Source of the DNA: Mauremys mutica
Lineage: Eukaryota > Chordata > Testudines > Geoemydidae
Assembly: GCF_020497125.1 (NCBI RefSeq)
Contig: NC_059084.1
Location: 33,386,203-33,450,202 of the forward strand
Reading direction: 5' to 3'
Length of the DNA stretch: 64,000 nt
The position numbers and the translations under genes are program-made. The notes under the pieces are model-generated. The model did no database searches, was not told the DNA's origin, and worked only from the letters and a program-made list of their open reading frames with translations. Shown here one piece after another: positions 1 to 64,000 of the stretch. Numbering within the stretch: the first letter of the stretch is position 1; every line of letters begins with the position of its first letter.

Positions 1-419
1 GGGAGTCCCGCAGGCTCACGGGCCTAACTCAGAGATCAGAGTGATGGCCTCTCGGGCCCCCCCCCGGATCCCCCTTCCTGCACACGGCGCCAGCTCCCAG
101 CAAGTGGGGGCTGGCAGGGACCGGGGCACAGCTGGGAACTGGATGGAGAAATGTGTGTGTGGGGGGGTAATGGGGATGGATGGACGGACGGACGGACCGG
201 AGGTGGGGATGCATGTTTGGATGGAGGGAATGGCTGGGGGCCAGGGGAGGGGTGGAGAAATGTAGGGGAGCATCATGGGGCCCTGCACTTCTGCTGAGGA
301 GGGGGATGCCCCCACTTGCCCAGAGTGGGATGGACACACCCCACCATCAGGACTCTCAGTCAAGTCAGACAATCAGACCCCCCCACATGGCCCCAGCCCC
401 CAGCAGAGACTGGAGTACG

Positions 420-795
420 GCTGAGAGATGGAAATGTAGGGGGATCGATGGACAGACGGAAGGAGGGAAGTGGGGATGGAGAGACACATGAGTGGGGACG
501 CACAGACAGAACAGGGAGTTGGACAGGCATGGGGGGTGAGGATGGACAGACAGATGGAAGGGGGGATTGGACAGTGTGGGGGAGGTGAGGATGGACAGAT
601 GGATGGAAAGGGGGTTGGACAGAGTGGGGGGGGGGGTTGAAGATGGACAGACGGATGGAAGGGGGGGTTAGACAGGCATTCAGGGGCTGAGGATGGACAG
701 ATGGACGGAAGGGGGGTTGGACAGTGCAGGAGGCTGAGGATGGACAGATGGACGGAAGGGGGGGGGTTGGACAGTGCGGGAGGGAGGTCGGGATG
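420..795. repeat. GGAC/GGAT-rich minisatellite
   Basis: Tandem units of roughly 45-55 bases, each built on GATGGACAGACGGATGGAAG followed by a G-run and TTGGACAG, repeated about seven times with small changes. It lies in what would be the 5' non-coding intron of gene copy A, and its counterpart sits at 42,660-43,005 in front of gene B. Confidence 0.85.
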
Positions 796-1277
796 GACAG
801 AAGTCGGGGGCGGCTCTGACCCAGCAAGTTGCTGAATTTCCTGCACTGGCTCCAATATGAACTCTCCCCTCCAGGGCCCTGCTCCCATAGCCGCGCTGTC
901 CCCTGCTGGGCAGAGCAGGACCTGCCCGTCTAGGGTCATAGACCCCGCTCTGCTGAGGGCGAGTCCCCGTGACTCCTGGGGCCAGCGGGGGGAAGGGGGG
1001 TGCCGGGCAGGGCTGGGCCGTGACTCCACCCCCCTCCCCGGCACTGAACATCCACCCTGCGCAGTGCTGGGGGTGGGAGACACAACACCCTCCCTGGTCG
1101 TGTTAGAGTCCCAGCGCACACACACTTCTATCCCCGGCTTGGAGGGCAGGACTCCTGGGTCATAGCCTGTTGGGTGGGGGAGGGGCTGGGAACCAGGACT
1201 CCTCCTGGGTTCTCTCCCCAGCTGGGGGCCCTGAATCCCAGGGGAGGGGATTGTGGGTGTCCTGGGGGCCCTGTTAC

Positions 1278-1340
1278 CTTCGCTAGCCCGGACCCAGACG
1301 CAGAGGCTGGAAAAGCAAAACCGAAAGTCACTTTTCTAGG
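1278..1340 (-). other. Putative 5' non-coding exon of VWA5A-like copy A
   Basis: On the minus strand the segment ends in AAG followed by GTAACA, a usable splice donor, and lies upstream of where the start codon of copy A would be, off the left edge. The segment is conserved at 43,467-43,530 ahead of gene B. There is no coding evidence, the 5' limit is a guess, and I see no clear TATA box or initiator. This is inference only. Confidence 0.3.
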
Positions 1341-1384
1341 CTAGCCCCACCCAGGCCAGCCAGGGAGCGTCTGCAATTGTCTGC

Positions 1385-2435
1385 ATGGTGATCGGGGGAG
1401 GTCCCGGATGACGGGAAGAAGGCTACTGTAGTGCCCATCTTTAAAAAGGGAAGAAGGAGGATCCGGGGAACTACAGACCAGGGCTGCCCAAGGGGGGGAC
1501 AAGTGGGGCAATTTGCCCCGGGCCCCGGAGGGCCCCCCACAAGAATACAGTATTCTATAGTATTGCAACTTTTTTTTATGGAAGGGGCCCCCAAAATTGC
1601 TTTGCCCCAGGCCCCCTGAATCCTCTGAGCAGCTGCTACAGGCCAGTCAGCCTCACTTCAGTCCCTGGAAAAATCATGGAGCAGGTCCTCAAGGAAACCA
1701 TTTTGAATCACTTGGAGGGGAGGAAGTTGATCAGGAACAGTCAGAATGTATTCACCAAAGGCAAGTTTTGCCTGACTAACCTAATTGCCTTCTATGATGA
1801 GATAACCGGCTCTGTGGATGAGGGGAAAGCAGTGGATGTGCTATTTCTAGACTTTAGCAAAGCTTTTGATATGGTCTCCCACAGTATTCTTGCCAGCAAG
1901 TTAAAGAAGTTTGGGCTGGATGAATGGACTATAAGGTGGATAGAAAGCTGGCTAGATCGTCGGGCTCAACGGGTAGTGATCAATGGCTCCATGTCTAGTT
2001 GGCAGCCGGTATCAAGCGGAGTGCCCCAAGGGTCAGTCCTGGGGCCGGTTTTGTTCAATATCTTCATTAATGATCTGGAGGATGGCGTGGACTGCATCCT
2101 CAGCAAGTTTGCAGATGACATTAAAGTGGGAGGAGTGGTTGATACGCTGGAGGGTAGGGATAGGATACAGAGGGATCTAGACAAATTAGAGGATTGGGCC
2201 AAAAGAAATCTGATGAGGTTCAACAAGGACAAGTGCAGAGTCCTGCACTTAGGATGGAAGAATCCCATGCACTGCTACAGACTAGGGACCGAGTGGCTGG
2301 GCAGCAGTTTTGCAGAAAAGGACCTAGGGGTTACAGTGGACAAGAAGCTGGATATGAGTCAGCAGGGTGCCCTTGTTGCCAGGAAGGCCAATGGCATTTT
2401 GGGCTGTATAAGTAGGGGCATTGCCAGCAGATCAA
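1385..2435 (+). mobile_element. CR1 LINE fragment, reverse-transcriptase region
   Basis: The frame open from 1,676 to 2,449 encodes the CR1 reverse-transcriptase core. It shows the SKAFDMVSH block, the [21 protein letters not shown] block, the catalytic FADD box and a downstream [11 protein letters not shown] block. The 5' part from 1,385 is recognisable CR1 DNA interrupted by a small hAT-like insertion. The endonuclease region and the normal 3' end are missing, so it is a truncated, dead copy. The counterpart at 43,570-44,635 keeps a longer open frame. Confidence 0.92.
1479..1635. mobile_element. Small hAT-like MITE inside CR1
   Basis: The element begins CAGGGCTGCCC and ends GAGCAGCTG. It is flanked by the 8-base direct repeat CTACAGAC on the left and CTACAGGC on the right (one mismatch; exact in the right copy at 43,660-43,667 and 43,836-43,843). 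An 8-base target duplication with CAG...CTG ends fits the hAT superfamily. The interior holds CCCCGGGCCCC-type GC-rich palindromes related to the larger element at 15,724-16,260. Confidence 0.75.
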
Positions 2436-2439
2436 GGGA

Positions 2440-2690
2440 GCGGGGTTAGCTGCCATGGAGCGGGAACTCCCCAGGCGGGGTTAGCTGCAGGGGGTGGGTA
2501 ACTGCTGCCGGGGTGGGGGGAGGCTCCCCAGGTGTGGGGTGGTGGTGGGCTGGGTTAGCTGCTGCGGGGGGGTTCCTCTGGAGGGAGGGGTGGGTGGGCG
2601 TAGTTAGCTGCTGTGGGGGAGGGCGGCAGGTGGGGTTAGCTGGGGGGCGGTGACGCAAGGTGGAAATTTCACCTAGGGCGCGAAACTTCC
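2440..2690. repeat. G-rich degenerate tandem repeat
   Basis: Five or six degenerate units of about 45-60 bases contain GGGGTTAGCTGC separated by G-runs. It follows the CR1 fragment directly and is repeated at 44,640-44,890. It may be the tail of an unrecognised element. Confidence 0.6.
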
Positions 2691-2699
2691 TTGAACCAG

Positions 2700-5110
2700 C
2701 CCTGGAGCACATGGACACATGGCTTGGAGTTTGCAGACAGATCCCTTCTTCAAAGAGCTTGCAAATAAAGTCTTTATCCTACAGAACACCTAGCAGGATC
2801 CCCACCAAACCTAGTGCTGGATTAACCCTTGAGGACATCACAACCAGCTGTCTCACAGCCTGCCCCTCCCATGCACCAGGCACTGGCTGCGCTGCCATGA
2901 TGCCGCGAGTTGGACGCTTGCTCTGGCAGTGCTAATGTGCCCTCAGGCTCTGGGTGGTAGGACCCTTCTCCCCAGCGTCAGTCCCCCCATTGGGGTTGGG
3001 TCCCCCCCCCCTCGAGTCTGGCCTGTAAGGCTCCTGGGCTGGGGGCATTTCCCTGCGCTGGTCTGTCTGCCCAGGGTCCCCCCTCGCTCTCCGACACACA
3101 TGGGTGTGCACACAGGTGCAGGGGGAGTCACACCCTGAGGTTTACAAGGGCTGGCTCATGCAGGGCTCGGTCAGTGCACAGAACAGCTTCTCCACGTGCA
3201 CCAGCAATCTAACCAAAGGACCCCAGCCCAGTAATGTACACCAATGTTTATGGCTTTGCGGAGACCTTCCATGCCACCTGCAGGTGAACTCGACTATAAG
3301 CACCAGACCCAGGGGATTTCGATATCCTTATGCCCTCTGCCAGCTGGCATCCAGTGGACCTGGGGCACAGGGCTCTGAGGCCTGCTCTGGGGAGTGTTTT
3401 CTAGTCACTCCCCAGCTGGTGCCCTCTGGAGATAGTCACAGCTCTGGGGGGCTCGGGCAGGTTGTGTTTCCTACCCAGTTCCCCCTTCGCTGGGGTTGCT
3501 GGGAGCCCCTGAATCCCTGGGCTGGGACGTGTGCCTGGCACACCACGCAGAAGCCTGGCACCGTGGGCAGAGATGTCCCCAGAGAACCGACAGCCCCGGG
3601 CCTGAGCCCCCACCGGACGCTGGGAGGGCGTTGAGGTAGCGAATGCTCTGGCAGTTCGGAGCAGGCTGGCTGGCTCAGGAGAGAAAGGCTGGAGCAGTCA
3701 CTTTTCCCTCTAGGTCCCCGGGGCCAAACCCAGACCCAGGGAGCAGCGGCCCAGCGGTGCCCCTTCTCACCTCTGTCCTGGGGTGTTCAATGACAACATC
3801 TGCCAAATGCCCCCTCCGCCCGGATCCCCTCAGTGAGCCCAAGGGCTGGCCAGCCGGGTGTTGATGCCTGGGGTGGGGTGAGGAGCCAGAGACTGAGCCC
3901 TGGCCCGAGCTGTCTGCATAGCTATGGGGCTGGCCCAAGCCCTGCTGGCACAAGTCTGTGGCCCCAGACCGGGAGCCGCGCTGCCGGCTGCAGTGTGCAG
4001 AATAGAGACAGAGAGCTACGGGGCACACAGAATGGCTCGCACACCTGTTCTCTCCACGGGCCGGGCCTCGGACTCAGCAGTTCCTGGGCTCCAGCCCGCA
4101 GCTCTCCCCACCAGGTGCTGCTGTCGCTTGACCCTGGGGAACGTGCAGAAAGCTCCTGGCAGAGAAATGTTAACTTCTGCCTCTGTGCCTAGTTCTGGGG
4201 AGCAAGCTGCCAAGAGCCCTTGGAGAACAGAATCGGATAAACCCCCTTCCCACGGAGCCAGTCAGTGACTGCCAGGGAGCTCGTCTGCGCAGAGCGATGG
4301 GTCGGAGTCTGTTTCTGTCTGGGCCGGAGGAGTGTGAGACACAGAGGAGCTCTCAGGTTGCTCTGCCTTTGGTCTTGAACCGCTACCACGATGCTAGCAT
4401 TCGAGAGAGTGAACTGTCTGCACAAGACATGCCAGTGGCACAGCTGCAGTGTAGACGCCACTCCGGTGCCTGGCACTGCCAGAAACCCGGATCTCGGAGG
4501 CCACAGTGAGGTCGACAGGAGAGTTCATCCCTTGCCCTAGTGGGGTCCCCAACGGGGCAGAGCTCAGCTTCCTCCCAGGCATGAAGTGCTCCCAGCTTGG
4601 CAGTGCGTACCAGCCCGAGTCCGGAGTGAATCTGCGACAAAGCTCTGGACGGGACCAAGGGCGCTCTGAGGGAGGGGGAAGCCCCATGTAAGCTGCAGGA
4701 AGTCAAACCCCCAGCACAGTGAGATAGCGGGCCGGGGCACAGGAGACCAGTCTCACGGGTGTGTTATGACGCCAGGAGATCAATTCCCTCCCGAATGTTG
4801 TAAGTGTCACCAAAGCTTCCCGGACATTGGACTTTCCACGGAACGGCAAGTGAAATGCAAATACCAATGGAATGGCCGACCGTGTCCTCTACTGCTCCAC
4901 CGTTTCCACACGGGTGTTTGCTAGAGACAGCCAGACAAGTGACCTAAGAACAGACACGTGCACACACTGGGCACTGGGCATGGAGGTAAACGCGAGCTCC
5001 CATTCTCACTTTGTAAACGCCCCGTATCTTCTCTGCTCTGTGTTGTGCCTTTGACTCCTCTTTCTCCGATTGCTCTCCGTGTCCTCCCCTCAGCACTGGG
5101 CAGCCAAGGC
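2700..5110. other. Gene-free stretch, nothing recognised
   Basis: I find no coding similarity, RNA gene or convincing transposon here. The region is GC-rich with only short chance open frames. It is collinear with 44,890-47,180. The right copy has about 140 extra bases (46,052-46,190) that are missing after position 3,853 here. Confidence 0.6.
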
Positions 5111-5115
5111 AACAA

Positions 5116-5836
5116 ATGCCCAATGGAACCGCCCTCACCAAGTTCCTTCTCCTGTGATTCTCTGACCTCCGGGAGCTGCAGATTCTGCACTTCATGGTGT
5201 TTCTAGTCATTTACCTGGCCACCCTGGTGGGGAATCTTCTCATCCTCACAGCCGTAGCCCTCGATCACCACCTTCACACCCCCATGTTCTTCTTCCTGGG
5301 CAACTTGTGCTTCCTTGACCTCTGCTACCTCTCCATCACCATCCCCAAGTCCAGGGCCAACCCCCTAACCAACACCAGCCGCATCGCCCAAGTCTTCTTG
5401 GTGGTCACCTTCGCAAGCACAGAGCTGGCCTTGCTCATGGTCATGGCCTGTGAGTGCTACATGGCAATCTGCTACCCTCCCCCCATGCTACGTTCCAACC
5501 ATGAACAGAGGTGTGTGGATGCAGATAGCAGCTGCTTCGTGGCTCAGCAGCGTGTTGCATTCTGTGCTGGAAACCGGTAATATCTTTCTACTGGACCTCT
5601 GCCTGCTGCACCTGGTTGCGTTTTCTTTATTTACTTGCACCGCCAAGTTCTCTTACATACGTCCATGATCCATGTCTTCCCTGCAGCAGGACCTGCTGTC
5701 CACCGTGTTGTATTCTGTGCTGCCGCCAGTCCTGAACCCCGTCATCTACAGCCTGCAAAACAAGGAGCTAAAGCAGGCTCTGCGGAGAATTGCAAGCAAG
5801 ACGCTTTTTGCCAAGAGCCTGGATTCCTCACCCTGA
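5116..5836 (+). pseudogene. Olfactory receptor pseudogene
   Basis: The translation is that of a class II olfactory receptor. It has a short N-terminus with an NGT glycosylation site, then TM1 GNLLIL, then HLHTPMFFFLGNL in the first intracellular loop and TM2. At the end of TM3, CYMAICYP stands in place of the usual DRYVAICHPL. The C-terminus has the TM7 signature PVLNPVIYSLQNKELKQAL. It is dead: a TGA falls at about codon 14 where the family has glycine, the frame shifts near 5,485, and most of TM5-TM6 is deleted around 5,640-5,680. The stop is TGA at 5,834-5,836. It is absent from the right duplication copy because of a deletion. Confidence 0.93.
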
Positions 5837-5945
5837 GTTTCTATGTGGGAGAGTTGCACCGGTTTATCTCAAATCAGTTTGTAAATCCATCTAATTGAGC
5901 TGATGCAAACCCACATGGTCACCCTTATTTTGGGTTAAGGATCCC

Positions 5946-6779
5946 TGTCAGGGTTCCCTCCCCACTCTGAACTCTGGGGTACAGTTGTGGGGACCTGCAT
6001 GAAAACCCCCCTAAGCTTATATTCCACCATCTTAGGTTAAAAACTTCCCTGAGGCACAAATTCCTTTCCTTGTCCTTGGACGGTATTGCTGCCACCACCA
6101 AGTGAATTAAACAAACATTCAGGGAGGGGACATTTGGAGTCCTATCCCCCCCCAAAATATCCTCCCAAGCCCCTTCACCCCTTTTCCGGGGGAGGCTTGA
6201 GAATAATATACCAACCAAATAGGTAAACAAGGTGAGCACAGTCCAGACCCTTGGGTTTTTAGGACACTGAAAACCAATCAGGTTCTTAAAAGAACTTTAT
6301 TATACAAAAAATAAAAGAAAAGAAGCACCTCTGTAAAATCAGGATGGAAGGTAAGTTTACAGGGTAATGAAAAGATTTAAAACACAGAGGATTCCCATCT
6401 AGGCTCAACTTCAAAGTTACAAATCAGGGATAAACCTCCCTCTTGGCATAGGGAAAATTCACAAGCTAAAACAAAAGATAATCTAACACATTTCCTTGCT
6501 ATTACTTACAATTTCTGTTACTTTAGTTTTATCATTTCAGTAGGAGTTGGATAACCTGCTTGGTCTCTCTCTTTGTCTTAAGAGGGAACACACAGAGAGC
6601 ACAAACACCTCCCCCTCCCCCCTGATTTGAAAGTATCTTCTTTCCCCATTGGTCCTTCTGGTCAGGTTAATTGAACTGATTAACCCCTTACAGGTAAATG
6701 ATTCTGTACCTCTGGCCAAGAGGGATTTTATATTACTGCATACATAAAGGTTGTATTCCTTCCCTTTATATTTATGACA
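5946..6779 (-). mobile_element. Solo LTR (TGTCATAAATATAAAGG type)
   Basis: Read on the minus strand it starts TGTCATAAATATAAAGGG and ends GGAACCCTGACA, so it has TG...CA ends. A TATAAA box lies near its start and an AATAAAG signal at about 6,293-6,299. I recognise this as a common turtle LTR family. No internal retroviral sequence is attached and no clear target duplication is visible. In the right copy the corresponding LTR is truncated (47,183-47,637). Confidence 0.8.
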
Positions 6780-6998
6780 ATGCCTCATTTCAGTTTAGCT
6801 TAAACCTCTTCCCAAATGACTTAAGCTCAACCTATACAAGCTGCTTTTCAACTAAATTTAGTCTAAGTTTGTATAAGTGTAACCAAATCAGTTTGAATTG
6901 ACACCGTAATTCATGTAGCAGGAAGGTCATTGGGTAGACAGGCCCTTGGTGCTGGGGGTAGGGGCCGTCTCTGTGAGTTCCTCACTGGAATAAAGTAA

Positions 6999-8130
6999 TG
7001 TGACACTCTACACTCCAGGGGAGTGCCCTGTAACCCTCATATTCATCATTTGTATATAGTTGTGATATTGCATATAAAGCGGGCCTTGTAAAGTATCACG
7101 GGAAAGTTTATGATCTGCTGAAACCCACTGTTCCATCTAAATGTGTGTATCATTAATGCATATGAAGTTATGAGAACTGTGTTGCATGGTTGTCACTTAA
7201 ATATGCTGTGGGTTTGGGAAGTGCCCAGATACTAGCTCCCCAAAGACAATAATCAGGGGGATAATCAACACCTGGGTGGGTGTCAAACAACCATCAACAG
7301 CCATTGTCCAGCAAGGGAGCTACAATACAATGACTCACTTGCACAAGGCCACACCAGGGGAATTGCTCAATCTTGCCTGGGGACTCAGCAATTCCCACCA
7401 GACATGCCTGGACTTGTGTTCTCCAAGCACATGGACTAAGGGTATAACACAGAACATAGTGGTCCCGTGCTTTGTCTTTTCTCTTCTCCTCCACCTACAC
7501 TTATGGCATCGAGAATGCTGGAGCTGAAGAGACTGGTTCCCAGACTACCAAGGAAAAGCCTGTGTATAAAATACTGTAACCAACCTGCAGTATCCAGTGG
7601 GGTGAGAAAACCTGCTTACTCTAGATGTTGCCCAGTCTAATAGGGTTGAGAGTTTAGACTGGGCGCTTATATTTTATTTTAGTTTGAAAACTACTCTAAC
7701 TTTTTGCTTATCACTTATGATCACTTAAAATCCATCTTTTGTAATCAATCAACTTATTCTAATGTTTATCCTTACCAGGGAGTTTGCCTGAAGTGGTTGG
7801 TAAATCTGCTCCGGTTACAAAGGCTGGTGTATGTCCACTTTCCATTGATGAAGTGGTGAACCAATTAATAAATTTGCATTGCTCAAGAAAGGGTCTCGAG
7901 CAGTGCAAGACGATATATTCCTGAGGTACTAGGCTGGGAGCTGTGGGGATCTGGTTGGTACCTTTCTCTGTGTGATTCGTGTGTGGCTCTGGGGGCATTC
8001 ATGCAATTTAGCTGGGTGTGGGGCACCACATGCAGTTGTGCTGAGTGATATCAGCACCTGGAGGGGTTTGCTGCTTGTCACCAGTAAAACATTGTGAGAG
8101 ACAGGCCAGATTAGTGAGTGAAGGGAGCAC
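6999..8130 (+). mobile_element. LTR-like element, plus sense
   Basis: It starts TGTGACACTCTACAC. It contains GCATATAAAGCGG (TATA-like) at about 7,070 and AATAAA near 7,866, in plus orientation. It interrupts the older repeat right after that repeat's GGAATAAAG. The right end is approximate, because a 31-base indel near 8,122-8,152 distinguishes the two duplication copies. No coding region is present, so it is treated as a solo LTR. Confidence 0.65.
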
Positions 8131-8873
8131 AGAGCCCGCCCCCCCAGTGCTTTGCCTGGCTGCTCCCGTCTGTGCGCTGATGCCGAGGGTTGTGTGGGCT
8201 CCAGCAGCCGCGGTGCCAGGCCCTGCTGCTGCCAGCCCAGGGCACTGAAATTGGAAGGAACAATTCTAGAGAGAAAAGACGGGGGGGGAGATTTTCCAGG
8301 CTCAGATGGCAGCCGGGTGCCCAGCTCCCCCGGACAGTCTAGAGAGACGGGGGTTGTTATCCCGATGTGTAACAGCTATAAACCCAGGGGAGCTGGGGCC
8401 CAGCCCAGGCCTAGGGGTGGGCCAAACCCCCACTTCTGAGCCTAGGAGCTGGGTCGGGGCAGGCGGAATCCAGGCTCTTTGTAGGTCGCCAGGCGGAAAG
8501 CTCCGTTAAGGTGAAGTTCAAGGTGAGGGGCGGTGCCTGTCCCTGTGGGGTAAGAAATATCCCATGGCTGATGCCAGGATCCCCACAGCACGTGTTGCAA
8601 ATCCCAGAGACTACCCATCCCCATGACACTGAAAAGAAATGCAAACCCATTCAGCCAGGAAACCCAGAGCATGGCCCCCAAATGCCCTTAACTCTGCCTG
8701 GGGCCGGCACAGGATCTTACCATTCAGACAGAGGTGCCCAACTCCCACTTTCGGCTCTGACATCCCATGTTCAGGCTCCCTCGGCATTACCCAAACCCTG
8801 CTCAGCTGCTGCCGAGCCCTGTGATCTCCCTGTTAGGGTCCCTACAGCACCTCCATTTCTGCCCCAGGCCCTG

Positions 8874-10049
8874 TGGGACAGTTGCAGTCTATATAGTTTT
8901 ATAAAAATTTGATAGAGTGAATATAATGTAACTGGAATATGCTTCATGCAGAAGGTCTCTTGTAAGGTATCAGTACAAAGCTTATAATCTACTGAGTGTG
9001 TTCATCCTATTTGTATAAATGTACCACTTTTGCATCTGAAACTAGAAATATGAAATATAACTCTGAGGGCCAATTGTAATTATGCAAAGTGTAGGCCATT
9101 AATGGTGGTTTGAAATCTTGATGGCTCCCATTAAACAAGACAATTGTCTGCAGATGGGTGTGTTTTACCTGTAAGTCTTCCTGTATAGGTGTGTGCTGGC
9201 AAGTGGGTAATGAGGTCTTGCACTGACATGTGATCATATCACCTGAACTGGAATCCATCTTTAACCTGGTGTTTTTCCACTGAGAAGGAGGGGGTGGGAA
9301 TTCAGAGAGGGACAAAAGGATTCCTGCCTTATGCAAAAGATATATAAAGGGGTGGAACAGAACAAAGGGAGAGAGGAACTATTGTGAAGAATCCCTAGTT
9401 ACCACCTGAGCTGGAACAAGAGCTGTACCAGGGGAAAGAATTGTGCCCAGGCCTGGAAGGTGTCCAGTCTGAGGAAAAAACTTACTAAAGCATCTCTGAG
9501 GCTGAGATTATCTGTATTCCGTTTAATTAGACATAGATTTGCACATTTTATTTTATTTTGCTTGGTGACTCACTTTGTTCTGTCTGTTACTACTTGGAAC
9601 CACTTCAATCCTACTTTCTGCATTTAATAAAATCACTTTTAACTTATTAATTAACTCAGAGTGTGTATTAATACCTGGGGGAGGAGAGCGGGGGGGGGGG
9701 GAGCAAACAGCTCTGCCTATCTATCAGTGTTATAGAGGTCAAACAATTTATGACTTTACCCTGCATAAGCTTTATACAGGGTAAAACGGGTTTATTTGAG
9801 TTTAGACCCCATTGGGAGTTGGGCATCTGAGTGCTAAAGACAAGCCACTTCTGTGAGCTGCTTTCAGGTAAACCTGCAGCTTTGGGGCAGGTAATTCAGA
9901 CCCTGGGTCTGTGTTGGAGAAGAGGGGAGTGTTTGGTTCAGTAAGACAGGGTGCTGTATCCTGCAGCTGGAAGGGAAGGCAGGGGTAAAAGTAGTCTTGG
10001 CACATCTGGTAGCAGCTCCCAAAGGGGCTTCTGTGATCCAACCCATCAC
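8874..10049 (+). mobile_element. Long LTR, plus sense, left arm of an inverted pair
   Basis: About 1.18 kb, with TATATAAAGGGG at about 9,340 and AATAAAATCAC at about 9,626. The start is damaged here (TGGGACA) but reads TGTGACA in the right copy at 49,698. The right end reads CATCACA. The flanks are CCCTG on the left and CTCTG (10,050-10,054) on the right. It forms a near-perfect inverted repeat with 10,055-11,216. It carries no coding region. Confidence 0.82.
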
Positions 10050-10054
10050 ACTCT

Positions 10055-11216
10055 GTGTGACAGGCTGGGTCACTGAGACCCCCTGGGGACTGTCACTAAT
10101 GTGCTGAAACTACCTCTGAGCCTGTTTTCCCTGCTAGCTTGGGACTTCAGAACCCTGCCTTGTTGACACAGCAGCCGGCTGCAACACAGACCCAGATTTG
10201 AACCACGTCCCCCAAAGCTGCAGGCTTTAACTGAAAATGACTTAGGAGGTACTCCTGTCTCCAGTACCCAGATACCCAATTCAAGCCTAAACCCCAAATA
10301 AATCTGTTTTACTCTGTATAAAGCTTATGCAGGGTAAACTCATAAGTTGTCTGCCCTCTATAACACTGATAGAGAGATATGCACAGCTGTTTGCTCCCCC
10401 AGGTATTAATTACTTACTCTGGGTTAATTAATAAACAAAAGTGATTTTATTAAGCATAAAAAGTAGAATTTAAGTGGTTCCAAGTAATAACAGACAGAAC
10501 AAAGTAAGTTACCAAGCAAAATAAAACAAAACACGCAAGTCTAAGCCTAATACATTAAGAAACTGATTACAGATGAAATCTCACCCTCAGAGATGTTCCA
10601 ATAAGCTTCTTTCACAGACTAGACTCCTTCCTAGTCTGGGCCCAATCCTTTCCCCCTGGTACAGTTCCTGTTAGTGCCAGCTCAGGTGGTAGATAGGGGA
10701 CTTCTCATGACTGGACTCTCCTTTGTTCTGTTCCACCCCCTTATATAGCTTTGGCACAAGACGGGAATCTTATCTCTCTGGGTCCCCACCCCTCCTTCTA
10801 AATGGAAAAGCACCAGGTTTAAGATGGATTCCAGTACCAAGTGACATAGTCACATGTCCTGTGAGACCCCACAAGCCTCTATTCTTCCCAGCCTGACTCG
10901 AGAAGGCTCGAGTAAGGCTTGCAAGTAAACAGAGCCATCTACTGTCAATTGTCCTGGTTAATGGGAGCCATCAAGATTCCAAACCACCTTTAACGGCCCA
11001 CACTTTGCATAATTACAGTAGGACCTCAGAGTTATATTTCATATTTCTAGTTTCAGATAAAAGAATGATACATTTGTACAAATAGAATGAACACAGTCAG
11101 TAGATTATAAGCTTTGTAATGATACAAGAGACTTTTTGCATGAAGCATAATCCAGTTCCATTATATTTATGCTCATTAGCATATTTTCATAAAATCATAT
11201 GGAGTGCAATGTCACA
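10055..11216 (-). mobile_element. Long LTR, minus sense, right arm of an inverted pair
   Basis: The same LTR family as 8,874-10,049, in opposite orientation and only five bases away. Plus-strand ends are TGTGACAGG and AATGTCACA, so the termini are the inverted TGTGACA/TGTCACA. The minus-strand TATATAAGGGG lies at about 10,738-10,748 and AATAAAATCAC at about 10,441. The right flank is CCCTG (11,217-11,221), identical to the five bases left of the first LTR and matching the empty site near 19,308. Confidence 0.85.
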
Positions 11217-11480
11217 CCCTGCACCTCCGGTGGGTGCCCAGGCTCTCAGCCCCACATCCAGCCCCAGGAGGAGGCTCCAAGCCACTGTCGCGATGCCGGA
11301 TCCAGTGGCTGCGCTCTGAGCTCTGTCTGTCTCCTTATGGCTTGTATGCCAGGGGTTCGAGCACTCGCCCCGGTTCAGCTCCCTGCCGTGCTGGCTGGGG
11401 AGAGAGGCCGGGAGTGTGGGCCTCTCATCTGGCTGCAGCACCCGAACCCAGAGAGGCTCCAGCTGGAGCTGTTTCACTCT

Positions 11481-11951
11481 TGTCGGAGAAAAACTCAGTT
11501 CTCGCTTTTTCGTTTGGGTGCAGCAAAATCAAATACTTTATTATTTCTCCAGTAATTACAATGGAGGGAGAGAGTGCCATAGGACACAGGGTCACCCCAG
11601 TCCCGGACAGGTCTCTCAACTGGTAAACAATTACAGCAAGCCTTTATACTTTTGTTACAGACAATAACTAGCAATAATACAGACAATAAAGAGCAACAAC
11701 TTCATTTTGTTTATACATAAGCCATTCTGCTATCTTGTTTTCTCACTCCTAGAAGACACCAGGCTGCATATTTGATTATCAGTTACAAGGTCGTAATAAC
11801 TTTTTACACAGTTCTTTCCCTCTGCCTCACACTATCCTTGCTTCTAGAAGTCTCACGTCATTAGGGTTACAGCTGGGCTAACTCTTGCTAACTGACTGAC
11901 ATGCATTAAGATCCCCTTCAAATCCTTATTAATTCTTTCCCTGCTTCCACA
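11481..11951 (-). mobile_element. 3' LTR of the endogenous retrovirus
   Basis: The minus-strand start is TGTGGAAGCAGGG directly after the purine tract, and the end is CTCCGACA. TATAAAGG lies at about 11,640-11,648 and AATAAAG at about 11,535-11,541. The order U3, TATA, polyadenylation signal is correct for the minus orientation. Confidence 0.78.
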
Positions 11952-12099
11952 CTCCCCCCTTTTGTACTTCTAGTACAACAAATATTTTCAAATCTCTATT
12001 TGCATCAATTCGAGGATTTCAGATTCTACATCAGATGTTTCAACTTTAGGGGTTTTGATTGGATTTAATGACAATGCATGATTAGCATGAACATGAAAG

Positions 12100-13560
12100 G
12101 TATTGCTATTATTACGTTTTTTTACAACAACAACAACAATAACATAATCCTAAGCTAACTAACAACACTACAAACAATAACATTCCCATAGGAATAATAT
12201 AATGGGGCTGTTGTACAATTTTGGTTACAAAGCACAAGACATCATAATTAGTACATAAAGTAAACACTCTATAAGCTGTATGAAAGGCATTCTTTTCAGC
12301 TTGATATATATTCTGAAGCATGTGAATTTGCCCTTGCAATTCAGAGAGTCTTTAAACCTCTGGTAACAATGAAAGCAAATTTTTGAAACCAATCAGGCAC
12401 TACTCTAGTCCAATTAAAATATACCTGAAATCTAAGAGCTACTTGCAACATTCTATCTGCAGGCCAGGAAATGATATGATTGCCTGCAGCAGTGGTAAGA
12501 TTAATATGTATATCTTGCAATGTGGTGGCTTTAATGTACACACAGCTATTATTAGCTTGAAAAAGTGGGTGTCCCGTCAGGGTAGTTCCTTGACCTCCAC
12601 CCTCTCAGCAAATATTGTCATAAACAGTGACAACTTCCCCTGGCTTCAGTTTATAGATACACTGAGCTGTGGTGGTTCTAACGGCCAAAATGTCCATTGA
12701 CTCTCTATCGTTATCCAAAATGTCAGGTGTTATTCTAGGGGTACTGTCTATAAATCAGTTAGGTATACCAGGTGGTCTAATTTCCCAGATGTCTCGGTAA
12801 ATAATTCAGTCCCACATGCATCCTCCCCATGGACCCGGCAGGATTCGGTATGTGGGAGCCCCCCCCCGCCACCGGTCCATATGCTTGGAAGGAGCACTGT
12901 AAATGTCCACACTTCCATCCAGAAAGTGTCCAAGTATGTTTCCATGACCATAGATCAGATGGTACTCCTGATGTGTCTGTAAGGGCAGTGGGCCAAGTCT
13001 GGTGCTCAAGATCACTCGGAATGGCCATCAGCTGGTCATTCAGGAAATCCTGGATTTCTAAACATACTAGATCCCACTGCAATGCCTTCCCAGCCTCAGT
13101 GATATTCAATAGCATCTCTGTCAGTAACTTCTGGGTCATAGAACTAAGGGTGGAAATGACATGTAACTCACCAACTCCAGCCTGTACTTAAGATAGCTGA
13201 GCTTCAAAAATAAGGCTAGTGGCCTTTTCTAGTTGGCCCAATTTCTTATCATGTTCTTGGCTTTTAAAAATATTCCAAATGGCTACTACACTATTGGCCC
13301 CAGCCCACAGGGATCTGGTCAATTCCCTTCTTTCCAGAGGAAATAACCCAGGCCCTCTGTTGTGCTAATCTAATGGCAGCCCCTTGTGAGCAATTTGGGT
13401 ATGTAGAAGTGATCTGGAAACTGGATAAGGGCAATGCCATTTAAAATCCAGTTAGGGAGGGCAATATATACTGAAGGATTTATCCAAAACACAGGGCGCA
13501 GCCTGTAGAATAAACCCCAAAATCCAATCAATACCACATTCCCAAGCATGGGTCCCACAT
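12100..13560 (-). pseudogene. Retroviral envelope-like relic
   Basis: Open minus-strand segments at 13,370-13,588, 12,777-13,139, 12,341-12,541 and 12,112-12,339 are separated by stops and frame changes. The last encodes a hydrophobic membrane anchor of about 20 residues followed by a run of cysteines and a short basic tail, and it lies just before the purine tract and LTR. The position and anchor suggest the transmembrane end of an envelope gene. No fusion peptide or standard immunosuppressive-type motif is recognised. It is broken in both duplication copies. The subfamily is unknown. Confidence 0.55.
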
Positions 13561-14589
13561 TCCCAAGCATGGGTCCCTGCTTCCACACTCTGGATCAATA
13601 ACTCACTAGTCAGAGGACGGGTTCCTGCTCTCCCGTCCCCAGGGAGCTCTGAGGCACCAGGCTCCGGTGTCACTCACTCGCTCTCTGGCCCAATGGTTCC
13701 TCTTAGCCATTCCATACAGCAGCTTCCGGGGTGACACCCGAGCTCAGCGGTTGGCACACTCTCCTGCACTGCAGCTCCCGGGGGACACCCGCAGCTCATT
13801 CCCCCACTGCTTTCCCCAGGGCCTTTCTGGCTCCCCACTCTGGATTTGCCAGCTCAGACTCCCGCCTCCCAGGCAGGTAGTAACCACAGACTCCACTCCA
13901 TAGCCCCAAACATGCCTCCCTTGGCCCTGGGAGTGACTGCAGAACACGTTCCTGCAGCCTCTGTCTGCTTGCAGATCCTGGGCTTTCCACGGGCTTTCCG
14001 CAGGCTGTTCCCAGCCAGCTGGGTTGTGAGAATGAGGAGTTGCCCTGAGTGTGACCGATGCTGCTTGAGTTTGCAGAGAACGTGAGCGCATTGCTCCAAG
14101 AGGTGGGTCATGAGTCCCAAAGGGATGGTGAGTCTTACTGGAGGTAGGAAGGGGGGAGGGAAGGGAGCATATGTCAATGAGTCTGAAATGAAATGTGTCA
14201 GAAATAGCAACAAATAAATAAATAAAAATACAAATCTATCTTATCCCCCAGGGTTTTGTGTCTGACAAATGACAGCCAATGGGCGATGAGGCCAGGGCGT
14301 CCTGGGGATCGACACTGTGATTTTTAGCGTCATCAAACAGATTTTGGGGGGAAACCTGCTGCCCACCCAGCGCTGGGCTTCAGGGTCCCCTGGGGTTCAG
14401 GTGACAGAGGTTGTGCGTGTCGGATCCTCCTTGGGGAAGGCAGGGTGGCTGGGATGCACAGCAGGCCTGCCCCTGAAATGTCCCCCAGAGGGCAGTAAAG
14501 GGTCAGGAAGGAGCGAGGGGCAGTTTGGAGACACCCCCAGCCCCAATTCAGTATGCGTGTGTGGGGCAGTTTGCAGACATGCCCTAGCA

Positions 14590-14906
14590 CAGCGGTTCTC
14601 AACCAGAGGTACATCTACCACTGGGGATACACAGGGATCTTCCAGGGGTTACCTCAACTCATCTAGAGATTTGCTTAATTTTACAACAGGCGACATAAAA
14701 AGCACCAGTGAAGTCAGTACAAACGAACATTTCATACAGCCAGTGCCTTGTTTATTCTGCTCTGTACACTGTACACTTTACATTTGCATTTTTATGTCTC
14801 ATTCTGCAAGCAAGTGGTTTTTAAGTGAGGTGAAATTTGGGGGTGCGCCAGACACACCAGACTCCCGAAAGGGGGTACAGCCGTCTGGAAAGGCTGAGCA
14901 CCTCTG
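14590..14906. mobile_element. hAT (Charlie-like) non-autonomous element
   Basis: Left end CAGCGGTTCTCAACC and right end GGCTGAGCACCTCTG form an imperfect terminal inverted repeat of the Charlie type. The interior is AT-rich without coding capacity. The target duplication is not clear. The counterpart is 55,408-55,724. Confidence 0.7.
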
Positions 14907-15723
14907 CACTGGTACATGGCGGGCTGTGTGGAGCGAAGGGTTTGCAGACGGTCCCTGGCTCCCAGTAGGTGGGTGGAACTTTGCAAACGGCCCCTGGTTT
15001 GCAGTAGCTGAGGGTGGGGAGTTTGCAAATGCTCCCTGGCGGAGGGGCGGAGCTAATTTCCCTTCCAGCTGATTCGGGGCTTCGCTCCAACGGGAACAAG
15101 GGGGAATGTATCGGGGGGTTGCAGATCGGGTCCCCAGTGCCTGCTCCCCTGGGGTCCATGGTCCCCCTCCGGCTTCTCTGGGTTCGGGGGCCTCTTCCAT
15201 CCTCTGTGAGTCCTGCCCCCCCCTACCCCGTGTCCAGGGGTCCCCACCCACACCCCCCTGTCTGAGCCCATCCCCTTGATTCGGGGCTTTACCCCTACAG
15301 TGTCTCCCCTCCCTGGATGTGAATTCTCCAGCTGGCCCAGCAGCGGCGAGGTGACATGGGGCCCCGAGAGCAGCATCTGGAGCAATGTTCCCTCTAATTT
15401 TTTACCTGCATATGTGGAATGAATTTTGTTATGTGCAGCAATATGGAGGTGATGTGTGGTGGGGGTGGGGCCGAGGGGTTCGGTGTGTGGGAGGGGGCTC
15501 CGGGCTGGGGCAGAGGGTTGGGGTGTGGGCTCTGGCTGGGGGTGCAAGGTCTGGGGAGTAACGCCAAAGTCCCCTGGAGACCCCTCTCCCCCTGGGAATG
15601 GGGGCAGCCACCTGAGAACCTGCCCCATTGACCTCCCCACCCCAGAGACTCCCAGCCCCATGAGACCCCTCCAGCTCCCCTCGCATATTTCCTTGGGGGG
15701 GTGACAGACAGGGACCCCTGACC

Positions 15724-16260
15724 CAGGGCCGCCCAGAGGGGGGGGCAAGAGGGGCAATTTGCCCCAGGCCCCGAGCCCCACAGGGGCCCCCACCAGAGTT
15801 TTTCGGGGCCCCCGGAGCGGGGTCCTTCACTCCCTCCGGGGGGCCCGGAAAACTCTTGCGGGGCCGGGTGCAGGAGCTTCTTCTGCTCCCGGTCTTCGCC
15901 GGCGGGGGGGTCCTTCCGCTCCGGGGCGGAAGGACCCCCCGCCGGCGAATTACCGCCGAAGACGGAGCTGGACCCGCCGCCGAAGTTCAGCTCGGTCTTC
16001 GGCGGTAATTCGCTGGCGGGGGGCCCTTCCCTTCCGGGACCCGCCGCCGAAGTGCCCTGAAGACCCGCGGTGGGGGCCCCCCTCCGCCGAATTACCGCCG
16101 AAGACCGGGCTGCACTTCGGCGGCGGGTCCGGCTTCGGCGGTAATTCGGCGGCGGGGGGGGGGTGGGCCCGCCGCGGGTCTTCGGGGCTCTTCGGCGGTG
16201 GGTCCCAGAAAGGAAGGGCCCCCCACCGCCGAAGACCCCGGAATCCTCTGGGCGGCCCTG
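15724..16260. mobile_element. GC-rich palindromic element with terminal inverted repeats
   Basis: The ends are CAGGGCCGCCCAGAGG and CCTCTGGGCGGCCCTG, a perfect inverted pair. Inside, GAATTACCGCCGAAG and its reverse complement CTTCGGCGGTAATTC alternate several times, so the element can fold on itself repeatedly. It has inserted into the intron 9 part of the VWA5A relic. The flanking eight bases (CCCTGACC / CCGTGCCC) are a weak match. It is probably a hAT-type MITE. The counterpart is 56,540-57,077. Confidence 0.7.
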
Positions 16261-16639
16261 CCGTGCCCTTCTCCCCTGTCTCTCACTGTGACCCCCAACC
16301 CCCACCTGTCACCTCTTCCCCAGCCCCTGGAGACACTAACCTGCCCACTGCTGTGGGCACCTTTCTGGAAGCTCCCTCCTGCCCCCACATGTGCCCTCCC
16401 TGCCCTCCAGCTGCAGGGCACCCCCCAGGGCTGAATGCTGCACCTAGTGCTGCCCCCCGGGTCTACACAGAGGTATCCCCTCCCAGCTCCTGCCTGCCAT
16501 GCCCTGCTCACACCCCCAGGGACACTGGCTCCTTTTTAGCCCAGTCCTACTCTGAGCCCCACCCCCCGCCAAGCCCCCATCAGCTGCCCCCCAGCTCCTA
16601 GCCCCTCTCCAAGCACCTCCCTTGGTCCCGTCAGCTGCC

Positions 16640-17060
16640 CTCAGAGCCCCCTGCCCCTCTCTGAGTGTCCCCCCCGCCGGAAGTTCAGGAACAGCCTCCT
16701 CAAGTGAGCCGAGGGGCAGAGAATCCTTCCCAGGGGCTGGCTGGGGGGGGGTCTTGCCCCCATGCTTGAGGCTCACAGACCCCCACATGGAGGGTGAGGA
16801 AGAGATTTCCCTCAGCGTCAGATTGGCAGAGACTCGGGGGAGTGGGGTTCATCCCCCTTGGCAGCTGGGGCACTTGCTGGTTTGTACTGGAGTAACTAGG
16901 GGGGCTCTGGGATCTGACATCTGTAACTCAGCATTTGGGGGCATCAGTGACTCAGCCCCAGGGGCTGGAGCTGTCACAGGGGGTGGGGGGGCAGGGGCTG
17001 TGGCCAGATGAGATGATCAGGATGGTTCCTTCTGGCCTCAAAGTCTCTGAATTTATCCTC
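16640..17060. repeat. Unclassified repeat, possible CR1/SINE tail
   Basis: The stretch ending GATGATCAGGATGGTTCC then TTCTGGCCTCAAAGTCTC at about 17,010-17,045 resembles the 3' tail of CR1-related or SINE elements in sauropsids. No further structure is visible. It is shared with 57,440-57,865. Confidence 0.4.
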
Positions 17061-18059
17061 CCTGGCCCCATTTCCTTCTGAGAGCCTCCCCAGCCCTCTC
17101 TGAGCCCCCGGGACGCCCTGCTGCTGCCCCCAGTATCTGGCCTGGGTGGTTGACCTGGCAGGGGCTGCGGAAAATGGCTCGTAGCAATGCCAAGATCTTG
17201 GTGCCCCCCAGGTCGGCCTGGAGCTGCTGGACGCGCTGCAGGTACTTGGCCATGGTCTGTTAGGTGTATCCCACGCTCTGCCTGCAGGGGGTGCCAAGGA
17301 GTCAGGGACAGCAAGACTGAGCAACACCCCAACCCGAGCCTGCCCTGCCCCCAACCCAGGGTCACCCCAACCCCAGCCAGTCCTACCCCTAACCAGCCCC
17401 CTCCCTGCACTGCCCCTCTGACTCCCGGGTAGGACTCGAACCGAGACCCAAAGCCGCAGATGTTGAAATAACAGCCGAGGGGCAAACTCTTCAACAGCAG
17501 GACCAGGGTCTCCTGGGGACGGACAGATGGACGGAGTCAACCCCTTGGTCCAGCCAGCCTGGTCTCCCCCCCCCCCCCGAGCTCTGCCCCCTTCCTCCCC
17601 CAGTTCTGCTCCATGGGCATAGCCAGCCTGGGCTGCTCCCCCTGCCCCGGCTTTGCACCACAGCCTCAGCCAGCCTAGGCTGCCCCCTGCTTCTGCCCCA
17701 GCCAGCCTGGGCTGCTCCTGCCCCACTCTATCCCCTGCTTCTCCCCCCGTTCCCCCGGCTCTGCCCCACGGGTCCAGCCAGCCTGGGCTGCTCAGTCCCC
17801 AGCCCAAACCATCAGTTAACCCATAACCAAATCTAGTGTTCTCCCTTGAACCATTGTTGGTTCCCCACAAGAAACCCCTCCCCACGCTCGTGTGTGTCCC
17901 GCTGCCTGGATCCAAACTCTGCCTCAGATCCACTGGGACTGGGAGTCCACCTTCTCCTGACTGATCGTGCTGGGGGCTCTGCCTGTCTCCAGCACTCAGG
18001 ACCCTGAGCTACCACCGTCACCTGGGAACCCCGACCAGTTCAGACTTCAGGGAGCGGTG

Positions 18060-18480
18060 AGATCCCCCCTCCCCCTTGTTTTCTTTTCTACCTCAGGTGT
18101 AACTTCCTAACCCTGATTTGTTTGAGCAGGTCTAGTTTTCTATATATAACTTTTGTAACCTTTAATAACGTCCGTTATGGTGGTTTAGCCTCGTGCGGTT
18201 CTCACTATTCCGTAAATAACTTCTATGGTTCAGCTGGTTGCTTCTCTCTCGCTCTCTCTCTCTGAGCTTTACTCTCGTGTTTTTAGCTTCCCCCATTCAC
18301 TCGGCAGCGACGCCTCTCGTACCTAAGCTAAAGATCCCTGCAGCACCCAAAATCTTGTGGGGTTTGCTCAGCAAAGGGGTTACTGCCAGTACAATTGTGA
18401 TGTGAGAGTGGGGACAGGGACGTGCTGAACCTGGGATCTACAAGGGTGGCAGCCTGGAAGTGCTGCTCGACCCAGCCTGC
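18060..18480 (+). repeat. LTR-like AT-richer repeat with (CT)n tract
   Basis: AT-richer than its surroundings. It contains TTCTATATATAACTTTTG, a (CT)n tract at about 18,244-18,265 and a segment ending GTGATGTGAGAGT. I have the impression of a recurrent turtle LTR end but cannot fix its borders. The counterpart is 58,860-59,210. Confidence 0.45.
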
Positions 18481-18779
18481 TCAGGCTTACTCTAGGCCGC
18501 TGCTGTACTTGTGGCACATAAGGGGGGGCAGCTTGGAAGTGCTGATTGACCCGGTCCACTCAGACTTGCTCTGTTAATGTGTGTGTGAATCTCCATGCGG
18601 TTCTGGGCACTTGCAGCAGGGAGACGTAGAGCTCTGTATGAAAACACAAGTGACACTACAGAGCCCCCCTCCCCCCAGAAACGTAACCCTAATAACTGAG
18701 CATACCCCAAAGTAACGGGCAAAGCTGGTAACACTGGGATTTCGGCACCTCTCTGGAGTTCAGCGCCAGGCAGGGCAGG

Positions 18780-19900
18780 AGGGGGTAGATCCGTATGATT
18801 CCTCACCCCCCCTGGCTGTGGGAGACCTGGGTCCATCCCCCCGTGCCTGCCTGGGAGACGGGATTTGAACCTGGGCTCCCCCGTGCAGGAGCGCGCGCTG
18901 ACCACACTGCGGGGGTCGCCCCGGGAGCTGCCGTGAGGAACGGGTAAGGGGAGCTGTTGGGCCAGAGAGCAAGTGAGTGACTCGAGCCTGGTGCCTGCAG
19001 AGCTCCCCGGGGGGGCAAAGAGCAGGACCCCCGGCTGGTGAGTTACTGATCCAGAGAACAGCTCTGGCTGGAGCCTCCCCTGGAGCTCTGGGTTCAGGTG
19101 CTGCAGCCCAGTGACAGGCCCACGCTCCTGGCCTGTCTCCCCATCCAGCAGGGTGGGGAGCTGAACCGGGGCGACTGCTCAAAGCCCTGGGGTAAAAGCT
19201 ATAAGGAGCCAGCTGGAGCTCAGAGCAAGCCCCTGGATCCGGCCTTGCGACAGCTGCTTGGAGCCTCCCCTGGGGCCGAGAACCTGGGCACCCACTGGAG
19301 GTGCAGGGCCTGGGGTCGTAGGCAGGGCGGTAGGGACCCTGGCAGCGAATAGTCAGGTGCAGCAGGAGCTCGCAGGGCTCGGCAGCTGCTGAGAGGGTTG
19401 GGGAACGCCCTGGAAGCCCGAACGTTGGACAGCAGAGCCGGAAGTGTCTGAATGGTAAGATCCTTTGCCAGCCGCCCTGGGCCAATGCCCCGTGTCTGCC
19501 CCCTGCACCCCACGTGCTCCCCGCTCTCCAGGACTCCTCCTGGCCCCTGCTAGCCGGCCCAGTGTCTGGGTCCAGCTGCTCTGCCCCACCAGAAAGCCGG
19601 AGCTGGGAGTGCCAATGCACCCGCTCAGGGCAGGCGGCCCCTGACCCTGCTGGGAACCCAGTGCCCTGGGCAGCTGTGGGGAGCTCGGAGCCCCAGGACC
19701 CCAGCCAAAGCCAGGCAGACAGACAAACTGGGGGAACTGCTTTATTCCAGCGAGGGGCTGGCAGAGACAGTCTCTGCCCGCAGCAGCAAGGGCCTGTCTG
19801 CACAACCACCTTCCTCCGCTGTGAGTGACTGGGTCAGTTTAAACTGTTTTCCTTAAACTTATGCAACCAACTGGCTGCTCTTAATTTAGGATCCCCGTGG
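18780..19900 (-). repeat. Uninterrupted copy of the 6.85-13.9 kb repeat
   Basis: In reverse complement this stretch follows the four separated pieces at 6,850-13,900 without the three insertions, so it preserves their empty sites: GGCCCTGCACCTCC for the LTR pair and GAGCTGTTCTCTGG for the retrovirus. It contains CCCAGGTTCAAATCCCG, which resembles a tRNA B box. A 15-base deletion at about 19,447 distinguishes it from its counterpart at 59,560-60,660. It begins a few hundred bases beyond the stop codon of gene B. Confidence 0.75.
19741..19746 (-). terminator. Candidate polyadenylation signal of gene B
   Basis: AATAAA on the minus strand, 278 bases beyond the stop codon of VWA5A-like copy B and the first one encountered. 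It lies inside the interspersed repeat, so the gene's 3' end may use a transposon-derived signal. Use of the site is inference. The identical signal for copy C is at 60,535-60,540. Confidence 0.5.
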
Positions 19901-20023
19901 GGGGGTTAGCGGGGCTGGAGGCCCAGGGTAGCTGGGGTGGGGGGGGGTATAGGGATGGGGAGGTTCAGCTGGGCAGAAGGCCCTGGGTATCTTGTGGGGA
20001 GGGGTACAGGGATCCGGGGGGGC

Positions 20024-20103
20024 TCAGAGCCCGAAGACAGCAGGGCCAACGCTGCAGCCCAGCAGGGTGTTGGCGGCTTCCAGACATTCGCTCAGCCGGG
20101 GCC
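20024..20103 (-). CDS. VWA5A: Gene B exon 18 (terminal)
   Basis: 80 coding bases after a TTGCAG acceptor. They encode [15 protein letters not shown] and end PAVFGL with TGA at 20,024-20,026. The human protein ends in the similar DPAIFAF, which fixes the frame and stop. Confidence 0.88.
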
Positions 20104-23100
20104 CTGCAACGAGAAGAGGGTCGGGGGAGACATCAGCCTGGGGAACAGGGGGGCGGGGGGGAGGAGACACCAGCCAGGGAATGGGGGACAAAGGGCACAG
20201 AGCTCACAGCCCGGGGCACTGACCTCGGGGAGCTGGGGGAACGGGGGGCTGGGAGCCTGTCTGTCCTGGGACTGGAGGCCTCTGGGGGTCTGGCTGGGGG
20301 ACCAGAGGCTGTTAGGATGCCGGGGGGCCCATGGGACGCAGGATCCCAGGGCTGTGGTTGGCTGGACTGTGGGGTCCTATGGGGTGGGGTTGGTACTGTG
20401 GGCTTGGGGGTGGGGTGGGGGGGCAGGCTGGGCTGTGGGACAGTCTCCAGACGGTCGGGGGGGGCTATGGGGCAGGGGCTCTCCAGTAGAGGGCCTGGGC
20501 CCTGCCCCCAACCCCCCCACTCCCGTCTCACCTGCTTGGCCCCGCACCCAGCCCACAGCCTTGGCCTCCAGCAGCTCCCACTCGTCGCGCTGCCCCGCGG
20601 CCCGGCCGTGCAGCCAGACCACGGCCAGCACCGTGGCCCAGACACCGGGGGGCACGTCCTGTGGCGGGGGAGAGACACAGCTTGAGACAGCGCCCAGCCC
20701 GTCCCCCAGAGCGCTGCCCCGGCCCTGGGGACCCCCTGAACCCCTCCCAGCGCTGCTCCCAACTTCCTGCCCTAGGGACCCCTCTGCCCTCCCAGCGCTG
20801 CCCCCATTCCCCTGTCCGGGGAACCCCCCCAATCCAGCGCTCCTGCCCCTTCCCCAAACTCAGAGGGTTCCCAGCCCCCCTCCGCTCTAGCACCCTGGAC
20901 CCCCTACCCAGATGCCCAGTGCCATGCCCGGGGGTAGGGAGACAGCCTCAGAGCGGACCCAGCCTGGGCCTCCTCATGTCCCCCCTCAGCCCTGGGCCCC
21001 CTCGATCCAACGCTCCGATTCCCTGCAAGGGGGTTCTAGCTCCCCGCTGTGGACCCGTCTCCCCCACTGGGCTCCAGATTCAGGGGTCATGTGATCCAGT
21101 CGCCCTCAGACCCGCCCCCAGCCTGGGTCACGCCCAGTCTCATCTGGGAGCTGAGAACAGGCCCAACTCATGGCACCTGCCCCCCCATCTCTCCCCTCTC
21201 CTCCGCCCCCTGCACTCACCTTACTGGGCATCCTCCCCCTGGCGTCGGTCTCGCTCACCCCCAGCGCAGCGGCCAGCCGGGGGTCCAGGTCCCACGAGCC
21301 GTCGGCATTCTGCAGAGACACCAGCCTCAGCAGGGGAGATTCCTCCGGAGCCCGCTCTAGGGAGAGAGGTGGGGAGATGGCTCTTGCACAGGGTTATGGG
21401 TACAGAACAGCAATGTGGCCTATCCAGGCTGGGGGACAGCCAACAACCTTAACTGTGACCCTCTGTGCATCCTTAACTCTGCCCCTCCATGAGCTTCTTT
21501 TATCTACTCCTCTGCACCCTTAACCTTTCTGTGGGCACCCTCAACTCTGCCCCTTCCTGCACCCATGGGATGACAACTAATTTGCAGTTGGAGTTGGGAA
21601 CCAAAGTCCCTTGGGCCCCATGAATGTCTCAGCCCCAATCATTAATCTCACAACCCCAGGGTGTTTCTCAAACACAATCTGACCCCGGGACTATCCTGCA
21701 CTACAACCTGTGATACAGACATAGTCCGGGGAGACACAGAAGCGTCTAAGGGTATAGGGGAGACGGGATGTTACACAGTTTATATGATATTACAGCTGCC
21801 TGGACCAGGGTTATGAGGCAGAGTTAAGGTTACCTGGGCTACAGCAAGGTTGTATTTCCACACTCTTCAAATTCAGGTTTAAGGGGAGCCTTAACTTTAA
21901 CATTTCTGCCTTTCGTGGGCTTCTTTGTTTAGAAACCAGACCGGGCCAACCACGATCTGTGCCCCTGAACTCACCTGTACAAACACCCGAGCCTGGGCCC
22001 AGCTTCACAAGGTATTTTTGTCTGGGAATTTAGCTGTGCCCATTTCAGAGAAAACTGCCCAGCGACATTTCTGTTACTAAAAAGCAACTGATTACCCCCT
22101 CCGCTGCCCAGCTGGGCCCTCCCCACATGTAGCTCATTGATACAAACTCACCCCCCAAATTCCAGCTTCACAGAGTTTATTGCCTGGGAGTTTCCTTATT
22201 TTTTTTTCATTTTCTTGCAAGATCATTTACGTCCCGACACTTAAAAAACAACCAGCTGCGGATTCCCCCTCCCCCAGCATCACACTGCTGTTTTGCCCAG
22301 GAAGTTCCTGCACTTTCTATGTGGCTGTTAAACACTTGCCCGGCTCTGGGACCGTCACGGCACGTCTGTCTCTGACCCGATGAAGCGTCATCCTGGTGTT
22401 TCCCCCCATCTCTGAGTCCTGAGTCCCAGCCCCTGCCCCCCTCACCTTTCTGGGACGCGGTCTCCGGCGGGGCGCTGTATGCGCAGAACTTCCTGACAAT
22501 GTGCTCTGAGATGGTGCGGGAGCCAGGACGAGCGGCACAGGAGGGGGACATAATCTGTACTTCCTGTGAGAAGCCCTGGGGGTGAGTGTCCTGGAAGGGG
22601 ACGGAGGGGCGGTGGCTCTGAACTTGCACATCCGAGCTGTTGTCAAAGTTGCAGGCCCTGGCGCAGTCCACGGACACAAGGGAAGGCCCTTGGGCCTGGG
22701 CCCTGAGCACAGGGGGGGAATGGCCCATGGAGGAACACAGCAATCTCCGCATGCGGGGTGCGGCCCCGAAGGCTGGGCGGGAGACGGACAGAGAGGGACA
22801 GACAGACACGCAGACAGAGACAGGCTAAGAGAGGGAAGGGAAATCCCCCCCCCCACGGCACCCAGACCCAACACACCATTGGGACCCCTCTCCCATGCCC
22901 CCCCAGCTGGATACTCCCAACACCCAGCCCCATCCTCCTCTCCCCCCAGCTCCCTCAGAGTCAGGATCTCCCCCAGCCCATCCCCCCAAGCTGGGACCCC
23001 CTGGATCCAGCCCCTCGCCTGCAGCTTTCCCCCAGCTTAGACCCCTCATCAAGCCCCAGGGCACACAGGGGCGGGTGCTGCACCCCATGGATGAGGGCAG

Positions 23101-26100
23101 GATGCTGGGGGAGGGGGGTGAGAGGCCCCCGCTAGCCAGGCCTGCTCATGACAGCAATGCGCCCGCCCCTCCGGTCCCTGCCTGTCTGTGTGTCTCTGTC
23201 TGGGTCCGACTGTCTGATTCTCGGTCTTTGCCCCCATCTGTTTGGGTCTCCGGTTCTGGGTCCATCTGTCCATCCGTCCCACAGGCCCCACTCTCCTGGC
23301 TGGGATGGGCCAGGCCCCGCGGGCTGCTTCCCATCCCACCCGGCCGGCACCTGCCGCTCTCCCCCTGCCCTGGGGACGGGGGCACTGGGGTTGCCCCGGG
23401 GGGGGGGGGTAGGGAGGGGGCAGCACAGCCCCATGGGAGCTGGGGCACGGAGAAGAGCACAGGGACATTAGCCCATAACCATGATGTCCCCCGTCCAATG
23501 CTCCTGGGTCCCTCCTCTCACACTGGGATCCCCCTGTTCTGGGACCTTCCCATAATTCCCTTCCCCTTCCCTCGCCCCGGTGCCACGTTCCCCCACAGTG
23601 CCAGGTTGGTTCCACCTCCCACCTGAGCCCCCTCCCATGTTATCCACCCCCTAGTGCCAGGATCCCCGATCCTGCTTCCAGGGTTACCTGCCAGCGGGAT
23701 GTCCCGTCTCACCAGCGGCCCCTGCACCGGCTGCCCCCGCTCTGTGTCCACCCCCACGTAGGCCGTGAGGGAGCAGACGACCCCCGAGCTCAGGCTGGTC
23801 TCCAGCGCCCGGCTCCGGTCCCCCTCCGACCCGGTGTCCACGGCCCCCTCCAGCTCCAGCAGCAGCGACTTGGCTGCCAGCCGGTGAACGGGCAGCCTGT
23901 GCCGGGGACAGAGAGTCAGGGGGTGAGCCCTGGATGCCTGGGTTCCAGCCACTGTGGGGAGGGGGAGGAGGGGCTAGTGGGATAGTGTGTGTGTGGGGGA
24001 GAAGCCAGGACTCCTGGGTTCTATCTCTGGCTATAGGAGGGGAGTGGGGTCTAGTGGTCACAGCAGGGAGGCTGGGAGCCAAGACTCCTGCTTCCTTCTG
24101 TGACTTGGGGCAGGTCCCCTCCCATCTCTATTCTGTTGGGGGTGGGGATGTGGGGGGCAGGACCCAGTGGCTTGGGAAGGACGAGGACCAGGGGAGCGTT
24201 GCTGTCACCTGTCCTGTTGGCGGTGGGGATGGGGGGGGGCAGGACCCAGATACCTGAGGGTAATGGGGGCCAAAGGAGCGTTGCTGTCACCTGTCACCAT
24301 CCTGTGGCTGCAGGGGGAACTGCAGCGTCTCCTTGTAGGTCTGGTCCTGGATGCGATACTGCAGGGTGACGCCCCCCACGGCAGGGTCTGGGGGCTGAAG
24401 GCAGAGAAAGGGGGTCAGAGGTGGAGTGCGAGGGGGGAAAAGATGCCTGGGGACCCCCCCAGACCCAGGTTACAGAACAAAGGGGGTAAATACGCCCAAT
24501 TCACAGCAGTTAGGGGGCTGCCTAGTCAGCCCAATGGCCATCAGTAGGGTCAGGAGATAACGACCCCCTTTGAGATCCATGGGGCTGGGGTAGCACAGAG
24601 ACCTCCAGCCCAGTGGTCACTGGTCAGGGACAGAGTTATCGATCCCCACGGAGGTCTCATCTACACCACATGCTGCAGTATAACTACGTCGCTCAGAGGT
24701 GTGAAAAATCCACACCCCTGAGCTCCAGCTCCCTGAGTGACGTAGTTACACAGACCTTAGCCCCCCATGGAGACAGGGCCGTGTCGGCAGGAGAACTTCT
24801 CCCGTTGGCTTAGAGCGTCTTCACCAGACGTGCTACAGTGGCGCAGCTGTAAATGTATAGCATAGACGTGCCCCTGAGATCAATGCAGCCAGGCTAGTGC
24901 AGAGACACCCCCAGCCCAACTGCCATCATTAGGGATCAGAGTTAACGTTCCTCACTGAAATCAATGGCCTGGGATGGCACAGAGACCCCCGCCCCATGAC
25001 CATCATTAAGAATTTAAGAGGGGCCATATGGGGTCAGAGCAAAGGTCCACATAGCTCAGTATCTTGCCTTCGAACAGTTTAAACCTGCTGCCTATTAATT
25101 TCATTTGGTGACCCCCTAGTTTGTGTGTTATGAGAAGGAGTAAATAATACTTCCTTATCCACTTTCTCCACACCAGTCATGATTTTATAGACCTCTATCA
25201 TGTCCCCACTTTGTCATCTCTTTTCCAAGCTGAAAAATCCCAGTCTTCGTAATCTCTCCCCATATAGCAGCCGTTCCATACCCCTCATTATTTTTGTTGC
25301 CCTTTTCTGAAACTTTTCCACTTCCAATATAAGTTTTTTGAGTTGGGGTGACCAGCTCTGCACACCGTATTCAAGATGTGGATGTACCAGGGATTTATAC
25401 AGAGTCAACATGATATTTTCTGTCTTATTATCTATCCCTTTCTTAATAATTCCCAACATTCTGTTTGCTTTTTTGACACCGCTGCACATTGAGTGGATGA
25501 TCTCAGAGAACTATCCTCCAAGGTCTCTTTCTTGAGTGGTTAAAGCTAATTTAGACCCATCATTTTATATGTGGTGTTGGGATTATGTTTTCCAATGTGC
25601 ATTAGTTTGCATTTATCAACACTGAATTTCAGCTGCAATTTTTTTGCCCGGTCACCCAGGTTTGTATAATTTTTGGTGGTGCCCAGAATGGGTCCAAGCA
25701 GAGCCGTCCAGTCCATAGGACTGACCAGGGCAACTGCCCCAGGTCCCGCACTTTGGGGACCCCCGCGTTTCAGGGGCCCCTGCGCTTCGGGGGGATGCAG
25801 GGTCCAGGGTGGCCTGGGGGATTAGCAGGGGATCTGGTGCCAGCAACAGCGAACAACCCGGCCCCAGCCTGCCCCGCTGCGCTCTGCCCTGCCGGCTCCC
25901 GGCATCGCTCGGGGGAGGGGGAGGAAGCCGGAAAGAGGCAGGGCGGGGGCGGGGACTTGGGGAAAGAGGTGGAGTGGGGGTGGGGAGAGCAGGGCAGGCT
26001 GGGGCTGGTCACTTGCTGCTGCCAGTGCCAGGCCACCTGCTAACCCCCCAGGCTTCCCTGGACCCCGCGTCCCCCTGAAGTGTGGGGCCCAGGGCGGTTG

Positions 26101-27544
26101 CCCAGTCCCATGGACAGGATGGTTCTGATTAAATATAAGCCCAAACATTGCTGGAGCCAGGCCCACGTTCCTGAGTATTGGTGGAGCAGGGGAACCACAG
26201 GCCCATATATCTCCCCGCCTATGTTGTGAGATCCTTTTGTAGCTCTTCGCAGTCTGCCTGGGACTTAACTATCTTGAGTAGTTTTGTATCTGCAAATTTT
26301 GCCACCTCACTGTTTACCCCTTTTCCCAGATCATGTATGAACATGTTGAATGTATGCCCACTTTCCAGATCATGCATGAATATGTTAGCGCTGGTCCCAG
26401 TACAGACCCCCTGGGGGACACCACCAGTTACCTCGCTCCGTTCTGAGAACTGACCATTTATTCCTACCCTTTGTTTCCTTGGGGAGGGATAGCTCAGTGG
26501 TTTGAGCACTAGCCTGCTAAATCCAGGATTATGAATTCAATCCTTAAGAGGGCCATTTACATATCTAGGGCAAAAATCTGTCTGGGGATTGACCCTACTT
26601 TGAGCAGGGGGTTGGACTAGATGATCTCTTGAGGTCCCTTCCAACCCTGATATTCTATCTTTTAATCAGATACCCATGCATGAGAGAACCTTCCCTCTTA
26701 TCCCAGGACAGCTTACTTTGCTTAAGAGCCTGTGGTGAGGGACCTTGTCAAAGGTTTACTGAAAGTCCAAGTACACTATAGCCACTGGATCCCCTTTGTC
26801 CACATGCTTGTTGACCCCCTCAAAGAATTCGAGTAGATTGGTGAGGCATGATTTCCCTTTACAAAAACCATGTTGACTCTTCCCCAGCAAATTCTGTTCA
26901 CCTACGCGCCTGAGAATTCTGTTCTTTACTATAATTTCAACCAGTTTGCCCGGTACTGAAGTCAGGTGTATTGGCCTGTAACTGCCGGGATCGCCTCTGG
27001 AGCCATTTTTAAAATTTGGTGTCACATAAACTAAAAATGCCTGGAGAACAGCTAATCAATTTGTTCCAAAACCTCCTTGAATGACATCTCAATCTGGGAC
27101 AGTTCCTCAGATGTGTCATCTAAAAAGAATGGCTCAGTTTGGGAATTCCCCCCTCCCCCAACCTCAGCTGTGAAGACCAATGCAAAGAATTAATGTAGTT
27201 TCTCCGCAATGGCCTTATCGTCCTTGAGTGCTCCTTTGGCACCTCGTTCGTCCAGTGGCCCCTCTGGTTGTTTAACAGGCTTCCTGCTTCTGATGTTCTT
27301 AAAATTTTTTGCTGTTACTTTTTGAGTCTTTGGCAAGCTGTTCTTCACATTCTTTTCTGACCTTCCTAATTATATTTTTACACCTCACTTGCCAGGGTTT
27401 ATGCTTCTTTCTATTTTCCTCACTAGGATTTAACTTCCACGTTTTAAGGATGCCTTTTTACCTCTCACTGCTTCTTTCAGAGTTACCACCCAGGAGGGGG
27501 TGGGAGGTTCCTGGCTCAGTCACTGACCCCAAGCCCTGGGGGCG

Positions 27545-27581
<37 letters not shown>

Positions 27582-30500
27582 GGGGGAAGGGGGGGTTGTT
27601 CTCTCACCTGGGGCTGCCCGCGGAGCTGGGCGTAGATGAGGCACCGCTGCCCAGGGAAGATCACCTCAGGGCCCCGGCTCAGCAGCGCCGCCTCCATCCC
27701 GGGGGGCAGATCCCAGCTCAGCGATATCCCAGTCATGGCCGGCTGCAGGGCCCGCTTCAGAGACTGCAGCGCCTGCGGGGAGAGACTGGCACACACAGGA
27801 TGGGACCAGGACACCAGGGTCCTACCCCTGGCATGGGGGGGGAGGGGAGGCATAGGGACTGGTGGGTTAGAGCGGGGGGGGGGGGGGCTGGGAGTCAGGA
27901 CTCCTGGTTCTCTTCCAGCTCTGGAAGGGGAGTGGGGTCTGGTGGGTTAGAGCCAGGGGAGCCCGGACTCCTGGGTTCTGTGAAAGTAGAATGAATTATA
28001 TTGTAAAAATAAGAATGGATTAAAGAAATGTTGTATGTACCTTTAAGCAGAAATAAGAAATGTTGAAATACAGGTGCCAGGAAAAGAAACATTAGGCATA
28101 AACAATGGTGCTAATGGTGAAACATTAACAGAAGATTGGTAATAGTTAATAAGGAAAAAAGATATGCATGCCTAGCCCAGGTAAACTTATCTGATTCTGC
28201 TTCCTTTGTTATCTTGTTAAGTTCTCACCCTTTTATCTGTATAGATAAGATAGTTTGTGTCTTGCACGGCGCTCACATTATCTGGGTGTTATTAGCAGAG
28301 CGCTGTACTAATAAAACAGAGTGGTCTGACAACCTGTGAGTCCTGAGTCTAACTTTGACAGTTCTCACCTTGGGCTGCATGCGGTCCTGGCCCGTGATGA
28401 ACTCGGCGCTGCCCCCTGCTGCCCGGGCGATGCCTTTGACCAGAGCCGTGGAGGCCCCTTCCCCGATGCCGAAGGAGAAACACCTGCAGGAAGGCAGAGT
28501 CCGGAGTGGGGGGTCAGAGACAGGAGTAGGAGGGGCAGAGCTGGGGGGTCAATTCAGTGCTGGGGGGCAGTTGGAGAGGGGCCAGCAGGGCTGGGGGGCA
28601 GGGTGAGGTGAAGGGATGGGCAGATGCTGGGGTTGGGGTCTCTCTGTTGGCAGGGCTGGGGGGAGATGATAGGGGCAGAGGTTCTCCATGCTGGCAGGGC
28701 TGGAGGGAGAGAGTTTGAGGGGGGTCTCCAGGTCGGGAAGGCAGGCAGCAGCTTTGGCGAGATAATGGGAGGCAGGGTTGGTGGGTGCTCGGGGTCCCCA
28801 GGCTGGAGGGAGAGAGTTTGGGGTTGCTGAGGGTGCCCATGCCAGTAGGGTGGGGGGGACAGTGTTTGGGGTTACTGGGGGGCTCTCCAGGCAGGCAGGG
28901 CTAAGGGGACAGGGTCTGGGGTTGCTGGGGGGGGTCCCCAGGCCAGCAAGGCTGGGGGCAGGGTTGAGGGGTGCTGTGGGGCAGACGCTCCCCAGGACGG
29001 CAGGGCTTGGAGCAGGGTTGAGGGGTGCTGTGGGACAGACGGTTCCCAGGGCAGCAGGGCTGGGGGCAGGGTTGAGGGGTGCTGTGGGGCAGAGAGTCCC
29101 CAGGCGGCAGGGCTGGGGGCAGCTTTGAGGGGTGCTGTGGGACAGACGGTCCCCAGGGCAGCAGGGCTGGGGGCAGGGTTGAGGGGTGCTGTGGGGCATA
29201 TCACAGACCCGCTGCAGGGCCCGAGCACTCAAGCCGGACACCGGGCAGAGCAGAGCAAAGCAGGGGTCAGTGCGTCGCACGTGCCCGGCGTGTGCCCTGG
29301 GAACTACAGCTGCTCTGAATTTGTGAGAGCCAGAGACACGGCGGCGGCGGTGTTGTCACCTCTCCGTAACCCTGCTGATCACGAGCTCACCCCGCCCCAT
29401 AGTTCCTTGTGCTTGTGCCGCTGGAGCAATCCCGAGTGCGGGTGTTTCGGGGTGTGAGGATGGATGGTCTCAGCCATCGCACCGTGTCTCCCGCATTGGC
29501 ACCTGGCCCATGTAAATGCAGACCCGCGTTCACTCCGAAGCACAGCTCCCGACGCAGGCCGATGGACGCGCCATGAACTGTCTGCGTTCAGGCCACACAG
29601 CGAGACCTGGGCGCTGATGGAAACTCGCCGGATGGTTTTAAGCGAGGAAAAGGGACCCTGGGAGGGATCGCGCGTCTCCGAGCTCTTTGGCTGCCATCAG
29701 GGGCCTTCTGGACACCAGGCTGAGGTCCCCAAAGCCATTCCGGGGCACCCTTGGGGAATGCAGATCCCACATCTCTCCCATCCTCTGAATTCACAAACCG
29801 ACTCACCTGCTCCGTGGTTCACTGCGCTAACCTCTCGCTGGCTGTTCCCTTCTCCGAGCTAACACACCCGCGGTTAGTTCACAGGCGAGCTCTGGAGTGT
29901 CCCGTCAGCGGGCTCAGTGCCTGGAGAACCATGTGACTTTGGGTTGATGCCCAATCTCGTTCCATCCAGTCTGTCCGGGGATCAGTTTGGCTGGAGCACC
30001 CACGGGGGCCGTCCGTGGTGAGACTGGCCCGTGAGCCGGGTGTGCATGCCTGGTCCTGGCTGGGGAACCGAATTCCAGGGAACACCCCCAGGCTGGGGGT
30101 TGGGGAGCCTGCCTTGGCTTCCTGCGCTGAGGTTGGCACTCAGCTGGGGGCCACTCTGCACCGTGACAGCAGGGTTGGGGGGGTGGTAGGGGGCAGGGTG
30201 GGGAGTCGCTGGGAGGCAGGACTTGGAGGGTGCTTGGGGGCAGGGTGGGAGGGATGCTGGGGGGGGCAGGTGCCCCCTTTACCTGTGGGCCCCCTGGTGA
30301 CGCTGCACCTCAGTGATGACGTCCTTGGTGTTCCCCACCTCCCCGTCTGTGAACACGAACAGCTGGCGGGGGAGAGACGCTGTCAGAGCCGGGGACCCCA
30401 AATCCTCCTGGAGACACCCCCTCCCCCTGGGAATGGGGGCAGCCCCCAGAGAGCCTGCCCCACTGACCCCCCTCCCAGAGACCTCCCTGGCACTCCTCCC

Positions 30501-33500
30501 TTCCTCCCAGCGCTGCCACCCAGCTCTAGACAGAGGTAGCCCCCCTTAGCTCCTGCCCACCACGGACTGCTCCCACCCCCAGGGGCACTGGCCCCCCATT
30601 GGTGACAGTCCCACTCTGAGCCCTCCCGTAAAGCCTCTGTCAGCTACCCCCCCAGCCCCTCTCCAAGCACCCACCATCAGCTCCCCCCAGCCCCTCTCCA
30701 AGCCCCGGGACACCCTGCTGCTGCCCCTGATACCTGGCGTGGGTGCCCGTCCCGGCAGGGGCTGTGCTAAATGGCTCGTAGCGGTGCCAAGATCTCGGTG
30801 CCCCCCAGGTCGGCCTGGAGCTGCTGGATGCGCTGCAGGGACTCGGCCATGGTCTGTTGGGTGTATGCCACGCTCTGCCTGCGGGGGGGGGCGCCGAGGG
30901 ATCAGGGGGAGGCTCAGCTGAAGCAAGGGACATCCCGACCCCAGCCAGACCTGCCCCCAACCCAGCGACACCCCAACACCATCCTGCCCTGCCACAAACC
31001 CCCAGCCCTGGACTCACGGGTAGAAGGACTCAAACCGAGACCCAAAGCCGTAGATGTTGAAATAACAGCCCAGGGGCAAACTCTTCAACAGCAGGACCAG
31101 GGTCTCCTGGGGAGGGACAGACAGATGAAGTCACTCCCCCGGGCCTAACCAGCTTGGGCTGTTCCTCCACCCAGCTCTGCCCCCCAGGCCCAGCCAGCCT
31201 GAGCTGCTCCCCTCCACAGGCCCATCTAGCGCGGCCTCCCGCCTGGCCGTACCTTGGCACTGTTGATGCGCTGGGATGAGCGGTCTCGGCCGTCCATGGG
31301 GCACTGCATGCTGCCGGAGCGGTCCAGCAGGAAGATGAACTCCCCGGATGGGCTCTGGCCTGGCACCGCCTCAGGCAGGCTGGGCAGCAGGGTCACCATC
31401 ACGGCCGGGTCGCCCATCAGGGAGCCTGCGGGGAGACGGGGCCAGCCCCAAATGGAGCAGGCATGGGGTTGAGCCCTGTGAGTCTGCGAGAGCCCCCAGG
31501 CCCACCTGACTGCTCCAGCCAGAGCCCAACCCATGTCCCTCCTCTCTCCTGCCCTCCCCATAGATCCCCTACCACCCCCAGTGCCCGACTGCCCCTGAGC
31601 CCGACCTCTCTGTCCCTCCCCCCATATCACCCTCTCCCTAGATCCCCCACCATCCCCTGACTGCCCCAGAGCCACACCCCTCTGTCCCTCCCTTCACACC
31701 TCTTTCCCCTAGATCCCACACTGATCCCAATTACCAGCCCCTCAGCGCCTTCCCTTCCATCCCCTGTTCTGTGCCGTATCCCTGAACCTGAAATGCATCC
31801 CAGTGTCTACCTGCTTCCAGGCACCCCACCCTCCCACTCCCTGCTCCGCTGAGACCCCCCCTCTGGTTCCCAGCTTCTTCTGGTCTCCCCCACCCCAGCT
31901 CCACACACACACCTCATCCCCAGCTCCTTCAACACCCACCCACAATCATAAGAATGGCCAGACTGGGTCAGACCAAATGTCCATCTAGCCCAGTATCTTG
32001 TCTGCCAACAGTGGCCTATGCCAGGTGCCCCAGAGGGAATGAACAGAACAGGGAATCACTGAGTGATCCATCCCCTGTCACCCGTCCCCAGCTTCTGGCA
32101 AACAGAGGCTAGGGACACCATCCCTACCCATCCCGGCTAATAGCTGTTGATGGACCTATCCTCCATGAACTTATCTAGCTCTTTTTTGACCGCTGTTACA
32201 GTCCTGGCTTTCTCAACATCCTCTGGCAAGGAGTTCCACAGATTGACTGTGCAGTGTGTAAAGAAAGACTTCCTTTTGCTTTTTTTAAATCTGCTGCTTA
32301 ATTAGTTTCATTTGGTGACCTCTGGTTCTTGGGTTATGAGGAGTAAATACCACTTCCTTATTTACTTTCTCCACACCAGTCATGATTGTGTAGACCTCGA
32401 TCATATCCCCCCTTAGCTGTGTGAAGAAATATTTCCTTTTGTTTGTTTTCAATCCGTTGCCTGTGAGGGCGAACCATGGATTTATCTAGAGCAGCGTTTC
32501 TCAAACTGGAGTCCGCGGACCCCTGGGGGTCTGCGAGGGAACTCCATGGTGTCTGCGGGTCCCGCTGACAAACTCTTCCCTCTTCCTCGCTCAACTCCTC
32601 CGCCTGGAAACGGCTGCCAGCTCCCTGTGGCCCCATGGCAGCCAGTGAGGCTCCGCTCATGGCCCCCGCCCGAGAGCTGGCTCCGCAGTTCCCATTGGCC
32701 AGGAAGGGGCAGGGCAGGGGAGAGGTCCCTGAAAATTTTAAAATCAAAGTGGGGGACCTCAGGTTGCTACAGTTTGAGAACTGCTGATCTAGAGGCGATA
32801 CAATATTTTTTGTCTTGTTATTTATCCCTTTCCTAATGATTCCTAACATTCGGTTTGTTTTTTGGATTGCAGCTGCACTTTCAGTGGATGTTTTACTCCT
32901 CGGGGAATTCGGCACCACTGCGCATGCGCAGAATTTATGTCCAGTGCCGATTTCCTTGCTTCCCTGCAAAAAAAATGACTTCCTATCAGGGAAGCAAAGG
33001 GAAGCCACAAGAGTGGGCATGTGACCCTCCCAGCCGTATGTTTCAGGTGCCCAGGGCAGCCAGTGGAAGGTAAATCACTGTGGGGCAGGGGGCAGGACTG
33101 GGAAAGATCCAGCTAGTGGCTCTTGTCCTGTGCTGGGTTCAGCTGCTGGTCCCGGCTGGGTTGGGGAGGTCGGGACTTCCTCTTCCCCGGCAGGGCAATT
33201 GGGGCCGGGTCAGACCCACCCCCAGATTTCTCCCCCAACTGCAGGAAGCTCTGCAAACTCCTCCCCCCCCACTTCCTGCACCCATCGCTCCTCAGCTGAA
33301 GGGGGAGGGATCCCTGTACAGGGAGCTGCTCCCCCATCCGTCCAACCCATGTGCATCCAGACACCCCCATACCCAGACCCTCCCACTGAATCTCACCCCC
33401 CCGCACTCAGAACCTCCCCTGATGAGCCCCACTCCCACTACACCTGGACCACCCCAACGAGCCAACTGCACTCAGAGCCCAACCCCACTGAGCCCCAACC

Positions 33501-36500
33501 CACCCCAGAGCCCACCCTGCTGAGCCCTAACCACCTTCACCCTAACCCCCTGCAGAGTCCCATTATCTTTGCACCCAGAACCTCCCAACAAGCTCCTGTG
33601 CATCCAGATCCCCTGCTGCAGATCCCGCACTGAGCTGCCCACACCCAGACTGCCTCACCCAGAGCCCTCTCACCCCACACCTGCATCCCCCCACACTAAG
33701 CCCCTCCACGCTTGGATCCTGCCTTGCTGAGCCTGCCTGCCCCACACCTGGTGCACCTGGCACAGAGGGCAGGGCCTTGGGGTGTTTCTGGGGCAGGCCC
33801 GGTCCTTGCACAGTGAGGGTTGGGTGCAGCCTCACCACTGAGTCCGTGTCCCGGGGGGAGCTGCACAGTGATCTCCCACCTCTGTGCAGCCAGTGGCCCA
33901 TGCTCCCCACTGCCAGGCTGGAGCCTCCACATTTATTTGACAAATAACATTTGCAGAAATTTAGAACACGGTGCCTGGAATTTTTATATTTTTGGAGCAG
34001 AATTTTTAACGTTTTGGCGCAGAATGCCCGCAGGAGAAATGTTTTCAGAGAACTAGCCACGAAGACTCCAAGATCTTTCTTGAGTGGTCACAGCTAATTT
34101 AGACCTCGTCATTTTATACGTCTAGTTGGGATGACGTTTACCAGTGTGCATCACTCTGCACTTATCAACACTGAATTTCATCTGCGGCTTTGTTGCTCAG
34201 TCACCCAGCTTTGTGAGGTCCCTTTGTAACTCTTCACAGTCTGCTTTGGGCTGAGCTATCCTGAGTAGTTTTGTATCTTCTGCAAATTTTGCCACCTCAC
34301 TGTTTACCCCTTTTTCTACATCATTTATGAATATGTTGAACAGCCCTGGTCCCAGTACAGACCCCTGGGGACATCACTATTTACCTCTTTCCATTCTGAA
34401 AACTGACCCTTTATTCCTACCCTCGGTTTCCTGTCTTTGAACCAGTTACCAGTCCATGAGACGACCTTTCCTCCTATGCCCTGACAACTTACTTTGCGTA
34501 AGAGCCTTTGGTGACGGACCTTGGAAAAGGCTTTCTGAAAATCTTAATACACTATATCAGGGGTGGGCACACTTTTTGGGCTGAGGGCCACATCTGGGTG
34601 GGGAAATTGTATGCAGGGCTGGCGCAGGGGGGTGGGGTGTGTGAGGGGGTGCGGCGTGCTGAAAGGAGCTCAAGGCAAGGGATTGGGGCAGAGGAGGGGT
34701 GTGGAGTGTGGGAAGGGGGCTCAGGGCGGGGGTTGGGGTGCGACAGGGGGCTCAGGGCATGGAGTTGGGGGGTAGGAGGGGTGCATGGTGCAGGCAGGGG
34801 GCTTAGGGCAGGGAGCTGGGGTGCGGGGTGTACGAGGGGGCTCAGGGCAGGGAGTTGGGGGGCAGGAGGGGTGCACGGTGCAGGCAGGGAAATTAGGGCG
34901 GGGAGTCGGGGGGTGGGGTGCAGGAGGGGTGCAGGGTGTACGAGGGGGCTCAGGGCAGGGAGTTGGGGTGCAGGAGGGATGTAGGGTGTATGAGGGGGCT
35001 CAGGGCAGGGAATTGGGGTGTGGGAGGGGTGCGCGGTGCAGGCAGGGGAATTAGGGCGGGGAGTCGGGGGTGGGGTGCAGGAGGGGTGCAGGGTGTAGGA
35101 GGGGGCTCAGGGCAGGGAGTTGGGGTGTAGGAGGGGTGCATGGTGCAGGCAGGGGGCTTAGGGCAGGGAGCTGGGGTGCAGGGTGTACGAGGGGGCTCAG
35201 GGAAGGGGGTTGGGGTACAGGAGGGGTGCGGGGTGTACGAGCGGGCTCAGGTGCGCAGTGCAGGCAGGGGAATTAGGGCAGGGAGTCGGGGGGTGGGTGC
35301 AGGAGGGGTTCGGGCTCCGGGGTGGCAGCGGCGCACACCAGGGCCGGCTCCCTGCAGGCCTGCCCTGTCCCCGGCCCCGCGCCGCTCCAAGAAGCGCTGA
35401 GGCCCCTGGGGGAGAGGGGGCGGAGGTCGCTGCGTGTGCTGCCCTTGCCACGCGTCCAGGTACCTCCCCTGAAGCTCCCATTGGAGGCGGTTCCCCATTC
35501 CTGACCAATGGGAGCTGCGGGGGACGGTGCCTGGAGGCAACACACGGAGCCTTGTGACCCCCCCAACCCGGGAGCTGCAGGGACGTGGTGCCGGTGGTGC
35601 CATGGGCTGTCGCCAAAGCCCTGAGGGGCCAGATCTGGCCTGTGGGCCATAGTCTGCCCACCCCTGCACTATATCCCCCCATTCCCCTACCATCCCCCTC
35701 ATTGCCCCGGGCCCCCTGAACCCAAGTCACTGCCCAGAACCCCCCCGCACCCCAACATCCCCATCCCATGGATCCACTGGCCAGGGCAGCAGGGTGCAGG
35801 ACCCCTCCGCACCTGGCTCTGCTTCGGGCAACCCGAGCTCCAGCACCGCGCTGGGTTTGTGCGGCTCCGCGTAATACACCAGCAGCTCCATGTCCCGGTC
35901 CCACGGGGGGGTCTCGGCCAGAGAAACCTGGGGGGAGACAGACACCGTCACCTCCCCTCGGCTCCTGGGGGGGGGGCAGGGTTCCCAGGGTGCCCCCCAT
36001 GCAGCCGGGGGGAGGGAGCAACTCCGGGTTAGGAGGGAGGGAGAGAGGGAGGGAAAAACACCCCAAAGGGCCACACAGGGACTTGGCTCTTCTTGCAGAA
36101 AACACTGGGAAAATTCTGACTTTGTTTGGCTAAATCTTTCCAATTTGGGGGTGATATTTTCCCACCCCCCATTTTCTTCCATTCAAAATGAAGGAGAAGG
36201 AAACTCCCAGAAAGCAAAGGGAACCAGGACCCTCGAATGTCCAGGATTTCACCCCCACAGGCTGGTCTCAGCCCCTTGAGATTTTCCCCAGAGAACATGG
36301 GCAATTCCCTGGATCTTTTGGTGTCGCTCAACCCTCTTCCCCGCCACCCCCGCCCTGCCCCAGAGCTCCCACCCCTGTATATGCTCACCCTGGCACCCAC
36401 CCCTCAGCCCAGAGTCCCCATCACCCCCTGCTCAGAGCTGCCCGCCCATATTGATCCTCCAAGTGGGATACTGGGGACCCAAGTGTCCGGGTGAGCCCTT

Positions 36501-39500
36501 ACCTGGGCGCTGGTCCGGTTCCCGGCCGTGTAGCTCAGGGGGGTGAGGGAGCAGTTGGAGAGCACGCGGTCGATGCCGTGGGGTGACTGCAGCGTGGCGC
36601 TCAGTCTCAAGGTGTAGGGCAGCTCCCCCTGGGGGACTCGCGGGACCCCCTGGGTGACGTCCTCCCCGTCCCACCCTGCAGAGAGAGACACGGGGTGAGC
36701 ACGGGCCCAGGCAGAGACAGATGCATCCTGGAGGCGAATGCCTGGCTGTGAAGATGGTGTCGCCAGGAGCGCTTTGGCTTTCTTGAGCACGAGCTGCTGT
36801 TCCAGGAAGAAGGATGCTAAGCAGAGATGGGGCCCAGCTAGCGAGGAAGAGGAAGAGCATATTTGGCTACAGACTGGCTGGCCTAGAGAGGAGGGCTTGA
36901 AACTAGGTTTGACGGGGGCAGGTGACCAAAGCCCTCAGGTAAGTCAACAACATGGAGACCTGGGAGAAGGGTTGGAATTTGGGGGGAGCATGGGCTGTTA
37001 TGGGAGGGATAAAGGAGAGACAAGACAGAACTGGTGGGGGGGGGAATCAAATCAGTATCTTAGATGTCTGTATACGAAGGTGAGAAGTACGGGGGAATGT
37101 GGAGGAAAAATGTTTTGAGGCCTAAACTTTGGTTAAGCAAACTGTATGTACGGCCTGAAGGTAGAAAAAGGAGGGGAAGGTCGAAAAAAGAAGGGTAGAA
37201 AGAAATTATAAAAGCAGAACTAACTGTAGAAACTAGAGAAGCAAAATTAACCATTTGTATCAGCTTGTGATGAATAGCTGCCAGGTGACAGAGGAAGAAA
37301 CCACAAAGGGCAAAACTAAGGAAAACAGGAAAAGCTGCTTTGCTTCATGCCGTATGTGGATGTAAAGTTTTAAGGAAGTATATGTAATTTTTGTGGTTTT
37401 ATCCTATATAAGCTCTCGTATTTTATCTATCCGGGTCGGGAGGTGGAGGGGGTTCGGCTGCCTTGGCTGACTCCCCCATTCATGCATGTTTGATTGATCA
37501 ATAAAGGAGCCTCAGGCTAATCTGATCCAAAATTAATCATGTGGTCGATTTTTCCACAACAGGAATAAGCAAGAAGAACTGGTAATGCTAGTAAATAAAC
37601 ACAACTATGACAGTTGGCATCACAGAGACTTGGTGGGAGAATTCGCATGACTGGAATATTGGGATAGAAGGGTACAGCTTGCTCAGGAAGGACAGGCAGG
37701 GGAAAAAGGGAGGAGGTGTTGCCTTGTATATTAAAAAGGTGTATGCCTGGACTGAGATTTAGATGGAACTAGGAGACAGACTTGTTGAAAGTCTCTGGGT
37801 AAGGATAAAAGGGGTAAAAAACAAGGGTGATGTCAGGGTAGGGGTCTACTACCGACCATCTAACCAGGAAGAACTAACAAAATCATCCAAAGCACAGGAC
37901 TGGGTGGTGATGGGGGACTTCAATTACTCAGACCTCTGCTGAGAAAATAACACAGCAGGGCACAGATTAGCCAAAAAGTTTGTGGAATGTAGTGGAGACA
38001 ATTTTTTATTTCAGAAGGTGGAGAAAGCTACCAGGGGAGAGGCTGTTCTGGATTTGATTTTGACAAATAGGGAGGAGCTGGTTGAGAATCTGAAAGTGGA
38101 AGGCAGCTGGGGTGAAAGTGATCACGAAATGGTAGAGTTCATGATTCTAAGGAATGGTAGGAGGGAGAACAGCAAAATAAAGATAATGGATTTCAAGAAG
38201 GCAACTTTAGCAAACTCAGGGAGTTGGCAGGTGAGGTCCCATGTGAAGTGAGTCTAACAGGAAAAACAATTGGAGACAGTTAGAAAGGCCAAGGCACAAA
38301 ACGAGATCAAACCAGCCAGAGACATAAAGGGTAACAAGAAAACATTCTACATTAGAAGCAAGAGGAAGATGAAGGACAGGGTAGGCCCATTACTCATTGG
38401 GGGGAGGGAAGGGAGAATAGCAGAAAATGCAGAAATGGCAGAGATGCTTAATGACTTCTTTGTTTCGGTTTTCACCAAGGAGGCTGGTGGTGACTGGACG
38501 TCTAACACAGTGAATGCCAGTGAAAACAAGGTAGGACCAGAAGAGGCTAAAATAGGGAAAGAACAAGTTAAAAATTACTTAGACAAATTAGATGTCTTCA
38601 GGTCACCAGGGCCTGACGAAATGCATCTTAGAATACTCCAGGAGCTGACTGAGGAGATACCTGAGCCATTAGCAATTATCTTTGCAAAGTCATGGAAGAT
38701 GGGAGAGATGAAAAAGACAAATCTAGTGCCTATCTGTAAAAAGGGAAATAAGGACAGCCCTGGAAATTACAGACCAGTAAGATAATGGAGCAAATAATTA
38801 AGCAATCAATTTGCAAACACCTAGAAGATAATAAGGTGATAAGTAACAGTCACCATGGATTTGTCAAAAACCAATCCTGTTAAACCAACCTGACAGCTTT
38901 CTTTAACAGGGTAACAAGCCTTGTGGATGGGGGGAAGCAGTAGATGTGGTATATCTTGACTTTAGTAAGGCTTTTGATACTGTCTCCCATGACCTTCTCT
39001 TAAACAAACTAGGGACACGCAATCTAGCTGGAGCTACTATAAGGTGAGTGCAAAATGGTTGGAAAACCATTCCCAGAGAGTAGTTATCAGTGGTTCACAG
39101 TCATGCTGGAAAGGGATAATGAGTGGGGTTCCGAATAGATCAGTTCTGGGTCCGGTTCTGTTCAATATCTTCATCAATGATTTAGATAATGGCATAGAGA
39201 GTACACTTGTAAAGTTTGAGAAAGATACGAAGCCGGGAGGGGCTGCAAGTGCTTTGGAGGATAGGATTAAAATTCAAAATGATCTGGACAAACTGGAGAA
39301 ATGGTCTGAAGGACAAATGCAAAGTACTCCATTAGGAAGGAACAATCAGTTGCACACATACTAAATGGGAAATGACTGCCTAGGAAGAAATACTGCGGAG
39401 GGGGTGAGGGGAATTCTGCGCCAGACGTGAATTCTGCGCAGAAATTGGAGAGAGTCCAGAGAAGAGCAACAATATTGATTAAAGTTCTAGAAAACATGAC

Positions 39501-42097
39501 CTATGAGGGAAGATTGAAAACATTGGGTTAGTTTAGTCTTGAGAAGAGAAGACTGAGAGGGGACATGATAACAGTTGTCAAGTATGGATAACGTTGTTAC
39601 AAGGAGGAGAAAAAAATTGTTTTTCTTAACCTCTGAGAGTAGGACAAGAAGCAATGGGCTTAAATTGCAACAAGGGAGGTTTAGGCTGGACATTAGGAAA
39701 AACTTCCTATCTGGGTGGTTAAGCACTGGAATAAATTGCCTAGGGAGCTTGTGGAACCTCCAACATTGGCGATTTCTAAGAGCAAACACCTGTCAGGAAT
39801 GGCCTAGATAATGAATCCTGCCATGAGTGCAGGGGACTGGACTAGATGACCTCTCGATGTCCCTTCCAGTCCTATGATTCTATGGGGGGAATGGGCTATT
39901 GAGGGGCATGGGGGGATGCTGGGATATCAGGAAAGGGCCTAGGGGGAGTCACATACCCTGGAGCGGGGATTGCAGGGCTGAGGGGGGGCTTACCATGGGG
40001 CACATAGTAGTGACCTATGGGTCTATGAAGGTCCCTGTGGGTCTTTCCCTGTGGGGTATGCAGCAGGGGCTAGGGGACCTTGTGGGGTTACAGGCTGTGG
40101 GGTCACTCGCTATAGGGTGTGCAGTAGGGGTGTTGGGGACTGCGGGTCTCACCAGGCAGGCTAAAGTGGCAGGGGGATCTGTGGGTCTCACCATGGGGCG
40201 TGTAGCGGGGACGCAGCACGGCTGGCAGCATGTAGCGGGCAGCTCCATCTGGCTCCAGCGGCAGCTCGCAGACGTAGCGCAGGGTCAGCACCGCCTCCTC
40301 CCCAGGGGGCAGGTTCCCCAGGGAGCAGCTGAAAACATCGCCCCCGGCCCCTTCCTGCTGCAGCAAGAAGGAGCTCTGCCCCCCGGCCAGCGCATCACCA
40401 TACATCTCTTGTGCCTGCCGGAGAGACAGGGTCATCCCGAGATCCCCCTGCCCTGCCCCCCAACCAGCACATCTTCATACAGGTTACTTCTGGGGGAATT
40501 CTGCACCACTGCGTTTGCGCAGAATTCACGTCTGGCGCAGAATTCCCCTCATCCCCTCCGCAGAAAATACATTCTGCCCAAGAAGTGCTGCAGTTCCACC
40601 TTTTACCCACCAGAGGCGAGTTCTTCACAGCATCCTGCCCGCGAAGCCAGGTTAGGACGGAGTGGGGCACACGGGGTTGCAGGGGGGTGGTGGTCACAGA
40701 GAGGGGTTCAGAAGGGCTGGTGGGGGGAGAGGCTGGGCTGTGGGCTCAGGAGCTAGTGGGGTGACACCATTGAGCCAAGGACTGAATGGGAGGGGGGCTG
40801 CAGGGCCACATGAGAGCAAGGGAAGGGGGATGCAGGGCACACAGGGATGGGGGAAGAGGCTGCAGAGATCGATGGGGTGTGTCTGACTGAATGGGAGAGG
40901 CTTGGGGTGACCCAGGGTCTGCATGGCGGAGGCTCCCCAACTCCCTAACAATCCCTCCCCCGCAAAACACCTGTTCCATAATTCTCCCTCCCACCCGCAA
41001 CAATCCTCGAGGTTCACTCCAGACTCCTTCCCTCTCCCTCAGCTCCTCCGTTACCCCTGACTCCCCGAAGCCTTTGTGCTGCTTCTGAGGGGGGCAGGAA
41101 ATCCGGTTCTATATTGTAGTTTCAATGAATTCTTACACCAAGTTCTGTATGAATAGGCCTCAAAAGGAATCTATTCAATGAAAAAAATTACCAGAATCTT
41201 TGTTTTGGTCTGTGTTGTTACAGACGTACTTGCTGACACTATTTTGAAATAAATTACCAAAATAATGGAAGCTGGCGTGACTACATTGTGCTATTTTGAC
41301 AAGAAAAATGCAAAATTTTAATTTTTTGGTGCCTAATTCCCCCAGGAGTAACAGCTCCTGCACCGCCTGTAGTGACAGGGTCAGCCTGAGCTCTCCTTAT
41401 CCCACGAGATCCCACTGCCAGCGTGTTTCCGTACAGCTCCTGTGTGTGCCGGGAGAGACAGCGTCACCCCGAGATTCCCCATTCCCCCGACATCCCCCTG
41501 CCCTGCCCCCTGGCAAGCACGTCCCTGTACAGCTCTTGCAGCTGCCGGGAGAGATGGGGTTACCCTGAGATCCCCCTGACTCCCAACAGCGCACTGCCCT
41601 GCCCCCTAGCCAGTGCGGGCGTACCCATACCCTGCCCCCTGGCACCGTCTCTCCCCCATGGGACCCATGCCCCCCTGGTACCTGTTTCTTCTCTCGGAGC
41701 TGGGCCTGGATGCAGGTGCCCCGCAGGCGGGCCTGGAAGGCATAGACGGCCGCCTCGGCGTCCACGGGGAACACGAACACGGCCTCCACGGGCCCCTGCT
41801 CATCGTTCCTGTAGAGCAGCTCACAGCCCACGTCCGCCACGAAGCCTCGGATCAGCACCGTCACCGAGCCGCTGCGCAGGGGCACTGGGGAGAGACGGAC
41901 ATCAGCCAGGGGCCCCTCTGACCCCCACGGGCACTGGGAAAGGGGGATGTCAGCCATGGGCCCCCCCACCACACACCCCCATAGGATCCAGGGGAGGGGG
42001 GCATCAGTCATGGGACCTCCCCCCCGCCCTGACTCACCCGGCTTGTTGGAACTGTTCAGGAGGCCGCAGCTCCTCATCTCGGTCTGGGGTCGGGGAT
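20024..42097 (-). CDS. VWA5A: VWA5A-like gene, copy B (VIT and vWA domains)
   Basis: Seventeen coding exons join to 835 codons including the stop; human VWA5A has 786 residues. Exons 2-6 encode the N-terminal VIT domain. Exons 7-12 encode the vWA domain, with all MIDAS elements present: DRSGS in exon 7, the threonine of GGTEIL in exon 9 and the aspartate of FTDGEV in exon 10. Exons 13-18 encode the C-terminal region ending PAVFGL, close to the family terminus. All borders are GT/AG and phases agree throughout. Codon 376 is TAG (30,767-30,769), which would truncate the protein inside vWA. VWA5A is an intracellular protein of poorly known function and a proposed tumour suppressor (BCSC-1). No promoter is evident. 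The start is the ATG at 42,075-42,077, followed by RSCGLL as in the family. Functional state is uncertain because of the stop. Confidence 0.92.
20532..20658 (-). CDS. VWA5A: Gene B exon 17
   Basis: 127 bases between CCACAG and GTGAGA. They encode [15 protein letters not shown] and [14 protein letters not shown], the well conserved C-terminal helical region of VWA5A. The reading phase passes correctly to exon 18. Confidence 0.9.
21220..21356 (-). CDS. VWA5A: Gene B exon 16
   Basis: 137 bases between CCCTAG and GTGAGT. They encode [18 protein letters not shown], matching the conserved QNANGSWDL block of the family. Confidence 0.9.
22446..22772 (-). CDS. VWA5A: Gene B exon 15 (variable linker)
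   Basis: 327 bases between GCCCAG and GTGAGG, fully open. They encode a low-conservation linker with [15 protein letters not shown] and end in PPETASQK. Phases match exons 14 and 16. The corresponding exon of copy C (63,248-63,606) is much more diverged than the surrounding introns. Confidence 0.85.
23688..23896 (-). CDS. VWA5A: Gene B exon 14
   Basis: 209 bases between GCACAG and GTAACC. They encode [14 protein letters not shown], then [14 protein letters not shown] and [13 protein letters not shown], which are strong family signatures. The donor-side coordinate could be off by one base. Confidence 0.9.
24291..24394 (-). CDS. VWA5A: Gene B exon 13
   Basis: 104 bases between CTTCAG and GTGACA. 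They encode [20 protein letters not shown], corresponding to the beta-rich segment after the vWA domain. Confidence 0.88.
24650..24880. repeat. Hairpin-bearing DNA-transposon-like repeat
   Basis: A long imperfect palindrome spans 24,681-24,748, with TAACTACGTC on the left and TGACGTAGTTA on the right. The outer flanks (GTCTCATCTACACC near 24,653 and ATAGACGTGCCCC near 24,862) look like imperfect terminal inverted repeats. It lies in intron 12 of gene B. The family is not recognised. Confidence 0.5.
25699..26127. mobile_element. GC-rich DNA element inserted in CR1
   Basis: The ends CAGAGCCGTCCAGTCCAT and ATGGACAGGATGGTTCTG form an imperfect terminal inverted repeat. The interior contains CAACTGCCCCAGGTCCC and related GC-rich inverted segments resembling the elements at 1,479 and 15,724. 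No clear target duplication. Confidence 0.6.
26481..26660 (+). mobile_element. tRNA-derived SINE, tortoise Pol III type
   Basis: It starts GGGGAGGGATAGCTCAGTGG, a tRNA-like A box, followed by the B-box-like GATTATGAATTCAATCC. Its tRNA-unrelated part reads GGGGATTGACCCTACTTTG and GGTTGGACTAGATGATCTC, and it ends CAACCCTGATATTCTAT. I recognise this structure as the cryptodiran turtle SINE. It is inserted in the CR1 relic of intron 12. Confidence 0.88.
27545..27580. repeat. (TG)n microsatellite next to an exon 12 donor
   Basis: About 18 uninterrupted GT/TG dinucleotides, which is (CA)n on the gene strand. They start only about 27 bases into intron 12 of gene B. Confidence 0.95.
27608..27772 (-). 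CDS. VWA5A: Gene B exon 12
   Basis: 165 bases between CCGCAG and GTGAGA. They encode [24 protein letters not shown] and [15 protein letters not shown], the end of the vWA region with strong family matches. Confidence 0.9.
27979..28360 (+). mobile_element. Solo LTR beside the exon 11 donor
   Basis: 382 bases from TGTGAAAGTAG to AACTTTGACA, flanked by the exact 4-base direct repeat GTTC (27,975-27,978 and 28,361-28,364). ACTAATAAAACAG at about 28,307 gives a plus-sense polyadenylation signal, so the LTR is antisense to gene B. The insertion starts eight bases after the 5' splice site of intron 11. It is not part of the duplicated area seen here. Confidence 0.85.
28369..28483 (-). CDS. VWA5A: Gene B exon 11
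   Basis: 115 bases between CTGCAG and GTGAGA. They encode [20 protein letters not shown] and [16 protein letters not shown], almost identical to the vertebrate family block. Confidence 0.93.
28550..29205. repeat. Minisatellite in intron 10 of gene B
   Basis: About a dozen degenerate units of roughly 55-60 bases, built on GGGTTGAGGGGTGCTGTGGG, then a GACAGACGGTCCCCAGG-like block and GGCAGCAGGGCTGGGGGCA. The last five units (28,950-29,205) are the most regular. Confidence 0.88.
29230..30270. other. Intron 10 remainder, nothing recognised
   Basis: No exon, RNA gene or repeat family is recognised. The base composition is less skewed than the neighbouring introns, with CpG dinucleotides fairly common. 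A short imperfect inverted pair around GGTTCACTGCGCTAAC (29,816) and GGTTAGTTCACAGGCG (29,872) is visible. Confidence 0.5.
30283..30362 (-). CDS. VWA5A: Gene B exon 10
   Basis: 80 bases between CGCCAG and GTAAAG. They encode [20 protein letters not shown]. The aspartate of FTDGE is the third MIDAS metal-site element of the vWA domain. Confidence 0.92.
30734..30878 (-). CDS. VWA5A: Gene B exon 9 with in-frame TAG
   Basis: 145 bases between CCGCAG and GTATCA, with phases fitting both neighbours. It encodes [15 protein letters not shown] and [19 protein letters not shown], followed by TAG (30,767-30,769, codon 376), then [11 protein letters not shown] to the donor. The two relic exon 9 copies read TTC CGC at the two codons where B has TAG CAC. 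The stop falls after the MIDAS threonine and before the MIDAS aspartate of exon 10. Confidence 0.88.
31018..31106 (-). CDS. VWA5A: Gene B exon 8
   Basis: 89 bases between CCCCAG and GTGAGT. They encode [20 protein letters not shown] and [10 protein letters not shown], a strongly conserved piece of the vWA fold. Confidence 0.93.
31253..31425 (-). CDS. VWA5A: Gene B exon 7 (MIDAS DxSxS)
   Basis: 173 bases between CCGCAG and GTACGG. They encode [18 protein letters not shown] and [24 protein letters not shown] is the primary metal-ion-dependent adhesion-site motif of vWA domains. Confidence 0.94.
32492..32786. mobile_element. hAT MITE with exact target duplication
   Basis: The 17-base ends CAGCGTTTCTCAAACTG and CAGTTTGAGAACTGCTG are near-perfect inverted repeats. 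The 8-base direct repeat ATCTAGAG flanks them at 32,484-32,491 and 32,787-32,794. It is 295 bases long and non-coding. Confidence 0.92.
32890..34050. mobile_element. Unclassified DNA element with GGGGAATTC-type ends
   Basis: The left end has ACTCCTCGGGGAATTCGGCA and CACTGCGCATGCGCAGAATT. The right end around 33,975-34,040 has GCAGAATTTTTAACG and GGCGCAGAATGCCCGCAGG, a degraded inverted counterpart. A related element lies at 40,487-41,351 and a short piece at 39,405-39,440. The interior 33,100-33,900 is C-rich and non-coding. Confidence 0.5.
34558..35666. mobile_element. hAT-like element carrying a minisatellite
   Basis: The ends CAGGGGTGGGCACACTTT and AGTCTGCCCACCCCTG are terminal inverted repeats, flanked by the exact 8-base repeat CACTATAT (34,550-34,557 and 35,667-35,674). 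No transposase is encoded. More than half of the interior is a tandem array. It is inserted in the CR1 relic of intron 6. Confidence 0.9.
34640..35330. repeat. Minisatellite inside the hAT element
   Basis: Roughly 14 units of about 45-50 bases share GGGGGCTCAGGGCAGGGAGT, TGGGGTGCAGGAGGGGTGC and GGGTGTACGA blocks. Higher-order periods of two to four units are visible, for example repeated runs with the GGGAATTAGGGCGGGGAGTC variant at about 34,888, 35,046 and 35,268. Confidence 0.88.
35813..35927 (-). CDS. VWA5A: Gene B exon 6
   Basis: 115 bases between CCCCAG and GTGCGG. They encode [20 protein letters not shown] and [17 protein letters not shown], at the VIT-to-vWA junction. Confidence 0.9.
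36503..36675 (-). CDS. VWA5A: Gene B exon 5
   Basis: 173 bases between CTGCAG and GTAAGG. They encode [20 protein letters not shown] and [20 protein letters not shown], matching the VWA5A family. The acceptor lies only about 60 bases from the inserted CR1 of intron 4. Confidence 0.91.
36740..39884 (+). mobile_element. Long CR1 LINE, antisense in intron 4 of gene B
   Basis: The 5' part resembles CR1 sequence before the endonuclease. Endonuclease remnants are in 37,610-38,230 (GVALYIKK, then [15 protein letters not shown] and [10 protein letters not shown]). Reverse transcriptase follows in broken frames from 38,270 to about 39,360 ([48 protein letters not shown]). The 3' end is the CR1 hallmark CCTATGATTCTATG. 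Several frameshifts make it inactive. A solo LTR has landed inside it. Confidence 0.9.
37098..37561 (+). mobile_element. Solo LTR nested in the CR1
   Basis: 464 bases from TGTGGAGGAAAAATG to TTTTTCCACAACA, flanked by the 4-base repeat GGAA (37,094-37,097 and 37,562-37,565). CCTATATAAGCTC at about 37,404 is a TATA box and AATAAAGG at 37,500 a polyadenylation signal, so the sense is plus. The CR1 sequence resumes directly after it. Confidence 0.9.
40192..40414 (-). CDS. VWA5A: Gene B exon 4 (VIT)
   Basis: 223 bases between CGGCAG and GTGAGA. They encode [40 protein letters not shown] and [20 protein letters not shown], the core of the VIT domain, with strong family identity. Confidence 0.94.
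40487..41351. mobile_element. Unclassified DNA element with GTTACT..GGGGGAATT ends
   Basis: The left end GTTACTTCTGGGGGAATTC and the right end AATTCCCCCAGGAGTAAC are inverted repeats with one mismatch. Next to the left end lie GCGCAGAATTCACGTCTGGC and GCAGAATTCCCC. The interior 40,640-41,080 shows no coding capacity. It lies in intron 3 of gene B. Confidence 0.65.
41682..41884 (-). CDS. VWA5A: Gene B exon 3 (VIT)
   Basis: 203 bases between CCCCAG and GTACCA. They encode [20 protein letters not shown] and [20 protein letters not shown], the first beta strands of the VIT domain. Confidence 0.94.
42038..42097 (-). CDS. VWA5A: Gene B exon 2 with the start codon
   Basis: The exon follows a TGCACAG acceptor. 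Twenty bases of 5' leader precede the ATG at 42,075-42,077, and 40 coding bases encode [13 protein letters not shown] before the GTGAGT donor. The human protein starts similarly with MVHFCGLL, which supports this start. A further non-coding exon upstream is implied by the acceptor. Confidence 0.88.
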
Positions 42098-42659
42098 CTG
42101 TGCAGGGGAAGGGTGTGCGGTGAGATACAGGGTTCCCATGGAAACTGATGGGCACAGGGAGTGCCCCCCAGCAACGGCTCTGAGACCCCAGGTCCATCCC
42201 CCTGCTCAGCCAGGTCCTGTGGCAGGGAGTCCCACAGGTTCACGGGCCTAGCTCAGAGATCAGAGTGATGGCTCCTCTCGGGCCCCCCCAGATCCCCCCT
42301 TCCTGCACACGGCGCCAGCTCCCAGCAAGTGGGGGCTGGCAGGGACCGGGGCACAGCTGGGAACTGGATGGAGAAATGTGTGTGTGTGGGGGGTAATAGG
42401 GATGGATGGATGGACAGACGAACCGGAGGGGGTGGGGTGGGGATGGATGTTTGGATGGAGGGAATGGCTGGGGGCCGGGGGAGGGGTGGAGAAATGTAGG
42501 GGCGCATCATGGGGCCCTGCACTTCTGCTGAGGAGGGGGACACCCCCACTTGCCCAGAGTGGGATGGACACACCCCACCATCAGGACTCTCAGCCAAGTC
42601 AGACAATCAGACCCCCCCACATGGCCCCAGCCCCCGACAGAGACTGGGGTACAGCTGAG

Positions 42660-43005
42660 AGATGGAAATGTAGGGGGATGGATGGACAGACGGAAGGAGG
42701 GAAGTGGGGATGGAGAGAGACGTGAGTGGGGACGCACAGACAGAAGAGGGAGTTGGACAGGCATGGGGGGTGAGGATGGACAGACAGATGGAAGGGGGGA
42801 TTGGACAGTGTGGGGGAGGTGAGGATGGACAGATGGACGGAAAGGGGGTTGGACAGAGTGGGGGGGGGGTTGAAGATGGACAGACGGATGGAAGCGGGGG
42901 TTGGACAGGCATTCAGGGGGTGAGGATGGACAGACGGACGGAAGGGGGGGGGTGGACAGTGCGGGAGGGGGGTCGGGATGGACAGAAGTCGGGGGCGGTT
43001 CTGAC
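42660..43005. repeat. GGAC/GGAT-rich minisatellite, right copy
   Basis: Counterpart of 420-795 with one or two fewer units. It lies between exon 2 and the putative 5' exon of gene B. Confidence 0.85.
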
Positions 43006-43466
43006 CCAGCAAGTTGCTGAATTTCCTGCACTGGCTCCAATCCGAACTCTCCGCTCCAGGGCCCTGCTCCCAGAGCCACGCTGTCCCCTGCTGGGCAGAG
43101 CCGGACCTGCCCGTCTAGGGTCATAGACCCCGCTCTGCTGAGGGCGAGTCCCCGTGACTCCTGGGGCCAGCGGGGCTGGGGGGGGGGCTCCATGGGCGGT
43201 GCCGGGCAGGGCTGGGCTGTGACTCCAACCCCCTCCCCTACACTGAACATCCACCCTGCGCAGTGCTGGGGGTGGGAGACACAACGCCCTCCCTGGTCGT
43301 GTTAGAGTCGCAGCGCACACACACTTCTATCCCCGGCTTGGGGGGAAGGACTCCTGGGTCCTATCCTGTTGGGGGGGCTGGGAACCAGAACTCCTGGGTT
43401 CTCTCCCCAGCTGGGGGCCCTGAACCCCAGGGGAGGGGATTGTGGGTGTCCTGAGGGCCCTGTTAC

Positions 43467-43530
43467 CTTCGCTAGCCCGGACCCGGACGCAGAGGCTGGA
43501 AAAGCAAAACCGAAAGTCACTTTTCTAGGC
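43467..43530 (-). other. Putative 5' non-coding exon of gene B
   Basis: On the minus strand it ends AAG|GTAACA and could splice to the acceptor before exon 2 at 42,098. There is a polypyrimidine-like TTTTGCTTTTCCAG inside it, so the exon could instead begin near 43,498. No promoter motif is recognised. Confidence 0.35.
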
Positions 43531-43569
43531 TAGCCCCACCCAGGCCAGCCAGGGAGCGTCTGCAATTGT

Positions 43570-44635
43570 CTGCATGGCGATCGGGGGAGGTCCCGGATGA
43601 CGGGAAGAAGGCTACTGTAGTGCCCATCTTTAAAAAGGGAAGGAGGAGGATCCGGGGAACTACAGACCAGGGCTGCCCAAGGGGGGGAGGAGGGGGGACA
43701 AGTGGGGCAATTTGCCCCGGGCCCCGCAGGGGCCCCCACTAGAATATAGTGTTCTATAGTATTGCAACTTTTTTTTTATGGAAGGGGCCCCCAAAATTGC
43801 TTTGCCCCAGGCCCCCTGAATCCTCTGAGCAGCTGCTACAGACCAGTCAGCCTCACTTCAGTCCCTGGAAAAATCATGGAGCAGGTGCTCAAGGAAACCA
43901 TTTTGAATCACTTGGAGGGGAGGAAGTTGATCAGGAACAGTCAGAATGTATTCACCAAAGGCAAGTTTTGCCTGACTAACCTAATTGCCTTCTATGATGA
44001 GATAACCGGCTCTGTGGATGAGGGGAAAGCAGTGGATGTGCTATTCCTTGACGTTAGCAAAGCTTTTGATATGGTCTCCCACAGTATTCTTGCCAGCAAG
44101 TTAAAGAAGTATGGGCTGGACGATTGGACTATAAGGTGGATAGAAAGCTGGCTTGATCATCAGGCTCAACGGGTAGTGATCAACGGCTCCATGTCTAGTT
44201 GGAAGCCAGTATCAAGCGGAGTGCCCCAAGGGTCGGTCCTGGGGCCAGTTTTGTTCAATATCTTCATTAATGATCTGGAGGATGGCGTGGACTGCACTCT
44301 CAGCAAGTTTGCAGATGACACTAAACTGGGAGGAGTGGTTGATACGCTGGAGGGTAGGGCTAGGATACAGAGGGATCTAGACAAATTAGAGGATTGGGCC
44401 AAAAGAAATCTGATGAGGTTCAACAAGGACAAGTGCAGAGTCCTGCACTTAGGACGGAAGAATCCCATGCACTGCTACAGACTAGGGACCGAGTGGCTAG
44501 GCAGCAGTTTTGCAGAAAAGGACCTAGGGGTTACGGTGGACAAGAAGCTGGATATGAGTCAGCAGGGTGCCCTTGTTGCCAGGAAGGCTAATGGCATTTT
44601 GGGCTGTATAAGTAGGGGCATTGGCAGCAGATCAA
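43570..44635 (+). mobile_element. CR1 LINE fragment, right copy, with open RT frame
   Basis: Counterpart of 1,385-2,435. One uninterrupted frame runs 43,762-44,649 (295 codons). Reverse-transcriptase homology starts after the hAT-like MITE at about 43,840 and includes [20 protein letters not shown] and FADDTKLGG. The endonuclease and 3' end are missing, so it is not autonomous. Confidence 0.92.
43668..43835. mobile_element. hAT-like MITE inside CR1, right copy
   Basis: The same element as at 1,479-1,635, with an exact 8-base target duplication CTACAGAC at 43,660-43,667 and 43,836-43,843. Confidence 0.8.
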
Positions 44636-44889
44636 GGGGGCGGGGTTAGCTGCCATGGAGCGGGGACTCCCCTGGCGGGGTTAGCTGCAGGGGAGGGTAA
44701 CTGCTGCTGGGGTGGGGGGAGGCTCCCCGGGTGTGGGGTGCTGGTGGGCTGGGTTAGCTGCTGCGGGGGGACTCCTCTGGAGGGAGGGGTGGGTGGGCGT
44801 GGTTAGCTGCCATGGGGGAGGGCGGCAGGTGGGGTTAGCTGGGGGGCGGTGATGCAAGGTGGAAATTTCACCTAGGGCGCGAAACTTCC

Positions 44890-47180
44890 TTGCACCAGCC
44901 CTGGAGCACATGGACACATGGCTTGGAGTTGCAGACAGATCCCTGCTTCAAAGAGCTTGCAAATAAAGTCTTTATCCTACAGAACACCTAGCAGGATCCC
45001 CACCAAACCTAGTGCTGGATTAACCATTGGGGACACCACAACCATCTGTCTCACAGCCTGCTCCTCCCATGTACCAGGCACTGGCTGCGCTGCCATGACG
45101 CGGCGAGTTGGACGCTTGCTCTGGCAGTGCTAATGTGCCCTCAGGCTCTGGGTGGTAGGACCCTTCTCCCCAGCGTCGGTCCCCCCATTGGGGTTGGGTC
45201 CCCCCCCCCCCGAGTCTGGCCTGCAAGGCTCCTGGGCTGGGGACATCTCCCTGTGCTGGTCTGTCTGCCCAGGGTCCCCCCTCGCTCTCCGACACACATG
45301 GGTGTGCACACAGGTGCAGGGGGAGTCACACCCTGAGGTTTACATGGCCTGGCTCGTGCAGGGCTCGGTCAGTGCACAGAACAGCTTCTCCACGTGCACC
45401 AGCAGTCTAACCAAAGGACCCCAGCCCAGTAATGTACACCAGTGTTTATGGCTTTGCGGAGACCTTCCATGCCACCTGCGGGTGAACTCGACTGTAAGCA
45501 CCAGACCCAGGGGATTTCGATATCCTTATGCCCTCTGCCAGCTGGCATCCAATGGACCTGGGGCACAGGGCTCTGAGGCCTGCTCTGGGGAGTGTTTTCT
45601 AGTCACTCCCCAGCTGGTGCCCTCTGGAGATAGTCACAGCTCTGGGGGGCTCGGGCGGGTTGTGTTTCCTACCCGGTTCCCCACTCGCTGGGGTTGCTGG
45701 GGGCCCCTGAATCCCTGGGCTGGGACTCGTGCCTGGCACACCACGCAGAAGCCTGGCACCGTGGGCAGAGATGTCCCCAGAGAACCGACAGCCCCGGGCC
45801 TGAGCCCCCACCGGACGCTGGGAGGGCGTTGAGGTAGCGAATGCTCTGGCAGTTCGGAGCAGGCTGGCTGGCTCAGGAGAGAAAGGCTGGAGCAGCCACT
45901 TTTCCCTCTAGGCCCCCAGGGCCAAACCCAGCCCCAGGGAGCAGCGGCCCAGCGGTGCCCCTTCTCCCTCTGTCCTGGGGCACGCAATGACAGCACCTGC
46001 CAAACGCCCCCTCCGCCCGGATCCCCTCAGTGAGCCCAAGGGCTGGCCAGCCAGGCTCACCGAGAAAGTGGGGCCCGCAACCCCTAGGTCTCCCCCCACT
46101 GTCGTGACAACTGGCACATCGCCCCAGCAGGCTGCCCAGCACAGCTCTGCGGCCTGGTGCTGACGAAGCTGCGGAGACGCTGTAGCTCAGGTGTGGATGC
46201 CTGGGGTGGGGTGAGGAGCCAGAGACTGAGCCCTGGCCCAACCTGTCTGCATAGCTATGGGGCTGGCCCAAGCCCTGCTGGCACAAGTCTGTGGCCCCAG
46301 GCCGGGAGCCGCGCTGCCGGCTGCAGTGTGCAGAATAGAGACAGAGAGCTACGGGGCACACAGAATGGCTCGCATACCTGTTCTCTCCACGGGCCGGGCC
46401 TAGGACTCAGCAGTTCCTGGGCTCCAGCCCGCAGCTCTCCCCACTAGGTGCTGGTGTCGCTTGACCCTGGGGAACGTGCAGAAAGCTCCTGGCAGAGAAA
46501 TGTTAACTTCTGCCTCTGTGCCTAGTTCTGGGGAGCAAGCTGCCAAGAGCCCTTGGAGAACAGAATCGGATAAACCCCCTTCCCACGGAGCCAGGCAGTG
46601 ACTGCCAGGGAGCTCGTCTGCGCAGAGCGATGGGTCGGAGTCTGTTTCTGTCCAGGCTGGAGGAGTGTGAGACACAGAGGAGCTCTCAGGTTGTTCTGCC
46701 TTTGGTCCTGAACCGCTACCACGATGCTAGCATTCGAGAGAGTGAACTGTCTGCACAAGACATGCCAGCGGCACAGCTGCAGTGTAGACGCCACTCCGGT
46801 GCCTGGCACTGCCAGAAACCCGGATCTCGGAGGCCACAGCAAGGTCGACAGGAGAGTTCATCCCTTGCCCTAGTGAGGTCCCCAACGGGGCAGAGCTCAG
46901 CTTCCTCCCAGGCATGAAGTGCTCCCAGCTTGGCAGTGCGTACCAGCCCGAGACCAGAGTGAATCTGCGACAAAGCTCTGGACGGGACCAAGGGCGCTCT
47001 GAGGGAGGGGGAAGCCCCATGTAAGCTGCAGGAAGTCAAACCCCCAGCACAGTGAGATAGCGGGCCGGAGCACAGGAGACCAGTCTCACGGGTGTGTTAT
47101 GACGCCAGGAGATCAATTCCCTCCCGAATGTTGTAAGTGTCACCAAAGCTTCCCGGACATTGGACTTTCCACGGAACGGC
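44890..47180. other. Gene-free stretch, right copy
   Basis: Collinear with 2,700-4,850. It contains about 140 bases (46,052-46,190) not present in the left copy. No gene or known repeat recognised. Confidence 0.6.
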
Positions 47181-47182
47181 AA

Positions 47183-47637
47183 GTAAAATCAGGATTGAAG
47201 GTAAATTTACAGGGTAATGAAAAGATTTAAAACACAGAGGATTCCCATCTAGGCTCAACTTCAAAGTTACAAATCAGGGATAAACCTCCCTCTTGGCATA
47301 GGGAAAATTCACAAGCTAAAACAAAAGATAATCTAACACATTTCCTTGCTATTACTTACAATTTCTGTTACTTTAGTTGTATCATTTCAGTAGGAGCTGG
47401 ATTACCTGCTTGGTCTCTCTCTTTGTCTTAAGAGGGAACACACAGAGAGCACAAACACCTTCCCCCTCCCCCCTCCCCCCCAATTTGAAAGTATCTTCTT
47501 TCCCCATTGGTCCTTCTGGTCAGGTTAATTGAACTGATTAACCCCTTACAGGTAAATGATTCTGTACCTCTGGCCAAGAGGGATTTTATATTACTGCATA
47601 CATAAAGGTTGTTATTCTTCCCTTTATATTTATGACA
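47183..47637 (-). mobile_element. Truncated LTR at a deletion junction
   Basis: Matches 6,334-6,779 of the complete LTR in the left copy. Its 3' part (minus sense) is missing, and the break joins directly to sequence matching position 4,850. The junction shows the short shared sequence GTAAAATC / GTGAAATG. Confidence 0.85.
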
Positions 47638-47856
47638 ATGCCTCATTTCAGTTTAGCTTAAACCTCTTCCCAAATGACTTAAGCTCAACCTATACAAGCT
47701 GCTCTTCAACTAAATTTAGTCTAAGTTTGTATAAGTGTAACCAAATCAGTTTGAATTGACACCATAATTCATGTAGCAGGAAGGTCATTGTGTAGACAGG
47801 CCCTTGGTGCTGGGGGTAGGGGCCGTCTCTGTGAGTTCCTCACTGGAATAAAGTAG

Positions 47857-48980
47857 TGTGACACTCTACACCCTAGGGGAGCACCCTGTAACCCTCATAT
47901 TCATCATTTGTATATAGTTGTGATATTGCATATAAAGCGGGCCTTGTAAAGTATCACGGGAAAGGTTATGATCTGCTGAAACCCACTGTTCCATCTAAAT
48001 GTGTGTATCATTAATGCATATGAAGTTATGAGAACTGTGTTGCATGGTAGTCACTTAAATATGCCGTGGGTTTGGGAAGTGCCCAGATACTAGCTCCCCA
48101 AAGACAATAATCAGGGGGATAATCAACACCTGGGTGGGTGTCAAACAACCATCAACAGCCATTGTCCAGCAAGGGAGCTACAATACAATGACTCACTTGC
48201 ATAAGGCCACACCAGGGGAATTGCTCAATCTTGCCTGGGGACGCAGCAATTCCCACCAGACATGCCTGGTCTTGTGCTCTCCAAGCACATGGACTAAGGG
48301 TATAACACAGAACATAGTGGTCCCGTGCTTTGTCTTTTCTCTTCTCCTCCACCTACACTTATGGCATCGAGAATGCTGGAGCTGAAGAGACTGGTTCCCA
48401 GACTACCAAGGAAAAGCCTGTGTATAAAATACTGTAACCAACCTGCAGTATCCAGTGGAGTGAGAAAACCTGCTTACTCTAGATGTTGCCCAGTCTAATA
48501 GGGTTGAGAGTTTAGACTGGGCGCTTATATTTTATTTTAGTTTGAAAACTACTCTAACTTTTTGCTTATCACTTATGATCACTTAAAATCCATCTTTTGT
48601 AATCAATCAACTTATTCTAATGTTTATCCTTACCAGGGAGTTTGCCTGAAGTGGTTGGTAAATCTGCTCCGGTTACAAAGGCTGGTGTATGTCCACTTTC
48701 CATTGATGAAGTGGTGAACCAATTAATAAATTTGCATTGCTCAAGAAAGGGTCTCGAGCAGTGCAAGACGATATATTCCTGAGGTACTAGGCTGGGAGCT
48801 GTGGGGATCTGGTTGGTACCTTTCTCTGTGTGATTCGTGTGTGGCTCTGGGGGCATTCATGCAATCTAGCTGGGTGTGGGGCACCGCATGCAGTTGTGCT
48901 GAGTGATAACAGCACCTGGAGGGGTTTGCTGTTTGTCACCAGTAAAACATTGTGAGAGACAATCCAGATTAGTGAGTGAG
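47857..48980 (+). mobile_element. LTR-like element, right copy
   Basis: Counterpart of 6,999-8,130. It starts TGTGACACTCTACACC and has TATAAAGCGG at about 47,932. The right end is approximate. Confidence 0.62.
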
Positions 48981-49697
48981 CCTGGCTGCTCCCGTCTGTG
49001 CGCTGACGCCGAGGGTTGTGTGGGCTCCAGCAGCCGCGGTGCCAGGCCCTGCTGCTGGCAGCCCAAGGCACTGAAATTGGAAGGAACAATTCTAGAGAGA
49101 AAAGACGGGGGGAGATTTTCCAGGCTCAGATGGCATCCGGGTGCCCAGCTCCCCCGGACAGTCTAGAGAGACGGGGGTTGTTATCCCGATGTGTAACAGC
49201 TATAAACCCAGGGGAGCTGGGGCCCAGCCCAGGCCTAGGGGTGGGCCAAACCCCCACTTCTGAGCCTAGGAGCTGGGTCGGGGCAGGCGGAATCCCGGCT
49301 CTTTGTAGGTCACCAGGCGGAAAGCTCCGTTAAGGTGAAGTTCAAGGTGAGGGGCGGTGCCTGTCCCTGTGGGGTAAGAAATATCCCATGGCTGGTGCCA
49401 GGATCCCCACAGCACGTGTTGCAAATCCCAGAGACTACCCATCCCCATGACACTGAAAAGAAATGCAAACTCGTTCAGCCAGGAAACCCAGAGCATGGCC
49501 CCCAAATGCCCTTAATTCTGCCTGGGGCCGGCACAGGATCTTACCATTCAGACAGAGGTGCCCAACTTCCACTTCCGGCTCTGACATCCCATGTTCAGGC
49601 TCCCCCGGCATTACCCAAACCCTGCTCAGCTGCTGCTGAGCCCTGTGATCTCCCTGTTAGGGTCCCTACAGCACCTCCATTTCTGCCCCAGGCCCTG

Positions 49698-50872
49698 TGT
49701 GACAGTTGCAGTCTATATAGTTTTATAAAAATTTGATAGAGTGAATATAATGTAACTGGAATATGCTTCATGCAGAAGGTCTCTTGTAAGGTATCAGTAC
49801 AAAGCTTATAATCTACTGAGTGTGTTCATCCTATTTGTATAAATGTACCACTTTTGCATCTGAAACTAGAAATATGAAATATAACTCTGAGGGCCTATTG
49901 TAATTATGCAAAGTGTGGGCCATTAATGGTGGTTTGAAATCTTGATGGCTCCCATTAACCAACACAATTGTCTGCAGATGGGTGTGTTTTACCTGTAAGT
50001 CTTCCTGTATAGGTGTGTGCTGGCAAGTGGGTAATGAGGTCTTGCACTGACATGTGATCATATCACCTGAACTGGAATCCATCTTTAACCTGGTGTTTTT
50101 CCACTGAGAAGGAGGGGGTGGGAATTCAGAGAGGGACAAAAGGATTCCCGCCTTATGCAAAAGACATATAAAGGGGTGGAACAGAACAAAGGGAGAGAGG
50201 AACTATTGTGAAGAATCCCTAGTTACCACCTGAGCTGGAACAAGAGCTGGACCAGGGGAAAGAATTGTGCCCAGGCCTGGAAGGGGTCCAGTCTGAGGAA
50301 AAAACTTACTAAAGCATCTCTGAGGCTGAGATTATCTGTATTCCGTTTAATTAGACATAGATTTGCGCATTTTATTTTATTTTGCTTGGTGACTCACTTT
50401 GTTCTGTCTGTTACTACTTGGAACCACTTCAATCCTACTTTCTGCATTTAATAAAATCACTTTTTACTTATTAATTAACTCAGAGTGTGTATTAATACCT
50501 GGGGGAGGGGAGCGGGGGGGAGGAGCAAACAGCTCTGCCTATCTATCAGTGTTATAGAGGTCAAACAATTTATGACTTTACCCTGCATAAGCTTTATACA
50601 GGGTAAAACGGGTTTATTTGAGTTTAGACCCCATTGGGAGTTGGGCATCTGAGTGCTAAAGACAAGCCACTTCTGTGAGCTGCTTTCAGGTAAACCTGCA
50701 GCTTTGGGGCAGGTAATTCAGACCCTGGGTCTGTGTTGGAGAAGATGGGGGTGTTTGGCTCAGCAAGACAGGGTGCTGTATCCTGCAGCTGGAAGGGAAG
50801 GCAGGGGTAAAAGTAGTCTTGGCACATCTGGTAGCAGCTCCCAAGGGGGCTTCTGTGATCCAACCCATCACA
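49698..50872 (+). mobile_element. Long LTR, left arm of inverted pair, right copy
   Basis: Counterpart of 8,874-10,049 with the intact start TGTGACAG and left flank CCCTG (49,693-49,697). Confidence 0.83.
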
Positions 50873-50877
50873 CTCTG

Positions 50878-52035
50878 TGTGACAGGCTGGGTCACTGAGA
50901 CCCCCTGGGGACTGTCACTGATGTGCTGAAACTACCTCTGAGCCTGTTTTCCCTGCTAGCTTGGGACTTCAGAACCCTGCCTTGTTGAGCCAGACACACC
51001 AGCCGGCTGCAACACAGACCCAGATCTGAACCACGTCCCCCAAAGCTGCAGGCTTTAACTGAAAATGACTTAGCAGATACTCCTGTCTCCAGTACCCAGA
51101 TACCCAATTCAAGCCTAAACCCCAAATAAATCTGTTTTACTCTGTATAAAGCTTATGCAGGGTAAACTCATAAGTTGTCTGCCCTCTATAACACCAATAG
51201 AGAGATATGCACAGCTGTTTGCTCCCCCAGGTATTAATTACTTACTCTGGGTTAATTAATAAACAAAAGTGATTTTATTAAGCATAAAAAGTAGAATTTA
51301 AGTGGTTCCAAGTAATAACAGACAGAACAAAGTAAGTTACCAAGCAAAATAAAACAAAACACGCAAGTCTAAGCCTAATACATTAAGAAACTGATTACAG
51401 ATGAAATCTCACCCTCAGAGATGTTCCAATAAGCTTCTTTCACAGACTAGACTCCTTCCTAGTCTGGGCCCAATCCTTTCCCCCTGGTACAGTTCCTGTT
51501 AGTGCCAGCTCAGGTGGTAGATAGGGGACTTCTCATGACTGGACTCTCCTTTGTTCTGTTCCACCCCCTTATATAGCTTTGGCACAAGACGGGAATCTTA
51601 TCTCTCTGGGTCCCCACCCCTCCTTCTAAATGGAAAAGCACCAGGTTTAAGATGGATTCCAGTACCAAGTGACATAGTCACATGTCCTGTGAGACCCCAC
51701 AAGCCTCTATTCTTCCCAGCCTGACTCACAGGAAGGCTTGCAAGTAAACAGAGCCATCTACTGTCAATTGTCCTGGTTAATGGGAGCCATCAAGATTCCG
51801 AACCACCTTTAACAGCCCACACTTTGCATAATTACAGTAGGACCTCAGAGTTATATTTCATATTTCTAGTTTCAGATAAAAGAATGATACATTTGTACAA
51901 ATAGAATGAACACAGTCAGTAGATTATAAGCTTTGTAATGATACAAGAGACTTTTTGCATGAAGCATAATCCAGTTCCATTATATTTATGCTCATTAGCA
52001 TATTTTCATAAAATCATATGGAGTGCAATGTCACA
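50878..52035 (-). mobile_element. Long LTR, right arm of inverted pair, right copy
   Basis: Counterpart of 10,055-11,216, separated from the left arm by CTCTG (50,873-50,877) and followed by CCCTG. Confidence 0.85.
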
Positions 52036-52299
52036 CCCTGCACCTCCGGTGGGTGCCCAGGCTCTCAGCCCCACATCCAGCCCCGGGAGGAGGCTCCAAG
52101 CCACTGTCGCGATGCCGGATCCAGTGGCTGCGCTCTGAGCTCTGTCTGTCTCCTTATGGCTTGTATGCCAGGGGTTCGAGCACTCGCCCCGGTTCAGCTC
52201 CCTGCCGTGCTGGCTGGGGAGAGAGGCCGGGAGTGTGGGCCTCTCATCTGGCTGCAGCACCCGAACCCAGAGAGGCTCCAGCTGGAGCTGTTTCACTCT

Positions 52300-54405
52300 T
52301 GTCGGAGAAAAACTCAGTTCTTGCTTTTTCGTTTGGGTGCAGCAAAATCAAATACTTTATTATTTCTCCAGTAATTACAATGGAGGGAGAGTGCCATAGG
52401 ACACAGGGTCGCCCCAGTCCCGGACAGGTCTCTCAACTGGTAAACAATTACAGCAAGCCTTTATACTTTTGTTACAGACAATAACTAGCAATAATACAGA
52501 CAATAAAGAGCAACAACTTCATTTTGTTTATACATAAGCCATTCTGCTATCTTGTTTTCTCACTCCTAGAAGACACCAGGCTGCATATTTGGTTATCAGT
52601 TACAAGGTCGTAATAACTTTTTACACAGTTCTTTCCCTCTGCCTCACACTATCCTTGCTTCTAGAAGTCTCACGTCATTAGGGTTACAGCTGGGCTAACT
52701 CTTGCTAACTGCCTGACATGCATTAAGATCCCCTTCAAATCCTTATTAATTCTTTCCCTGCTTCCACACTCCCCCCTTTTGTACTTCTAGTACAACAAAT
52801 ATTTTCAAATCTCTATTTGCATCAATTCGAGGATTTCAGATTCTACATCGGATGTTTCAACTTTAGGGGTTTTGATTGGATTTAATGACAATGCATGATT
52901 AGCATGAACATGAAAGGTATTGCTGCTATTACGTTTTTTTACAACAACAACAACAATAACATAATCCTAAGCTAACTAACAACACTACAAACAATAACAT
53001 TCCCATAGGAATAATATAATGGGGCTGTTGTACAATTTTGGTTACAAAGCACAAGACATCATAATTAGTACATAAAGTAAACACTCTATAAGCTGTATGA
53101 AAGGCATTCTTTTCAGCTTGATATATATTCTGAAGCATGTGAATTTGCCCTTGCAATTCAAAGAGTCTTTAAACCTCTGGTAACAATGAAAGCAAATTTT
53201 TGAAACCAATCAGGCACTACTCTAGTCCAATTAAAATATACCTGAAATCTAAGAGCTACTTGCAACATTCTATCTGCAGGCCAGGAAATGATATGATTAA
53301 TTTGGTAAGTGGTAAGATTAATATGTATATCTTGCAATGTGGTGGCTTTAATGTACACACAGCTATTATTAGCTTGAAAAAGTGGGTGTCCTGTCAGGGT
53401 AGTTCCTTGACCTCCACCCTCTCAGCAAATATTGTCATAAACAGTGACAACTTCCCCTGGCTTCAGTTTATAGATACACTGAGCTGTGGTGGTTCTAATG
53501 GCCAAAATGTCCATTGACTCTCTATCCTTATCCAAAATGTCAGGTGTTATTCTAGGGGTACTGTCTATAAATCAGTTAGGTATACCAGGTGGTCTAATTT
53601 CCCAGATGTCTCGGTAAATAATTCAGTCCCACATGCATCCTCCCCATGGACCCGGCAGGATTCGGTCTGTGGGAGCGCCCCCCCCCCCACCGGTCCATAT
53701 GCTTGGAAGGAGCACTGTAAATGTCCACACTTCCATCCAGAAAGTGTCCAAGTATGTTTCCATGACCATAGATCAGATGGTACTCCTGATGTGTCTGTAA
53801 GGGCAGTGGGCCAAGTCTGGTGCTCAAGATCACTCGGAATGGCCATCAGCTGGTCATTCAGGAAATCTTGGATTTCTAAACATACTAGATCCCACTGCAA
53901 TGCCTTCCCAGCCTCAGTGATATTCAATAGCATCTCTGTCAGTAACTTCTGGATCATAGAACTAAGGGTGGAAATGACATGTAACTCACCAACTCCAGCC
54001 TGTACTTAAGATAGCTGAGCTTCAAAAATAAGGCGAATGGCCTTTTCTAGTTGGCCCAATTTCTTATCATGTTCTTGGCTTTTAAAAATATTCCAAATGG
54101 CTACTACACTATTGGCCCCAGCCCACAGGGATCTGGTCAATTCCCTTCTTTCCAGAGGAAATAACCCAGGCCCTCTGTTGTGCTAATCTAATGGCAGCCC
54201 CTTGTGAGCAATTTGGGTATGTAGAAGTGATCTGGAAACTGGATAAGGGCAATGTCATTTAAAATCCAGTTAGGGAGGGCAATACATACCGAAGGATTTA
54301 TCCAAAACACAGGGCGCAGCCTGTAGAATAAACCCCAAAATCCAATCAATACCACATTCCCAAGCATGGGTCCCATATTCCCAAGCATGGGTCCCTGCTT
54401 CCACA
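52300..54405 (-). mobile_element. Defective endogenous retrovirus, right copy
   Basis: Counterpart of 11,481-13,587. The LTR is 52,300-52,768, followed by an env-like region on the minus strand. The target duplication CTCT is at 52,296-52,299 and 54,406-54,409. The reading frames are broken here too. Confidence 0.8.
52917..54380 (-). pseudogene. Retroviral envelope-like relic, right copy
   Basis: Fragments at 54,188-54,406, 53,565-53,957, 53,158-53,358 and 52,929-53,156, the last with the membrane anchor and cysteine-rich tail. Stops and frame changes separate them, as in the left copy. The 53,565-53,957 segment is open slightly longer than its left counterpart. Confidence 0.52.
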
Positions 54406-55407
54406 CTCTGGATCAATAACTCACTAGTCAGAGGACGGGTTCCTGCTCTCCCGTCCCCAGGGAGTTCTGAGGCACCAGGCTCCGGTGTCACTCACTCGCT
54501 CTCTGGCCCAATGGTTCCTCTTAGCCATTCCATACAGCAGCTTCCGGGGCGACACCCGAGCTCAGCGGTTGGCACACTCTCCTGCACTGCAGCTCCCGGG
54601 GGACACCCGCAGCTCATTCCCCCAGTGCTTTCCCCAGGGCCTTTCTGGCTCCCCACTCTGGATTTGCCAGCTCAGACTCCCGCCTCCCAGGCAGGTAGTA
54701 ACCACAGACTCCACTCCATAGCCCCAAACATGCCTCCCTTGGCCCTGGGAGTGACTGCAGAACACGTTCCTGCAGCCTCTGTCTGCTTGCAGATCCTGGG
54801 CTTTCCACGGGCTTTCCGCAGGCTGTTCCCAGCCAGCTGAGTTGTGAGAATGAGGAGTTGCCCTGAGTGTGACCGATGCTGCTTGAGTTTGCAGAGAGCC
54901 TGAGCGCATTGCTCCAAGAGGTGGGTCATGAGTCCCAAATGGATGGTGAGTCTTCCTGGAGGTAGGAAGGGGGGAGGGAAGGGAGCATGTGTCAATGAGT
55001 CTGAAATGAAATGTGTCAGAAATAGCAACCAATAAATAAATAAAAATACAAATCTATCTTATCCCCCAGGGTTTTGTGTCTGACAAATGACAGCCAATGG
55101 GCGATGAGGCCAGGGCGTCCTGGGGATCGACACTGTGATTTTTAGCGTCATCAAACAGATTTCGGGGGGAAACCTGCTGCCCACCCAGCGCTGGGCTTCA
55201 GGGTCCCCTGGGGTTCAGGTGACAGAGGTTGTGCGTGTCGGATCCTCCTTGGGGAAGGCAGGGTGGCTGGGATGCACAGCAGGCCTGCCCCTGAAATGGC
55301 CCCCAGAGAGCAGCAAAGGGTCAGGAAGGAGCGAGGGGCAGTTTGGAGACACCCCCAGCCCCAATTCAGTATGCGTGTGTGGGGCAGTTTGCAGACATGC
55401 CCTAGCA

Positions 55408-55724
55408 CAGCGGTTCTCAACCAGAGGTACATCTACCACTGGGGATACACAGGGATCTTCCAGGGGTTACCTCAACTCATCTAGAGATTTGCTTAATTTT
55501 ACAACAGGCGACATAAAAAGCACCAGTGAAGTCAGTACAAACGAACATTTCATACAGCCAGTGCCTTGTTTATTCTGCTCTGTACACTGTACACTTTACA
55601 TTTGCATTTTTATGTCTCATTCTGCAAGCAAGTGGTTTTTAAGTGAGGTGAAATTTGGGGGTGCGCCAGACACACCAGACTCCCGAAAGGGGGTACAGCC
55701 GTCTGGAAAGGCTGAGCACCTCTG
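55408..55724. mobile_element. hAT (Charlie-like) element, right copy
   Basis: Counterpart of 14,590-14,906 with the same CAGCGGTTCTCAACC end. Confidence 0.7.
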
Positions 55725-56359
55725 CACTGGTACATGGCGGGCTGTGTGGAGCGAAGGGTTTGCAGACGGTCCCTGGCTCCCAGTGGGTGGGTGGAACTTT
55801 GCAAAGGGCCCCTGGTTTGCAGTAGCTGAGGGTGGGGAGTTTGCAGATGCTCCCTGGCGGAGGGGCGGAGCTAATTTCCCTTCCAGCTGATTCGGGGCTT
55901 CGCTCCACCGGGAACAAGGGGGAATGTATCGGGGGTTGCAGATCGGGCCCCCAGAGCCTGCTCCCCTGGGGTCCATGGTCCCCCTCCGGCTTCTCTGGGT
56001 TCGGGGGCCTCTTCCATCCTCTGTGGGTCCTGCCCCCCCCTACCCCATGTCCAGGGGTCCCCACCCACACCCCCCTGTCTGAGCCCATCCCCCTGATTCG
56101 GGGCTTTACCCCTACAGTGTCTCCCCTCCCTGGATGTGAATTCTCCAGCTGGCCCAGCAGCGGCGAGGTGACATGGGGCCCCGAGAGCAGCATCTGGAGC
56201 AATGTTCCCTCTAATTTTTTACCTGCATGTGTGGAATGAATTTTGTTATGTGCAGCAATATGGAGGTGATGTGTGGTGGGGGTGGGGCCGAGGGGTTCGG
56301 TGTGTGGGAGGGGGCTCCGGGCTGGGGCAGAGGGTTGGGGTGTGGGCTCTGGCTGGGGG

Positions 56360-58600
56360 TGCAAGCTCTGGGGAGTAACGCCAAAGTCCCCTGGAGACCC
56401 CTCTCCCCCTGGGAATGGGGGCAGCCACCTGAGAACCTGCCCCATTGACCCCCCCACCCCAGAGACTCCCAGCCCCATGAGACCCCTCCATCTCCCCTCG
56501 CATATTTCCTTGGGGGGGTGACAGACAGGGACCCCGACCCAGGGCCGCCCAGAGGGGGGGGGCAAGAGGGGCAATTTGCCCCAGGCCCCGAGCCCCACAG
56601 GGGCCCCCACCAGAGTTTTTCGGGGCCCCTGGAGCGGGGTCCTTTACTCCCTCCGGGGGGCCCAGAAAACTCTTGCGGGGCCAGGCGCAGGAGCTTCTTC
56701 TGCTCCCGGTCTTCGCCGGCGGGGGGTCCTTCCGCTCCGGGGCGGAAGGACCCCCCGCCGGCGAATTACCGCCGAAGACGGAGCTGGACCCGCCGCCGAA
56801 GTTCAGCTCGGTCTTCGGCGGTAAGTCGGCGGCGGGGGGCCCTTCCCTTCCGGGACCCGCCACCGAAGTGCCCTGAAGACCCGCGTCGGGGGCCCCCCTC
56901 CACCGAATTACTGCCGAAGACCGGGCTGCACTTCGGCGGCGGGTCCGGCTTTGGCGGTAATTCGGCGGCGGGGGGCCCCGCCGTGGGTCTTCGGGGCACT
57001 TCGGCGGTGGGTCCCGGAACGGAAGGGCCCCCCGCCGCCGAAGACCCCGGGCCCTCGGAATCCTCTGGGCGGCCCTGCCGTGCCCTTCTCCCCTGTCTCT
57101 CACTGTGACCCCCAACCCCCACCTGTCACCTCTTCCCCAGCCCCTGGAGACACTAACCTGCCCACTGCTGTGGGCACCTTTCTGGGAGCTCCCTCCTGCC
57201 CCCACATGTGCCCTCCCGCTGCAGGGCACCCCCCAGGGCTGAGCACAGCACCTAGTGCTGCCCCCCAGGTCTACACAGAGGTATCCCCTCCCAGCTCCTG
57301 CCTGCCATGCCCTGCTCACACCCCCAGGGACACTGGCTCCTTTTTAGCCCAGTCCTACTCTGAGCCCCACCCCCCGCCAAGCCCCCATCAGCTGCCCCCC
57401 AGCTCCTAGCCCCTCTCCAAGCACCTCCCTTGGTCCCATCAGCTGCCCCCAGAGCCCCCTGCCCCTCTCTGAGTGTCTCCCCCCGGGAAGTTCAGGAACA
57501 GCCTCCTCAAGCGAGCTGAGGGGCAGAGAATCCTTCCCAGGGGCTTGCCAGGGGGGGGGTGTCTTGCCCCCATGCTTGAGGCTCACAGACCCCCACATGT
57601 AGGGTGAGGAAGAGATTTCCCTCAGCGTCAGATTGGCAGAGACTCGGGGGAGTGGGGTTCATCCCCCTTGGCAGCTGGGGCACTTGCTGGTTTGTACTGG
57701 AGTAACTAGGGGGGCTCTGGGATCTGACATCTGTAACTCAGCATTTGGGGGCATCAGTGACTCAGCCCCAGGGGCTGGAGCTGTCACGGGGGGTGGGGGG
57801 GCAGGGGCTATGGCCAGATGAGATGATCAGGATGGTTCCTTCTGGCCTCAAAGTCTCTTGAGTTTATCCTCCCCGGCCCCATTTCCCTCTGAGAGCCTCC
57901 CCAGCCCTCGGGATGCCCTGCTGCTGCCCCCAGTATCTGGCCTGGGTGGTTGACCTGGCAGGGGCTGCGGAAAATGGCTCGTAGCGATGCCAAGATCTTG
58001 GTGCCCCCCAGGTCGGCCTGGAGCTGCTGGACGTGCTGCAGAGACTTGGCCATGGTCTGTTAGGTGTATCCCACGCTCTGCCTGCAGGGGGTGCCAAGGG
58101 GTCAGGGACAGCAAGACTGAGCAACACCCCAACCCGAGCCTGCCCTGCCCCCAACCCAGGGTCACCCCAACCCCAGCCAGTCCTACCCCTAACCAGCCCC
58201 CTCCCTGCACTGCCCCTCTGACTCCCGGGTAGGACTCGAACCGAGACCCAAAGCCGCAGATGTTGAAATAACAGCCGAGGGGCAAACTCTTCAACAGCAG
58301 GACCAGGGTCTCCTGGGGATGGACAGATGGACGGAGTCAACCCCTTGGTCCAGCCAGCCTGGTCTCCCCCCCCCCCCGAGCTCTGCCCCCTTCCTCCCCC
58401 AGTTCTGCTCCATGGGCATAGCCAACCTGGGCTGCTCCCCCTGCCCCGGCTTTGCACCACAGCCTCAGCCAGCCTAGGCTGCCCCCTGCTTCTGCCCCAT
58501 CCAGCCTGGGCTGCTCCTGCCCCACTCTATCCCCTGCTTCTCCCCCCGTTCCCCCGGCTCTGCCCCACGGGTCCAGCCAGCCTGGGCTGCTCAGTCCCCA
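56360..58600 (-). pseudogene. Relic VWA5A exons 8 and 9, right copy
   Basis: The exon 8 relic is 58,227-58,312 and the exon 9 relic 57,937-58,081. The same TAA (58,060-58,062) and the same two destroyed donors are present, so the damage predates the segmental duplication. It lies beyond the 3' end of copy C. Confidence 0.9.
56540..57077. mobile_element. GC-rich palindromic element, right copy
   Basis: Counterpart of 15,724-16,260, with the same terminal inverted repeats and alternating GAATTACCGCCGAAG blocks, some altered (ACTGCCGAAG at about 56,909). Confidence 0.7.
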
Positions 58601-58859
58601 GCCCAAACCATCAGTTAACCCATAACCAAATCTAGTGTTCTCCCTTGAACCATTGTTGGTTCCCCACAAGAAACCCCTCCCCACGCTCGTGTGTGTCCCG
58701 CTGCCTGGATCCAAACTCTGCCTCAGATCCACTGGGACTGGGAGTCCATCTTCTCCTGACTGATCATGCTGGGTCTCTGCCTGTCTCCAGCACTCAGGAC
58801 CCTGAGCTACCACCGTCACCTGGGAACCCCGACCAGTTTAGACTTCAGGGAGCGGTGAG

Positions 58860-59210
58860 ATCCCCCCTCCCCCTTGTTTTCTTTTCTACCTCAGGTGTAA
58901 CTTCCTAACCCTGATTTGTTTGAGCAGGTCTAGTTTTCTATATATGACTTTTGTAACCTTTAGTAATGTCCGTTATGGTGGTTTAGCCTCCTTGTGCGGT
59001 TCTCACTATTCCGTAAATAACTTCTATGGTTCAGCTGGTTGCTTCTCTCTCGCTCTCTCTCTGAGCTTTACTCTCGTGTTTTTAGCTTCCCCCATTCACT
59101 CGGCAGCGACGCCTCTCGTACCTAAGCTAAAGATCCCTGCAGCACCCAAAATCTTGTGGGGTTTGCTCAGCAAAGGGGTTACTGCCAGTACAATTGTGAT
59201 GTGAGAGTCG
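58860..59210 (+). repeat. LTR-like AT-richer repeat, right copy
   Basis: Counterpart of 18,060-18,480, with a shorter (CT)n tract. Confidence 0.45.
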
Positions 59211-59559
59211 GGACAGGGACGTGCTGAACCTGGGATCTACGAGGGTGGCAGCCTGGAAGTGCTGCTCGACCCAGCCTGCTGCTGTACTTGTGGCACATAA
59301 GGGGGGGCAGCTTGGAAGTGCTGATTGACCCGGTCCACTCAGACTTGCTCTGTTAATGTGTGTGTGAATCTTCAGGCGGTTCTGGGCACTTGCAGCAGGG
59401 AGAAGTAGAGCTCTGTATGAAAACACAAGTGACACTACAGAGCCCCCCTCCCCCCAGAAACGTAACCCTAATAACTGAGCATACCCCAAAGTAACGGGCA
59501 AAGCTGGTAACACTGGGATTTCGGCACCTCTCTGGAGTTCAGCGCCAGGCAGGGCAGGA

Positions 59560-60660
59560 GGGGGTAGATCCGTATGATTCCTCACCCCCCCTGGCTGTGG
59601 GAGACCTGGGTCCATCCCCCCGTGCCTGCCTGGGAGACGGGATTTGAACCTGGGCTCCCCCGTGCAGGAGCGCGCGCTGACCACACTGCGGGGGTCGCCC
59701 CGGGAGCTGCCGTGAGGACCGGGTAAGGGGAGCTGTTGGGCCAGAGAGCAAGTGAGTGACTCGAGCCTGGTGCCTGCAGAGCTCCCCGGGGGAGCAAAGA
59801 GCAGGACCCCCGGCTGGTGAGTTACTGATCCAGAGAACAGCTCCGGCTGGAGCCTCCCCTGGAGCTCTGGGTTCAGGTGCTGCAGCCCAGTGACAGGCCC
59901 ACGCTCCTGGCCTGTCTCCCCATCCAGCAGGGTGGGGAGCTGAACCGGGGCGACTGCTCAAAGCCCTGGGGTAAAAGCTATAAGGAGCCAGCTGGAGCTC
60001 AGAGCAAGCCCCTGGATCCGGCCTTGCGACAGCGGCTTGGAGCCTCCCCTGGGGCCGAGAACCTGGGCACCTGCTGGAGATGCAGGGCCTGGGGTCGTAG
60101 GCAGGGCTGTAGGGACCCTGGCAGCGAATAGTCAGGTGCAGCAGGAGCTCGCAGGGCTCGGCAGCTGCTGAGAGGGTTGGGGAACGCCCTGGAAGCCCGA
60201 ACGTTGGACAGCAGAGCCGGAAGTGGGAGTTGGGCACCTGTCTGAATGGTAAGATCCTTTGCCAGCCGCCCTGGGCCAATGCCCCGTGTCTGCCCCCTGC
60301 ACCCCACGTGCTCCCCGCTCTCCGGGGCTCCTCCTGGCCCCTGCTAGCCGGCCCAGTGTCTGGGTCCAGCTGCTCTGCCCCACCAGAAAGCCGGAGCTGG
60401 GAGTGCCAATGCACCCGCTCAGGGCAGGCAGTCCCTGACCCTGCTGGGAACCCAGTGCCCTGGGCAGCCGTGGGGAGCTCGGAGCCCCGGGACCCCAGCC
60501 AAAGCCAGGCAGACAGACAAACCGGGGGAACTGCTTTATTCCAGCGAGGGGCTGGCAGAGACAGTCTCCGCCCGCAGCAGCAAGGGCCTGTCTGCACAAC
60601 CACCTTCCTCCGCTGTAAGTGACTGGGTCAGTTTAAACTGTTTTCCTTAAACTTATGCAA
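59560..60660 (-). repeat. Uninterrupted older repeat, right copy
   Basis: Counterpart of 18,780-19,900. It keeps the 15 bases (around 60,221-60,236) that are lost in the left copy and therefore matches 8,720-8,760 better. Confidence 0.73.
60535..60540 (-). terminator. Candidate polyadenylation signal of gene C
   Basis: AATAAA on the minus strand, 279 bases after the stop codon of copy C, inside the interspersed repeat. Confidence 0.48.
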
Positions 60661-60818
60661 CCAACTGGCTGCTCTTAATTTAGGATCCCTGTGGGGGGGT
60701 TAGCGGGGCTGGAGGCCCAGCGTAGCTGGGGTGGGGGTGGGGTATAGGGATGGGGAGGTTCAGCTGGTTTGGAGGCCCTGGGTAGCTTGGGGGGAGGGGT
60801 ACAGGGATCTGGGGGGGC

Positions 60819-60898
60819 TCAGAGCCCAAAGACAGCAGGGCCAATGCTGCAGCCCAGCAGGGTGTTGGCGGCTTCCAGACATTCGCTCAGCCGGGGCC
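60819..60898 (-). CDS. VWA5A: Gene C exon 18 (terminal)
   Basis: Same length and borders as gene B exon 18. One replacement (Val to Ile in CSIGPAVFGL) is visible. Confidence 0.87.
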
Positions 60899-63606
60899 CT
60901 GCAACGAGAAGAGGGTCGGGGGAGACATCAGCCTGGGGAACAGGGGGGCGGGGGGAGGAGACTCCAGCCAGGGAATGGGGGACAAAGGGCAGAGAGCTCA
61001 CAGCCCGGGGCACTGACCTAGGGGAGCTGTGGGGATGGGGAGCAGGGGGCTGGGAGCCTGTCTGTCCTGGGACTGGAGGCCTCTGGGGGTCTGGCTGGGG
61101 GACCAGAGGCTGTTAGGATGCCGGGGGGCCCATGGGACGCAGGATCCCAGGGCTGTGGTTGGCTGGACTGTGGGGTCCTATGGGGTGGGGTTGGTACTGT
61201 GGGCTTGTGGGATCTTGGGGGGGGTTGGGGGGCAGGCTGGGCTGTGGGACAGTCTCCAGACGGTCGGGGGGGGCTATGGAGGAGGGGCTCTCCAGTAGAG
61301 GGCCTGGGCCGTGCCCCCGACCCCCCCCACTCCCGTCTCACCTGCTTGGCCCCGCACCCAGCCCACAGCCTTGGCCTCCAGCAGCTCCCACTCGTCGCGC
61401 TGCCCCGCGGCCCGGCCGTGCAGCCAGACCACGGCCAGCACCGTGGCCCAGACGCCGGGGGGCACGTCCTGTGCGGGGGGAGAGACACAGCTTGAGACAG
61501 CGCCCAGCCCGTCCCCCAGAGCGCTGCCCCGGCCCTGGGGACCCCCTGAACCCCTCCCAGCGCTGCTCCCAACCTCCTGCCCTAGGGACCCCTCTGCCCT
61601 CCCAGCGCTGCCCCCATTCCCCTGTCCGGGGAACCCCCCCAATCCAGCGCTCCTGCCCCTTCCCCAAACTCAGAGGGTTCCCAGCCCCCCTCCGCTCTAG
61701 CACCCTGGACCCCCTACCCAGATGCCCAGTGCCATGCCCGGGGGTAGGGAGACAGCCTCAGAGAGGACCCAGCCTGGGCCTCCTCATGTCCCCCCTCAGC
61801 CCTGGGCCCCCTCGATCCAACGCTCCAATTCCCTGCAAGGGGGTTCTAGCTCCCCGCTGTGGGCCCGTCTCCCCCACTGGGCTTCAGATTCAGGGGTCAT
61901 TGATCCAGTCGCCCTCAGACCCGCCCCCAGCCTGGGTCACGCCCAGTCTCATCTGGGAGCTGAGAACAGGCCCAACTCATGGCACCTGCCCCCCCATCTC
62001 TCCCCTCTCCTCTGCCTCCTGCACTCACCTTACTGGGCATCCTCCCCCTGGCGTCGGTCTCGCTCACCCCCAGCGCAGCAGCCAGACGGGGGTCCAGGTC
62101 CCACGAGCCGTCGGCATTCTGCAGAGACACCAGCCTCAGCAGGGGAGATTCCTCCGGAGCCCGCTCTAGGGAGAGAGGTGGGGAGATGGCTCTTGCACAG
62201 GGTTATGGGTACAGAACAGCAACGTGGCCTATCCAGGCTGGGGGACAGCCAAGCTTAACTGTGACCCTCTGTGCATCCTTAACTCTGCCCCTGCATGAGC
62301 TTCTTTTATCTACTCCTCTGCATCCTTAACCTTTCCGTGGGCACCCTCAACTCTGCCCCTTCCTGCACCCATGGGATGACAACTAATTTGCAGTTGGAGT
62401 TGGGAACCAAAGTCCCTTGGGCCTCATGAATGTCTCAGCCCCAATCATTAATCTCACAACCCCAGGGTGTTTCTCAAACACAATCTGACCCCGGGACCAT
62501 CCCGCACTACAACCTGTGATACAGACATAGTCCGGGGAGACACAGAAGCGTCTAAGGGTATAGGGGAGACGGGATGTTACACAGTCTATATGATATTACA
62601 GCTGCCTGGGCCAGGGTTATGAGGCAGAGTTAAGGTTACCTGGGCTACAGCAAGGTTGTATTTCCACACTCTTCAAATTCAGGTTTAAGGGGAGCCTTAA
62701 CTAACATTTCTGCCTTTCGTGGGCTTCTTTGTTTAGAAACCAGACCGGGCCAACCACGATCTGTGCCCCTGAACTCACCTGTACAAACACCCGAGCCTGG
62801 GCCCAGCTTCACAAGGTATTTTTGTCTGGGAATTTAGCTGTGCCCATTTCAGAGAAAACTGCCCAGCGACATTTCTGTTACTAAAAAGCGACTGATTACC
62901 CCCTCCGCTGCCCAGCTGGGCCCTCCCCACATGTAGCTCATTAATACAAACTCACCCCCCAAATTCCAGCTTCACAGAGTTTATTGCCTGGGAGTTTCCT
63001 TATTTTTCCCATTTTCTTGCAAGATCATTTACGTCCTGACACTTAAAAAACAACCAGCTGCGGATTCCCCCTCCCCCAGCATCACACTGCTGTTTTGCCC
63101 AGGAAGTTCCTTCACTTTCTATGTGGCTGTTAAACACTTGCCCGGCTCTGGGACCGTCAGGGCACGTCTGTCTCTGACCCGATGAAGCGTCATCCTGGTG
63201 TTTCCCCCCATCTCTGAGTCCTGATTCCCAGCCCCTGCCCCCCTCACCTTCCTTGGACGCAGTCTCCAGCAGGGCGCTGTGTGTGCAGGACTTCCTGACC
63301 TTGTGTTGGGGGCTCCCACAGCTGCGCTTCAGCATGGCGAGGGAGCCAGGAGGAGCGGTGCCGGGGGAGGAGAGAGCCCGTACTGGCCATGGGGAGCTCT
63401 GGTGGGGATGGGGGACAAGCAGCGGTTCTCACCTGGCACATCCAAGCTGTCGTCAAAGTCGCAGTCCACGGCGCAGTCCGCGGACTGATAGCAGAGATCT
63501 TGGTCCCAGTCCTCGGGCATAGGGGCGGAACAGCACATGGCCCTGGAGGCCAAGTTCATGTTGCTGAAACCCTGCATCTTCCACATGTGGGGTACGGCCC
63601 CGAAGC
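60819..63606 (-). CDS. VWA5A: VWA5A-like gene, copy C, 3' part
   Basis: The last four coding exons, running off the right edge: exon 18 at 60,819-60,898 (80 bases, ending CSIGPAVFGL, stop TGA), exon 17 at 61,342-61,468 (127), exon 16 at 62,029-62,165 (137) and a diverged exon 15 at 63,248-63,606 (359). Exons 16-18 have the same lengths, phases and splice signals as gene B and are open. Exon 15 is 32 bases longer than in B, which breaks the phase: the frame entering from the 5' side stops at about 63,329-63,331, and the frame needed for exon 16 is a different one. Copy C may be a pseudogene, or exon 15 may be spliced differently. Confidence 0.88.
61342..61468 (-). CDS. VWA5A: Gene C exon 17
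   Basis: 127 bases. Encodes [15 protein letters not shown] as in B. Acceptor GCACAG, donor GTGAGA. Confidence 0.89.
62029..62165 (-). CDS. VWA5A: Gene C exon 16
   Basis: 137 bases. Encodes [18 protein letters not shown] as in B. Acceptor CCCTAG, donor GTGAGT. Confidence 0.89.
63248..63606 (-). CDS. VWA5A: Gene C exon 15, diverged and out of phase
   Basis: It opens GFGAVPHMWKMQG after a CCCAG acceptor and includes SADCAVDCDFDDSLDV, clearly related to B's [16 protein letters not shown] strong internal donor CAG|GTGAGA lies at 63,432-63,427. The 3' part in another frame reads VRKSCTHSALLETASKE, related to B's [17 protein letters not shown]. The internal acceptors I checked do not restore the phase. 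Confidence 0.65.
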
Positions 63607-64000
63607 CTGGGAGGGAGACAGAGAGGGACAGAGACACGCGGACAGAGACAAGCTAAGAGAGGGAAGGGAAATGCCCCCCCCCCACAGCACCCAGAGCCAA
63701 CACACCGATGGGACCCCTCCCCCATGCCCCCCAGTTGGGACCCCCCTAGACCCAGACCCATCCTTCTCTCCCCGCAGCTCCCCCAGAGTCAGGATCTCCC
63801 CCTAGCCCATCCCCCCAAGCTGGGACCCCCTGGATCCCGTCCCTCCCCTGCAGCTTTCCCCCAGCTTAGACCCCTCATCAAGCCCCAGGGGGCACGGGGG
63901 CGGGTGCTGCACCCCATGGATGAGGGCAGGATGCTGGGGGAGGGGGGCGAGAGGCCCCCGCTAGCCAGGCCTGCTCATGACAACGATGCGCCCGCCCCTC

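Follow-up and report, generated by a model that had tools for sequence, protein, structure and literature searches.

A linker exon with the mark of diversifying selection in neighbouring VWA5A-like genes of the turtle Mauremys mutica

The window analysed here, a 64-kb stretch of Mauremys mutica DNA, carries a tandem duplication with a period of ~41–42 kb. Its copies B and C are neighbouring VWA5A-like genes, both on the minus strand (Table 1), and only the exons from 15 onward of copy C lie inside the window. We retain the exon numbering of an earlier note on this DNA, under which exon 15 is the 14th of the 17 coding exons in our model of B. The translation of copy B contains a VIT domain near its N-terminus (PF08487, E 5.3e-23), followed by a VWA domain (PF13768, E 8.4e-21). 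The four best protein matches to copy B, P0001–P0004, are turtle proteins, all named VWA5A-like, and some lower-ranked matches bear other names (P0016, P0044). An in-frame TAG at 30767..30769 (-) falls in the VWA-domain part of copy B, where the relatives P0001–P0004 have no stop; this stop makes copy B a possible pseudogene or null allele. A search of the whole window against Rfam gave no matches, nor did a PDB sequence search with the C-terminal 266 residues of B.

Fragments ~80% identical to the VWA-domain exons of B (30685–31184) occur in the 3' flank of both copies, at 17088–17591 and 57896–58390, and are perhaps relics of an older gene copy. Both units also contain a 2.3 kb segment (8873–11217 and 49697–52036) that matches its own reverse complement at ~75–77%, forming a large imperfect palindrome. 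Three minus-strand open frames of 79–136 residues at 12115–13187 look by eye like retroviral envelope remains, and none of the three was matched by Pfam. Inside the copy B gene, the translations of 25000–27400 and 32300–34500 resemble retroelement remains, again by eye only.

Table 1. Positions of the duplicated blocks and of the coding exons and introns of copies B and C in the window
Feature	Position	Strand	Remark
Duplicated block	6333-23171 vs 47183-64000		96.4% identity
Duplicated block	1-3858 vs 42225-46055		93.0% identity
Duplicated block	3857-4856 vs 46190-47189		97.8% identity
Copy B coding span	20024..42077	(-)	VWA5A-like: VIT, VWA, C-terminal part
Copy B further coding exons, first six	42077-42038, 41884-41682, 40414-40192, 36675-36503, 35927-35813, 31425-31253	(-)	
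Copy B further coding exons, next six	31106-31018, 30878-30734, 30362-30283, 28483-28369, 27772-27608, 24394-24291	(-)	
Exon 14 of B	23688..23896	(-)	immediately upstream of the hypervariable exon
Exon 15 of B	22446..22772	(-)	327 bases, class 1-1, 108 whole codons
Exon 16 of B	21220..21356	(-)	
Exon 17 of B	20532..20658	(-)	
Exon 18 of B	20024..20103	(-)	last coding exon, includes stop
Intron 14 of C, visible part	63607..64000	(-)	8.4% from B; old side of the boundary
Exon 15 of C, long form of the earlier note	63248..63606	(-)	359 bases; as a whole it breaks the frame and includes an in-frame TGA
Exon 15 of C, form probably used	63433..63606	(-)	174 bases, class 1-1; inner donor CAG/GTGAG at its end
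Distal part of exon 15 of C	63248..63432	(-)	now probably intron; frameshifted relative to B
Intron 15 of C	62166..63247 (long exon), to 63432 with short exon	(-)	1.7% from B; young side
Exon 16 of C	62029..62165	(-)	46/46 residues as in P0004
Exon 17 of C	61342..61468	(-)	
Exon 18 of C	60819..60898	(-)	last coding exon, includes stop; 27/27 residues as in P0004

Exon 15 lies where the earlier note had placed it, and both the exon of B and the long form of C are flanked by AG and GT. The long form of C exceeds its counterpart in B by 32 bases, does not keep the frame of the exon that follows and contains an in-frame TGA. An inner donor in C (CAG/GTGAG, after 63433) yields a shorter exon in the right phase, and this donor is missing in B, where TT replaces GT near 22623. 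The M. mutica protein P0004 agrees with the short form in 58/58 residues, the intron interrupting the codon of the first one, and then runs on into exon 16; the remainder of the long form in C is probably intron. M. reevesii P0001 codes for a close relative of that distal part (41/55 residues). As the exon of B and the short form of C are both of class 1-1, skipping or exchange of exon 15 would be possible without a frameshift. With regard to a Dscam-like set of alternative exons arranged in tandem within the gene, a scan of introns 14 and 15 of copy B found no other open class 1-1 exons at the thresholds used. A 34-base mini-intron inside exon 15 of C was also considered, and was dropped because the remaining length breaks the frame.

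The divergence between B and C is concentrated in this exon. Among 218 windows (100 bases, at least 50 aligned columns each), the three with the lowest identity are all inside exon 15 (65.5, 70.0 and 73.5%), and the next lowest reaches 89.0%, which bears out the earlier claim that the exon is far more diverged than its surroundings. Exon 15 has 90/314 mismatches (28.7%) and 58 gap columns. The accompanying statement that it differs in most positions overstates the DNA divergence, as 71% of the aligned bases agree, but over the codons that both copies translate 29/48 aligned residues are different. Downstream, mismatches amount to 18/1082 (1.7%) in intron 15, 9/560 (1.6%) in intron 16, 12/424 (2.8%) in intron 17 and 221/13590 (1.6%) in the 3' flank; exon 16 has 2/137, exon 17 has 1/127 and the 82 bases around exon 18 have 2/82, and a single amino acid of 114 differs over exons 16–18. 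The introns around exon 15 had been described as nearly identical, and on this side they are. Upstream they are not: in the portion of intron 14 that lies inside the window, 33/392 positions are mismatched (8.4%; Fisher 7e-9 against intron 15), with a gradient from ~13% in the 200 bases beside exon 15 to ~4.5% in the following 200. In 40-base steps, the divergence drops at once below the exon-15 donor and tapers over ~200 bases above the acceptor. Seen from one side exon 15 is thus an island, and seen from the other a step, with young DNA downstream and an older intron 14 upstream.

Our rate test is one DNA comparison, B against C, over the first 48 codons, which are coding in both copies and include one in-frame 24-base gap and ~30 silent sites. 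By NG86 these codons have 35.5 replacement and 2.5 silent changes (dN 0.405, dS 0.087, dN/dS 4.7; bootstrap of dN minus dS, 0.15 to 0.48), and without the 11 codons around the gap dN and dS are 0.369 and 0.067. The other estimators gave 0.376/0.212 (LWL85, dN/dS 1.8), 0.410/0.136 (YN00, 3.0) and 0.598/0.078 (maximum likelihood, 7.7) for the same codons. The ratio thus varies between 1.8 and 7.7 by estimator, and the suggestion of diversifying selection on a linker gains support. Codon positions 1, 2 and 3 of the 48 shared codons have 15, 20 and 3 differences, and in the 3' half of the exon, read in the frame of B, they have 23/57, 21/55 and 7/56, which is unchanged under three gap penalties. 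Pooled over exon 15, positions 1 and 2 differ at 79/208 sites and position 3 at 10/104 (Fisher 5.8e-8). Since the 3' half of the exon in C is probably non-coding now, its codon rhythm must stem from B or from the past. No such rhythm was found in intron 15 (7, 5 and 6 differences over the three phases) or in the 3' flank (78, 76 and 67), and the 33 differences of intron 14 (6, 14 and 13) are not significantly uneven (p 0.18).

We compared these counts with neutral expectations drawn with the intron ratio of transitions. Among 38 neutral changes, 11.3 (starting from B) or 9.8 (from C) should be silent, against the 2.5 observed; the neutral probability of at most two silent changes is 0.00025 or 0.00085, and that of at most three is 0.0009 or 0.0054, for B and C respectively. 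A Fisher test on sites alone gives 0.021 or 0.005, depending on how the 2.5 silent changes are rounded. Replacement change is about four times that of intron 14 (Fisher 2e-8), whereas the silent divergence of 2.5/30.5 sites matches the 33/392 of intron 14 (Fisher 0.73) and is above that of intron 15 with p 0.017 or 0.099, again depending on rounding. The exon therefore appears no older than its upstream neighbour, and could be of the same age as intron 14, its replacement sites having been accelerated, although the neutral level is itself uncertain, as intron 14 climbs to ~13% beside the exon. The excess of replacement change over both the silent sites and intron 14 is the mark of diversifying (positive) selection, in one pair of copies.

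The proteins of other turtles display the same contrast between the linker, as we call the part encoded by exon 15, and the rest of the molecule. Copy B and P0004, which represents C, agree in 544/574 residues over exons 1–14, 22/59 in the linker and 78/78 in exons 16–17; for B and M. reevesii P0001 the values are 552/574, 73/112 and 74/78. In exons 1–14, B is closer to Pangshura (553/574) than to C. Exons 16–17 of Pangshura P0003 agree with B and with C alike (77/78), so these exons are too similar for proteins to date an exchange. This first comparison comprised copy B and 32 proteins. Of these 33, 29 could be cut into a part before the linker, the linker itself and a part after it, nine of them with hand-set anchors; P0015, P0028, P0037 and P0039 were left out.

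Linkers of both types recur outside M. mutica, the C type in Chelonoidis (47/67) and the B type in Gopherus (77/118) and in M. reevesii. For the trees we took 12 of the 29 proteins, picked so that B-like, C-like and outgroup linkers were represented. Each tree leaves five of its nine inner branches open, and our readings use only the branches named here. The linker tree unites C with Chelonoidis (100/99), B with M. reevesii (87/88), and the latter two with Gopherus and Pangshura (90/96), and it rejects B with C (AU 8.5e-6). The tree of exons 1–14 instead joins the two tortoises (82/91) as well as B, M. reevesii and Pangshura (96/97), and rejects the linker groups, both C with Chelonoidis (AU 0.021) and the four B-type rows (AU 0.011). 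The exon-15 types thus cross turtle families, contrary to the tree of exons 1–14. Tortoises and Geoemydidae separated more than 50 million years ago. Exons 1–14 of C are closer to those of other Geoemydidae than to those of the tortoise sharing its linker type; because they do not follow the linker, a history of two old lineages is insufficient by itself, and further exchange is needed. The M. reevesii linker is a mosaic, its 5' half closer to B (42/54) than to C (17/45) and its 3' half closer to C (41/55) than to B (22/48), which points to exchange within exon 15. Several distinct linker types occur within M. mutica itself (P0004, P0011, P0021). The search for the C-type exon in other turtle genes that the earlier note had proposed was run on proteins, and it reaches only those sharing exact words with the query. 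From six candidates it returned three proteins, namely P0004 itself, M. mutica P0112 and Chelonoidis P0006 (68%), so that a tortoise relative was recovered but no closer match outside M. mutica. We set P0112 aside, as it joins exon 15 of C to 3' exons that deviate slightly and its annotation may be mis-joined.

The variability of the linker extends beyond turtles. We considered the best 120 of 2753 matching proteins, and alignment allowed 107 of them to be divided at the linker. Over 31 proteins, the pairwise identity of a column averages 0.16 within the linker and 0.70 in the remainder. The linkers are at most 42% alike or hardly alignable in 33 of the 39 same-species pairs that we compared from reptiles, monotremes and a caecilian; these pairs are non-independent, and some of the 33 are, or may be, isoforms. 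Two of the 33 have no aligned linker residue and two have five or fewer, yet the 200 residues before the linker are 84–100% alike in 30 of them and the 75 residues after it are 72–100% alike in all 33. Five further pairs with linkers 98–100% alike are probably isoforms, duplicate records or one gene, and a Macrochelys pair stands at 71%. Two alligator proteins that are named isoforms X1 and X2 (P0037 and P0040) have different linkers and no difference anywhere else, so a Dscam-like arrangement may apply in the alligator; P0039 and P0037 disagree in three 40-residue bins beyond the linker. The axolotl isoforms are combinations of repeated linker units.

According to an AlphaFold model of P0004 (31 sequences, mean pLDDT 74, pTM 0.71), exon 15 is predicted to encode a disordered linker between the VIT–VWA body and a C-terminal helical part. 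Model confidence is 27–34 in the blocks covering residues 601–670 and 68–96 afterwards, and residues 600–672 form the longest of three stretches below 50. By fold, the nearest structure is inter-alpha-inhibitor heavy chain 1 (6fpy, TM 0.47 by query), which is uninformative on the linker.

Several histories could leave such an exon. If exon 15 of one copy had been acquired by gene conversion from an older third paralogue, as the earlier note had proposed, positive selection would be unneeded; the M. reevesii mosaic suggests that pieces of exon 15 do move, and the presence of several linker types inside M. mutica is consistent with this. However, an old import would raise silent and replacement divergence together, and the silent divergence is low, no higher than that of intron 14; nor did the protein search, among proteins sharing exact words, reveal a closer donor for the exon of C outside M. 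mutica. We consider this source of the divergence unlikely. We are equally sceptical of the idea that old exon types were maintained by selection against conversion, without accelerated change, and that homogenisation took place only around exon 15. It would explain the trans-lineage exon types, at odds with the groups in exons 1–14, as well as the fall of divergence with distance upstream of the exon, but age alone cannot push codon positions 1 and 2 above position 3. Old exon types and accelerated change may act together.

Relaxed constraint or pseudogene decay in one copy is a very improbable cause. The stop codon in the VWA part of B and the frameshift in the long exon 15 of C would fit it, yet decay cannot exceed the neutral rate of the adjacent introns, and the replacement rate is already above it in the comparison of B with C. 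Furthermore, exon 15 of B is open over its whole length and retains its splice sites, and the short form of C occurs in a database protein, P0004. That protein may derive from the same assembly, which would deprive the match of its value as independent proof, and tandem copies 98% alike are difficult to assemble; an assembly artefact or a chimeric contig is nevertheless scarcely credible, because neither exon type is confined to M. mutica, the C type having relatives in Chelonoidis and the B type in Gopherus and M. reevesii.

We favour, at a probability of roughly three in four, a combination of diversifying selection on a linker exon on the old side of a boundary, a recent crossover or conversion that homogenised the 3' parts, and a changing partner as the source of the selection. 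B and C would be older paralogues in their 5' part. A recent unequal crossover or a long conversion tract, ending at or near the exon-15 donor, would have homogenised their 3' parts and flanks, and such an exchange probably did homogenise the copies downstream of that donor. With the end of the tract near the donor, the fast exon sits on the old side of a sharp boundary. Selection would favour copies with a new or distinct linker, a putative disordered, target-binding segment that would bind a partner which keeps changing, such as a pathogen factor; the linker of C is also shorter, probably through the inner splice donor.

A wider reading is tentative, and we think it rather less likely to be right than wrong. 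The VWA5A-like genes of tetrapods would form a recognition or decoy family engaged in an arms race with a partner, in which the hypervariable disordered linker between two conserved parts would be renewed by tandem duplication, by exchange and, in certain species, by a choice of linker exons. The alligator and axolotl linkers are weak leads in this direction, as are two literature records: VWA5A adjoins MHC genes in the tuatara according to the excerpt of PMC4502378, and Vwa5a appears at 2.02-fold in a mouse table excerpted from a paper on interferon-regulated genes (PMC3923834).

Four published systems come closest. In the accelerated segment switch in exons (ASSET) of snake venoms, as outlined in the excerpt of PMC2711939, short exon segments are radically changed between paralogues; the products there are toxins and the segments are swapped to unrelated sequences, whereas here one whole exon, encoding a predicted disordered linker in a VIT–VWA protein, is affected and B and C can still be aligned. 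The small serum protein array of Protobothrops likewise consists of tandem genes, and one young pair has KA/KS 1.739 and an intron divergence of 0.0649, but the rates in the excerpt of PMC6609765 cover whole reading frames rather than one exon. The GOT1 paralogues of Tigriopus (PMC3728101, in excerpt) differ from our case in being aspartate transaminase genes compared across copepod populations. Extra VWA5A copies have been reported in turtles (PMC10376104), in an excerpt that treats copy number and longevity rather than exon 15. Among the matches listed for VWA5A in our literature searches (turtle, reptile, amphibian, selection, tandem, mutually exclusive), nothing concerned exon 15.

The finding is real and exceeds the curiosity of two copies, its weak point being the single DNA comparison. 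In a family known mostly by name, as a tumour-suppressor candidate and for its copy number in turtles, it makes selection on a single linker open to test, and the conserved parts before and after that linker serve as internal controls. If the codon-level pattern holds in other species, it would point to a molecular conflict so far overlooked in reptiles, monotremes and amphibians, and the linker could serve as bait to find the partner. In an exploratory search with four patterns, short linker motifs were commoner than in shuffled sequences, but any one of them occurred in no more than 8 to 21 of the 85 different linkers, and we drew nothing from them.
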